From: Isoetes taiwanensis
Taxonomy: Eukaryota; Streptophyta; Lycopodiopsida; Isoetales; Isoetaceae
Assembly (NCBI GenBank): GCA_021234155.1
Contig: JAJEKV010000004.1
Coordinates: 12,738,716 to 12,802,715 of the forward strand
Direction: 5' to 3'
Length of the DNA: 64,000 nt
The notes beneath the pieces are model-generated. The model was not told the origin of the DNA. It did not search any database and was given only the letters and a program-made list of their open reading frames with translations. Within the stretch, counting starts at the first letter, position 1; each line of letters starts with the position of its first letter. This document shows positions 1 through 64,000 of this stretch, one piece after another. The position numbers were made by a program, and so were the translations under genes.

Positions 1-981
1 ATCATTTCTAGTGCGATTGACTTCCTTTGTCCTCAAAACTCTGGTGTTTAGAAGTGTTTCTGTTCAACAACTTTTAGGTCGATCTACAGCTCTCAAATGG
101 TCCCAACTGTTATTAGATGCATTCTCGAGAGCCTTCAGCGCATGGCTCAAGGATCCAACATGAAAGTTGGAATCGTAAGTGGCCCAAGGCACCGATACCA
201 TGTCCATGCATCAGAGCACCCGTTAGACTGACTTTGAGGCATTCTCACCTCCATATAGATTTTGCTTGCTTTTCTAGACAGGGAACCATGGTCTTATTCG
301 AATCCATTTTATCATGTATAATGGTTATTTCCAAAGAAAAGCCAACCACCTATCAAAAGAACTACAGATATCACTACAGGACTGCTCCACAACTTTGCAT
401 TAAAGTCTACTGGTTTAATATCACAGAAATTACAAAAGGTAATTCCATGGACATGTGAATTAATACCTTGCAATGTCTATATTTTAGATTTATTGCAGTC
501 GCTACAATTGATGCGTTTCCATAGACTATGAGTCTACAACAACATTGCATTGACCGTAAAGAAAGTCGTTGACAAGAGCAGTACTTTGATTATGTCTCAT
601 AATAGGACCCGCTATCAAAAGTGGGAGATTGGATCCCATAAATGTGTACAACTCAAATCTGGTGATAACGAAGCACTCTCGCATGGCCATGAAGCCAATT
701 ATAAGCGAGGTGCGGGTATCATATACTAGGACTAAGATACGATATGCCTACAAAAGGGCTACATTGCATCAGCATGTTCTGCTTGTAGTGACCCAAAAGG
801 AAAGCTCACACATGCTACACAAGTTCAGTGGCCTTACGAGACTACGGACGATAATTGTATTCTATTCTATTATATTCTATTCTACTAGTAATGGTGCCCA
901 GTTGAGAATCTGTGTGGGCGAAAACCTATTCAGCTCAGACTCCTTTTCATAAATCTAATATAATAGAAACCAAGCCCAGCA
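1..981. other. No recognisable gene
   Basis: This stretch has ordinary base composition and only short, unconvincing open frames (the longest about 113 codons, 117-458). None shows a known motif, a good start context or biased composition. I see no terminal repeats or tandem structure. It is best treated as intergenic DNA or very old transposon remnant. Confidence 0.5.
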
Positions 982-984
982 TTG

Positions 985-2816
985 CTGCGCTTTAAGAGGC
1001 TTTTGTGCATTCGACACCCTTCCTTTTTCCGTTGCCTTTTGCTCTATTCCGCATTTTTCTTTTCCCTCGCTTCCCTACACACTTTCTTTTTTCCTTTTCT
1101 CTTTTTTCTTATGTTTCCTACACTTCTTCTTTTTCCCTTCCTCATTTTTCCCTTTTTTCAACCCCTTTTCCCTTCACTTCCCTTCCCTTCCCTTTCCCCT
1201 TTTCCTTTTTCCCTTCCTTTTTTTTCTGATGGATTTTTTCCCTTCCCTTTTCATCCTTTCTCCGCCTTTCTCATTTTTCCCTTTCTTTTTTCCCTTCCTT
1301 TTTTCTTTTACTTTCCACTTTCCCTTTCCCTTTTTCCATGCCCTTTTTTCGTTCTCTTTTTCCCACCTTTTCATATGCACTTTTTCTTCCTTTACCCATC
1401 CTCTTCCTCTTTATCTCTTGCCCTTTTCTGCTTCTCTTTTTCCATTTCCCTCCCCCCTTTTCCTCGTGCCCATTTTCCCTTGCCTTCTCTGCTTTCTGGC
1501 CTCCTTTTCATTTTTCCTTTCCCTTTCCTTTTCATTCTTTCACCACCCTTTCGTTTTTCCCCCTGCCTTTCTTCCCTTTCTTTTCTTCCTTCTTTTTTCT
1601 TTTCTCTCTCCCTATGCCTCTTTCCATTCCCTTTTCTCTACCCTTTTATGTTCCCATTTTCCTCCTTTCCCCACCCTCTCCGCCTTTTCCCTTTTCCATT
1701 TTTCTCTCTCCTCTGATATTGTTCACCTTTCCTCACTTTTTCTCTCTTTTTTTTTTTTCCCGTGCCCTTTTTCCCTTTCCTCTTCCTCTTTTTCAGTTCA
1801 TTGCTCCTCACCCTTCTCCTGTTCCCCTTTCCCCCTCCCTTTTCTTCCTTTTTTGACCCTTTTCCTCTTTTCCTTTTCTCGGCCTTTTTCCCTTTCCCTT
1901 TTCATGATGGACTTTTTCCTTTCCGTTTTCCTCATTTCCCGACCCTTTCCCTCTTTCTCTTTTGCCTGTGCCTTTTTTACCTTTTCTTCACCCTTCCTCC
2001 CTTCCTTTCCTTTTTCCATGTCCTTCCCACATTTTTTCTCTTTCCTTTTTTTCTATGCCCGTTTTCCTATTTTCCCCCACCCTTTCCCTCTTCCCCTTTT
2101 CTTTTTTCCATGTCTTTTTTCGCTTCCTTTTTTTCCCTTTCTTCACCCTTTCCCTCTCTGCCCTTTTCCCCTTCCCTTTTCTCATTTCCCTTTTCCCTTT
2201 GTCTAATGCCATTTTTCCAGGTTCCATTTCCTCCTTTGCCCTCCTTTTTTCTTTCTGCTTTCACTTCCCCTTTTTTCATGCCCTTTTTCCCTTCCATTCT
2301 TCTGTTCCCCCTTTTCCCTGCCTTTTTCCTCATTTTCCCAAACTTTCACTCTTTTCTTTTTCTCGGTGCCCCTTTTCTCTTCCCTTTCTCTCTCTCTTTT
2401 CCTTTTCCATGCCATTTTTCCCTTCCCTTTTCTTCTTTCCGCACCCTTTCTCCTTTTCTCCTTTTTCCCATGCTCTTTTGTCTTTTCCTTTTTCCATGCT
2501 CTTTTTTTCCCCTTCCTTTTCCATTCTTGACTCTTTTCCCCACTCTTACTCTTTCCCTTTCTTCTATGCCATATCCCCTTCCCTTTTTTCTCTTTATCTC
2601 TTCCCCTTTTCCTCGTGCCCTTTTCTCAGGTTCCCTTCCCCCCTCCCTTTTGATTTTTTCTTTTCCTTTTTCTTTTCCCATTCATTTTTCTCTTCTCTTA
2701 TCCCACCCTTTTTCCTTTCTCTTTTTCCCTTTTCCCTGTGCCTTTTTGCACCTTCACGTTCTCTCTTTCCTCCTCCCTTTTCCTTTTCCTCCCTTTTTCT
2801 TTACCCTTTCCCCATA
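985..2816 (+). repeat. Polypyrimidine tract, degenerate satellite
   Basis: For about 1.8 kb the plus strand is almost entirely C and T. It consists of runs such as TTTTTCCCTTCCCTTTTC, broken every 30-150 bases by short words like CATGCC, CGTGCC or CTGTGCC. The recurring word order suggests a degenerate tandem repeat, not random low complexity. Long open frames on both strands (Phe/Pro/Leu/Ser-rich on plus, Lys/Glu/Arg-rich on minus) follow from the composition and are not genes. Edges are sharp, near 985 and 2,816, where mixed sequence resumes. Confidence 0.9.
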
Positions 2817-2944
2817 AGAGATCACAATATGATCAATGACGGTGGTAGGAAGTTGTGCGAGAAATCTCGGCCTTTGGATGCACCTAAATGATCTCGGCCA
2901 TTCAAATTAGGGCTTAATCCAATCCAAGACTTACGGTATAACAT

Positions 2945-3443
2945 TATAATATAAGATAATCATTCAACAAGTCATGTTTAGTCCTACAGACCCTCCACTT
3001 ATCAAACTTCTTCTTAGCCCAAAGAGTCTCCTCAGGTGACTTATCCTTACCACCTCCTTCAATCTCCTTCAGTATTCTTGACAGTTCACATCTGCCTCAA
3101 CAACATCCTGACAAAACTAGTGTTCCATTTGCAAATCTCTCCATAAGATTGTTCACATCATCTTGATTCACAACATCAAGCAAATAGTCCATTTCAGTAA
3201 CGTCATCTTCCACATATGATTCTTCCTCAACAGGAAAAGCAAATGATGGTCTGCTAGGTCGAACACAATGAGAACTAACTGCATGCAAATTAATACAAAA
3301 GACAAGAACCAAACATAACCTGCTTTTCTCTGCCATTCCAACCACACCTGTAAAGACAAAAGAAAGTATGTTAGAATCAGCAAGGATCTTGAAAAAACAA
3401 TCTTCACCTTAAGAAACTCGGAAGTATTATGAAACTGACGCAT
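2945..3443 (-). pseudogene. Unidentified minus-strand coding remnant
   Basis: Two adjacent minus-strand segments look coding. The upstream one (3,345-3,096) contains an acidic stretch with EEESYVEDDVTEMDYLLDVV and then MERFANGT. The downstream one (about 3,085-2,947), in another frame, is rich in K, E and W (ETLWAKKKFDKWRVCR) and ends at a stop. Splice-like junctions occur: an acceptor-like TTTACAG near 3,350, and a donor-like CAGGTTATG with an acceptor-like GCATGCAG near 3,285-3,320. The apparent hydrophobic N-terminus may therefore be translated intron, not a signal peptide. I do not recognise the family. It may be part of a spliced host gene or an old transposon protein. Confidence 0.3.
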
Positions 3444-3735
3444 ACAGAAGCACAGAGATTTAAGAAAGTCGAAGAAACTCGATAGAACAACTTCAGAAAC
3501 TCAAAAACATCGCAAGAACTCCACAAAAACTCGAAAATCTCCGCAAAAACTTGAAGATCTATCCAAACGCGAGGCTAAAGGTACACTCAAACTCAAGAGA
3601 AGTCATTAGAATCAAAGAAAGTTGCCAAAAATCCTCAAAAACCCGAAGGAAAATTGAAGGAACAACTCCAGATAAGAGTCCAAAAATTTTTAGGCAAGAA
3701 GATCCTCATAGAAAACTCCAAATCACACAAACTTA
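3425..3735. repeat. A-rich AACTC-motif low-complexity stretch
   Basis: The plus strand repeats short phrases built on AAACTC, AAAACTCGAAAA and AAGAAACTCG at irregular 10-30 base spacing, with strong A excess. It has no conserved reading frame. It may be a decayed microsatellite or spacer next to the coding remnant on its left. Confidence 0.4.
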
Positions 3736-3986
3736 GATACAATTGCATGTAAGCATGATTTAATTAATTGGAGAGAATAACGCAATTTTGAGAATTTCAA
3801 GCATAGCTAATTTGCTCAAGCACCAATACTTTCACCTACTTCTTGAGCCCAAGATACATGAGGTCACATGATACACATATCCATACAAATTATGCATTAT
3901 ACTTGTACGTGTACATGATACTTGTACACGCTCAATAATGGCGCTACAATGTACACCAATAATTCACATCAATAATTTTACTTGAC

Positions 3987-3994
3987 TATAAAAG
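3987..3994 (+). promoter_or_regulatory. TATA box of first small gene
   Basis: TATAAAAG sits in the context CTTGACTATAAAAGCAGC, 43 bases before the ATG at 4,030. Upstream are two ATACTTGTAC words flanking a TACGTGTACA palindrome with an ACGT core (about 3,900-3,930), a typical plant transcription-factor site. The whole block is repeated before the second gene. Confidence 0.7.
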
Positions 3995-4029
3995 CAGCTC
4001 CATTCGGTGGTAGAGGTCATTCATCTCCC

Positions 4030-4272
4030 ATGGCCTACTTGCCTCCTCGTCTGGAGCATATCCAAACCATCAAGTGCTCCATGAGCTACAATGATCTTGG
4101 TGATTGCGTGAGAAAGGGTGTCAAACTTGATCCCTATCTGCAATCCAAAGCTCGTGGTCCTGAGATTCGTTGCCTCGAGCTCACTCGTGTTGTGATCCAC
4201 CTTATTTGGCTTCCTGATCACGAGATCTATGAGTTGAATACCATCACCTCAACAGGTGTTGATGATGAGTGA
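4030..4272 (+). CDS. Small 80-aa protein, tandem copy 1, unknown function
   Basis: The ATG lies in a good plant context (CTCCCATGG). An upstream non-ATG extension of the frame would run through the TATA box, so it is not translated. The 80-residue product has no signal peptide or membrane segment. Blocks shared with the second copy are IKCSMSYNDL, LDPYLQSKA, EIRC, LTRV, IHL.WLP and GVDDE at the C-terminus. Two cysteines are conserved. Spacing of hydrophobic residues suggests a small beta-rich domain, but I do not recognise the family. The downstream region is AT-rich with no clear next gene. A functional gene is likely because promoter, ATG and frame are all kept in both copies. Confidence 0.65.
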   Translation: MAYLPPRLEHIQTIKCSMSYNDLGDCVRKGVKLDPYLQSKARGPEIRCLELTRVVIHLIWLPDHEIYELNTITSTGVDDE

Positions 4273-4622
4273 ATCAGTGATGATTTGTGTACCTGTTAAG
4301 GATATAATGATATAAGCACTTCTGAAATATGTAAGGATGTGTAAGCATAGTGAATATTATTTGATGTATCGAACCTGAGTAATTTGTAACGTTGTCGACC
4401 TCCACTTTTTCTGCAAGCAGTCCCTAATTTCAAGCACACCTAATTTACTCAAGCACAAATACTTTTACCTTACTAAAATCCAAGATACAAAGCATGATTT
4501 CACATGATACATATATCCATACAAAATATGCATTATACTTGTACGTGTACATGATACTTGTACACGCTCAACAATGGCGCTACAATGTACACCAATAATT
4601 CACATCAATAATTTTACTTGAC

Positions 4623-4630
4623 TATAAAAG
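4623..4630 (+). promoter_or_regulatory. TATA box of second small gene
   Basis: TATAAAAG stands at the same position relative to its ATG (4,666) as in the first copy. About 150 bases upstream of the ATG are almost identical between the two genes, including the paired ATACTTGTAC words. This block is more conserved than the coding regions. Confidence 0.7.
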
Positions 4631-4665
4631 CAGCTCCATTCGGTGGTAGAGGTCATTCATCTCCC

Positions 4666-4908
4666 ATGGATTATTCGCCTACTCCTGTGCACCACATCGA
4701 GGCGATCAAGTGCTCAATGAGCTACAATGATCTTGTCGGTTGTCAAATAAGGGGTGTTCTTCTTGATCCCTACCTGCAATCCAAAGCTAATGGTGTTGAG
4801 ATTCGTTGCCCCGGGCTAACTCGTGTTATGATCCATCTTAATTGGCTTCCTGAGCGCAATAGCTATGAGATAAATGGGATCACCTCAGTAGGTGTTGATG
4901 ATGAGTGA
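4666..4908 (+). CDS. Small 80-aa protein, tandem copy 2, unknown function
   Basis: This paralogue has exactly the same length as the first copy. It keeps IKCSMSYNDL, LDPYLQSKA, EIRC, LTRV, IHL.WLP, ITS.GVDDE and the spacing of conserved cysteines, with a third cysteine shared near residue 27. Substitutions concentrate in the first 15 residues and in the loops after SYNDL and WLP. There are no frame breaks. The two genes are probably expressed alike, given the shared promoter, while the proteins have diverged. Function unknown. It lies about 430 bp upstream of a chromovirus LTR. Confidence 0.65.
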   Translation: MDYSPTPVHHIEAIKCSMSYNDLVGCQIRGVLLDPYLQSKANGVEIRCPGLTRVMIHLNWLPERNSYEINGITSVGVDDE

Positions 4909-5091
4909 ATTACCTATTCAGCAATGTATAGTGTAGTGATGTTCTGACATATAAGATATATTAATGCATAAGAGCACTTGTATTAATCTGAAAAATGCAG
5001 AGAGTTATGTATAAGAATAGTTGTATTATTGAGTAGATGAATAATGAATATCGTACCTCAGTAATCCTCCGCACCAATTCTTGCAACTGGC

Positions 5092-5341
5092 TCAAGTGTC
5101 TTCGTGTCCTTCGGTTGCCTCTTTAGCCAATAGTTCCTGCATCTGGATTCCTACGCTAGCGGGGATCACAACCAATAATGGCTTTGGTTCAACCAACCAA
5201 GCATAGTCTATCGTTTTGAGAGGCTGATAGCGTGGTCTGTCATTAGGATTCGGCCACCACTTTTTATGCCAGCAGTCCCGATACTGCTGAGCGTATGCGA
5301 TACCTTTCCTAGCCACATGCTCCCACCAAGACACAAAAACC
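5092..5341 (-). pseudogene. C-terminal coding fragment cut by an LTR insertion
   Basis: The minus-strand frame is open from the LTR edge at 5,341 to a stop near 5,092, giving about 83 residues. It is rich in tryptophan and proline, with WWEHVARKGIAYAQQYRDCW, WWPNPNDRPRYQPLKTIDY and VIPASVGIQMQELL. Composition and lack of stops suggest real coding sequence, but I do not recognise the family. The frame runs straight into the LTR start, so the 5' part of the gene was probably separated by that insertion. A short similar piece occurs at 4,395-4,432. Confidence 0.4.
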
Positions 5342-7046
5342 TGTGACGTTCCAGGCATTTATACGGTATACGTATGCACGCCGGGACACGTCACTAGGAC
5401 ATAAGGGGGTAATTGTCTAAGTGGGAGTCGACCACAATGGTTTTATTTAGCTATGTTAATAAATCCATTGTGGATAATTATGAAGTATATAGCCTAATTA
5501 TCCTAATTAAGCTAAATTAGTTAATTAGCACCAACAAGGGGGTGCCACTTGGCCCAAATCGATTGGGCAAGGCATGGTTTCCGTTTTGGACACCCAAATT
5601 AGGGCTTTTGTGCCCCAATTCGAATTAGGAGCAGCTGGAGATGGAGGAGAGGAGCTGCTGGGCTTCAAGGAGCAGCTTGAGCCCTAAGGACTGCTGGGCT
5701 TGGCCTCAAGGAGCAGCTGGCCCAAGGATCGCTGTTGAAGCCTAAGGAGCAGCTGAGCGCCCAAGGACTGTTGCTGACCTCACCAAAATCACTGAACAAC
5801 CTCTAGCTGTTGCTGCCACCCCGAACAGCACCATGGAAGCACCCCACGATAACGGTTCCCTTGAGAAACACCGTTAGTGGTAGTTTAGTTGTGAATTCTA
5901 GGGTAGCGCCCCTGTTGGGCACTTGTTGTGCTGTTTTGTCTGTTCTCTCTGTGTTTCAATGGTAGGAACTAACCCTTGATTGTAAAGGTAAGTTCTCTTC
6001 ATATTCGGATTCTGGTTTGGTTCTTAAAAAGGATGGATTGATAGTTCTTTGTATGGTATCACTCTGAAATGGGGAAATAAGGGCGGGTAGAGACCTCTGA
6101 ACTCATATACGTTAGTATGTTCCTAGATAAAACCCCGTAATTCCCAATAATGCGGCCTGTGCACAAGAGCCCACCGGGTCATAGACGCTATGGACTGGCT
6201 TAGCACCGCACAAGGAACACACAGGGTGAAGTGGAGGTGGGGTCTTGCACGCAACATAAAAGCTCCCCGAGACTCCCTACAGGGCTAGGCCTGATAGCCG
6301 GTCACGTGAGGGGCCGGGTATGGGTCCGACACTCCCCAGGTGTAGTGGTGTGACCCGTGATGGGGCACCTTTGCACTTTGAGTAGATTTAGGGTGAGTAA
6401 GCTCTGCACGGATGCGGGGGTCGCTGATGCGCACGTATTCTCTAGCTCACCCATGGAACCACCGTGATTCTCGAAGGGGACGCTTCCGACCTCGCCCCCA
6501 TCTGGACCGGGGCTTCATGAACCCCGGAGTAGGTTCAAAAGGGTGATACCTTGAGTCTGCAGGCTATAAGCGAAGCCATAGCGTGAATTGACCCATCCGC
6601 AAAGTGTGCACCGGAGGGGGGATGGAGTGGACAACCCTAGCCGATGTTCTATGCCAGCCAACGCCATGCCAAGACTCGGTCTGCTGATCTCTTGAGGCCC
6701 AACCGTTAATCGATCCTCACTGGAGTCTGAGCCGGGGTAGAACCTGAGGTTTGGGTGTTTTCTTAGTTTTAGATGCATATTCTTTGCCGTTGGTATTTGG
6801 ATGGATGCGCCACCCTTCGTGGTGGTTATTTATATGTGATTTATGCTGTGTGCTTGTATTCATGCTTCCGCGACGTAGGAGTCCCATTGAAGGCGTGAGC
6901 CGAATGACCCCTTCGTGTCCTTCTTTTTCGGGCACCATAATATGGGTGGCCTAATAGACGGAGGGCCCCTCATGGCGAGGTGGTTGCCATGGGAGGGGAA
7001 AGTCCTCGCATGTATACGTCCGGTGTCGATATATTCGTGGGCGTCA
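5342..7046 (+). mobile_element. LTR of a second, related chromovirus family
   Basis: It starts TGTGACGTTCCAGG, as do the LTRs of the large element, and ends GCGTCA just before a primer-binding-like site. The second half (about 6,080 onward) follows the same order of blocks as the large element's LTR: GGTAGAGACCT, GCGGCCTGTGCA, CCCACC, and a GATGCACCC-type GC-rich stretch. It is too diverged to be the same family. No matching 3' LTR is seen in the window, so this is either a truncated element or one whose remainder has decayed. Confidence 0.75.
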
Positions 7047-7052
7047 TACGAT

Positions 7053-7064
7053 TGGTATCGAGCC
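7053..7064 (+). promoter_or_regulatory. Primer-binding-like site of the second family
   Basis: TGGTATCGAGCC matches the plant initiator tRNA-Met primer site TGGTATCAGAGC with a small change. It lies 6 bases after the LTR end and is followed by TGGTTGACC, also present after the primer site of the large element. Confidence 0.6.
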
Positions 7065-7612
7065 ATGATTCTGGTTGACCGGAATCATAGCACTGGCCAA
7101 ACTCTAACTCGTAGTTCATCGGCTAGGTAGGAGGCTAAGCTAGTGTGATTGTTAGTTCTTTGATGTTTGGTTTTGTGTTAGGTTAAAGTAAGAAATTGTA
7201 GGTTTAAAGAAGTTAGGGCGACTGGAGGACCCAAGTTTGGAGGGGCTATAACTTTTTGTAGGTAGCTGGGATGAAGGCGGAAATGGCTCCATTGGATCGG
7301 GCGTACCCCAAATACCCTAGGACAGTCGTTAGCTAGCGAAAAATGGTCAAGGAGGGGCCCCGAAGTCAACTCGGGCGCCCTTTGCGCCGGGCGCGACTTC
7401 GGGATCATGGTAGGAGCGCGTATAATGCCGTCGGCGCCCGACCTATAAAACGCGTATTTCCGCCGTATAAAAATTTTCATATTTTTTTTTATATACATAT
7501 TATTTTGGAGCCCCAATCCAGATTTTTGAACCCATAACCTCTCAACTCCAAGTCTAGGTGCCTACCACCACACCAAGCTCTCTCTTGAATGTAATATATG
7601 TGTGTTTCACAT
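7065..7612 (+). other. Decayed leader of the second chromovirus
   Basis: The first 70 bases resemble the leader of the large element (TGGTTGACC, TAGCACTG.CC). The rest is unlike it, with a GC-rich inverted motif GGGCGCC...GGCGCCC near 7,370-7,435. No gag gene follows, so the element is broken off here. Confidence 0.45.
7508..7580 (-). repeat. tRNA-derived module 1 (SINE-like head)
   Basis: On the minus strand an A-box-like TGGTGTGGTGGTAGG is followed about 30 bases later by a B-box-like GGGTTCAAAAATC. This is the internal RNA polymerase III promoter layout of tRNAs. Acceptor-stem pairing is not evident, so it is a tRNA relic or SINE head, not a working tRNA. Confidence 0.45.
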
Positions 7613-8560
7613 ATCATAACATATATATGTTCTTATGTTTGTAACACTCAATCCGACCGTTGATCCGAGATCCTACGGCTCACGTGGCTTTGGGAGGTTT
7701 GGTACGGTTGTCGCGCTCAATATATATCTGATATCTGATATCATAATCATATCATAACATATATATGTTCTTATGTTTGTCCTCTTGAATCCGACCGTTG
7801 ATCCGAGATCCTACGGCTCACGTGGCTTTGGGACGTATTATGCGGCCCAGATGGCTTGGGAGTTTGTGTATAGACTATATGTAAGCGATCCTACGGTCCA
7901 GGTTGATTCGATCCTGATCGTCGGTTTGGCTTCGAGATCCCTCTGACTCCGTTGGTTTAGGACACATCCTACGGTGCACATGGCTTGGGAGTTATATGTA
8001 ATCGATCTAACGGCCCAGGTTGCTCTTGATCCTGATCGTCGATCCGAGATCCTACGGCTCAGGTGGCTTGGCACATATTCTACGGTCTTTGGGAATTATA
8101 TGTAATAGATCCTACGGCTCATATTGCTTTTATATGGTGAGATCATAACATATATATGTTCTTATGTTTGTCCTCTTGAATCCGACCGTTGATCCGAGAT
8201 CCTACGGCTCACGTGGCTTTGGGACGTATTATGCGGCCCAGATGGCTTGGGAGTTTGTGTATAGACTATATGTAAGCGATCCTACGGTTTAGGTTGATTC
8301 GATCCTGATCGTCGGTCGGAGATCCTACGGCTCACGTTGGTTTAGGACACATCCTACGGTGCACATGGCTTGGGAGTTATATGTAATCGATCTAACGGCC
8401 CAGGTTGCTCTTGATCCTGATCGTCGATCCGAGATCCTACGGCTCAGGTGGCTTGGCACATATTCTACGGTCTTTGGGAATTATATGTAATAGATCCTAC
8501 GGCTCATATTGCTTTTATATGGTGAGATCTTGATCGTTGAACGAGTTTAAGATCCTAAGG
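7613..8560 (+). repeat. 390-bp tandem repeat with internal CCTACGG motif
   Basis: A partial unit (7,613-7,700) is followed by two fuller units (7,751-8,141 and 8,142-8,527), each beginning ATCATAACATATATATG. Within each unit the phrase GATCCTACGGCTCA, followed by TGGCTT, recurs five or six times. The array is thus a higher-order repeat of a shorter 40-60 bp module. An open frame on the minus strand here is a by-product. Confidence 0.85.
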
Positions 8561-8611
8561 CTCATGTTGAATGCTCGTGCCTTAAGGAAAGGCTTTTAAA
8601 ATTTTTCATGT

Positions 8612-8680
8612 TATTGGGGGGATTCGAACCCTGGACCTCAACCTCCCAAACCCCCCACTCTAACCACTAGGCCAAGCATT
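8612..8680 (-). repeat. tRNA-derived module 2 (SINE-like head)
   Basis: Read on the minus strand, GCTTGGCCTAGTGGTTAGA (A box) and, about 30 bases on, CCAGGGTTCGAATCCCC (T arm and B box with TTCGAAT loop) are well conserved. This is the best tRNA match in the window, but the acceptor ends do not pair cleanly. It is probably a tRNA-derived SINE head or a tRNA pseudogene. Confidence 0.55.
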
Positions 8681-8699
8681 AGTTCTATAAATAATTTAT

Positions 8700-9260
8700 G
8701 TTTCAAATATACTTAAGGGTAATGTTCTAATTAAGATAAAATAGAATATAACATTCTAGATAGTTTTTCGGAAATGTAAGGGAATAGGGAAATACTTCCA
8801 GAAAGTTCTAGGATGTTTTAAAAGTTTCAGAATGTTCCAGAAAATTCTAGAATGTTCTAGAAATTTCTAGAATGTAAGGGAATCCAGGAGAATTAAAGGG
8901 AATATAAGGAAATCTCATAAATTGTAAGAGAATGTAGGAAAATATTTACAAGTCTGACGGAATCGCTTAAAATCTAGTTGAATCTAAGGGGATCTTCATA
9001 ATATTTAAGGGAATCTTAGAAAATCTTGATGAAATCTTAGAGTTTTTTTTACGATTTTGCAAAGAGCCACAATAGAATGTTCTAAAATGTTTCATAATAA
9101 AGGTGTACAATATAAATCTTGAAAAAAAAAGCACCTCAATCAAAATAGAAAATTCTAAGAGAATCTAGGGGAATCTTCATGAATGCTAAATATAGTACAT
9201 AGAATGTTGAAGAATATAGAGGAATCACAAGAGAATCTTAGTAGAATCTTTGGTTACCTA
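8700..9260. repeat. Degenerate GAATNTTCTAGAA-rich stretch
   Basis: Short phrases such as GAATGTTCTAGAA, GGGAATCTTAGAA and AATCTAAGGGAATC recur many times with AT-rich spacers. The words are partly self-complementary. It is low-complexity sequence with no coding potential. Confidence 0.6.
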
Positions 9261-9395
9261 GAGCACGACAGGGCTTTGCACCGTAAGAACATGCTAAAAT
9301 TAGAACATGCACCGTAAGACGTATTAAGTTTCTTGTTTCTTATACACATATAGTACTCTATTTCTTTGCATAGCAACTTTTATATAAAAAGGTAC

Positions 9396-9460
9396 TATGG
9401 GGTCTTGAACCCCTGACCTTCTACACCCAAGCCAACACCTTTACCAGTAAGCCAACTTCT
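9396..9460 (-). repeat. tRNA-derived module 3 (SINE-like head)
   Basis: The minus strand reads TTGGCTTACTGGTAAAGG (A box) and GGGGTTCAAGACCCC (B box in a perfect 4-bp stem). Spacing is tRNA-like. It has the same strand and layout as the modules at 7.5 and 8.6 kb, but the sequence is different enough to be an independent tRNA relic. Confidence 0.5.
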
Positions 9461-9558
9461 TTCTTGAAGGGATATGACCCTTTTTCTAGTATTTATAGTG
9501 CATCTATTTTCCTATTTAAATTAGAGGCGTGCCTTTGGTAAACCCACGAAGTGGAGGC

Positions 9559-9680
9559 GCCATAGCCACCGGAGCAAGTTCTCTCGCCATAGCCGCCGGA
9601 GCAAGTTCTCTCGCCATAGCTTCTGGAGTAAGCACTCTTGCTATAGCTACGGGAGTCGACCTCTCTCGCCATAGTCAACC
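9559..9680 (-). repeat. 27-bp minisatellite, about 4.5 units
   Basis: Units beginning GCCATAGCC start at about 9,559, 9,586, 9,613, 9,640 and 9,668 and decay towards the right. The 27-base period keeps a reading frame, so a minus-strand open frame (9,735-9,493) shows a repeated ERTCSGGYG motif. I see no other evidence that this is a gene. Confidence 0.75.
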
Positions 9681-9739
9681 TGGATAATCTGTAACCATAT
9701 ATAAAGCTAGTATCCCTAGGAATAAACCCGACCAAATGA

Positions 9740-10240
9740 CACGACGTAATCTAGCAAGTCCGCCAACTTGTTATGATAACATCAACTCACTTGGTGGGAC
9801 TAATTCCGAATTTAATTAACGACAGGGCAACTCTCTAGAATAGCAAAGATGTGTTATATCCTTGATATTCTTTAGGCTTAATTTATAATAATGTCCAGTT
9901 ATCGGCGTTCCTCGATCCATAATTATTTTTTTCCTTTGGTAGATGCCTTGATAACACAGTTTCTTCGGCCCTTGCCATGATTCAATCCATACTACATTCA
10001 TATGCTTTATATTAGACCTTATTCGACGTTATATAAGTAATGTTTTATAAACATAATTCTAATTAACGTTGCCTCTCTCTAGTGTCTAAACCTTGACTCG
10101 TCTCAGTTCCCAGAGAAAGGATCTCTTTGTCGTCCAACCGACTAGGGACTGCCATGCAGCACCCCTCTAGACCATCGGTTTGGATTCCTTTGATCCTACC
10201 ACCCTTCAATATTCCTTCTCATTGGTCTTGTTCCTTTTAT
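9740..10240. other. Left flank of the large element, no gene seen
   Basis: AT-rich sequence without recognisable genes or repeats. A short open frame around 10,127-10,245 runs into the LTR and would continue in the DNA after 62,095. This is the expected look of a pre-insertion site, but I recognise no protein. Confidence 0.4.
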
Positions 10241-10245
10241 GGATC
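10241..10245. repeat. 5-bp target-site duplication, left copy
   Basis: GGATC directly precedes the LTR. The same five bases follow the rightmost LTR at 62,091-62,095. Five bases is the usual duplication length for Ty3/gypsy integrases. Confidence 0.8.
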
Positions 10246-11887
10246 TGTGACGTTCCAGGGGAATATACGCTATATATACGTATATTCCTGGATCCGTCAC
10301 CATACAAGTCTACCAGAGTAGCCTTGTATGCATTGGAAAGTGGCAAGGGGTGCACATCTAAGTTAATTGTTTAACTTAGATAACCTTAGGATAAGACCCA
10401 TTTCCACATGGCCTTATCCTATTGGGCAACCGCCACATGGCCTCATCCTAGTGGTGCCACGTGGCATCCCATGTGGACCCACACCTATATTAGCTCTAAC
10501 CCTAACCCTAGACCCTTTTTCCCTGACCTAGCACCTAAACCCTCATCCACGCGCCCGAAACTCCGTTTCGAGCATCGATCGTCGTAGCCTAGCCTGGAGC
10601 AGCGGCCCCTGGAAGGTGTGTATGATCGTAGAGGGAGCCAGTCTTCGAGCCACGTCGAGGAGCATGGAGACGCCAGGGATGGGAGGAAGCGCTTCTGGAG
10701 GAGGTAGGTTGAGTAGAGTCCATGTTAGTCCATCTGGGAGTTAGCACTCCAGATGGGTTGGTATTTCGTAGCTAGAGTAGAGCCACCCTAGATCCCTTGT
10801 TGAACATCTTGAACCCTAATCTATGAACCCTAACTAATGGTTAGATATGTATGATTAGGTTAAGATGTTCATATGATATTGTTCATGATGATTATGGGAT
10901 GATGGTTGATCATGTTTGTTCCTCTTGTGTTGGGAAGGGGGGTAGAGACCTAGGGCCATATGTAGTATGCTCCTAGTATAGATCCCTTAGTTCCTAGTAG
11001 ATTGCGGCCTGTGCATAGGAACCCACCAGGCTATGGAGGCTATCTTTGTGACTCAGCACTACACAACGGGCTAGAGGCAATGTGGAGGGAGGATCCCCCG
11101 AGGGGGGGCTACGGGGGATCCCATAGTGGGCTAGGCTTATGGCTGGTCACTGCAAGTGTGGGCGGGCATGGGTCCCGGCACCTCCCCGGGCGAAGGTGTT
11201 GCCCCCGCTCTCAAGAGTTGCAAGTGTCAGCTTGGCTCTTGTTTTGGGGGTTCACTGGGTACAATCGTGTGTCGCCACGATTCTCTAGCCGCCCGTGGAG
11301 CCTCTAGACCCGAAGGGGAGATGCAACCCTTCCCACCTCGACGGACCGTGGAGATGCAACCTCGAGTAGTCCCGGATGGGTGATGCCATGGGATTGCGAT
11401 CCGAAGGTTAGAGTCATGCCGAGCCCCGATCTAGCCCATCCGCAAAGTATGCACGTGAGGGGCGGATGGAGTGGTCAACCCTAGCCATTGTCTTATGCCA
11501 GCCCCGCCATTGTTATGACTCGGTGCAGCTTCTATCTTGAGGCCTATCCAAATGGGTCGACTTCCTTTCGTGGCTCGGAGCCACCGTAGGATCTCTCATG
11601 TTTTATGGCATATGATTATGTTCTTTGCATCTATGGATATGCGATTGAGCTACCCTCGAGGTAGCATATTGTATTGTATTGCTAGTTCTCGACGTGGTTA
11701 CGCTCCTCACTGCGGATAGGAGCCCATAGGGGAAGGGCGCGCAAGACACCTTCGTGTCCCCTTCCCGCACTACGGAGGATTCCAGAAGTGCGGGATAGAC
11801 GGAGGGCCTGTGCGGTTGATGAGCCGGACGGGGGATTTCCTGCCGAGTGTACGGCCGGGCGCCGTATGTTTAGCAGGGAGCGTCATA
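10246..11887 (+). repeat. 5' LTR (LTR-A), 1,642 bp
   Basis: It begins TGTGACGTTCCAGG and ends GCGTCATA, where the partner LTR-C reads GCGTCACA, so the terminal CA has changed to TA. The first 55 bases form an inverted repeat. A TATA-like CTATATTAG (about 10,486) precedes a telobox-like CTAACCCTAACCCTAG. From about 10,930 to 11,520 the LTR is GC-rich and runs through short, non-coding open frames. LTR-A has few apparent indels compared with the inner LTR. Confidence 0.9.
10247..10301. repeat. Inverted repeat at the LTR start
   Basis: GTGACGTTCCAGG...AATATACG is mirrored by CGTATATT-CCTGGATCCGTCAC around a TATATATA centre. The arms are about 22 bases. The same design occurs at 5,343-5,394 in the second LTR family and at the starts of the other two LTRs here. 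Confidence 0.8.
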
Positions 11888-11888
11888 A

Positions 11889-11900
11889 TGGTATCAGAGC
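11889..11900 (+). promoter_or_regulatory. Primer-binding site, initiator tRNA-Met
   Basis: TGGTATCAGAGC is the standard plant LTR-retrotransposon primer site, complementary to the 3' end of initiator tRNA-Met. It starts one base after the LTR end. It is the only intact copy in the element because internal region 2 lacks this segment. Confidence 0.9.
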
Positions 11901-12464
11901 GATGTTCTTGGTTGACCAGGAACTAGCACTGACCATAACCTTGAAAGTAGTCTAACAAGCTTATAGGGGTGTGAAATAAAAATTTCCACCATCGAACCTC
12001 GAAAATAAGGGAAAAATTTTTCTCTTAGGTAGTGGGTCCGAAATTAGCTTAAGTGTTAGACGAAGAAATGAATAAGTCGAATTCATCTTCTAGTAAATTG
12101 GTGTGGAAATTATGTATCTGCATCAAATTTCACATAAAATGGGTCGAAGAATCATGCCAATCGGAGACCCGAGTGAAAAATGGCGCGAATCCATAATTAG
12201 CACATCAAACCATTAGGAAATTCGAAAATTTAAAGTAAAATACAAAATTAATACAAAGTTAATATATACATTAATAATTAAATAATTACTAAATATGGTG
12301 TAATTAATAAGGGAGGCTATAATAAATAGGGGTAATTATGGTGGGAGAATATTCCTAGGGACCCTCCTTTTTAAATATCTGACACCTCATTCTCTCTCTC
12401 CAACCCTTCACCTTCACCTCTCTCTTGATCAGCCTTACGTCACCCATTTCTTGAACCACAAGAC
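11901..12464 (+). promoter_or_regulatory. AT-rich leader with a possible promoter for the histone-like gene
   Basis: The leader becomes very AT-rich after 12,200. TATA-like words stand at about 12,314-12,325 (TATAATAAATAG) and 12,368-12,377 (TTTTTAAATA). A CT-rich stretch (CTCTCTCTCC, about 12,390-12,425) follows, 40-75 bases before the histone-like ATG. Such CT-rich leaders are common in plant genes. Whether this is a captured promoter or part of the retrotransposon leader is unclear. Confidence 0.4.
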
Positions 12465-13565
12465 ATGGCACGCACCAAGCAAACCTACAGGAAGACTGGC
12501 CCTAGGCCCACCCTCTCCATGGCGCAGTAAAGGGCGGCATGTCAAGAAGGTCCCCGGTAGCACCTTCGACCGGGCTGTAAGAGGAGGAGCTTCCTCTCCA
12601 AAGAGCAGCGGCGACACCTATCATGACGCCGAAGAGGACGCACCTAGCACCAGCAGCAGCTCCTCATCGGCGGGTACCCAGAGAACCGGCGAGTCCCGCC
12701 ACTTTGGGCCCTCGACGGACACCGAGGTCGAGGAACAGGTTGAAGAACAGTGGGCGGGCAGCAAATAAAGAAAGCACTCAAACAGGAGGCAGGCCCTTCA
12801 AAGACCTAAGAAGAAGGGCAAGGAAAAAGCTGGCGGAGTGGCCTAAGAGAAGGCGCTAGGAAGAAGAGGGAGCGAGAAGGAGCTCAGCGCGTGAGAGAAG
12901 GACAAGAGAAGAAACGACCGCCTCAAGGACCGGCTGCTATTGAAGAGCCTCGTGAAGAGGAGGAGGCCCGGGAAGGGGAGACGGCGAGGAGGAGGAGGAG
13001 CAAAGATCGATTCCCGACGCCAGCCACCCTACCCTAAGTGGGCCGTGAACCACCAAAAGTGGTGAAGAAGCGAAGGTAGGGGGGCATTCAAGGCCCGACA
13101 GGATCGCTAATTCAAGCGTAAAAATGGCGCATACAAGGAGGTACCTCCATCGCTGGACGAGGTACAACGATTGGTATTGCCGCCAAGAGGTGCAACTGGG
13201 TCGCGGAGGGCGGCAGGTCAAGAAAAATCAGCCGGCCACCCCCCACCTAGACCGAAAACTCCAAAAGGGTTCACCACGGGCCAACAGCAGTGTACGCCTG
13301 GTATTTAGGAGATAAAGCACTTCCAAATGTGCACAAATCTCCTCATAAGGAAGGCTCTCGAAATCCTCCTTAGGGAAGTCATGCAGAGTTCCTGACCGAT
13401 TATAAGATCACCCCTCTAACATCCCGGGCCCTGCAAGAGGCTGCTGAAGCAGAGCTGGTGCAGCTCTTTGAGGAAGGGAATCTCTGTGCCATCCATGCTA
13501 AGAGAGTCACCCTTACGCCAAAGGACATTCACTTAGCACGGAGGATCCGCAGGGAGAGGCCCTAG
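12465..13565 (+). CDS. Histone H3 variant-like protein (CENH3-like) inside the retrotransposon, frame-broken
   Basis: The N-terminus reads [12 protein letters not shown], matching the H3 tail over the first six residues plus R8 and K9. The C-terminus is a clear H3 histone fold: EIKHFQ..TNLLI (about 13,315-13,350), [46 protein letters not shown] and a TAG at 13,563. KHFQ..TNLLI and the Thr before the alpha-2 helix resemble plant centromeric H3. Loop 1 has canonical H3 length. Between tail and fold lie about 230 residues of charged, Ser-rich, Pro-rich linker ([32 protein letters not shown]), so the protein is more than twice normal H3 length. As written, stops or shifts occur near 12,528, 12,766, 13,035, 13,311 and 13,386. 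The last sits in a CAG and looks like a missing base. There are no evident introns. Confidence 0.85.
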
Positions 13566-13802
13566 GCCTCAAATTTTGTAAATTTTGTTATAAAAGTAAA
13601 ATTGCCATGTAATTGTGCTTCTTGTTAATATAAAAGTATTTCCCTCTGTAATTAGGAAAAAAATGTTGTATGCTTGAAATTTAGGAAATAGAACCTAATT
13701 GTAGTAGAATTCTTCATAGCACTCTCAGAAATATCTTAGAAATCATGACTACAACAAAATTTTGGCAAAAAAAATCATCAAAAAAGCAAAAATTTGGGCC
13801 AA
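13566..13802 (+). other. 3' region of the histone-like gene
   Basis: AT-rich non-coding sequence with several AATATAAAA-type poly(A)-signal-like words (about 13,628-13,645), as expected of a plant 3' UTR. It leads into the GC-rich hairpin. No other feature seen. Confidence 0.4.
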
Positions 13803-13868
13803 CCGGGTGAGACCGCGCCAATGGCTTCTGCGTCCCCGACGCGGGCGCGTTCCGCGCGGACTCACCCG
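13803..13868. repeat. GC-rich hairpin repeat, copy 1
   Basis: CCGGGTGAGACCGCGCC is mirrored by GCGCGGACTCACCCG around a CG-rich centre, giving a strong 66-base hairpin. Related copies stand at 30,361-30,426 and 52,689-52,755. Flanking bases (GGCCAA before, an AATTAGCCA block after) are also shared, so the repeat unit is about 150 bp. Confidence 0.75.
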
Positions 13869-14670
13869 ACTGCCCCCAAAAACATGCTTTTAGATGTCAG
13901 TTCTGCTCAAAATAAGTTGCTAGTTAGTTAGAATCGGCCCAATTAGCCATGTTACACAAGGCGCCCAAAAATTTAACCATTATAAATAACCACTACAAAA
14001 CCACTATGATAGTGGTTTTCTGAGCAAAAATACTTTTTCTCAATAAAATCCACATATTGAAGTGGTTTTTAAAATGTGAATGTGGTTTTATATGCTAGTT
14101 TATACTGTAATATGGTTATTTCAAAGTGATAAAGGTTTTTATCAAGTTTTTTGGTACTGATTTGACATGTCATGGTGGTTAATCATGCAGTTTGCAACAT
14201 TGAGAGTAAGAAAGGGATGTTTACTAGTTTTTTAATATGTGTAGATGGTTTTGAGAGCGGATTTAACTGGTAATACTTCAAGGTTTTTTATATAGTTTGA
14301 TAACATGTTTTTGTTTGTGGTTTTTCATCCTAGTTTTGCAAGAAAACACGACATGCCAAAATGTTAGTGTTTTTTTACTATAAATACTTTAATGGTTCTA
14401 GACATAGCATTTTTTATGTGAGGTTTTCCATAGTAATTTCTAAGCTAACATGACTTGTCAAATTGTTACTAGTTTTTTAATATGGTTTGTTGATTGACTT
14501 TTGCAATTTCTTATTCACAAAAGAATGCTAGTGGTTTTTGTCATGGAACATTTAAATCATTGTGTGGTTTTATATCTACTTTCCTAAGTTATTATGACTT
14601 TAAATTACTTGTGGTTTTTAACATGGTTTTGCTGGTCAATCTTCGCAAGATGGAAGCTAACGTAGTCTAT

Positions 14671-14678
14671 ATAGTCAA
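14671..14678. repeat. hAT target-site duplication, left copy
   Basis: ATAGTCAA precedes the terminal repeat. The identical 8 bases follow the other end at 25,042-25,049. Eight bases is the hAT superfamily length. Confidence 0.9.
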
Positions 14679-14799
14679 CAGGGATAGGTTCAATACGCTG
14701 TACGTTTTATACGGAATACGTATGAATTGAATGATACGGCACAAATTTGCCGTGATAAAACGCAAAAAAAATACCTGGCGGAAAACAATTCCGGGGCCG

Positions 14800-15060
14800 T
14801 AAAAATTTTCAGACGCCGAAAAGCAACAAAACCGCTGCGACGCTGAAAAATTTTCACAGACGCTGAAGATTACAGCTTCAGCGACGCTGAAACCAATTTT
14901 TTTCGCAGACGCCAAAAATGCACGCCCGCCAGTCGCCGAATTTTTTTGCGTCAGCTGCTGATTAAGAGTTTTTCGCAGACGCGAAATAATTTGAACTTCG
15001 TCACGCCAAACATAATCTTCAGCGTCTGTGAAAAATATTTTCAGCAGACGCTTTTTGTTC
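14800..15060. repeat. hAT left subterminal repeats
   Basis: CAGACGC and GACGCTGAA words recur at least five times in 260 bases (for example about 14,811, 14,861, 14,900, 14,975, 15,042). Matching clusters stand at 24,690-24,930. Such arrays are transposase-binding sites in other hAT elements. A long minus-strand open frame across them is fortuitous. Confidence 0.6.
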
Positions 15061-15494
15061 CTTTCGCGACGACGAAAATTTTCTAAGCCGTTTTGCCCGT
15101 TTACTAAGCAAAAAATATTTGCGCCAATCGCTTGACCCGTTTTGTGGCAATCAAGTAATAGTATATATAAGAAAACGTGATTAGCCCTAGAATTCACCTC
15201 GAACGTTGACCGCCAAAGTTGAGTCAAAATACTCCTTGGAAACGGTTTGCCTTTGAGGTGTCGCTTTTTGAAATCCGCGACGACGTTGGATACCGAACGT
15301 GAGTTTACTCCGGCCCCGTGGTTTCCAGCCTTGGGTTGGCATCCGCTTCCGTAGAATATCCTATAGGGTCCTGTTCAACCCCCTTGATTCTTTCGCGATC
15401 GGAACGCCGACGAACATATGCATTGTGAGCTTGCCCCTTTGCATATATACGCCTTCCTTTAGTTCGTGGTAATCAAGGAGTCGATTAAGAGACA

Positions 15495-18071
15495 TTGTCA
15501 CCGGTCCGAGCAATGGTGGCTACCGGTCATGCATCTACCGAGGTGCAGTGCAGCGGTCATGCATCTACCTCTAGAGGTGCGAGGATCGCGGTGCCTGTTC
15601 GCAGGCCACGGACCGCAACTCGCACATGGTCGCCAACTGGAGTTGCGGGTCGGAAAGAGGCCCGAATGGGAGTTTGTGAAAGAGTTTGGCGCAAAATGAG
15701 TGGGAATGTGTGTTTTGTGGATACACATCGGTAAATGGTTCTGCAACAAGAATTCGAAGCACATCTTACGTGAACGACGACGCCTGTCGCGAACTTGTAC
15801 CGCAGACCGGCCGACTTGCGAAAGGATGCCATCGAGATTGTCTCGACCGATGGGATACGCAAAACGTAAGAATAATATGAGAAAAGACGAAGTTACTTAA
15901 TACTCAAGAGCGGGGCCGGGCGTATGTAAGGCATTTAAGATAACTATACCACCGCTGGGGACAAAGATACCGATCGAGGGCTGACTAGGGTCAATAGGTA
16001 CAAGCACGGAGAACAGAGAATGATAGAGACAATTGAAATAGTGGAAAGACGGTGATCGGCAAATGAGGGTTGATCATTGCTTAACATCGAAAGCAATTGA
16101 AGAAGACACAACCAAGGTTGTAGAGGCATTTTTATATGCTTTGCGTCTCCACATATTCTCCGAGCATAAAGCAATGAAAGAAGCCTTCCAAGAAGTTGCC
16201 AAAAGCAGGACCGGGCTTTTAGATCGCCTTCATACAAGCATGCCAACAATAAGATGGTTGATGAAATACATGGAAAAATGGTTGAGAGGGTGGAGATGAA
16301 GTTGTGTCGCAGACCCTGGCCCAGCTTCATTAGTGATCATGGTTGGAGCAATGTAAACAAGGACCATCTTATTAATTTCATGATCGTGGTATCCGTGGGG
16401 TGAAGTATTTTGAAAACCGTAGAAACCAAAACCCACCAAGTGACCGGAGATTGGATTTTTCGTAAAACAAAGGCCGCGTGATAGAGAGTTTTGGACCGAA
16501 GAGAATATTTCAAGTTGTAATGGATAACGCGTCTAATTGCAAGCTAGCGGGTCAATTACCGAGGTCAATTTCCGTGGTTGCATGCTACTAGTTGCCAATG
16601 CCATTGCCCTCCAACCTATTGTCGAAGGACCGGTTCTCACAAAGACACGCGGTTCAAAGATCCCATTCGTAAAGCGCCACGGCTTGTAAAATTCATCACA
16701 AAGAAGCCGCAATTTATGCCATTTACAAGTCATTAAGGCCGAAGAGCCTAGCACTCATGAATCCCGGCAAACTCGGTTTGGTTCCAATTATATCCGCCTT
16801 GAAAGAGTGCTGAAGTGTCGTGATTGGATTATCTCAACCTTTAATCATACGTAGTTTTTGATTGGGAAAGAAGGCGAAAAGGGAAAAATGCCGCCAAACA
16901 CCGACAAGAAGTCACCGCCCTTCGAGAAATGCTTGGGCTGGAGACATTTTGGAAAGGTGTAAAAATGTTGTGAGGTGCATGCAACCCGCTTGTCATGCCA
17001 TCAAAACCCTTGATTCTTCGAAGGCAAGCAATCGGAAAGGTCTGGAGGTGTTGGCACTCCATTCAATCCTTCCTAGAACGTGATGGTCCCAATGCGCCAT
17101 TTGACAATGCTAAGCGCGCAAAAGACTACTCGAGAGACTTCAATGAACGATGGAAGAAGTCATACAGTGATCTTCATGGCGCCGCGATGCCTTAGACCCA
17201 CACAACCACCATATGGACCAGCATACACGATAAAGAAGTGATGGGGTCGTTGAAGAAGGTTGCAAAAATGTTCTATCCCAACAGCTTGGACTACAAGCTT
17301 TTCATTGCCGAAGTTAACCAATACCGTAACCCGAAAGTGGAAGGTGGGCGATGAAGAGCTTCACGACGACCGGAGAGTCATAAGAAGGAACCAAATATGG
17401 AATCATATGCATGGTGGCAAGCCCATGGGCAAGTTATCGATACCTTGCGTGCAATTGCAATGACTATCCTCTTTTGGTATCTTCCAATAGTGCAAGTGAG
17501 AGGAATTGAGTGCCTATAAGTACATACACAAATGTCACCCGCAATCGCTTGCTACATAAGAAGGCGACAAACTTGTATACAACTTCAAACCGGGCGGCTA
17601 TTGAATCGTAATGCTGGTACATCCGCAATCGATAAGCTACGCTTTCCTTTCATGGATGCAGATTCCGGCGGGAAGAGGACAAACTTCAAGACAGTTGAGG
17701 ACGAGATGCTTGCAATAAATGCCGCAAGCCATGTTGATGAAGACATTCAACGTACCCACTTCATTGATGACGGCGATGATATAGACCAAGCCATATTCTC
17801 GCACGGATCAGCCGGTGGCCGAGGATACCGAGGAGTCTGATACGTAAAGGCCGTGTTCGAAAGCAATGCAGCTTGATGACGGATCGGGCTTACGTGATCC
17901 AATGGACTCACCTTTGGCGCTTTACCTTGACAAACGAGAACGGGCTAGGAAAAACATCGCCTCGAGGACGTTTCACTAAAGGAAAGGGTCATCGGAGGTT
18001 GAACCTAGGTTCCCAAAGAAGAAGAGGATGGAACCGCAAATGATGAAATCGATGAAGAAGGCGCCGCCTAG
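15495..18071 (+). CDS. hAT transposase, BED finger to dimerisation domain, frame-broken
   Basis: Near 15,690-15,790 a BED-type zinc finger is visible: WECVFCGYT, then ATRIR and a downstream His. The DDE-fold region shows VVMDNASN..LAGQL at about 16,517-16,560, then RFGSNYI.LERVLKCRD near 16,770-16,825, and KRAKDYSR.FNERWKKSY near 17,112-17,170. The C-terminal hAT dimerisation motif SASERN.SAYKYIH and RNRLLHKKA is at about 17,480-17,565. The frame ends EIDEEGAA with TAG at 18,069. Frame shifts are frequent and mostly coincide with CAG/CTG sites. The start is uncertain; ATGs near 15,495-15,520 lead into the finger. AATAAA-like words follow near 18,148. Confidence 0.85.
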
Positions 18072-18199
18072 AAAAATGATGTGATGAGTATCTTCACCGT
18101 TGTAATTGGTCTTGAGGATTTTCATACTATTGTAACCGCCCCCGCACTAATAAAAAAAGAAGTTTTTGGTTATAATTTTTGTCACAAATGTTTCGTTAA

Positions 18200-19650
18200 T
18201 GTATGATAGTTCTTTCTATGTTTCTTTCTATGTTTCTTTCATGTGTAACCGCGTTGTTTCAAAACCTTCGTTGGATCGGACCCGCCTCGACCTCCGTTGT
18301 TGCTTGCCTCTTCGCGCATGCCGAGAATCTTGCTGATGAGAAGTAATCTACGCATGCTTAAGGGCCAAACAGCCTCGACCAGCCCTAACGAATCCCGATC
18401 CATCGGAAGGTTCACAAGGTACTTCGGCACCCAAGTCGGAATAACTTCTGGTATGCCAAATTGGGCTTTGAATGTTATTCGGACCTATAATTGTGACTTA
18501 TTCCCTCCTGGCGGCACATGCTCAATACCCAAATAGGTTTGCATGGCATGTGCCACCCAAAGGAATGGAGGTACAAATTATAGGTCCCGATGGCATCCAA
18601 ATGGCGATTTGGCAACCATTCAAGAGGATCACGCCCAGGCCAGGATGAAAGAGACTGAGTAGTTACAAGAACAATGGAACTTCCCAACCCTTTGCCCAAA
18701 GAGGAGGGAAAGAAAGATTTCATCAATCACCCATCCAATTAACCCAAGGATCTTTGAACAATGGAACTTAGCATGTAAACTAAGCTACATTGCCCAAAGA
18801 GGAGGGGAAAGAAAGATTGGGAAGTCTCGATGCTTGAACTCATCAATCAACGACATCTAATGAACCCACGTAATCGCAAGCTCCTTCTACGTAAGTCTAT
18901 TGTTTCGCCATGGAGAATAAGTCTATATTGTTTGCCCGACAACCATTCAAGAGGGTTGGCGCCGTTGGCTTACTTCCTTTTCGAAGTTTCATTGATCTAA
19001 TTCGGCCACCGAAAGTGAGCGATGTCATCCTAGGGGCAAATTAGATACACAAAACGTAAAACTAAGGAGACTAAGCCGGGTGAGCGAAGTTGGAAGACAC
19101 TTCCGGTATGCCAAATTGGGCTTTGAATGCTATCCGACCTATAATCTGTACTTTATTCCTCCGGGTGGCACATCGCGCGAATACCCAAATGGGTTTGCAT
19201 GGCATGTGCCACCCAAAGGAATGGAGGTACAAATTATAGGTCCGTGATGGCATCCAAATGGCGATTTGGCGCATTAAAAGTTAACGGACGCCCTCCAATT
19301 TCAAGTCATAGTGATGCTCAAGGTTCTCCATCAATAGAAGGAGTTAGGATGTTCCATGATTTGGTGCCTAACAGCCACCGTGATAGATGGACAACGCCTG
19401 TGCACCACTTTGGCTTGAAATTAGAGTGCGCCTCACCTCGACCTCGAGAGACTGGTTCCGTGCATCGAGATCGCCCCACCTTCTTTCCCCGGTCTTTGGA
19501 CAATGGAACTTAGCATGTAAACTAAGCTACATTGCCCAAAGAGCCGGGGAAAGAAAAACGGGAAGTCTCGATGCTTGAATTCAGAGTCAAAGCTTGCTTC
19601 AATCACTAACATCTAATGAACACACGTAATCGCAAGCAACCACTAGGCCT
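18200..19650. repeat. Imperfect 700-bp duplication inside the hAT
   Basis: The block around 18,434-18,885 recurs at about 19,105-19,635. Shared phrases are GGTATGCCAAATTGGGCTTT, TGGCATGTGCCACCCAAAGG, CAATGGAACTTAGCATG and GGGAAGTCTCGATGCTTGAA. One plus-strand frame gives GFAWHVPPKGMEVQIIG in both copies, which hints at a duplicated coding module. Stops interrupt it and I recognise no domain. A shorter echo lies near 20,040-20,110. Confidence 0.6.
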
Positions 19651-20267
19651 TATATCCTCCGTGGCCACAATAAAATAGAGTACTCAAAAACCTTGTAACC
19701 CTCCTCTAGAACGAACGATTTCTGCCCGGATTCCCATTTTGCGCCTTTGTGTAATATAACCTAGCAAAGTATCTAAGATACATTGACACAGAGACACGCA
19801 AAAGAGAGTGAGAGCAAAGCTCGCCCTTCTAAAGGAGGTAACAAGAATTCGAGAAGTCTATATTGTTTGCCATCGAGAATATAAGGCCCGTGACTTTGAC
19901 AACCATTCAAAAGGGTGAGCGATGTCATCCTAGGGGCAAATTAGATATAAAACATCCTGACCAAACCAAGGAGACTTCGGCTACAACAGTGAGCCAAAGT
20001 GACCACTAGGACAAACAAAAAGAGACTAAGCCGGGATAAAAGAGATTGGGAAGTCTCAATGCCTTTACTCGTCAAAACGTAAAACGAAAGAGCGATTTGG
20101 AAGTCTCGATGCTTTTACTATGAGCACTACTCGATCCTTTGATAACATCATTACACCTTGTTTGAAATAACGCCATTATACCCGCCATTCACAAAATGAT
20201 ACAGTCAAAATTTGGCATGTCTAAAAATGTAATATCTCATTTTCATTGGTCATTTGGATCAATATAA

Positions 20268-21840
20268 TCACCCTCGCCCCCGGAGGTGGTGGTAAGAACT
20301 GGTTAATGTCGGGCAATCGCTCTCCTTCACGCTGCTCCTCCACCCTCCACAATTCCATCTCGCGAAAGGTTTGAAAAGTGTGCATCTGCCCATCCCTCCT
20401 CGCGAGCGGTCAAATGTGGCAACGCTGGGTGCACCTTGCATATTAAATATGGCATATTGTAACTCGGGAAAAATCCATCCGCCTTGCAAGGTTGGACGTA
20501 AGCGGCTTTGCAACATCCAATCAAGAACACATCGCATGTGCATACGATGCCCACACCCTAGAGTGTACCAGCCCACCTGTGGTCGCCGTGTCACCACAAA
20601 ATTGGCAATGTCGTAAATCAACAACCTTTAGCTCTTCCCAATCGACTCTCATACAAATACTCGCGAGGGAGATAGGATATCGACCGTTCAAGTCACCCTA
20701 AAAGGGTCGAGTCTAACGATTTGGTCAAATTGCGCAAGTGCTCGCGTTGTTTTCTAAGGACCGCTGCCTCCCTGCTTAATGCCGCTTAGTTGCCGCTTAG
20801 CATCCTCTAATTCAGCGGCCATCTTATCATACCCATCGCACGGTCCCTTCGCGAATATTCTCCTCGAAAAGTGTCGTTCCGACTTCTCTCATTCTCTAGT
20901 TGGGCCCAATATCCACAAGGTCATTCACGGCTCCAGCCGCTACCACCCCCGGCACCTCCAAAAAGTTGGATAGCCAAGAACAAGGTATGTAATGGTGATG
21001 GGCTCACCATGTGGCCCCACTCTCGCTATCTTCCCGATAGCTTGACCCCTCTTCGGCCGCCACTACCGCTTCCTTGCCTCCATTTCCTACTCCCATAATT
21101 TACTTCGCACTTCCTTCACAAGCTCAGAGTATACTTGTTACAAAACTCTTACTAAACTCACCGCTGTGGGGTAAATGTCCCTTCACTTGACATGACGCCG
21201 AAAGTGCTTTTGCTCGAACCACAAAGATTCTTGCACTCGTGAGCCTTATACTTACCCCGCCTACTAGGCCACTCCTTTTCAAACTCATTCTTGTCCAAAT
21301 TTGTGATTACATCGTCGTGAGTCCGCTCCACTTGGACAATAGCTGTGCCCCGCCGCCAGTTTACATTATGCACCTCTCGTGATGGTGCAATTATCCCTCT
21401 TTGAAACTTCATCCATCGCACGCAACCTTCTTAACTTTGCCGCCGTATAAACTCATTCGCCTTTGCATGTGCTGCTGCTCTCTCCATTTGCCGAGCAGCT
21501 GACATCTCAAGCTCGTTCTCCAACCCTTGATGCCAAGGAGACTGAGTAGAGGGGGTCCTCAAATTAGAGGGAACCGAAAATCCATGCTGATCCTCCTTGC
21601 TTGACGACGACCGACATTCCGTGGTGTCGATTCAATTCTTCGTCCCCCTGCTCGTGGGACATAATTTGGACCATCGACTTCTATAGGTGCACCGACCCGA
21701 CTTGTATAGGTGTGCTTTGACTTCTTCTCTTTATAACGTTCGTTAGCTGCGACATATAAAAAAGCATAGAATAAATAACACAAAAAACACACGAAAAGGA
21801 AAACTAAGCTACACAACACACATAGACAATAATCTTTCAT
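20268..21840 (-). CDS. RING-type zinc-finger protein, hAT cargo, frame-broken
   Basis: Reading leftward, an Ala/Glu/Arg-rich helical region (LENELEMSAARQMERAAAHA, about 21,515-21,460) comes first. Next is a segment with HNVNWRRGTAIVQVERTHDD and NEFEKEW (about 21,370-21,280), then AAELEDAKRQLSG near 20,825-20,785. The C-terminal part carries CQFCGD (about 20,610) followed by GWYTLGCGHRMHMRCVLDWM (about 20,570-20,510). This C-x2-C ... C-x-H ... H-x2-C pattern fits a RING finger, suggesting ubiquitin E3 ligase activity. One shift separates the two halves of the finger. Copy 2 (42,670-44,150) conserves all blocks. It may be joined to the kinase gene upstream by splicing (acceptor-like TATGTCGCAG near 21,750), so one or two genes are possible. 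Confidence 0.55.
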
Positions 21841-21927
21841 GTAGCATCAGATAAGTGTTTAATGAATTTAGTTGGAATATTATGTAATACAAGGATGTTT
21901 GAATGTAAGTGAATGTGAATATGCACG

Positions 21928-23690
21928 CTAGGCGTGACTAGGACCAGCTTGGTCTAATGCATCGTCGCCACCCTGGCCAAGTTGAAGAATCCAATCTGAT
22001 TCCAATTGTGGCCTCGTGCACGGAATTGGAGAGCAATGAAAACTGCTCCGCATTGTGTCAAGTAGCTGGGCCATATCAAATTTTCGTGTTTTGTCCCTCA
22101 TTGGCGACTCAACGCAATGTTTCAAATAGTCGCACATTCTCCGATGCTTGCCTTGTTGCTCCAAGTTTCCTATTGACTCCATGTAGGAGTGCTTACTAGC
22201 AAAGTCAGCTAAGTAGTAGACAATGTACGCTGCCCCGTGTAAATCAAAGTCAACCCTTGCAGGCACTGTCTTCGAGCCACTACCAAAAAAAAGATCATCA
22301 TGCATATATGGATGCCTGGCCCTTTCCATCTCAATTCTTTTCTTACCTTCGCCATCCATACCCTTGTAATGCCATCGTTTTACCTCCACTGTCTCGTGGA
22401 TCAACCTGGATTCACCCCAATCACAAATGCCAATGTATACAGCCTGAGGATTAATACATCCCTTCTCCTTTCCATAATCAAAATGGAGCAATATATTGCC
22501 CGGATGCAAGTCCATATGCAAATATCTTTCTTGATGGAGCTTTCGTAGCCCGCTACAGAATGACATTGCTAAGTCCCCAACCCTAGAGGCAACAAATAAT
22601 TCTTTCTTTCTGCGCTCCTCAAGCAGCCTCAAGTCCGCCTCAACTCGGGGACAGCCCCAACTTCTTAAATGCAAGCTCTGCAAAGGCATTGGACCCATGA
22701 CTTGTAAAGAAGGTTGCCAACGAACCTCCATTCCAAAAAGGGAAAATTAAGCCTTGTCTTTCTAGGCCGGTTGTGCTACCAATGCAGCGTATTATACACC
22801 CGTGCCTAACTTGCATTCCTGACTCCCTCATGTTCTTCAGCATAGCTTCCACTAACTTATTGGGTTCTGTACTATGCTGAAAATTATTATGTTGAAGTTT
22901 TACACAATAAGGTTCATCCTTAATAAAACTAGACCCTAAAATATTGCACTTATACACTGCACCATATGAACCAGAACCAATTCGTTGTCTGTTTATTATT
23001 TGTGATGAATCTACCATGGCAAACCAAGTAGTCTTGGCATCTGCTCTTCTACGAGCTTCCCACTCCCTATCCGTCTCACCAGACGCTTTGGCTTTTATGG
23101 TTTGCGCCAACACTTTCTTAACAAGATGGGGGGGTTGATGGGCCTCTTTCTTCAATTTTCTGTTGGTCCACGCCGCATTCCATGTGCTGGCTTTTTCTTT
23201 CAACTCTAGCCTCAAGCGATGACTACTCAAATTTGCAACTTCTGCGGATCATATTGCCGTAGTGCGCTAATATTACCCACTATCCATGTATACCTCTCTT
23301 GCTCACTCTTTTCGTGATCTAGCTCCATCATTCGAAGCTTAAAAGCCCTCTCTGGCATCTTTTACCAGCCCCATGGTAGTCTAGCCATCCTTCCTCACCG
23401 CTAGTAATCAATTCCAAATCCCGAAATGAGGGCATTGCACACCCGATTACACAACCAGTTCATGAAATCTGGTCTCAAAGTAGACCATGCTTGTTTTTGT
23501 TGTGGTCTAGGTCTACTTCTTTTTCTACGCGGCAGTGCTGCAGAAGATGACTCAGGTTGCAGCTCTGTAGCCTGTGTTTGAGACGCCAATGCCTCTACTG
23601 GTTGCGGCTCTATCTGAGACACTAATGCCACATTTGGTTGCAAGTTAACTTCCGCTTCTCTTCCCAAGTCATACTTTTGTTTTAAGGGAT
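21928..23690 (-). CDS. Protein kinase-like protein, hAT cargo
   Basis: The N-terminal part is Gln/Pro-rich with a basic cluster (RRKRSRPRP), then helical. The kinase domain begins about 23,015 with glycine loop GSGSYGAVYK, followed by the VAIK-type lysine in CVKLQHN (about 22,900). The C-lobe shows catalytic loop HMDLHPGNILL (about 22,510) and GICDWGES (about 22,425) in place of DFG, then DFDLHGAAYIVYYLADF (about 22,245-22,195), resembling subdomain IX. Catalytic Asp, Asn and metal-binding Asp are present. The HRD Arg and the following Lys are replaced by Met and His, so it is an atypical but possibly active kinase. A single shift near 22,640 joins two long frames; others lie near 23,230-23,400. 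No clear ATG is seen. Product ends DQAGPSHA. Copy 2 is at 44,331-46,080. Confidence 0.75.
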
Positions 23691-23699
23691 TGTCTAGCG

Positions 23700-24386
23700 G
23701 CTAGCAAAATGCGACTCCTGATAATACGAACCGACAACAAAGAACACCTACAAGTCAAGCAAAGATAAAACTTTCAATTTAGTGCTTAGCACATGAGGGT
23801 AAATCAACTCACTTTAACCAAAACAAAACACTAATTTTATGCTTCCTACACTAAGACCCTAACATGAGTATGTATGTGCAAGGCCAAGGATAGGGTAACA
23901 AATAAAAGGACCAAAACACGATTTATGATCTATAGCCCAGACTACTTCCAAAATGCAAGGCTAGCAAGTTTTAAATTCATTGCATCTTGTCCTAGGTCAC
24001 GCTTTTTCAAAAGACGAGACCAATCGAATGCTTATCAAAACATACGCCAGTTCCTATATTAGTGTCGGACTTTCATCAACAACACCATCAGGAACTAGGG
24101 TGTGAATTGATAAAACATTCTCCTAACCCTTAATAAAAGTACAACGCACACCTTTCGACACCGCGTGACCAAGGCCAACAACGGCGTCAGGCGAGGGTTA
24201 TACTCTTACTAAAGGGAGACCCTAGTTGCCTTAAGCTTCAGCAGTGCCACCCACCCTCGGCATGGCGCAAATAAATGCGGCAATACCGTGGGCAAGGGGC
24301 ATGCCTATGCTCTTGGCAACACGCAAACCCTAAAAAGCCCTCTCCTTGTTGTTGTTTAAGGAAGGCAACCAATTTCTTTTCTTTTT

Positions 24387-24424
<38 letters not shown>

Positions 24425-24690
24425 TTATTTGCTTAAATTATTATTATTATTTTTTTCTAAAATAGGTTGCTCAAATTATTGCAACAAGGCACTCACCATC
24501 GTTCGCCCTTACATTAGGGGCAACAGTGCAGGGCCTAATCAAGGACCTAACCCCGCCTACCTATCAAAAAAAACAACAAAAAAACCCTAAAACTAAGAAA
24601 AACAAAAAAAAAAAGGTTTTGGGTGGCAAATTGCAAGGTTACGCGCGGAAATACCTTGTTTGGCGGGCAAAAAACCGAATCCGCTACAAG
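23700..24690. other. hAT 3' non-coding region with a 30-base T run
   Basis: No gene is recognised. A run of 30 T at 24,389-24,418 is followed by ATTATTATTATT-type sequence and short A runs near 24,560-24,620. Copy 2 has a shorter T run at the equivalent place. Because the kinase gene reads leftward from about 23,690, this region probably holds its promoter, but I see no convincing TATA box. Confidence 0.45.
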
Positions 24691-24930
24691 AATATATAAA
24701 AAAATTTCGCAGACGCTGAACGTGAAAAACCAACAGACGCTAACAACATCGCCTTGCACAGACGCCAAATAGTTTCAAAGCATACGCTGAAAAAACTTCG
24801 CGACGCTGAATCGGTTTTTCGGGCAGACGCCTGAAGTCGAAGCTGTACTTTTCGCGGCGCTTTTTGTATTTCGCGACGCCTGTTTTTTTTTCACAGACGC
24901 CTTATTCGAAGCTTTCGCTGCGAAATTTTT
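24690..24930. repeat. hAT right subterminal repeats
   Basis: CAGACGC and GACGCTGAA words recur as at the left end (about 24,706, 24,733, 24,760, 24,825, 24,895). They are in the same orientation as the left cluster, so the two arrays are direct, not mirrored. Confidence 0.6.
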
Positions 24931-25041
24931 TTTCCCACGGCGAGGTTTTTATACGTTAAATACGTATTTTATTAAAAAATACGTATTTTTTTACTTTATA
25001 CGTCAGGAATTTTAATTTTGTACGTATAGAACCTATCCCTG

Positions 25042-25049
25042 ATAGTCAA
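25042..25049. repeat. hAT target-site duplication, right copy
   Basis: ATAGTCAA follows the terminal repeat exactly and matches 14,671-14,678 in all 8 bases. Confidence 0.9.
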
Positions 25050-28000
25050 ATCTTTCATGGTTTTTTCTTTATAGTTGATAGTATTTTATAGTGGTTTTAT
25101 CTAAACTTAACAAACATAATTTGAGATATTAATTACAGTTCCAATTTCTAGGGTGGAAATGATCTCAAGATTTGTAATGTCAGGTCCTACAAGTGCGCAC
25201 GATTGCGATGTTGAGTAGTACATTAGCTTGTGAATATTTCTTGTGGATTCGAAGTTTTAGGATCCCGACATCGAAGATAGAACTTATTCTAAAAGGTTTA
25301 ATCTGTGCATCTCTATAGAATAGTTGTGATATCGAGATTATGGAGATAGACAAATGATCGACTTAGAACTTTACATGTGAAGACGACAAACTTAGTTTTT
25401 AGTTGTGGATGTACACACATTATGCTTCCACATTATTATTTGATGGAGGGCAATTTGTGAGTTAATAAAATTTTAGTTTGAGTTCATTTTGATAGAGACT
25501 TTATGCAAATTGTTATGTCACTTTTCTTATCTAATTTCTAACCTTTACAACCATGCAAAACACTCTAGTAGAAATCATTGTTTTAAAAGCATTGACCATA
25601 ATATTGCTTGAGCATTGACCCTAGGTATTTATAACCCCGACAGTTCAAGCTTCTGCAGGATTAGCTCCATTGATCTCCACAACGCTTAGTTAAAAATCAC
25701 ATATTGGTCCCGTTTAAGGGATTCATGTTATCTGCAGGCATATCATTTTTTGTCAATTCCTACTATTGTGTTCACATAGATTCAACCCTTTAACAACCAC
25801 ATGTTTTTGAATGATTTTCATATCTTATGATCATGATGCACATGGGAACTGTGGATTGCACTCAAATTAGCCTATCGTTATCTATACTCAGTGGTACAAG
25901 ATTTAGAATGTATTTTTTTTTTGCAGTGGTAGGGGACCGTTTTCCTAGGGAATAGATAAGACTGCACGCCCCTTTCTTTTCTTAGAGCTCTGGTTCGATT
26001 CCTCCGTTTCTTCTTGCAGGTTTTACTTGTTACAGGGCATCAAAGCAGATAGCGGGCCTGGGAGCATCAAATCAATGCAACATCAGAGACCAAAGAATAA
26101 ATCTTGCGGCGGCCATTAGAGCAGAGCAAGGCAGCGGATTGTGCAGAGCAGTGCAGGGGTCCGGTGGCCTCGTTAAATGATTTGTGTCGTTGCTTCTCAT
26201 CTGTCTTTCTATATTATGTGAAAGAAGTAGTCTAAAAGTCATCTGGAAGGTGCTTGTGAAGTAGTTTTCTGTGCCCTCTTTGCTTCTCTGTTTTGTTTTC
26301 TCTATTTGGAAGTTTTGGTACCGTGGGTTCAAATCCCACATGAGAGATGGATAGCAGTAGATGGATAGACGAGAGTAGCTTATTGAATGGGTGTTTTTTG
26401 CTCCTCTTTTCTTCAACCATATGATCGGCATGCGGATTACAGTGCACCGTTGCAGACGATGGATCCGGGTAGTGCAGGCCGCCGCTAGTGCTTGTTGTGT
26501 GCAGTATTTGGTATTTTGAATTTTACGGCCATGTCAGGCCAATGGTTGGTTCTATTTTCTGTGCACCTTTGACATTTGTATGGGTCCTTGCCTCCAAAAA
26601 AGAGAAGGCCCTTGATTTGACATAAAGGGAGGAATATTCCTCCCATCAACGGCCCCAAACATAAAATGAAAACTTCCCATTAAGTAATGAAGTTCAAACT
26701 ATGCTAGGAGTAATGAATTGATAAAAAATATTAAGTTCGTAGCATGTGAAAATTAAAATATGGCATATTTTTAAGGGCAGAGATGAACGGTGGAGATCTT
26801 GATCCGGGTCCTAACATGTTATTGGCTGAAATTTGAATGTCTAGCAGATCGAGCTGGGTTTTGCATTGCCGCCTTCGACTTTGCCTTTGCCGCCATGTTT
26901 CCAGGTCGCCTTCGCTTAGCGCTTTGCCTTGCATTCTAGTAAGTTCGACTTGCGGATTGCCTTGCCGCCATGCCTTTTTTCTCTGTTCGACTTGCCTTTT
27001 ACCTTGTTTCCAAAGTCTGACTTGCCTTGCCTTGTTTCCCAGGCATCGTTCAAGCGGAGGTGGAGCGGATAGGAAGCATGAAACAACCGTTTTGTGGATT
27101 TGATGCAGAAGGTGGGAGCAAAAGGTGGAAGGCTATGGCGGTAGGTAACTAATGGCAGATCTGTCTTCTTTTATTTTTCTTGTGTTGATCTTCTGGTAAA
27201 ACTCCAGTAATAGGCAACTTTAAAACGTCGAGCAAAAAGCGAGGCCGGTTAGGTCTCAGAGCAGCAAAAAAATATGGCGTCTTATTTCACAACAAAAGCA
27301 TGGATTCAATAGGATTGGAGGGGCTGGCTACACTTGGTCGGGCTCTCCTCAATCATTTAAAAATTATCTCTTTTTTTTTGGAGATGCGCTTCTTGAGGCA
27401 CATAACGTAACATGTATGAATAGACAAACTCGCTTGCCCTCTTTCATATTTTCTTGTTCAAAGGGGTTAACTACTCAAAGGTGCAAATCACGACAGGGAA
27501 ACGAGGATCCGATATTCTGATTACAATATTGGCCATTCCCCGCCTCGGCCTTCTTTTCGAAAAAAAAGGTTTTGAAAATGGGGTTTGCCTTAATATTGGT
27601 TGTAATGAAGGATATCTCTATTTTCTTGGCACAAAAAAATTGGGTTTAAGAGCATGTTGGGCGTTAACATAGACTACGCTTTAAATGCTAAAGCATGTCA
27701 CAACTTACGAGAATGTATAGTCTTTGAGAAGACTATACACATGGCAATCTGAGAAAGATTTTCAAAATGGAATTAAGCTTTAGGTTAGCTTCGAATAGGG
27801 TTTTACGAATATGCTAGGCGATTGCTTGCATTGCTGCCATATGGCATTAAAAAGTTTGTGGACTGGTTAGGGTTTTTCTTTGTTGAATCTTTCACGGGGA
27901 GCTCTTGCTTTTCTGCTGGGTGCCCATGATTGTTTTGATTAACGTATACCGTTACAAACAACGTAATTTTGCAAGGTTCGGAGGTTTTATGATGCAACAT

Positions 28001-28900
28001 GGTAACCATAATCATATGGTGCGAGGCGGGCAAGGGATCCAAGTTCACCGACAGATTATTGCAACATCATGCTTTTGTGCATTATTTGTGCATCTTTGAT
28101 TATCGAATTATTGGTTTTGCAACCGTTGTGGTGTACAACCTGGTTGGGGATTCGGTAAGTGATTTAGTCTGAAACAAAAGGTGGCTACTGTCCAGAATAA
28201 TTTGCTTCATTAGTAACAAGCTTTTCTGAAACTAACTAGCCTTATATTGCAGCCCTATAATTTTATGCAGGCCATTAGACAGAATTGCAGATGGACATCA
28301 GACGATTCAATAAATTCTACTGTTGCATATTACAAGTTAAAACTATCCAGTGGATACTGGCACTTGCAGAGGCGCCAACAATTGGAAGCCATTTTCTTTG
28401 TGGCATTCAACCACACTGATTTTGGTCTTTTGATCAAGTGAATAGAATACCAGAAACAATCCCTGATTCTATTGCTTTGTCCCACATGTGAAGTATACCT
28501 AATCAATTTCTTTGAGATGCTTTGGTAGAGAGAAGGAAGTAAGCATCCAGGTAACCCTAGGGACGGAAGATGAGAGCAGAATATCCCAAGAATATGTGAA
28601 ACCGAGGTGGAGATTCATGCAGAACCTGATTTTGAAGGACCTAAGGAAACCCGGCAGCACTCTCAGTTGGCTCACATGCATGCAAAAGTCAGAATGAACC
28701 ATTTCTCTGCAGATTTGAGGCTAGCTTTTGTTTAAGATGATGTTACAGATCTTCGTTTCTTGTTTTCCTCTGTTTGTCTTCCTCTAGTTGCAGAAGTCCG
28801 GCATTAAAATTTACTCTATGTGATTGAAATTTATTGTATGTGTTCAGCATAAAAAAAGTTTCTTTTTATTTTGCTAAATTGTAATCGATCTAATATTCTG
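25050..28900. other. Body of the CACTA-like element, no recognisable gene
   Basis: Mixed AT-rich sequence with scattered short open frames, none longer than about 120 codons. A frame on the minus strand near 26,072-26,447 crosses a tRNA-like T-arm and is not convincing. A donor-like GGTAAGTG near 28,155 and exon-like composition around 28,250-28,440 might reflect an old spliced gene. The same region recurs at 47,400-51,230 with matching structure. Confidence 0.4.
26324..26343 (+). repeat. tRNA T-arm-like motif
   Basis: GTGGGTTCAAATCCCAC forms a perfect 5-bp stem with a 7-base TTCAAAT loop, as in a tRNA T arm. No matching D or anticodon arm is evident upstream, so it is only a tRNA relic. A copy exists near 48,666-48,683. 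Confidence 0.4.
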
Positions 28901-28939
28901 TTAAATTATAATCTACTTAACGTTTTGTGTAATCTAAAA

Positions 28940-30280
28940 GCGTTTTTTTTTTTTTTGAAAAACCACGCTAAAAAATTACCCATTGTTTCTAGCATTTTTG
29001 GAATAATATTATGCATGGACTTTAGGTGGTGTTTTTTTGAAAAAAAAAACGGCAAAAAACTACGCTATAGGTGGTGTTATAGTGAAACCACAAGGAAAAA
29101 ACATGTAAATATCATTTCAACAAAAGTAGTAGTGGTTCTTGTAAATACCACGCAAGGAAAAAACATTTAAATACAAATATTTGTAGCAGTTTAAGAACCC
29201 TACAATGTTACGAAACCATGCAAAAGACCACTACGCTTTAAGTAGTTGTTTTAGTCTAAACTTAACTGCTTGGATGTGAAAAGCATTTATGGTTAAGTAG
29301 TCTTAAGCACTAGGGGTATATGTTGAGCACGCAATGCATTTAATCATAAACACTATACGTACATGTTAAGAAACTATGTAGTCATTGTACAAAGATGTAC
29401 ATGGATAATTAATAAGATTGCTATGGTTTTCATTCATAAATTAAAAGTGCTTCGGATCATAGAAATGTAGTGATTTGTCATCTTCACCATTGCGTGTATG
29501 ATTGAAAAAACTATTAGATATTTAGTGGAAAGATTGCAAGTCTTTATATGCAAAAACTTAAGAAGCTTAAGAATAGAAACGTTAGTGGTTTATCAGCCTT
29601 AACGAGTACATCTTGAGTGTAAAGATAGGCATGTTTTTCCATGCAATAGTTGGAACGCTTTAGACTAAAAGCCATTAGTGGATTACCAACCTTAATAAGT
29701 ACTACAATACATAAGAAACCATCCACAATCCTTAATAGTTTAGTCTAGTAATTTGAAATGCTTTAGACTATATAGTAATACTTGTTTATAAATGATAACC
29801 ATGAATCTAGTGTACTACAAAACCATGCATTGCTACAACTAACAATTAGATCTAAGTTTGATAAACATAGTAGTGTTTTAATACAATAACCTAAGCACTT
29901 CAACTAATTAAATAATGGTGATTTACTGCATATAACACATCGCGAGTGTGCATTTACCACAATAACTAACCACATCATAAAAAATCATATAAATAGAGCC
30001 ACGACATCAAAGCCACATCCACAACCACCATATTATACCACATTGGGAAACCCTACCTCTAAAACATTATAATATACCACATCCATTTACCAACATAAAA
30101 TACCACTTTGACAAACACTAGGAAGGAGCCAGCCGTAGCAATTTCCATGCCATAATACCACACCCCAAGAACCTTACAAGAAAACCAAGTACTTTAGCCT
30201 CATATGGTTTTTAATGAAATTAACCCACAAAGACCCATTGGTTTTGTGGAATGGTTTTCTAGTCATAACCATGGGAAAAA
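28940..30280 (+). repeat. CACTA-like right subterminal region
   Basis: The plus strand carries many AAAACCAC, AATACCAC and AACCATG words at 30-80 base spacing, complementary to the GTGGTTTT words at the left end. It is strongly AT-rich and has no genes. The stretch 28,750-30,100 is practically identical to 51,080-52,430. Confidence 0.6.
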
Positions 30281-30360
30281 CCATGTAGTTTTTTATTTGG
30301 ATGCCTTGTGTTAGCATCTTGAAATTCCCAAAAATGACCAAAATTGGCCAAATAGGCCAA

Positions 30361-30426
30361 CCGGGTGAGACCAAGCATAAACGCGTCTGCGTCACGACGC
30401 TGGAGGCCATCATGTGGACTCACGAG
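30361..30426. repeat. GC-rich hairpin repeat, copy 2
   Basis: It starts CCGGGTGAGACC and ends GGACTCACGAGG. The arms are less perfect than in the copies at 13,803 and 52,689. The copy at 52,689 is its direct tandem counterpart, so some mismatches here are probably sequence errors. Confidence 0.65.
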
Positions 30427-30724
30427 GTCAGCCCATCTTCGACCCAAATTAGCCAAATTCGATAGAACAAAGCGCCATATAGTGTTTCTTGCTTTGCTTT
30501 GCTTAGATTTGCACTTCATGGTAGCTCAATTGGACACCCAGAGCCATAGAACCAAGGTCTTCCCCATCTAGGAACCTTTTGCACGAATCCTGAGGTCAAC
30601 CATAGTCTATAAAAAGGGCCTCATTTGTCATTTTCCCTTCCACAGAACTGCTCCCAGCCACTTAGGCGATTTTCTAACTCCTTACTGATCTTTGCAAGCC
30701 ATTTTCTGCACCCTCCTTTGCTCA

Positions 30725-32266
30725 ATGGCGCCCAGCAACTTTGAGAGATGGTACAATGCTGCAAGCCATATCCATCAGCTTCCTGCTGACCAAGCCTTCT
30801 CTGTGTTTGACCACTTGTTTGATCTTCATGCAACTCTGTCTAGAACACCATACTATACAGATATCATTGCCAATATGACCAACAGGTCCTACCTTGGGAA
30901 GTTAGACTACCCCCTAGGGGAGGGAATTGGGTTTCTCTTGAGACACTCACCCAAGCCTTAGGTCGAGAGATGGCAGGATCCAAAGGCAAGAAGCAGCTAT
31001 GGGATAGGACTAAGACCATGCCAGATTACATGACCTGCAGACATAATAGGCATAGGTACCTTTCATCTCAGATAGCCCTTGCCCTCTTCATGCATTATAA
31101 GTCAATCAACAAAGTAGGGGAACCTTCCGTTCAGCCCTTAGACTTAGCTCCACTTGATACCCGTAGGGCCCAGGAGCAGATCCTCAATATAGAATCCTCC
31201 GCGTATGAACACCATGGCCGCGACATCGGGGCACCAATTCTGCAGATAGGCGGAAGACTACGAGCAACTAGGGGAGCAAAACCCGTGAGTGGGAGAGCAG
31301 AGAGGCGACAAGAATGCAGAGGTACATGTCGAGGCACCCACGGCGGCGACATCGAAAGAGCCACGATCGCGAGCCACCCGGCATCCGACACTAAATGTCG
31401 CCCGATAGTCATCGAAGGAGAGGAGTACATTCTAGCAAATGACATCCTCAACTTGTCATCTTGCCGAGAACAGGGGACTTCCGGATCGGCGAACTTCTAG
31501 GCATGATAGCACATGGGAAAAGCCACGGACCTCATCGACTATTCATACGGGGAGATTCCAAGGGGAGGTAGGCGGAGAGACATTCTTATCTTTGGGGAGA
31601 CAATGTCCGACATAGCGGCCTATCGGCCCGGATAAAGGGAATCTATCGGCGCTAGAACCTGTCATTTTCGGAGGAAGAGTTCAGCCAGATCTGAGCTTCC
31701 CGTACAAACTAGGGAGGGCCCAGCTCCGGCCCGAGCGATTCGAGCCAGAGCATGAGGGAAGGGTCCGATATCAACTTGGACAATGCAACCAGCATGTGGA
31801 GAGACCATGAAAACCTTATGGCGGTAGATGCCTACGGCCGGGCGGCTCAAAAGGAAAGGCACGGGATCGCGAGGCCGTAAGGGGGCATGGCACTACGCTA
31901 CTATCTTCCAACCCTCAGCCAAGGGCAAATGGTAGTCTTCCACAAGGAGTTCAGTCAAGGGGAAGAATCGGTGGCACTTCTCATAGCACTCTCGGGCTTC
32001 GGGCAAAAGATTCGAAGATATACGCCCATGAAGATCACGTCATCCTTTTCAAGAGGTCGGTAGCGCTCCATTGCCTCGACTTCGCTAGGGGCCACCTCAG
32101 GGATGCATCACTTTCTGTAGTAGCGGCAACTGCACCAGAACTCCCGGAACCGGAAATGGCGCGAGCACTCGAGGGAGGATCGACAAGGAACATCCTGCGC
32201 AACCTCGGCAAAGGCCTCCGATTCAGAGATGTGAAGAATTTCTTTAGGCTTTCAGGAGGCCATTGA
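30725..32266 (+). CDS. Extra ORF upstream of gag, unknown function, frame-broken
   Basis: ATG at 30,725 opens MAPSNFERWYNAASHIHQLP, with a second block PDYMTCRHNRHRYLSSQIAL (about 31,018-31,080), then IVIEGEEYILANDILNLS near 31,405-31,460. A C-terminal block has ALHCLDFARGHLRDASLSVV (about 32,066-32,125) and GKGLRFRDVKNFFRLSGGH ending at TGA 32,264. The total is about 510 codons. Copy 2 (53,052-54,567) conserves the same blocks, with shifts at different places, so the real product may be continuous. I recognise no domain. Its place between leader and gag, in the same sense, makes it an extra retrotransposon gene, not gag itself, which follows. An AT-rich spacer separates them. Confidence 0.55.
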
Positions 32267-32545
32267 TCAGTTATAAGATTTCCTTTTAAGTTTTAAATTG
32301 TATTGAGTAATCTCTTTGATATTATCATGTAATGTACTTCTATATATTAATGACTTATTATCATCTTGACTTGTAAGTGGCATTTTCATATGATTTCTTT
32401 TGTATCTAACAACAATTCAATTTTAAGCAAGAACAATTAGAGTGTAACTTAAATAACAAGCATTGATGATTAATCCTTGCAGCAAGGAACACAGGCTCAG
32501 GTTCTCAAGGCCGACAGCATCAGTGGATACCAAGGAACCTATTCG
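32267..32545 (+). other. AT-rich spacer between extra ORF and gag
   Basis: About 200 bases of very AT-rich sequence end in AATCCTTGCAG at about 32,482, a good splice-acceptor match. Coding-like sequence (Gln/Gly-rich) resumes after it. This could be an intron that lets gag be made from a spliced RNA, but I cannot identify the donor with confidence. Copy 2 is near 54,568-54,785. Confidence 0.35.
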
Positions 32546-32549
32546 GACG

Positions 32550-33636
32550 TGATCAGGATGACAACAACGAGGAAATGACGCCGGAGGCAATCAACGCAAA
32601 AGGCTGGTACAAATGAGGAATCGGATGCATCACTGATCCATTGGGCCACCCCATTGATGAATGCCCAAGGAATATGCACCGCACCACCTCCACCTCCACC
32701 ACTACCTCAGCAAGGCATTGAGGAAGGTCCACAGCCCGGGAGGGGCAAGACAACCGAGGGAAATGTCGAGAGGCAGAAGAGGAAAAGGAAAAAAGCGAAG
32801 ATCTCCAACTCCACCTAGCTCCGGCTCATCGGACACTTCGACACCCGCACAGTTCTAACTTTCCGGAGAGTGAGTCCGGACCTCCACGTGTAGAGCGGGG
32901 CAAAAAGAAAGGAAGATGACTATCGAGAAGAAGGTCGACAAAGGTTATGAGCAATGTGTGGAAGACTAGGAAGTTGGGCCAGTTCTCAGGAAAGGATAGG
33001 TCAGGCATGGAAGCGGAAGCATGGCTTGACGAGATGGAGGAATTTGGCAACTCTTATAGCATGAAGGACAAGGATATAGGGAAAGTTGCTACAGCAAACT
33101 TGATAGGAGCAGCTAGAATCTGGTGGAAGGGCTATGCTAAGTCTAATAAGCTCAAAAGAAACAATTGCAGATTTAAGACCTTCAGCAAAGCTTTCCGCAA
33201 GCACTATGTGCCAAGATCGCACACGAGCAGGCAGATCCAGCAGTTCTATAGGTTGAACCAGGGTACATTGTCAGTAGCAAAGTATACGGAGGAATTCATG
33301 CGGCTCAGGCTCCATGTTCCCGGAGTATCAGAAAGGCAAGCGGTCGATACCTACATTGAAGGGTTGAACAGCAATATCAAGAGGCTTGTTAGAGCAATCA
33401 ACCCAAGGTCAGTGGCAGAAGCTGAAGACAAAGCTATAAGTTTGGAGGAAGCACCATCAACTCCAGCAGAAAAACAGTCGGCCTTCAGGGGCAAAGCTTC
33501 AGGGCAGTACCAAGGGCAGTACCAGAGTAAGCAATCAGCAGCTACGCCATCAGGTGGCCAGCAGCAGGGAAGAGCTCAAGGTAAGACCTTTGGGGACCGT
33601 AAGCCGCCCGGGAATACATCGAGGGCAGTGTGCTAA
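32550..33636 (+). CDS. Chromovirus gag (capsid region)
   Basis: From 32,947 the frame is open for 229 codons. It shows the Ty3/gypsy gag core: GQFSGKDRSGMEAEAWLDEM, ARIWWKGYAK, FSKAFRKHYVPRS, YTEEFMRLRLHVPGVSE and VDTYIEGL, followed by a Gln/Gly-rich tail. The N-terminal part (32,550-32,946) is broken into several frames but encodes a His-rich segment (HHLHLHHYL), then a basic Ser/Pro-rich stretch, better read in copy 2 at 54,932-55,144. Gag assembles the particle that packages element RNA. The frame closes at 33,636, 6 bases into the next one, close to a place where copy 2 differs. Confidence 0.9.
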
Positions 33637-34297
33637 AGCGTATCCTAGACAGTTTGACGAAAGAGAAGAGACAGGAGTGTATTGAGAAGAAGCTTTGTTT
33701 CAGGTGCTTCCAGCCAGGGCACCGAACCCATGATTGCCCATTCGTCATGCAAGCAGCCTTGGCAGAGCTTATGGATTGGGATTCACCAACTGAAGCAGAT
33801 GAGGACGACGACCAGCATGAGGCCCAGGACTTCATAGATGGTGAGTGCCACATTTGTGCAAACATTGAGTCAGATGACATTGAAAGTCAGTCAACAGTCA
33901 TTGCGGCTGAGGGGATCATAGATAGCAGTCCATACCTATAGTATTGATAGATACAGGTAGCTCTCATAACTTTGCCTCACCTAGGCTGGCTGCCCTAATG
34001 AAGAACAAGGTATTGAAGTCTAAGCCAAGGCCAGTTGCTATGGCAAACGGCGCCATTCGGCACATTAAGGGGAGGAGGATCACATTCGACATAGACCTTA
34101 GTGGAAGTAAGTGGCCGATGGGGGCAGAGGTCATGGAGATTGGAAGGTATGACCTTATAGTAGGAATGGAGTTCCTAAAGCCAGCAAAAGCCATGATCGA
34201 CTGCGACCGCAATGAAGTCGCCATGACAGCACCGGACGGCACCAAATTCATAGTGAGAGGTAAGAAGACGACTTCTTCTATGCAAGTATTTCTTTGA
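33630..34297 (+). CDS. Zinc knuckle and aspartic protease
   Basis: A CCHC zinc knuckle, [14 protein letters not shown], lies near 33,693-33,735 and would bind element RNA at the end of gag. An acidic linker follows. The protease starts with [11 protein letters not shown] (about 33,947) and shows [10 protein letters not shown] (about 34,149-34,180), the flap and hydrophobic-Gly signature of Ty3-type proteases. One stop at 33,942 separates knuckle and protease. In the family these are usually one polyprotein. Confidence 0.9.
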
Positions 34298-35634
34298 AGC
34301 AGTTAAGGAAAAGTATAGAAAGAAATAAGGTGGATTACATCTTGAGATTGGAGGCTATTGAGCCCAATAAGCAGGATGGAAACGATCAAAAGGGAAAGCA
34401 ATTGCTCAAGCCAGTAGCTAGGCTTATTTCAGAATTCAAGGATGTATTTCCGGATGAGATCCGGCAGCTACCACCTTATAGGGGTGTGGAGTGTGAGATC
34501 ACATTAGCACCAGATGCTAAGCCTACCAGCAAGGCACCATACAGGATGAGCACACCGGAGTTGATTGAGCTCAAGAAGCAACTCCAGGAATTGCTTGAGC
34601 TCGGTTTTATTAGAGCAAGTGTGTCTCCTTTTGGAGCACCCATACTCTTCGTGAAGAAGAAAGATGGCAGTTTAAGAATGTGCATAGACTATCGCCAACT
34701 CAACAAACAGACGATAAAGAACAAGTATGCTTTGCCAAGGACAGATGATTTAATGGACCAGCTCCAAGGAGCAAAGGTATTCTCCAAGATTGATTTGAGG
34801 TCAGGGTACCACCAAATAAGAATAAAAGAAGAGGATATCCATAAGACCGCCTTCAGAACGCGGTATGGTCACTTTGAGTTTACAGTAATGCCCTTTGGAT
34901 TGTCGAATGCTCCAGCAACTTTTATGCGCCTCATGAACGACGTCTTCAGGGATTTTCTAGACGAGTTTGTCATTGTTTTCTTCGACGACATTCTAGTCTA
35001 CAGCAAGTCCATGGAAGATCATGATCAGCATTTGAGGAAAGTCTTGGAGAAGCTCAGACGCCATCGATTGTATGGCAAGCTCTCCAAATGCCACTTTGCT
35101 ACCGAAAGAGTGGAGTATTTGGGCCATGTAATATCGGCGGAAGGGATTTCCACCGACCCCGCAAAGATAGAAGCAGTAGTTGATTGGCCAGCTCCAAGGA
35201 ATGTAGCAGAAGTAAGAAGCTTTCTCGGGTTGGCGGGATATTACAGAAAGTTCGTGAAGGACTTTGCTAAGTGGGCGTCTCCTTTGACGGACCTCACTAA
35301 GAGTGTTAAGGTGAAAGATTGGAGAGCACATTGGTTAGAGAAAGTCCAAGTTTCCTTTGAGAAGCTCAAGGAGGCCTTGACAACAGCTCCAGTGCTCGTC
35401 CTTCCAGATCCGAGTAAAGATAAGCTCGTGGCTACGGATGCAAGCAAGATAGCAACGGGGGCAGTCTTGATGCAAGAAGAAAGGGTAGTCGCCTACGACT
35501 CAAAGAAGATGAATGACGCCGAGCAACGCTACCCAACCCATGATCAGGAGCTCTTAGCCATCATCAGAGCATTAAGGATTTGGAGGCATTATTTGTCGGG
35601 AAGAAAGTTTCAGCTTAGATACCGATCACCGTGA
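34294..35634 (+). CDS. Reverse transcriptase and RNase H
   Basis: A 446-codon open frame. RT blocks in order are [72 protein letters not shown] and the catalytic [12 protein letters not shown] (about 34,974-35,010). RNase H begins at [14 protein letters not shown] (about 35,431) with the first catalytic Asp and reaches [15 protein letters not shown]. The frame breaks at 35,634 in the RNase H C-terminus, just where copy 2 reads on. This is the best-preserved pol segment of internal region 1. It overlaps the protease frame by 4 bases. Confidence 0.95.
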
Positions 35635-37325
35635 GCCTCCAATATCTTTTTTTTTCATCCAACCACTCCTCAACCTAAGGCAAAGGAGGTGGATGGAATT
35701 CCTTGAGAAGTATGATTTTGATATAGTATATAAGCCGGTAAGCTTAATGTTGTGGCGATGCTCTCCCGTGAGACCGTTTGAGACAAGAACGCATTGTAAT
35801 GCGATTTCCACTCTTCGAAAGTGAGTTTGGTAAGAGAATTGAGGAGACTTTACCATCCGATGGTAATTTCAAGGAGGTATGGGAAAGCCTTTCTAGAGAG
35901 GCTAGAAACAGATAAGGAACCAGAAGCCTTCAAGCATTATAAGAAGGAAGGCAACTTGTTGTATCATAAGCATAAGTTGTGTGTGCCCTAATCATCGTGG
36001 GTAAGGAAGCTAATTCTCCACGACACACACACAAAGCCCAATAGCAGGGCATGCAGGGTTTATGAAGACCTACTTCAAGATTCAGTAGCTACTTCCTGGC
36101 CGGGAATGAAGAAGCAGATAGCAAGATATATTCGCGAAAAGTGTCAGTTTGTGCCAAAGAAACCAAAGCGGAGCAGCTTCTTCCGTGAGCCTTGGAACCT
36201 CTAGCAAAGGCCGGAACGCGGCGGGAAGTGGTAAGTATGGATTTTATCACGATTCCCCAAGACTCTTCGAGGCAAGGATGCATTGATGGTCGAGGTAGAC
36301 AAATTATCTAAGATGGCACATTTTGTGCCTTGTAGAACTACCGACACAAAGATAGATAATCGCCAAGCTATTTGTGAAGGAGATCTTTAGGCTCCATGGC
36401 ATGCTCCTCCCGATAATATCCGATAGAGATTCCAAGTTTATGAGTGCTTTTGGCAGTGATCTCTTCAAAGACTATCTGTGACGGTCTCCATGAGCACAAA
36501 ATTTTTATCATCCCCAAACGATGGTCGAAGAGAGGACTTAATCGAATCATTGAAGATATGCTTAGAAGCTTTGTGTGGAATAAGCAGTCCAAGTGGGAGA
36601 AGTACATCCACTTGGTGGAATTCGCCACAATAGTGCCAAAACGTGAATCATCTCGGATGTCTCCTTTCATGGTAAATTACTGTACCAAGTGCTTAACCCC
36701 CCGACACTTGGCACAATCCCGCGTCAAAGGTTGAGGTGTCCCAACAAATGCTAGGAGATATGCAGTGGCTTGGTGGAAGAAGTGAGGGGTTACCTCCTAA
36801 GCTGCAAGAAGTTGGCGTAAGAGTGTAGCCCATGCAATGTGACCGTAAAGAGAGTTCAAAGTAGGCGATAGCGCAGGGTTGAAGATCAAGGTCACGCAAG
36901 CTAAGCTCGGATTGGGAGTTGCAAAGAAGCTTGCCCCTAGGTGGGCTGGTCCGCTCAAGATTTTGGAGAGAGTGGGCTCCCTGCCTACAAGTTGGATCTC
37001 CTGGCCCATCTCAAGTTCACAAGGTTTTCCACGTAAGTTTATTAAAAGGCAATAATCCTAACCCCCCGAGGAGGTTTTGGATACTCCAATTTTGTTGAAA
37101 TGACTAAGAGCAAGTGGAAATCGCCCGAAGTTACTTCTTGATAAGTCATTCAAGAAGACTAGGAGGTCTCGCCTTCCCAGTATTTGGTCAAGTGGAAACT
37201 TTGCCCGTGGAAGACGCGACGGGTATTGAAGCAAGATTTGGAGAAGCAATACCCGTGAGTTCATGAAGGAGTTTGATGGGCAAGTCGCCTCCCACTGGCC
37301 GACCCCCACTCCGCCGTATAGTTAG
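35635..37325 (+). pseudogene. Integrase and chromodomain, copy 1, many frame breaks
   Basis: All blocks of the intact-looking copy 2 can be followed in pieces. These are the zinc-binding region ([13 protein letters not shown], about 36,045), the core start MDFIT (about 36,239), SDRDSKF (about 36,420), [17 protein letters not shown] (about 36,544) and the chromodomain YLVKW (about 37,180). Small indels, many at CAG/CTG or homopolymers, break the frame about every 100-200 bases. Given copy 2, these breaks are probably largely sequence error. Confidence 0.75.
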
Positions 37326-38130
37326 CTTAGTATGCTTCTTAGTTAATTTAAGCTCCGCTCATGTCTTCTAGCCGGTAGAATACATGTGCTGCAATCTTGG
37401 AACGCAGGGCATGATGAGATAAGCCTTTAAGCATTCTCTAGGCCAACATGCACCAGAGCGCATTAATCAATAGGGTCAGCGCGAGAGAAGAAGCAAAGTC
37501 ATGGTGCGCGATGATAGGACATCGGCCGATGCTCCCTATGCCACGATGTGGGGTCGCACACCGCCGTAGGGGGCCATGGTGAAGGTCAAAGTGATCATGC
37601 GGCGATGGGATCGTGTGACTTTCCCTAGCTTGAAACCCTTGGGGCATGATGCACTAGGGGTACTGTGACCGGATAAACGAGTACAAGGTAGCACTTGATC
37701 ATGGGCATGATGGGATCATCTTAAATGGTCCTTAAGCTCAAATCCGGAAGGGCCATGATCGAAAGTGCAAGGTATTGGTAAGGGGTGGTCCCCTAAAACC
37801 ACTATTTTATTAATTAGACTAACGTGAATGTGCCCATGTGCAAAAGCAAGTGAGAAGGAGCATCGAGGTGGAGCATTACGAGAAGATGGGGAACCATAAT
37901 TTAGATTATGAACCCTAATAACTCTTATAATAATGTTTTGAATTATTGTAAGAAGTAAACCTTGTTAAGGCTATATAATTTTGTATAAGTACAAATATAG
38001 CCTAAATTTTGACATTTAACTCTTTAAATACAAGTTGATCGCTGAATTTAAGTATATGTTTGTGTTGTTTTGCAGGATCGAAAGAGTTCCTCACACCTTA
38101 GCGCAATGCCGAGGACAACATTGTTCTGTT
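37326..38130 (+). other. 3' untranslated region, internal region 1
   Basis: No gene seen. The phrase ATGATGGGATC or close variants recurs (about 37,600, 37,705), with CCCTTGGGGCATGATGCACT near 37,630. The region turns AT-rich after 37,900 and ends at the GA-rich tract before LTR-B. Confidence 0.5.
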
Positions 38131-38137
38131 GGGAGAA
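38131..38137 (+). promoter_or_regulatory. Polypurine tract remnant before LTR-B
   Basis: GGGAGAA directly precedes the LTR. The counterpart at 60,438 reads AAGGGGGAGAA, so this copy has lost or miscalled several G residues. Confidence 0.6.
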
Positions 38138-39425
38138 TGTGATGCCTTCCAGGGGAATATACGCTTATATATAATGATATATTCCTCGATTCGTTACCAT
38201 ACAAGTCTACCTGTAGTAGCCTTGTATGCATTGAAAGTGGCAAGTGCACATCTAAGCTAATTGTTTAACTTAGATAACCTTAGGATAAGACCCATTTCCA
38301 CATGGCCTTATCCTATTGGGCAACCGCCACACCGCCTCATCCTAGTGGTGCCACGGGCATCCCATGTGGACCCACACCTATATTAGCTCTAACCCTAACC
38401 CTAGACCCTTTTTCCCCACCTAGCACCTAAACCCTCATCCATCGCCACCAAACTCCGTTTCGAGATCGATCGTCGTAGCCTAGCCCGGAGCAGCCCCCGG
38501 AAGGTGTGTATGATCGTAGAGGGAGCAAGTCTCGAGCCACGCCGAGGAGCATGGAGACGCAAGGATGGGAGGAAGCGCTTCCGAGGAGGTAGGTTGAGTA
38601 GAGTCCATGTTAGTCCATCCGGGAGTTAGCACTCCAGATGGGTTGGTATTTCTCAGAGCTAGAGTAGAGCCACCCTAGATCCTTGTTGAACATCTTGAAC
38701 CCTAATCAATGAACCCTAACTAATGGTTAGATATGTATGATTAGGTTAAGATGTTCATATGATATTGTTCATGATGATTATGGGATGATGGTTGATCATG
38801 TTTGTTCCTCTTGTGTTGGGAAGGGGGTAGAGACCTAGGGCCATATGTAGTATGCTCCTAGTATAAATCCCTTAGTTCCTAGTAGATTAGATTACCTGCT
38901 GCATAGGAACCCACCAAGCTATGGAGGCTATGCCGGGACTCAAAGACTACACAACCAGGGCAGGCAATGTGGAGGGAGAATCCCTGCCGAAAGGGGGCTA
39001 CCGGGGATCCCATAGTGGGCCAGGGGCTTATGGCCTGGGCCACTTCGCAGGGGGCGGGGCATGGGTCCCACACCCTCCCGGGCTTAAGGTGTTGCCCCGC
39101 TTCTCAAGAGTTGCAAGTGTCGTACTTTGGCTCTTATTTTGGGGGTTCACGGCACGAATCGCAGGTCGCCACGCATCTCTCAGGCCGCCTCGCGGGAGCC
39201 TCTAGGACCGGGAAGGGGGGGAGAGATGCAACCCTTCCTACCTCGACGACCAGGGAGATGCAACTCCGAGTAGTCCCGGCGGGTGATGCCATGGGATTGG
39301 CGTGATCCTGGAAGGTTGTGAGTCATGCCGAGCCCGACTCCACTCTCCATCCGCAGCGCATGCACTGTGAGGGGCGGATGGAGTGGTCAACCCTAGCCAT
39401 TGTTCGGCGCCACCGCCCATTGTTA
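38138..39425 (+). repeat. Internal LTR (LTR-B), 3'-truncated
   Basis: It begins TGTGATGCCTTCCAGG and follows LTR-A block by block to about CCATTGTTA (39,425). There it jumps into hAT transposase sequence. About 370 bases of the LTR 3' end, the primer site, the histone-like gene, the left CACTA end and the 5' half of the hAT are absent after it. Small indels against LTR-A and LTR-C are frequent and cluster at CTG/CAG. Confidence 0.85.
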
Positions 39426-39429
39426 AGTG

Positions 39430-40571
39430 AAGCAAGCTGCTGCCCTTCGAGAATGCTTAAGGGAGACATTTGAAAGGGTGTAAAAATGTTGTGAGGCATG
39501 CAACCTGTTTGTCATGCCATCAAAAACCCTTGATTCTTCGAAGGCAAGCACTGGAAAGGTCTGAGGTGTTGGCACCCATTCAACCTTCCTAGAACGATGG
39601 TCCCAATGCGCGCCATTTGACAATGCTAAGCGCCAAGAAGACTACTCGTGAGATCAATGAACCGATGGAAGAAGTCATACAAATGATCTTCACACCATGC
39701 GATGCCTTAGACCCACACAAACTAATGATATGGACCAGCATACAGATAAAGAAGTGATGGGCTCATGGAAGGCTGTTGCAAAATGTTCTATCCCAACAGC
39801 TTTGACTACAAGCTTTTCATTGCCGAAAGTTAATCTAATACCAACCGAGTGGAAGGTGGTAGATGAAGAGCTTCACGACGATCGAGAGTCATAAGAAGGG
39901 AAACCAAATATGGAATCATATGCATGGTGGCAAGCCCATGGGTGTTAACGATACCTTGCGTGCACTGTAATGACTATCCTCTTTTGGTATCTTCCAATAG
40001 TGCAAGTGAGAGGAATTGGAGTGCCTATAAGTACATACATGTCACCCGCAATCGCTTGCTACATAAGAAGGCGCATAAACTTGTATACAAATTCTCAAAC
40101 CGGCGCTATGAATCGAATAAAGGTACATCCGCAATCGATAAGCTACAGCGCTTCCTTTCATGGATGCGTATTCAAGCGGAAGAGGACAAATTTCAAGATG
40201 TTGAGGACGCAGATGCTTGCAATAAATGTCGCGCCATGTTGATGAAGACATTCAACGCACTTCATTGATGACGGCGACGATATAGACCAAGCCATATTCT
40301 CGACGGATCAGCCGACAGCCGAGGATACCGAGGAGTCGATATGTAGCGCCGTGTTCCCGAAAGCAATGCGCTGATGACGGATCGCTTTACGGATCCAACG
40401 GGATTCACCTTTGCGCTTTACCTTGACAAACAGAGAACCAAGCAGGGAAAAAACATCGCCCCGAGGACGTTTACCAAAGGAAAGGGCTACCTGAGGCTGA
40501 ACCTAGGTTCTCAAAGAAGAAGAGGATGGAAAATCGCAAATGATGAAATCGATGAAGAAGGCGCCGCCTAA
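39430..40571 (+). pseudogene. hAT transposase C-terminal half, copy 2
   Basis: It holds the region before the dimerisation domain (EINEPMEEVIQ-like pieces, 39,640-39,700) and a clearer dimerisation motif, SASERNWSAYKYIH (about 39,990-40,030), with RNRLLHKKAHKLVYKFSNRR downstream. The last frame (40,374-40,571) ends NDEIDEEGAA as in copy 1. The BED finger and the first catalytic region are missing because of the junction at 39,425. Confidence 0.8.
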
Positions 40572-40574
40572 AAA

Positions 40575-42670
40575 ATGATGCATGAGTATCTTCACCGTTG
40601 TAATTGGTCTTGAGGATTTTCATACTATTGTAAACTGTCCCTGGCACTATTAATAAAAAAAGAAGTTTTTGGTTATAATTTTTGTCACAAATGTTTCGTT
40701 AATGTATGATAGTTCTTCTATGTTTCTTTTCTATGTTTCTTTCATGTGTAAATCAACAAGAAGAAACAAAACCTTCGTTGGATCAGACCCGCCTCGACCT
40801 CCGTTGTCGTCATTTCGCATGCCCTTAATCTTGGCCGATGAGAAGCAATCCACGCATAAGGGGCCAAATGTTTCTGACCAGCCCCACGAACTGATCCATC
40901 AAGGTCTACAAGGTACTTCGCACCCAAGTTCTGGGATTTATGCTGCAATTGCTTTAACAGTTCGACTCATAATCTGTATTTATTCTTCGCGGCACATGCT
41001 CCGAATACCCAAATAGGGTTTGCATGGCATGCCACCCAAAGGAATGGAGGTACAAATTATAGGTCCCGATGGAACCTTAAAATGGCGATTTGGCAACCAT
41101 TCAAGAGGATCACGCCCAGCCAGATGAAAGAGACTTGAGTATTAAGACGAGACTTCCCCAACCCCTACACTTTCAACAATGGAACTTAGCATGTAAACTG
41201 CTTTTCACATTGCCCAAAGAGGAGGGAAAGAAAGATTGGGAAGTCTCGATGCTTGAACTCATCAATCAACGACATCAATGAACTCACGTAATCGCAAGCC
41301 CTTCTGCATGGTAAGCCCATATTGTTTGCCCACAACCATTCAAGAGGGCTGGGCGCTGCGGCTTACTTCCCTTTTCGCTGAAGCCTTCGTTGGGCGATCT
41401 AATTCGCCACCGAAGTGAGCGATGTCATCCTAGGGGGCAATTAGATACACAAAATGTAAAACCAAAGAGACCAAGCCGTGGGTGAGCGAAGTTGAAGACA
41501 CTTTGATGTTAAATTGCCATTGTTATCCGACCTATAATCAGGACGAGCTTTCCGCGGCACATGCTACCGAATACCCAAAATGGGTTTGCATGGCATGCCA
41601 CCCAAAGGAATGGAGGTACAAATTATAGGTCCGTATGGCATCCAAATGGCGATTTTGGCGTATCAGTTAACGGACGCTGCCCTCCAATTTCAAGTCATAG
41701 TGCTGCGTTCTCCAACAATAGAAGGAGTTAGGATGTTCCATGATTTGGTGCCCAATGTACCCATCAGATAGATGTGGACAACGCCTGTGCACCACTTTTG
41801 GCTTGAAATTAGAGTGCGCCTCACCCGACGATCGAGACCTGTCTGCACGAGACGTCCCCATCTTTTTGTCTTTGGACAATGGAACTTAGCATGTAAACTA
41901 AGCTACTGCCCAAAGAGCCGGGGAAAGAAAAACTGGAAGTCTCGATGCTTGAATTCAGGAGTCAAAGCTTGTTTCAAATCACCAACATCTAATGAACACA
42001 TGTAATCGCAACAAACCACTAGGCCTTTATATCCTCCGCGGCAATAAAATAGAGTAAAAATTTTGTAATTGTAACCTCCTCTAGAATCCAACGATTGCCT
42101 CCGATTTCATTTTGGCGCTGGGCCTTTGTGTATTATAACCCAGCAAAGTATCTAAGATACATTGACACAGAGACACGCAAAAGAGAGAGTGAGACAAAGC
42201 CTCGCCTCCTTCTAAAGGAGGTAACAAGAATTTTAAGTCTATATTGTTTGCCATCGAGAATATAAGGTGACCGACAACCATTCAAGAGGGTGACTCACGA
42301 CAACCATTCAAAAGGGTGAGCCCTTTTCGATGTCATCCTAAAGGGGGGGGCAAATTAGACACGAGTAAACAGAAACGAAGGGAGACTCAAATTGTGGTGA
42401 GCCAGGTGACCACTAGGACAAACAAAAGACTAAGCCGGATAAAAGAGATTGGGAAGTCTCAATGCCTTTACGTCAAAAAGCGAGGAAAAGCGAAAGAGCC
42501 GATTTGGAAGTCTCGGCGCTTTTACTATGAGCACTACTCGATCCTTGATAACATCATTGGCACCTTGTTTGAAATAACGCCAATATACCCGCCATTCACA
42601 AAATGATACAGTCAAATTTGGCATGTCTAAAATGTAATATCTCATTTTCATTGGTCATTTGGATCAATAT
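40575..42670. repeat. Copy 2 of the duplicated hAT segment
   Basis: It corresponds to 18,075-20,265, including both halves of the internal 700-bp duplication (GGCATGCCACCCAAAGG near 41,025 and 41,595). The frames remain broken. No further gene is recognised. Confidence 0.6.
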
Positions 42671-44150
42671 AATCACCCCCGCGCCCCGGAGGTGGTGGTA
42701 AGAATCAAGGTTAATGTCCGCATTTGTCTCTCCTTCACGCTTCCTCCACCCTCCACAATTCCATCTCGCGAAGGTTTGAAAAGTGTGCATCTGCCCATCC
42801 CTCCTCGAAAGCAATAAATGTGGCAACGCAATGTATGCGACCTTGCATATTAAATATGGTATATTGTAACTCAGAAAAATCCATCCGTCTTTTAAGGTTG
42901 GACGTAAGACTTTGCAACATCAATCAAGAACACATCATGTGCATACGATGCCCACACCCTAGAGTGTACCAGCCCACATTCGTGTCAGTTGTCACCACAA
43001 AAATGGCAATGTCTACGTAATCAACAACCTTTAGCTCTTCCCATCGACTCTCATACAAATACTCGCGAGGAGATAGGATATCCCGGCCCAAGTCACCCCC
43101 TAAAAGGGCCGAGTCTAACGATTTGGTCAAATTAGCATGTGCTCGTTGTTTCTCTAGACCGTTGCCTCCCTCGCTTAATGCCGCTAGCTGCCGCTAGCAT
43201 CCTCTAATTCAATGCCATCTTATCATACCCATCGGCACCTGGTCCTTCAAGGTATTCTCCTCGAGAAGTGTGAGGTTCCGACTTCTCTCATTCTCTAGTT
43301 GGGCCCGAATATCACAAGGTCATTCACGGCTCCGCCCGCTGCTACCCCCGGGCACCTCAAAAGTTGGATAGCGTCGAAACTTAGGGTATGTAATGGTGAT
43401 GGGCTCACCATATGGCCCACTCGCTATCTTCCGATAACTTCGACCCTCTTAAAATGCCATACCTTCCCTTGCCTCCATTTCCTACTCCCATAATTTCCGG
43501 CACTTCCTTCACAAGCTTCGTAGTATACTTGTTGCATAAAACTCTTACTAAACTCACTTTGTGGGGTAAATGTCCCTTCACTTGGACGCATGGCGCCGAG
43601 GTGCTTTTACTTCGAACCACAGCATTCTTGCACTTTCGTGAGCCTTATACTTACCCCTCTACTAGGCCACTCACTTTCAAACTCATTCTTGTCCAAATTT
43701 GTGATTACATGCGTCGTAGTCTGCTCCACTTGGACAATAGCCCGGCCCTGCCTCATATTTCTACATTATGCCTCTGTGATGGTGCAATTATCCTCTTTGA
43801 AACTTCATCCATATGACGCAACCTTCTTAACTTTGCTGCGAAACTCATTCGCCTGTATTATCTTGCTGCTCTCTCCATTTGCCGGAGCAAATGACATCTC
43901 AAGCTGGATTTCTCCAACCCTTGATGCCAAGGAGACCGAGTAGAGGGGTCCTCAAATTAGAGGGAACCCAAAATCCATCTGATCCTGCTGCTTTGGCCTC
44001 CGACGCATTCCGATATTCCGAGGTCGATTCAGTCTTCGCACCGCTAAGGGACATAATTTGGACCTAAACTTCTATAGGTGCACCTGGACCGACTTGTATA
44101 GGTGTGCTTTGACTTCTTCTCTTTATAACGTTAGTTAGCTTGCGACATAT
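42670..44150 (-). CDS. RING-type zinc-finger protein, copy 2, frame-broken
   Basis: It keeps the RING-like block TNVGWYTLGCGHRMHMMC (about 42,990-42,935), with CHFCGD just upstream in another frame (about 43,005), and the leftmost C-terminal segment. The helical N-terminal part is more damaged than in copy 1. Conservation of the Cys/His pattern in both copies supports the domain call. Confidence 0.5.
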
Positions 44151-44330
44151 AAAAAGCATAGAATAAATAACACAAAAAAACACACGAAAAGGAAAACTAA
44201 GCTACACAAACACACATAGACAATAATCTTTCATGTAGCATCGGATAAGTGTTTAATGAATTTAGTTGGAATATTATGTAATACAAGGATGTTTGAATGT
44301 AAGTGAATGTGAATATGCACGCTAGGCGTG

Positions 44331-46080
44331 ACTAGGACCAGCTTGGTCCAATGCATCGCCACCGCGCCAAGTTGAAGAATCCAATCGATTCCAATTGTGG
44401 CCTCGTGCATGAATTGGAGAGCAATGAAAAATCGCCCGCATTGTGTCAAGTAGCCGGGCCATATCAAATTTTTGTGTTTTGTCCCTCATTGGCGACTCAG
44501 CGCAATGTTTCAAATAGTCGACATTCTCCGATGCTTGCCTTGTTGCTCCAAGTTTCCTATTGACTCCATGTAGGAGTGCTTACTAGCAAAAGTCCCGATA
44601 AGTAGTAGACAATGTCACGCTGCCTGTAAATCAAAGTCAACCCTTGCGAATCATCTTGAGCCACTACCAAAAAAAGATCATCATGCATATATGGATGCCC
44701 TGCCCCTTTCCATCTCAATTCTTTTCTTACCTTCGCCATCCATACCCTTGTAATGCCATCGTTTTACCTCACCTGCCTCGTGGATCAACCCGGATTCACC
44801 CCAATCACAAATGCCAATGTATACAGCCTGAGGATTAATACATCCCTTCTCCTTTCCATAATCAAATGGAGCAATATATTGCGGATGCAAGTCCATATGC
44901 AAATATCTTTCTTGATGGAGCTTTTGAGCCCGCCATGAGAATGACATTGCTAAGTCCCCAACCCTAGAGGCAACAAATAATTCTTTCTTTTCTCAAGGCC
45001 TCCTCAAGCAGCCTCAAGTCCGGCCTCAACTCTCGGGACAGCTCCCAACTTCTTAAATGCAAGCTCTTGCAAAGGCATTGGACCCATGACTTGTAAAGAA
45101 GGTTGCCAACGAACCTCATTCCAAAAAAGGGAAAATTAAGCCTTGTCTTTCTAGGGCCGGTTGTGCTACCAATCACACAGATACACAATCTGCCTAACTT
45201 GCATTCCCCGACTCCCTCATGTTCTTGAAAGATAGCTTCCACTAACTTATGGGTTCGTATCTATCTTGAAAATTATTATGTTGAAGTTTTACACAATAAG
45301 GTTCATCCTTAATAAAACTAGACCCTAAAATATTGCACTTATACACTGCACCATATGAACCAGAACCAATTTAGTTGTCATTTTATTATTTGTGATGAAT
45401 CTACCATGGCAAACCAAGTAGTCTTGGCATCTGCTCTTCTACGAGCTTCCCACTCCCTATCTGTCTCACCAGGACGTTTGGCTTTTATGGTTTGCGCCAA
45501 CACTTTCTTAACAAGATGGGGGGGTTGATGGGCCTCTTTCTTCAATTTTCTGTTGGTCCACGCCGCATTCCATGTGCTGGCTTTTTCTTTCAACTCTAGC
45601 CTCAAGCGATGACTACTCAAATTTGCAACTTCTGTGATCATATTGCCGGTAGTGCGGCTAATATTACCCACTATCCATGTATACCTCTCTTGCTCACTCT
45701 TTTCAGGATCTAGCTCCATCATTCGCTTAAAAGCCCTCTCGGCATCTTTTACCAAAATACGCATGGTGGAGTCTAGCCATCCTTCCTCACCGCTAGTAAT
45801 CAATTCCAAATCCCGAAATGAGGCATTGCAATGACCCGACACACAACCAGTTCATGAAATCTGGTCTCAAAGTAGACCATGCTTGTTTTTGTTGTGGTCT
45901 AGGTCTACTTCTTTTTACTCAGTGGCGGTTCGCGAGAAGATGACTTCCGGAGTTCTCTCGTAGCACGTTTTGAGACGCCAATGCCTCTCTTGGTTGCGGC
46001 TCTATCCGGAGACACTAATGCCACATTTGGTTGCAAGTTAACTTCGCTCTCTCTTAAAGTCATACTTGTTTTAAGGGATT
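44331..46080 (-). CDS. Protein kinase-like protein, copy 2, frame-broken
   Basis: The N-terminal half is better here: one 154-codon frame (45,842-45,378) shows FRDLELITSGEEGWLDSTMR, MMELDPEKSEQERYTW and ANLSSHRLRLELKEKAS. It runs to MVDSSQIIK, just before the glycine loop. The C-lobe has LHQERYLHMDLHPQYI (about 44,910), where copy 1 reads HPGNIL, then GICDWGES (about 44,805) and the same DQAGPSHA end. Together the two copies show that a continuous protein is plausible. Confidence 0.65.
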
Positions 46081-47340
46081 GTCTAGCAGGCTAGCAAAAT
46101 GCGATTCGAGATGTCACGAATCGACAACAAGAACACCTACAAGTCAAGCAAAGATAAAAACTTTCAATTTAGTGCTTAGCACATGAGGGTAAATCAACTC
46201 ACTTTAACCAAAACAAAACACTAATTTTATGCTTCCTACACTAAGACCCTAACATGAGTATGTATGTGCAAGGCCAAGGATAGGGTAACAAATAAAAGGA
46301 CCAAAACCGATTTATGATCTATATTGACTACTTCCAAAATGCAAGGCTAGCAAGTTTTAAATTCATTGCACTTGTCCTAGGTCACGCTTTTTCAAAAGAT
46401 TTAGACCAATCAGATGCTTATCAAAACATACGCCGGTTCCTATATTAGTGGGACTTTCATCAACAACACCATCGAACTAGGGTGTGAATTGATAAAAACA
46501 TTCTCTAACCCTTAATAAAAGTACAAGCACACCTTCGACACATTGACCAAGGCCAACAAACGGCCAGGCGAGGGTTATACTCTTACTAAAGGGAGACCCT
46601 AGTTGCCTTAAGCAGTGATTACCACCCTCCCCATGATGGCGCAAATAAATGCGGCAATACCAGCAAGGGGCATGCCTATGCTCTTGGCAACACGCAACCC
46701 TAAAAAGCCCTCTCAGTTGTTTAAGGAAGGCAACCAATTTCTTTTCTTTTTGGTTTTTTTTTTTTTTTTTTTTTTACTTTACTTAAATTATTATTTGCTT
46801 AAATTATTATTATTATTTTTTTTTCTAAAATAGGCCAAGCTCAAACCTGAGACAAGGCACTCACCATCATTCGCCCTTACATAGGGGCAGCAAAGTGAGG
46901 GCCCAAGCTGTGGACCTAACCTGGCCTACCTATCAAAAACAACAAAAAAAACCTAAAAACTAAGAAAACAAAAAAAAAAAGGTTTTGGGTGGCAAATTGC
47001 AAGGTTAGGCCTGAGAAATACCTTGTTTTATAAAAAACTGAATCAGCGCCCGCCATGAATATATAAAAAAAATTTAAAATGACTTGAACGTGAAAACAAC
47101 TTGACGAACGCCCGGTTTCACAGCGTCACCTTTCCCGAAATCTGTGAAAAAAACTTTGACGCTGGCCAATGAAGTTTCCGCGTCTGCTTGAAAGTCGGGC
47201 TAACTGTACTTTTCGGAGCAAAAATTTGTATTCGCGTCTGTTTTTTTTCAGACGTCTGCGCTTTCGGAAAGCTTTTCGTCGTCTGTGAAATTTTTTTCGT
47301 ACCGAGGGTTTTATCGTTAAATCGTATTTTATTAAAAATA
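46080..47340. other. hAT 3' non-coding region, copy 2
   Basis: It matches 23,700-24,960: a T run near 46,753-46,775, ATTATT words, then the CAGACGC subterminal zone (47,060-47,290). In that zone the repeated words are often altered (GACTTG, ACGCCC, CGTCTG) against copy 1. No gene. Confidence 0.5.
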
Positions 47341-47399
47341 CGTGTTTTTTACTTTATCGTCAGAATTTTAATTTTTTATGCGTATAGAACCTATCCTCG

Positions 47400-50300
47400 A
47401 TAGTCAAATCTTTCATGGTTTTTTCTTTATAGTTGATAGTATTTTATAGTGGTTTTATCTAAACTTAACAAACATAATTTGAGATATTAATTCGCCCAAT
47501 TTCTAGGGTGGAAATGATCTCAAGATTTGTAATGTCGTCCTACAAGTGCGCGCGATTGCGATGTTGAGTAGTACATTAGCTTGTGAATATTTCTTGTGGA
47601 TTCGAGTTTTAGGATCCAGAGCATGAAGATAGAACTTATTCTAAAGGTTTAATCATGCATCTCTATAGAATAGTTGTGATATCGAGATTATGGAGATGAA
47701 CAAATGATCGACTTAGAACTTTACATGTGAAGACGACAAACTTAGTTTTTAGTTGTGGATGTACACACATTATGCTTCCACATTATTATTTGATGGAGGG
47801 CAATTTGTGAGTTAATAAAATTTTAGTTTGAGTTCATTTTGATAGAGACTTTATGCAAATTGTTATGTCACTTTTCTTATCTAATTTCTAACCTTTACAA
47901 CCATGCAAAACACTCTAGTAGAAATCATTGTTTTAAAAGCATTGACCATAATATTGCTTTGAGCATTGACCCTAGGTATTTATAACCCCGGCAGTTCAAG
48001 CTCTCTCGCAGATTAGCTCCATTGATCTCCACAACGCTTTTTAGTTAAAAAATCACATATTGGTCCCAAGTTAAGGGATTCATGTTATCTGGGCATATCA
48101 TTTTTGTCAATTCCTACTATTGTGTTCATAGATTCAACCCTTTAACAACCACATGTTTTTGAATGATTTTCATATCTTATGATCATGATGCACATGGGAA
48201 CCCGTGGATTGCACTCAAATTAGCCTATCGTTATCTATACTCAGTGGTACAAGATTTAGAATGTATTTTTTTGGTGGTAGGGGACCGTTTTTTCTAGGGA
48301 ATAGATAAGGTACCCCCTTTCTTTTCTTAGAGCTCCTTTCGATTCCTCCGTTTCTTCTTGCGGGTTTTACTTATTCTGAGGGCATCAAAGCGGATAAGCG
48401 GGCTGGGAGCATCAAATCAATGCAACATCAGACACCAAAGAATAAATCTTGCGGCCATTAGAAGCGAGTGAGCGAAGCGTGTCTTGTCGCGGTCGAGGGT
48501 CCCGGTGGCCTCGTTAAATGATTTGTGTCGTTGCTTCTCATCATCGTCTTTCTATATTATGTGAAAGAGTAGTCTAAAAAGTCATCCCGGAAGGTGCTTG
48601 TGAAGTAGTTTTACATGCCCTCTTTGCTTCTCTGTTTGTTTTCTCTATTTGGAAGTTTTGGTACCGTGGGTTCAAATCCCACATGAGAGATGGATAGCAG
48701 TAGATGGATAGACGAGAGTAGCTTATTGAATGGGTGTTTTTTGCTCCTCTTTTCTTCAACCATATGATCGGCATCGCAGTTCTGATTAGGTTGGATTGCG
48801 ACGATGGATCCTAGGGTAGTCGCGGTACGCCGCTAGTGCTTGTTGTTGTGCGATTTGGTATTTTTGAATTTTCACCATGTCGGGCCAATGGTTGGTTCTA
48901 TTTTTCTCATGCACCTTGACATTTGTATGGGTTCTTGCCTCCAAAAAAGAGAAGGCCCTTGATTTGACATAAAGGGAGGAATATTCCTCCCATCAACATT
49001 AAACATAAAATGAAAACTTCCCATTAAGTAATGAAGTTCAAACTATGCTAGGAGTAATGAATTGATAAAAATATTAAGTTAAGTAGCATGTGAAAATTAA
49101 AATATGGCATATTTTTAAGGGCGAGATGAACGGTGGAGATCTTGATCCGGTCCTAACATGTTATTGGCTGAAATTTGAATGTCTAGCAGATCGAGTTGGG
49201 TTTTGCATTGTCGCCTTCGACTTTGCCTTTGCCATGTTTCAGTCGCCGCTTAGCGCTTTGCCTTGCATTCTAGTAAGTTCGACTTAGGATTGCCTTGCCG
49301 CCATGCCTTTTTCTCTGCTCGACTTGCCTTTTACCTTGTTTCCAAAGTCGACTTGCCTTGCCTTGTTTCCTGCATCGTTCAAAGCGGAGGTGGAGCGGAT
49401 AGGAAGCATGAAACAACCGTTTTGTGGATTTGATCTCTTGAGAAGGTGGGAGCAAAGGTGGAAGGCTATGGCGGTAGGTAACTAATAAGCGAATCTGTCT
49501 TCTTTATTTTTCTTGTGTTGATCTTCTCGGTAAAACTCGGTAATAGGCAACTTTAAAACGTCGAGCAAAAGCGAGGAGGCCGGTTAAGGTCTGTAGCGAC
49601 AAAAAAATATGGCGGAGTCTTATTTCACAACAAAAGCATGGATTCAATAGGATTGGAGGGCTGGCTACACTTGGCTGGCTCTCCTGAATCATTTAAAAAA
49701 TTATCTCTTTTTTTGCTGGAGATGCAGTTCTTGAGGCACATAACAGAACATGTATGAATAGACAAACTCGTTTGCCCTCTTTCATATTTTCTTCTGTTCA
49801 AAGGGGGTTAACTACTCAAGGTGCAAATCTGCTGACAGGGAAACGAGGATCTGATATTCTGATTACAGTATTGGCCATTCCCACCTTTCGGCTTGACAGC
49901 TTTCCAAAAACATGGTTTGAAAATGGGGTTTGCCTTAATATTGGTTGTAATGAAGGATATCTCTATTTTCTTGGCACAAAAATTTGGGTTTAAGAGCATG
50001 TTGGGCGTTAACATAGACTCTGCTTTAAATGCTAAAGCATGTCACAACTTACAGGAATCTGTATAGTCTTTGAGAAGACTATACACATGGCAATGCAGAA
50101 AGATTTTCAGAAATGGAATTAAGCTTTAGGTTAGCTTCCAGAATAGGGTTTCTGGAATATGCTAGGCAGATTGCTTGCATTGCTGCCATATGGCATTAAA
50201 AAAGTTTGTGGACTGGTTAGGGGTTTTACTTGTTGAATCTTTCTGGAGCTAATGCTTTTACTGGGTGCCCATGATTGTTTTTGATTAACAGATCTGGGTT

Positions 50301-52615
50301 ATAAACAACGTAATTTTGCAAGGTTCGGGAGGTTTTATGATGCAACATGGTAACCATAATCATATGGTGCAGAAGGCAAGGGATCCAAGTTCACGGCAGG
50401 ATTATTGCAACATCATGCTTTTGTGCATTATTTGTGCATCCGATTATCGAAATTATTGGTTTTGCAACCCGCTGTGGTGTACAACCTGGTTGGGGATTGG
50501 TAAGTGATTTAGTCTGCGAAACAAAAGGTGGCTCTTGTCGAAATAATTTGCTTCATTAGTAACAAGCTTTTCCTAAACTAACTAGCCTTATATTGCAGCC
50601 CCTATAATTTTATGCGAGCCATTAGAGTACTGCGGATGGACATCGATTTATTCAATAAATTCTCTTTGTTGCATATTACAAGTTAAAACTATCCGGGATA
50701 TCGCACTGCTGGCGCCAACAATTGGAAGCCATTTTCTTTGTGGCATTCAACCACACCGATTTTGGTCTTTTGATCAAGTGAATAGAATACCGAAAACAAT
50801 CCCGATTCTATTGCTTTGTCCCATGAAGTATACCTAATCAATTTCTTTGAGATGCTTTGGTAGAGAGAAGGAAGTAAGCATCCAGGTAACCCTAGGGACT
50901 AAGATGAGAGCGTAATATCCCAAAGAATATGTGAAACCGAGGTGGAGATTCATGCAACCCTGATTTTGAAGGACCTAAAAAAACCCCAAAACACTCTCGG
51001 TTAGCTCACATGCATGCAAAAGTCAGAATGAACCATTTCTCTGCAGATTTGAGGCTAGCTTTTGTTTAAGATGATGTTACAGATCTTCGTTTCTTGTTTT
51101 CCTCTGTTTGTCTTCCTCTAGTTGCAGAAGTCCGGCATTAAAATTTACTCTATGTGATTGAAATTTATTGTATGTGTTCAGCATAAAAAAAGTTTCTTTT
51201 TATTTTGCTAAACTGTAATCGATCTAATATTCTGTTAAATTATAATCTACTTAACGTTTTGTGTAATCTAAAAGCGTTTTTTTTTTTTTGAAAAACCACG
51301 CTAAAAAATTACCCATTGTTTCTAGCATTTTTGGAATAATATTATGCATGGACTTTAGGTGGTGTTTTTTTGAAAAAAAAATGGCAAAAAACTACGCTAT
51401 AGGTGGTGTTATAGTGAAACCACAAGGAAAAAACATGTAAATATCATTTCAACAAAAGTAGTAGTGGTTCTTGTAAATACCACGCAAGGAAAAAACATTT
51501 AAATACAAATATTTGTAGCAGTTTAAGAACCCTACAATGTTACGAAACCATGCAAAAGACCACTACGCTTTAAGTAGTTGTTTTAGTCTAAACTTAACTG
51601 CTTGGATGTGAAAAGCATTTATGGTTAAGTAGTCTTAAGCACTAGGGGTATATGTTGAGCACGCAATGCATTTAATCATAAACACTATACGTACATGTTA
51701 AGAAACTATGTAGTCATTGTACAAAGATGTACATGGATAATTAATAAGATTGCTATGGTTTTCATTCATAAATTAAAAGTGCTTCGGATCATAGAAATGT
51801 AGTGATTTGTCATCTTCACCATTAAGGTATGATTGAAAAACTATTAGATATTTAGTGGAAAGATTGCAAGTCTTTATATGCAAAAACTTAAGAAGCTTAA
51901 GAATAGAAACGTTAGTGGTTTATCAGCCTTAACGAGTACATCTTGAGTGTAAAGATAGGCATGTTTTTCCATGCAATAGTTGGAACGCTTTAGACTAAAA
52001 GCCATTAGTGGATTACCAACCTTAATAAGTACTACAATACATAAGAAACCATCCACAATCCTTAATAGTTTAGTCTAGTAATTTGAAATGCTTTAGACTA
52101 TATAGTAATACTTGTTTATAAATGATAACCATGAATCTAGTGTACTACAAAACCATGCATTGCTACAACTAACAATTAGATCTAAGTTTGATAAACATAG
52201 TAGTGTTTTAATACAATAACCTAAGCACTTCAACTAATTAAATAATGGTGATTTACTGCATATAACACATCACGAGTGTGCATTTACCACAATAACTAAC
52301 CACATCATAAAATCATATAAATAGAGCCACGACATCAAGCCACATCCACAACCACCATATTATACCACATTGGGAAACCCTACCTCTAAAACATTATAAT
52401 ATACCACATCCATTTACCAACATAAAATACCACTTTGACAAACACTAGGAAGGAGCCGTTAGCAATTTCCATGCCATAATACCACCCCAGTGAACCTTAC
52501 AAGAAAACCAAGTACTTTAGCCTCATATGGTTTTTAATGAAATTAACCCACAAAGACCCATTGGTTTTGTGGAATGGTTTTCTAGTCATAACCATGGGAA
52601 AAACCATGTAGTTTT
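47400..52615 (+). mobile_element. Right part of the CACTA-like element, copy 2
   Basis: It starts with the hAT duplication ATAGTCAA and follows copy 1 from 25,042 to about 30,290. The AAAACCAC/ATACCAC subterminal words (51,290-52,490) and the weak end CCATGTAGT (about 52,603-52,611) are all present. No genes are recognised. Confidence 0.5.
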
Positions 52616-52688
52616 TTTATTTTGGATGCCTTGTGTTAGCATCTTGAAATTCCCAAAAATGACCAAAAATTGGCCTAAAATAGGCCAA

Positions 52689-52755
52689 CCGGGTGAGACC
52701 GCGCCAAACGCGTCTGCGTCCGCGACGCGGAGGCCATCCGCGCGGACTCACCCGG
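52689..52755. repeat. GC-rich hairpin repeat, copy 3 (best arms)
   Basis: ACCGGGTGAGACCGCGCC pairs with CCGCGCGGACTCACCCGG. The loop itself contains CGCGTC...GACGCGG, a nested hairpin. It stands about 300 bases before the extra ORF. Confidence 0.8.
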
Positions 52756-53051
52756 GTCAGCCCATCTTCGACCCAAATTAGCCAAATTCGACCGAACAAA
52801 CTGCCATATAGTGTTTCTTGCTTTGCTTTGCTTAGATTTGCACTTCATGGTAGCTCAATTGGACACCCAGAGCCATAGAACCAAGGTCTTCCCCATCTAG
52901 GAACCTTTGCACGAATCCACGAGGTCAACCATAGTCTATAAAAAGGGCCTCATTTGTCATTTTCCTTCCACGTAATCCGCTCCCGACCACTTAGGCGATT
53001 TTCTAACTCCCATCATCTTTGCAAGCCATTTTTCGCACCCTCCTTTGCTCA

Positions 53052-54567
53052 ATGGCCCAAAGAACTTTGAGATGGTACAATGCTTAAGCCATATCCATCG
53101 CCTTCCCACGACCAAGCCTTCTCGTGTTTGACCACTTGTTTGATCTTCATGCAACTCGCCTAGAACACCATACTATACAGGATATCATTGCCAATATGAC
53201 CAACGGGTCCTACCTTGGGAAGTTAGACTACCCCCTAGGGAGGGAATTGGGTTTCTCTTGAGACACTCACCCAAGCCTTAGGTCGAGAGATGGCGGGATC
53301 CAAAGGCAAGAAGCGGCTATGGGATAGGACTAAGACCATGCAGTTACATGACTGCCGGACATAATAGGCATAGGTACCTTTCATCTCGGATAGCCCTTGC
53401 CCTCTTCATGCATTATAAGTCAATCAACAAAGTAGGGGCCCTTCCGTTCAGCCCTTAGACTTAGCTCCACTTGATACCCGTAGGGCCTGGAGAGCAGATC
53501 CTCAATATAGAATCCTCGGCGTATGAACACCATGGCACGACATGGGGGCACCAATTCGCAGATAGACGAAGACCACGAGCAACTAGGGGAGCAAAACCCA
53601 GTGGGAGAGCAGAGAGGCGACAAGAATGCGAGAGGTACATGTCGAGGCACGGCGACGACATCGGAAAGAGCCACCCGATCGCGAGCCACCGGGTCGGCAT
53701 CCGCGGCATCACCCGATAGTCATCGAAGGAGAGGAGTACATTCTAGCAAATGACATCCTCAACTTGTCATACTGCCAGAACGAGGGACTTCGAATCGACG
53801 AACTTCTAGGCATGATAGCACATGGGAAAAGCACGGACCTCATCGACTATTCATACCCACGGAGATTCCAAGGAGTGGCGGAGAGACATTCTTATCTTTG
53901 GGAGACAATGTAGAGCATAGCGGCCTATCGTGAGATAAGGGAAATCTATCGGCAAAGCAGAACTGTCATTTCGAGGAAGAGTTCCGCAGACACAGAGCAC
54001 AATGTACAAACTAGGGAGGGGGCCCAAGCTCCGGCCCGAGCAGTTGAGCTGGGAGCATGAGGAAGGGTCCATTAGCATCAACTTGGACAATGCAACCCGG
54101 CATGTGGAGAGACCATGAAAACCTTATGGCGGTAGATGCCCCTCTGGCGGGCGGCTCAAAGGAAAGGCACGGGATCGCGAGGCACAGGTAAGGGCATGGC
54201 ACTACGCTACTATCTTCCAACCCTCGTTAAAGGGCAAATGGTAGTCTTCCACAAGGAGTTCAGTCCAAGGGGAAGAATCGGTGGCACTTCTCATAGCACT
54301 CTCGGGCCGGGCAGCGACCAAGATATCGCCCATGAAGATCCGCGTCATCCTTTTCAAGAGGTGGTGGCGCTCCATTGCCTCGACCGGCTAGGGGCCACCT
54401 CAGGGGATGCATCACTTTTCGTAGTAGCGGCAAGCGCACGGAACTCCCGGACCGGAAATGGCGCGAGCACTCGAGGAGGATCGACAAGGAACATCTGCGC
54501 AACCTCCGGCAAAGGCCTCCGATTCGAGATGTGAAGAATTTCTTTAGGCTTTCGGGGAGGCCATTGA
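53052..54567 (+). CDS. Extra ORF upstream of gag, copy 2, frame-broken
   Basis: ATG at 53,052 is followed by the same blocks as copy 1. The middle is clearer here: IVIEGEEYILANDILNLS, then IDELLGMIAHGKSTDLIDYS and ERHSYLWETM (53,720-53,910), and MALRYYLPTL..QMVVFHKEFS (about 54,197-54,270). The C-terminal FFRLSG ends at TGA 54,565. A shift early in the gene and several in the middle sit mainly at CTG/CAG sites. Function unknown. Confidence 0.5.
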
Positions 54568-54889
54568 TCGGTTATAAGATTTCCTTTTAAGTTTTAAATT
54601 GTATTGAGTAATCTCTTTGATATTATCATGTAATGTACTTCTATATATTAATGACTTATTATCATCTTGACTTGTAAGTGGCATTTTCATATGATTTCTT
54701 TTGTATCTAACAACAATTCAATTTTAAGCAAGAACAATTAGAGTGTAACTTAAATAACAAGCATTGATGATTAATCCTTGCGGCAAGGAACACAGCTCCG
54801 GTTCTCAAGGCGCCGACATCGATGGATACCAAGGAACCTATTCGGACGTGATCGATGACAACAACGAGGAAATGACGAGGCAATCAACG

Positions 54890-55920
54890 CAAGGCTGGTA
54901 CAAATGAGGAATCAGATGCATCAGCGATCCATTGGGCCACCCCATTGATGAATGCCGTGAATATGCACTGCACCACCTCCACCTCCACCACTACCTCGAG
55001 AAGGCATTGAGGAAGGTCCACAAAGAGGAGGGGCAAGACAACGAGGAAATGTCGAGACGTGAAGAGGAAAAGGAAAAAGCGAGAAGATCTCCAACTCCAC
55101 CTAGCTCCAAACATCGGACGCCTTCGACACCCGAGCGCTTCTAACTTCGGAGAGTGAGCTGGGACACTCCACGTAAGAGCCAAAGGCAAGAAAGGAAGAT
55201 GACTATCGAAGAAGGTCGGCGATGCTATGAGCAATGTGTGGAAGACTAGGAAGTTGGGCGGTTCGGGAAAGGATAGGTGGTCGCATGGAAGCCAAGCATG
55301 GCTTTGACGAGATGGAGGAATTTGGCAACTCTTATAGCATGAAGGACAAGGATATAGGGAAAGTTGCTACAAAGAAACTTGATAGGAGCGACTAGAATCG
55401 GTGGAAGGGCTATCTTAAGTCTAATAAGCTCAAAAGAAACAATTGCAGTTTAAGACCTTCAAAGAAAACTTTCAAGAAGCACTATGTGCCAAGATCGCAT
55501 ACCGCAGCGAAAGCGATCCAGCTGATTCTATAGGTTGAACCGGTACATTGTCGAGAGCAAAGTATACTGGGAGGAATTCATGCGGCTTTCAGGCTCCATG
55601 TTCCCGAGTATCGAAAAGGCAAGCTGTCGATACCTACATTGAAGGGTTGAACGGCAATATCAAGAGGCTTGTTAGAGCAATCAACCCAAGGTCATGGGCG
55701 TGTGTCAAGACAAAGCTATAAGTTTGGAGGAAGCACCATCAACTCAATGAGAAAAAACAAAAAGGGCCTTCGGGGGCAAAGCTTGGTGGCAGTACCAAGG
55801 GCGCATTACCGAGTAAGCAATCAGCAAACTACGCCCATGGTGGCCAGCAGTGAGGAAGAGCTCAAGGTAAGACCTTTGGGGACCGTAAAGTCAGGAGAAT
55901 GCATCGAGGCGGTGTGCTAA
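54890..55920 (+). pseudogene. Gag, copy 2, many frame breaks
   Basis: The N-terminal His-rich and basic segment is open at 54,932-55,144 (EYALHHLHLHHYLEKALRKV, REEEKEKARRSPTPPS). The capsid core that is intact in copy 1 is here cut about every 50-100 bases (for example near 55,260, 55,375, 55,450, 55,510). Where copy 1 reads CAG, this copy often reads CG, CTGA or CGAAAG. Confidence 0.75.
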
Positions 55921-56590
55921 AGCGTATCCTGAGACAGTTTGACGAAAAGAGAAGAGACAGAGTGTATTGAGAAGAAGCTTTGTTTGAAGGTGCTTCCAGC
56001 CGAGGCACCGAACCCATGATTGCCCATTCGGCCATGCAAGCGGCCTTGGCGAGCTTATGGATTGGGATTCACCAACCGGAAGCGTATGAGGGCGGCGACC
56101 AGCATGAGGCCCAGACTTCATAGATGGTGAGTGCCACATTTGTGCAAACATTGAGTCGAGATGACATTGAAAGTCATCCAACGATCATTAAGTGGTGAGG
56201 GATCATAGATATGCAGTCCATACCTATAGTATTGATAGATCACAGTAGCTCTCATAACTTTGCCTCACCTAGGCCGGGCTGCCCTAATGAAGAACAAGGT
56301 ATTGAAGTCTAAGCCAAGGCCGGTTGCTATGGCAAAAGCGGCGCCATTCGACACATTAAGGGGAGGAGGATCACATTCGACATAGACCTTAGTGGAAGTA
56401 AGTGGCCCGATGGGGCAGAGGTCATGGAGATTGGAAGGTATGACCTTATAGTAGGAATGGAGTTCCTAAAGCCAGCAAAAGCCATGATCGATTGCGGCCG
56501 CAATGAAGTCGCCATGACAAAGCACCGGACGGCACCAAATTCATAGTGAGAGGTAAGAAGATGGCTTCTTCTATGCGGTGTATTTCTTTG
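55920..56590 (+). pseudogene. Zinc knuckle and protease, copy 2, frame-broken
   Basis: Knuckle residues are recognisable near 55,981-56,025 and the protease DTG region near 56,228-56,250, where one extra base breaks the motif. [15 protein letters not shown] (56,428-56,475) is preserved. Overall it is homologous to 33,630-34,297. Confidence 0.75.
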
Positions 56591-56594
56591 AAGC

Positions 56595-57930
56595 GATTAA
56601 GGAAAAGTATAGAAAGAAATAAGGTGGATTACATCTTGAGATTGGAGGCTATTGAGCCCAATAAGCAGGATGGAAACGATCAAAAGGGAAAGCAATTGCT
56701 CAAGCCAGTAGCTAGGCTTATTTCAGAATTCAAGGATGTATTTCCGGATGAGATCCGGCAGCTACCACCTTATAGGGGTGTGGAGTGTGAGATCACATTA
56801 GCACCGATGCTAAGCCTACCCGCAAGGCACCATCACGGGGATGAGCACACGGGAGTTGATTGAGCTCAAGAAGCAACTCCAGGAATTGCTTGAGCTCGGT
56901 TTTATTAGAGCAAGTGTGTCTCCTTTTGGAGCACCCATACTCTTCGTGAAGAAGAAAGATGGCAGTTTAAGAATGTGCATAGACTATCGCCAACTCAACA
57001 AACAGACGATAAAGAACAAGTATGCTTTGCCAAGGACAGATGATTTAATGGACCAGCTCCAAGGAGCAAAGGTATTCTCAAGATTGATTTGAGGTCGTGG
57101 TACCACCAAATAAGAATAAAAGAAGAGGATATCCATAAGACCGCCTTCAACGCGGTATGGTCACTTTGAGTTTACAGTAATGCCCTTTGGATTGTCGAAT
57201 GCTCCAGCAACTTTTATGCGCCTCATGAACGACGTCTTCAGGGATTTTCTAGACGAGTTTGTCATTGTTTTCTTCCCGACGACATTCTAGTCTACAGCAA
57301 GTCCATGGAAGATCATGATCAAAGATTTGAGGAAAGTCTTGAGAAGCTCGGACGCCATCGATTGTATGGCAAGCTCTCCAAATGCCACTTTGCTACCGAA
57401 AGAGTGGAGTATTTGGGCCATGTAATATCTACGGAAGGATTTCCACCGACCCCGCAAAGATAGAAGCGATGGTTGATTGGCCAGCTCCAAGGAATGTAGC
57501 GAAGTAAGAAGCTTTCTGGGTTGGCGGGATATTACGAAAGTTAAGTGAAGGACTTTGCTAAGTGGGCGTCTCCTTTGACGGACCTCACTAAGAGTGTTAA
57601 GGTGAAAGATTGGAGAGCACATTGGTTAGAGAAAGTCCAAGTTTCCTTTGAGAAGCTCAAGGAGGCCTTGACAACGGCTCCCAAGGCTTCGTCCTTCGGA
57701 TCCGGTAAAGATAAGCTCGTGGCTCTGAGGATGCAAAGCAAGATAGCAAGGCGGGCGCCTTGATGCAAGAAGAAAGGGTAGTCGCCCTACGACTCAAAGA
57801 AGATGAATGGCGCCGAACAACGCCACTCCAACCCATGATCGGGGGCTCTTAGCCATCATCGAGCATTAAGGATTTGGAGGCATTATTTCTTTGGGAAGAA
57901 AGTTTCAGTTAGATCTTGATCACCGAGCCT
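56595..57930 (+). pseudogene. Reverse transcriptase and RNase H, copy 2, few frame breaks
   Basis: Two long frames carry the N-terminal RT (56,546-56,863 and 56,841-57,092) through [20 protein letters not shown]. Shifts occur near 56,805, 57,080, 57,150 and 57,275, the last inside the catalytic FFDD block. RNase H is recognisable to 57,900. Compared with copy 1, each break can be explained by 1-2 bases. Confidence 0.8.
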
Positions 57931-58960
57931 CAATATCTTTTCACCCAACCACTCCTCAACCTAAGGCAAAGGAGGTGGATGGAATTCCTTGAGAAGTATG
58001 ATTTTGATATAGTATATAAGCCAGGTAAGCTTAATGTTGTGGCAGATGCTCTCTCCAGGAGACCGTTTGAGACAAGAACGCATTGTAATGCGATTTCCAC
58101 TCTTTCGAGTGAGTTTGGTAAGAGAATTGAGGAGACTTTACCATCCGATGGTAATTTCAAGGAGGTATGGGAAAGCCTTTCTAGAGAGGCTAGAACGGAT
58201 AAAAAAACGAGAAGCCTTCAAGCATTATAAGAAGGAAGGCAACTTGTTGTATCATAAGCATAAGTTGTGTGTGCCCGAATCATCAGGGGTAAGGAAGCTA
58301 ATTCTCCACGACACACACAACAGCCCAATAGCAGGGCATGCAGGGTTTATGAAGACCTACTTCAAGATTCGAAGTAGCTACTTCTGGCCGGGAATGAAGA
58401 AGCAGATAGCAAGATATATTCGCGAGTGTCAGTTGTGCCAGCAAACCAAAGCGGAGCAGCTTCGAATTCCAGGAGCCTTGGAACCTCTAGCAGTGCCGAA
58501 TGCGAAGTGGGAAGTGGTAAGTATGGATTTTATCACAGGACTCCCCAAGACTCTTCGAGGCAAGGATGCATTGATGGTCGTAGTAGACAAATTATCTAAG
58601 ATGGCACATTTTGTGCCTTGTAGAACTACTGACACAAAGATAGATAACCAAGCTATTTGTGAAGGAGATCTTTAGGCTCCATGGCATGCCTCGGGAGATA
58701 ATATCCGATAGAGATTCCAAGTTTATGAGTGCTTTTGGCGGGATCTCTTCAGCACCATTCGAGATTTAAGCTCTCCATGAGCACGGCTTATCATCCCCAA
58801 ACAGATGGTCGAAAAAGAGGGCCGAATCGAATCATTGAAGATATGCTTAGAAGCTTTGTGTGGAATAAGCGGTCAAGTGGGAGAAGTACATCCACTTGGT
58901 GGAACCTTAAACCTACAATAGTGCCAAAACAGAATCATCTCGGATGTCTCCTTTCATGGT
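57916..58960 (+). CDS. RNase H end and integrase zinc-binding and catalytic core, copy 2
   Basis: The first frame ends RNase H and contains [16 protein letters not shown] and [10 protein letters not shown]. After a shift near 58,200, a long frame gives the HHCC region: [16 protein letters not shown] (about 58,308), then CQLCQQTKA (about 58,427). The core shows the first catalytic Asp in [10 protein letters not shown] (about 58,517), the second in SDRDSKF (about 58,705) and the Glu region near [11 protein letters not shown] (about 58,825). Integrase inserts the DNA copy and makes the 5-bp duplication. Breaks near 58,675, 58,740 and 58,810 remain. It is much better preserved than the copy 1 integrase. 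Confidence 0.85.
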
Positions 58961-59124
58961 AAATCACGGTACCCGGTGCTTAACCCCTTATTACTTGGCA
59001 CAATCCCTGTCAAAGGTTGAGGTGTCCCAACAAATGCTAGGAGATATGCAAAGCAGGTTGGTGGAAGAAGTGAGGGGTTACCTCCTAGCGACAGAAGTCG
59101 GCCGAAGAGTGTAGCCGCAAGCAC

Positions 59125-59616
59125 GTGACCGTAAGAGAGTTCAAAGTAGGCGATAGCGTGTGGTTGAAGATCAAGGTCACGCAAGCTAAGCTTCGGATTG
59201 GGAGTTGCAAGAAGCTTGCCCCTAGGTGGGCTGGTCCGTTCAAGATTTTGGAGAGAGTGGGCTCCCAAGCCTACAAGTTGGATCTCCTGGCCCATCTCAA
59301 GGTTCACAAGGTTTTCCACGTAAGTTTATTAAAAAGGCACAATCCTAACCCTGAGGAGGTTTTGGATACTCCAATTTTGTTGGAAATGACGGAAGAGCAA
59401 GTGGAAATCGTGCCTGAGTTACTTCTTGATAAGTCATTCAAGAAGACTAGGAGGTCTCAGTTCCTCCAGTATTTGGTCAAGTGGAAACACTTGCCCGTGG
59501 AAGACGCGACGTGGGTATTGAAGCAAGATTTGGAGAAGCAATACCCAGAGTTCATGAAGGAGTTTGATGGGCAAGTCGTCTCCGACCTGGTCGACCCCGA
59601 CTCGCCAGAAGGTTAG
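59125..59616 (+). CDS. Integrase C-terminus with chromodomain
   Basis: An unbroken 163-codon frame carries the GPF/Y-type module WAGPFKILERVG.QAYKLDLL (about 59,227-59,290), then VHKVFHVSLLKRH. A chromodomain follows at about 59,455-59,560 with FLQYLVKWKHLPVEDATW. It closes with EFMKEFDGQ and ends at TAG 59,614. The chromodomain defines chromoviruses and in other members directs integration by binding modified chromatin. One of the usual aromatic-cage residues is not obvious to me. The frame is joined upstream to the integrase core by a stop near 59,115. Confidence 0.9.
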   Translation: MTVREFKVGDSVWLKIKVTQAKLRIGSCKKLAPRWAGPFKILERVGSQAYKLDLLAHLKVHKVFHVSLLKRHNPNPEEVLDTPILLEMTEEQVEIVPELLLDKSFKKTRRSQFLQYLVKWKHLPVEDATWVLKQDLEKQYPEFMKEFDGQVVSDLVDPDSPEG

Positions 59617-60437
59617 CTTAGTATGCTTCTTAGTTAACCTTAAGCTCTGGCTCATGTCTTCTAGCTGGTAGAATACATGTGCCAGAATCTTGGAACGTGT
59701 GGGCGATGATGAGATAAGCCTTTAAGGCGTTCTCTAGGCCAACATGCACCAAGAGGTGCGCATGACCAATAGGGTCATCGCGAGAGAGAAGAAGGAAAGG
59801 CATGGTGCTTGATGATAGGACATCGGTCGGATGCTCCCTATGCCCGCGATGTGGGGTCGCACCGGCCGTAGGGGGGTCATGGTGAAGGTCAAAGTGATCA
59901 TGCGCGATGATGGGATCGTGTGACTTTCCCTAGCTTGAAACCCTTGGGGCATGATGCACTAGGGGTACTCGGCACCGGATAACCGAGTACAAGGTAGCAC
60001 TTGATCATGGGCGATGATGGGATCATCTTAAATGGTCCTTAAGCTCAAATCCCAAGGGCCATGATCGAGTGCAAGGTATTGGTAAGGGGTGGTCCCCAAA
60101 CCACTATTTTATTAATTAGACTAACGTAATGTGCTCCATGTAATGCGAGCAAGTGAGAAGGAGCATCGAGCTGGGCGCATTATTACGAGAAGATGGGGGA
60201 ACCATAATTTAGATTATGAACCCTAATAACTCTTATAATAATGTTTTGAATTATTGTAAGAAGTAACCTTGTTAAGGCTATATAATTTTGTATAAGTACA
60301 AATATAGCCTAAATTTTGACATTTAACTCTTTAAATACAAGTTGATCGTTGAATTTAAGTATATGTTTGTGTTGTTTTGCAGGGATCGAGTAGCCTCGTC
60401 ACCTTAGCGCAATCTTTGAGGGACAAAGCATTGTTCT
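59617..60437 (+). other. 3' untranslated region, internal region 2
   Basis: No gene. It is equivalent to 37,326-38,130 and includes ATGATGGGATC repeats (about 59,905, 60,014) and an AT-rich end. It closes with a splice-acceptor-like TTTTGCAG at about 60,375-60,382 and a short coding-like tail before the polypurine tract. Confidence 0.5.
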
Positions 60438-60448
60438 AAGGGGGAGAA
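60438..60448 (+). promoter_or_regulatory. Polypurine tract
   Basis: AAGGGGGAGAA ends immediately before the TG of the 3' LTR. This is the standard plus-strand primer position of LTR retrotransposons. Confidence 0.9.
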
Positions 60449-62090
60449 TGTGACGTTCGTGGGAATATACGCTATATATAATGTATATTCTGGACCGTCA
60501 CCATACAAGTCTACCAGAGTAGCCTTGTATGCATTGGAAAGTGGCAAGGGGTGCACATCTAAGTTAATTGTTTAACTTAGATAACCTTAGGATAAGACCC
60601 ATTTCCACATGGCCTTATCCTATTGGGCAACCGCCACACGGCCTCATCCTAGTGGTGCCACGTGGCATCCCATGTGGACCCACACCTATATTAGCTCTAA
60701 CCCTAACCCTAGACCCTTTTTCTCTGACCTAGCACCTAAACCCTCATCCACGCGCCCGAAACTCCGTTTCGAGCATCGATCGTCGTAGCCTAGCCTGGAG
60801 CAGCGGCCCCTGGAAGGTGTGTATGATCGTAGAGGGAGCCAGTCTTCGAGCCACGTCGAGGAGCATGGAGACGCCAGGGATGGGAGGAAGCGCTTCTGGA
60901 GGAGGTAGGTTGAGTAGAGTCCATGTTAGTCCATCCGGGAGTTAGCACTCCGATGGGTTGGTATTTCAGAAGCTAGAGTAGAGCCACCCTAGATCCCTTG
61001 TTGAACATCTTGAACCCTAATCAATGAACCCTAACTAATGGTTAGATATGTATGATTAGGTTAAGATGTTCATATGATATTGTTCATGATGATTATGGGA
61101 TGATGGTTGATCATGTTTGTTCCTCTTGTGTTGGGAAGGGGGGTAGAGACCTAGGGCCATATGTAGTATGCTCCTAGTATAAATCCCTTAGTTCCTAGTA
61201 GATTACGGCTTTGTGCATAGGAACCCACCAGGGCTATGGAGGCTATCTTTGGGACTCTCAAAGACTACACAACGGGCAGGCAATGTGGAGGGAGAATCCC
61301 TGCCGAAAGTGGGGCTACTGGGGATCCCATAGTGGGCTAGGCTTATGGCGGTCACCGTGTGTGGGCGGGCATGGGTCCAGGCACCTCCCGGGCGAAGGTG
61401 TTGCCACTGCCTCTCAAGAGTTGCAAGTGTCGGCTTGGCTCTTGTTTTGGGGGTTCATTCGGGCACGAATGGTGTGTCGTCCACGATTCTCTAGCCGCCC
61501 GTGGAGCCTCTAGACCCCGGAAGGGGAGATGCAACCCTTCCTACCTCGGCCGGACCGGGGAGATGCAACACTGGAGTAGTCCCGATGGGTGATGCCATGG
61601 GATTGCGTGATCCTAAGGTTAGAGTCATGCCAGAGCCTGATCTAGCCCATCTGCAAAGTATGCACAGGAGGGGCGGATGGAGTGGTCAACCCTAGCCATT
61701 GTCTTATGCCAGCCCCGCCATTGTTATGACTCGGTCTGCTCTATCTTGAGGCCTATCCAGTCGGTCGACTTCCTTTCGTGTCGGAGCCATGGGTAGGATC
61801 TCTCATGTTTTATGGCATATGATTATGTTCTTTGCATCTATGGATATGCGATTGAGCTACCCTCGAGGTAGCATATTGTATTGTATTGCTAGTTCTGACG
61901 TGTTACGCTTCCGCTGTGATAGGAGCCCATAGGGGAAGGGCGCGCAAGACACCTTCGTGTCCCCTTCCCGCACTACGGAGGATTCCAGAAGTGCGGGATA
62001 GACGGAGGGCCTGTGCGGTTGATGAGCCGGACGGGGGATTTCCTGCCGAGTGTACGGCCGGGCGCCGTATGTTTAGCAGGGAGCGTCACA
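60449..62090 (+). repeat. 3' LTR (LTR-C), 1,642 bp
   Basis: It starts TGTGACGTTCG and ends GCGTCACA with a proper CA terminus. It matches LTR-A over its full length and has the same total length. Most differences are small and fall at CAG, CTG or CCWGG words (for example TTCCAGGGG in A against TTCGTGGG here). The last 200 bases are identical to LTR-A apart from the terminal C to T change. Confidence 0.9.
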
Positions 62091-62095
62091 GGATC
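62091..62095. repeat. 5-bp target-site duplication, right copy
   Basis: GGATC follows the LTR end and equals 10,241-10,245. Confidence 0.8.
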
Positions 62096-64000
62096 ACTTC
62101 CCCTAGATCATGACACATACTCTGTAATACATAATGAGTCCTTCTGTTGGGTACAAACCTTGGTATCATTTTGTACCAAACTTCACCGCCTATATGGCTA
62201 TGAGTAGTTATCTACACCACACGCCTGTCAAAGTGACCGCAGTCTACCCTCTTTTAGAGTTGTTCTCCCGTACAATCCAATGCCATCCAACCATTGTTGA
62301 TTACTCACCTCCTTCTAGGGTATCCAAATATGGTTGGGGCAAAGTATTTCCAACCATTCCTTTAGTGCCCAAATGGCGTTAAGTTCCACAAATGAACTTA
62401 CGTATTCCAAGGGGTTATGCGAATATCCCAAAGGACAATACCACCCAAAGACCCCTCAAGATAGGCCTCCTCTATTCCGAGATCTTGTGTTCAAGTCTCT
62501 GGGGGTCCGTCATATGTCCTCATGGACGCTGCCAATGTGGCATGACATATAAATGCTATCTACCTATCTATCTATTTATTAAAAATGTCCTTGGTGAATT
62601 CAATTCACCATCTTGTCTTAGGACATGGAAGTCTTCTTCCCTAAGCCATGCACCAAATCTTTAAGGAGTTTTTCAGCTCTTGCTGCCTTTCAAGCCGCAA
62701 GTCTACCTTTGTATATTAGCAATGACCACCCTTCATGTTAGGTAATAACCTTTCTATCCAGATTGCTAAATATCATGCATCCGGGTCCTTTTTTTTTCGT
62801 CAATATGTTTTCTACGTCTATGGCCGATTTTCAGTATCCTAGCCCTTACGTCTGCCACATCGTATACAAATCATCCTTTAGTTGTGATCTATATTCAGTA
62901 GAGTCACCAATCAATTACTCCTTTACGTATCCGTTAACCGTCTTGTGCCTTCTAAGCCGCTATTATATGCCACTTATGTTGTAAACCTACCTATCATTGG
63001 GGGTTATAATTCAACATTGTCCTACATCCTGGAAATGTTACTCATTACATTTCTTTGTCATGATGTCATGCTGCTGTTTTGGCATTCCAAATGACTTGAC
63101 ATCCGCATTTAAGCCATAGCCATGGCCTAAGAGCGGGTGAGCCTTCGTATAATCGTGAATTACCTGGAGTCATCAAGGTGCTTGCCTTGTACTTTGTGAC
63201 CCTTTCTACAATTATCTATGTTGAGACAACACGGACTTGTATCCATGTTCGAGTCCTATATATATCCTAACTTATACCTCCATGTAACCCATGGCGTTAC
63301 CTCTTTGCCTCGATCCGTATGGATCATGTGGGAAAGCTAGTTTTAGGTGTCTACTCAAGACACATTTTAACTTTTAGCATGTAACTCCTATTTGATACCT
63401 ATCCTGGAATTGTACTATTGTACTACTCAACCCCACTACCTTAAGCTTTATTCTATTGGCCGTTGACATTTATTTCAGGTGCCAACTACGACATCCTACC
63501 TTAGCCTACAACGGAGTGAATGTTGTCTTTCTCTCCTTGTATCGCCACTTAGATTACCTCTCCAGCATGTTTATCGTATGTGTACATGCTATGTACATAA
63601 CAAACATATATCCTCATCCCACAATGCTAGAGCTCTGCTCTAACTTAGCTGAAATGTAACCTTTGTAGTTCTTATGATGTGGCTGTACCACCTACTTCCC
63701 AAATGGGGCCAACTCTATGTTGGACTTGTACATGCTGATGTATTCACATGTGCAGGCCAGTAAGCAGTACGTGACCTGCCCATGTATGGAGGGTTGCTGA
63801 TGGCCCGACTTTTCCAGTTTTATCTTATCTACATCTGTTACCTTTTTGTTACGGTGATGTTTGATATCGGACTTCGGTCCTTAAACCTTCTTATGATAAG
63901 TATGTCAAATGCACCTTGGTGCTTAAACTCTTCTATGTTTTAAGCTTTCATGCTATTACCTTTGGAAATAAGGAATTACCTTCCTTTTTATGTATACTTC
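62096..64000. other. Right flank, no recognisable gene
   Basis: T-rich sequence with several open frames of 60-90 codons on the plus strand (for example 62,134-62,382), none with a known motif. A short TATC microsatellite lies near 62,558-62,580. I see no terminal repeats. It may be old transposon DNA. Confidence 0.4.

Follow-up and report, generated by a model that had tools for sequence, protein, structure and literature searches.

The window, that is, the whole stretch of 64,000 nucleotides that was analyzed, contained a Ty3/gypsy chromovirus array with the tandem arrangement LTR-internal-LTR-internal-LTR at positions 10246-62090. On the forward strand, the 5' LTR (LTR_a, 10246-11885) was 94.7% identical to positions 60449-62088 of the 3' LTR (LTR_c, 60449-62090, with the aligned part ending at 62088), and the LTRs had TG..CA ends. 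The array was flanked by the target-site duplication (TSD) GGATC at 10241-10245 and 62091-62095, a match that requires LTR_c to end at 62090, 2 nt beyond the aligned CA end of LTR_a. A primer-binding site (PBS, TGGTATCAGAGC), presumably complementary to the plant initiator Met-tRNA, was found behind LTR_a at 11889-11900 on the same strand, and a polypurine tract at 60438-60448 preceded LTR_c. The middle LTR (LTR_b, 38138-39403, forward strand) was truncated at its 3' end and showed 88% identity to LTR_a. Unit 1 carried, on the forward strand, gag and a zinc knuckle in stop-to-stop frames at 32920-33938 (Retrotrans_gag, 1.2e-17; zf-CCHC_3, 0.0017, under the cut-off) and reverse transcriptase (RT) with RNase H at 34264-35631 (RVT_1, 2.1e-41). 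Unit 2 (39404-60448, forward strand) contributed the integrase zinc-binding, SH3-like, and chromodomain regions at 58013-59613 on the same strand (Integrase_H2C2, 1.3e-20; SH3_Tf2-1, 3.8e-22; Chromo, 1.6e-11). The Pfam matches to gag, RT-RNase H, and integrase were thus divided over the two units, the chromodomain stood behind SH3_Tf2-1 at the integrase C-terminus, and the integrase scan covered the zinc-binding and C-terminal parts only, leaving out the catalytic core. The 120 RT relatives listed had identities of 45 to 68%. Many were metagenome entries; those with a named organism were nearly all plants or streptophyte algae, among them Tanacetum, Humulus, Closterium, and Striga, with one filed under a bacterium. 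The host is accordingly plant-like. A comparison of the RT with viral contigs gave 4 pattern matches, none of them a relative. Rfam at gathering scores returned 0 matches within 9000-64000, the tRNA scan found 0 tRNAs, and a bacterial promoter and terminator scan, whose models are ill-suited to plant DNA, stayed at chance level. In the left flank, a tandem repeat with a period of 385 bp was present in two copies at 7751-8529.

Inside the LTR-bounded chromovirus and in sense orientation, a decayed histone H3 gene was identified by sequence, Pfam, and alignment at 12465-13565 on the forward strand. Its ATG, at 12465 and 564 bp downstream of the PBS, opened the start MARTKQT, and its stop, at 13563-13565, fell where H3 normally ends. 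When read through one frameshift near 13387, the fold (13309-13562, forward strand) gave 85 residues that matched Pfam Histone PF00125 at 8.1e-21, and the open piece of 63 codons at 13374-13562 alone did so at E=9.5e-18. In agreement, the best histone chain among the PDB sequences was found at 8.5e-25, which together with PF00125 identified a histone fold of the H3 type, and 52 of 84 aligned positions were identical to H3.3; an identity of about 60% to this fold was typical among the 120 database matches listed. The fold, the MARTKQT start, and the stop at the H3 end therefore place the observation beyond chance. A sequence-only reading of this DNA had already described an H3 fold lying in sense orientation within a Ty3/gypsy chromovirus, and both points were confirmed by the Pfam and H3.3 matches and by the LTRs and PBS. 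Its placement of the gene between the PBS and gag was literally correct, but the gag frame began at 32920, 19.4 kb downstream of H3, and this distance arises in part because a nested hAT-like transposon of 10.4 kb sits between the two.

The frame of this gene was broken. The frameshift near 13387 divided the fold between two frames, and a frameshift-tolerant alignment to H3 placed a further shift near 13308, with a weak match upstream of it. The three forward frames of 12531-13308 contained 9, 6, and 5 stops; the frame running into the first part of the fold had 6, against 8.1 (SD 2.8) under a first-order Markov null (P ~0.3 for as few), and there was therefore no coding signal in the tail region. 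Within the tail, an 18-nt direct repeat (17 of 18 positions identical) at 12531-12548 and 13207-13224, both on the forward strand, bracketed 658 bp of purine-rich sequence (12549-13206, forward strand) that, in the ORFs scanned, had no match to Pfam at 0.01. The repeat suggests an insertion or a local duplication within a canonical tail, the alternative being an expanded tail. After removal of the 658-bp stretch, the tail beyond MARTKQT matched H3 with a score of 31 against a shuffle mean of 29.2, and 75 of 200 shuffles were as good. Because excision gave no better-than-shuffle match, both readings of the stretch stand; an unconstrained alignment of the tail favored two large gaps over one. 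A long coding N-terminal tail was rejected, since a read-through query of 367 residues returned no tail relative among the best 120 of 1512 matches (E of 0.1, 7978 candidates scored), and the local alignments spanned 23-38% of the query in the 120 matches listed. Hence, in place of the intact ORF of about 136 codons expected for H3, the locus contained a fold split by a frameshift, a tail with stops in every forward frame, and a non-coding tail stretch. The absence of visible introns, noted in the sequence-only reading, was true of the fold, which no intron interrupts; the 658 bp in the tail may be an insertion or an expansion. Judging from these lesions, this H3 copy shows no sign of still making protein.

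The fold had been likened to centromeric H3 on account of its N-helix region (KHFQ..TNLLI), and the motifs HFQ, TNLLI, and RVTL do resemble plant CENH3. Nevertheless, canonical H3 scored higher: alignment of the fold gave 228 with H3.3, 227 with H3.1, 177 with a CENP-A chimera, and 157 with Arabidopsis CENH3, the last being the single plant CENH3 compared and an unverified sequence, as the 60 PDB matches listed included no plant CENH3 to check it against. Moreover, loop 1 aligned to H3.3 without gaps and thus had the canonical length, not the longer one of CENH3/CENP-A; gaps were required against the CENP-A chimera and the Arabidopsis sequence. The combination of FQ, TNLLI, and RVTL was also present in a database protein (P0004) whose loop 1 has canonical length. 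On loop length and scores, with a single unverified sequence standing for plant CENH3, the centromeric reading was rejected, and this H3 does not look centromere-type; it would rather be of canonical type.

Upstream of the H3 ATG, we observed an AT-rich, TATA-like stretch and a CT-rich leader, and a further AT-rich stretch followed the stop. Because the TATA-like stretch and the leader precede the ATG, H3 may have been captured as DNA together with flanking regulatory sequence. No clear TSD surrounded the gene, the longest exact repeat common to 11886-12465 and 13566-14670 being one AT-rich 10-mer, and an origin as a processed retrocopy was rejected on this ground. Runs of A were present 3' of the stop (A7 at 13657, A8 at 13767, and A6 at 13780), none of them paired with a TSD. 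Further downstream, 13770-13868 was similar to the interior of unit 2 at 52655-52754, in direct orientation and with 82% identity over 101 columns; at E 1e-3, no such similarity was reported against the interior of unit 1 itself.

The nested hAT-like DNA transposon occupied 14679-25041 on the forward strand, with terminal inverted repeats (TIRs) sharing 15 of 16 positions and, at 14671-14678 and 25042-25049, an exact TSD of 8 bp (ATAGTCAA). This TIR and TSD combination was the clear best in 11888-33000, and a 79-residue transposase piece joined from both units matched Dimer_Tnp_hAT at 7e-6; pieces from single units gave no match to that domain, only DUF659 at 0.24. H3 lies outside this transposon, and its carriage as hAT cargo was discarded because the gene ends well before position 14679, the first of the hAT. 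A second nested element at about 13.9-30.3 kb was likewise rejected, its best terminal repeats matching at 18 of 24 positions with unmatched flanks. On the minus strand, the hAT contained protein-kinase-like ORFs in two frames at 21931-23248 (Pkinase, 8.6e-7, under the curated cut-off; PK_Tyr_Ser-Thr, 3.7e-6, above it), whose N-lobe piece had 0 matches among PDB sequences at 0.001, and a weak RING-like ORF. A cargo scan of 11886-32950 covered 126 stop-to-stop ORFs with a minimum length of 58 codons; at a Pfam threshold of 0.01, it gave only weak matches beyond H3 and the kinase: RING (0.0031), SKA2 (0.0044), FixQ (0.0047), and Baculo_11_kDa (0.005). Of the unit-2 ORFs, a part was scanned.

Comparison of the two units showed that unit 2 has no equivalent of about 11491-16917, which comprises the LTR end, the PBS, H3, and the left end of the hAT; this gap looks like the outcome of a single deletion. 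Because the loss spans the PBS and H3 together, unit 2 is silent on whether H3 was a fixed part of the family. The right end of the hAT was found at the same site in both units, and for this reason their common ancestor probably already had the transposon. Over 1217 gap-free columns of a three-way LTR comparison, LTR_a alone differed at 29, LTR_c alone at 27, and LTR_b alone at 87; by these counts, the outer pair belongs together, and LTR_b is an older or faster branch. The array was bounded by one 5-bp duplication, and the middle LTR was the most divergent despite the shared hAT right end. In 11 stretches compared between the units, dN/dS ranged from 0.28 to 1.08 on few changes, with values, also from few changes, of 0.72 for gag, 0.66 for RT-RNase H, 0.63 and 0.82 for the kinase, and 1.02 for the RING-like ORF. 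Positions 28500-30000 were 97.4-99.8% identical to their unit-2 counterpart, and the other 500-bp windows were 78 to 99% identical; this unevenness suggests patchy gene conversion.

The divergence of H3 was then set beside that of the LTRs. The fold differed from H3.3 at 31 of 83 residues (37%), which a crude conversion puts at about 0.19 per nonsynonymous site for the whole fold and at 0.09 for its C-terminal half. The outer LTRs had a K2P distance of 0.055, so about 0.03 per lineage, and the H3 divergence was several-fold above this. Since the former exceeds the latter, we infer that most of the H3 divergence predates the insertion of this copy, provided that conversion did not homogenize the LTRs. 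Such timing fits an older passenger, the capture of a paralogue that had already diverged, or an old pseudogene that was inserted later. The match to H3.3 was uneven: from ALQEAA on, 36 of 44 residues were identical, compared with 16 of the 39 that precede this motif (P=2e-4 by Fisher's test, for a split point picked after the alignment was viewed). This argues against simple neutral decay throughout and leaves room for a period in which the protein may have been a constrained histone variant.

Collectively, the reading we hold to be probable is that a large plant chromovirus captured, between its PBS and gag, either an H3 gene of canonical type or an H3 paralogue that had already diverged, and that the captured gene is now a decayed passenger in a dead array. 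Capture would precede the insertion of this copy, as the H3 and LTR divergences indicate; H3 would then have been carried as a passenger and have lost its function through the frameshift, the stops, and the disrupted tail, so that both the remaining H3 fragment and the tandem element around it are now dead. This sequence of events is supported by the H3 fold and start, the succession of LTR, PBS, gag, RT, and chromodomain, the outer TSD, the hAT TSD, the 82% similarity to unit 2, the divergence, and the lesions. Because its TSD pair ties 14.67 kb to 25.05 kb, the sequence up to the hAT would belong to the element. Weighing against a captured passenger, neither unit 2 nor any other part of the window showed a second copy carrying H3 at this position, the fold diverged unevenly, as pure neutral decay would not predict, and the similarity of 13770-13868 was not reported against the interior of unit 1 at E 1e-3. 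The presence of H3 in only one of two units would also fit a diverged H3 pseudogene or paralogue that nested into this single chromovirus copy after it had landed, in a family that never carried H3. As the hAT shows, the neighboring interval has taken up one or more further insertions, and the divergence from canonical H3 could predate insertion either way; yet no clear TSD or retrocopy hallmark accompanies the gene, even if inexact duplications and other routes are possible, and we regard such a late nested insertion as rather unlikely. That a misassembly joined the PBS region to an H3 pseudogene from an unrelated locus seems scarcely credible: nothing independent within the window spans 11.9-13.8 kb, but the sequence just 3' of H3 is tied to the element by the hAT TSD pair and by the unit-2 similarity that begins at 13.77 kb.

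The uneven divergence, with its conserved C-terminal half, the sense orientation behind the LTR and PBS, and the retained MARTKQT start and canonical stop position would all fit an element family in which a functional, fast-evolving H3 variant was once present and expressed from the element, before this copy lost it. Against this, the frame is broken in this copy, the tail beyond MARTKQT does not rise above shuffles, of which 75 of 200 matched as well, and no tail relative appeared among the best 120 of 1512 database matches; we consider it improbable. Because of that same divergence pattern, position, start, and stop, one may go further and picture a plant chromovirus lineage whose leader, between PBS and gag, carried and expressed an H3 variant belonging to the element and so supplied a nucleosome subunit, this copy being a dead descendant, a proposal that we judge very doubtful. 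For this copy, with its broken frame, the suggestion that an element-encoded histone marks chromatin found no support.

Compared with known systems, the probable passenger H3 resembles the H3 genes of Dothideomycete fungi, which were captured by hAT DNA transposons and amplified (PMC6710886). In the account given there, Pseudocercospora fijiensis has 784 H3-like copies and RIP mutation, the captured copies in this species are inactivated by mutation, and many H3 copies of Pyrenophora tritici-repentis may be active (PMC6710886). Common to both cases is a housekeeping H3 inside a transposable element, with the P. fijiensis copies also mutated to inactivity; in contrast, the element here is a plant-like LTR chromovirus, one copy was observed, and H3 stands outside the nested hAT. 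An orchid Gypsy element of about 25 kb offers a plant Ty3/gypsy parallel with an acquired non-canonical cellular domain, 2-ODD, whose ORF was retained over several replication rounds and reported as functional (PMC9289625), whereas the present H3 is broken. The same source describes 15 extra domains in LTR elements of 121 angiosperm genomes under its n5 filter, and a histone goes unnamed in that main-text section (PMC9289625). Great length and extra ORFs are shared with the giant LTR retrotransposons Ogre of plants and Burro of planarians (PMC6431247), but the length here derives in part from the nested 10.4-kb hAT and the tandem arrangement. Host sequence carried by an LTR element is also the subject of a review of plant gene capture by LTR retrotransposons, whose main text has 0 occurrences of the word "histone" (PMC13317346). 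Among the open-licence papers searched, none of those listed described an H3 gene in a plant LTR element. Capture of H3 by a transposable element is already known, in the literature searched only from fungal DNA transposons.

If other copies of this element hold an intact H3, this retrotransposon would number a chromatin component among its products, a proposition that is directly testable; were it true, an element that reads chromatin through its chromodomain would also provide a nucleosome subunit. Otherwise, the locus adds another example to the host genes that were captured and then decayed, notable mainly because the H3 captures known from the literature searched belong to fungal DNA transposons.
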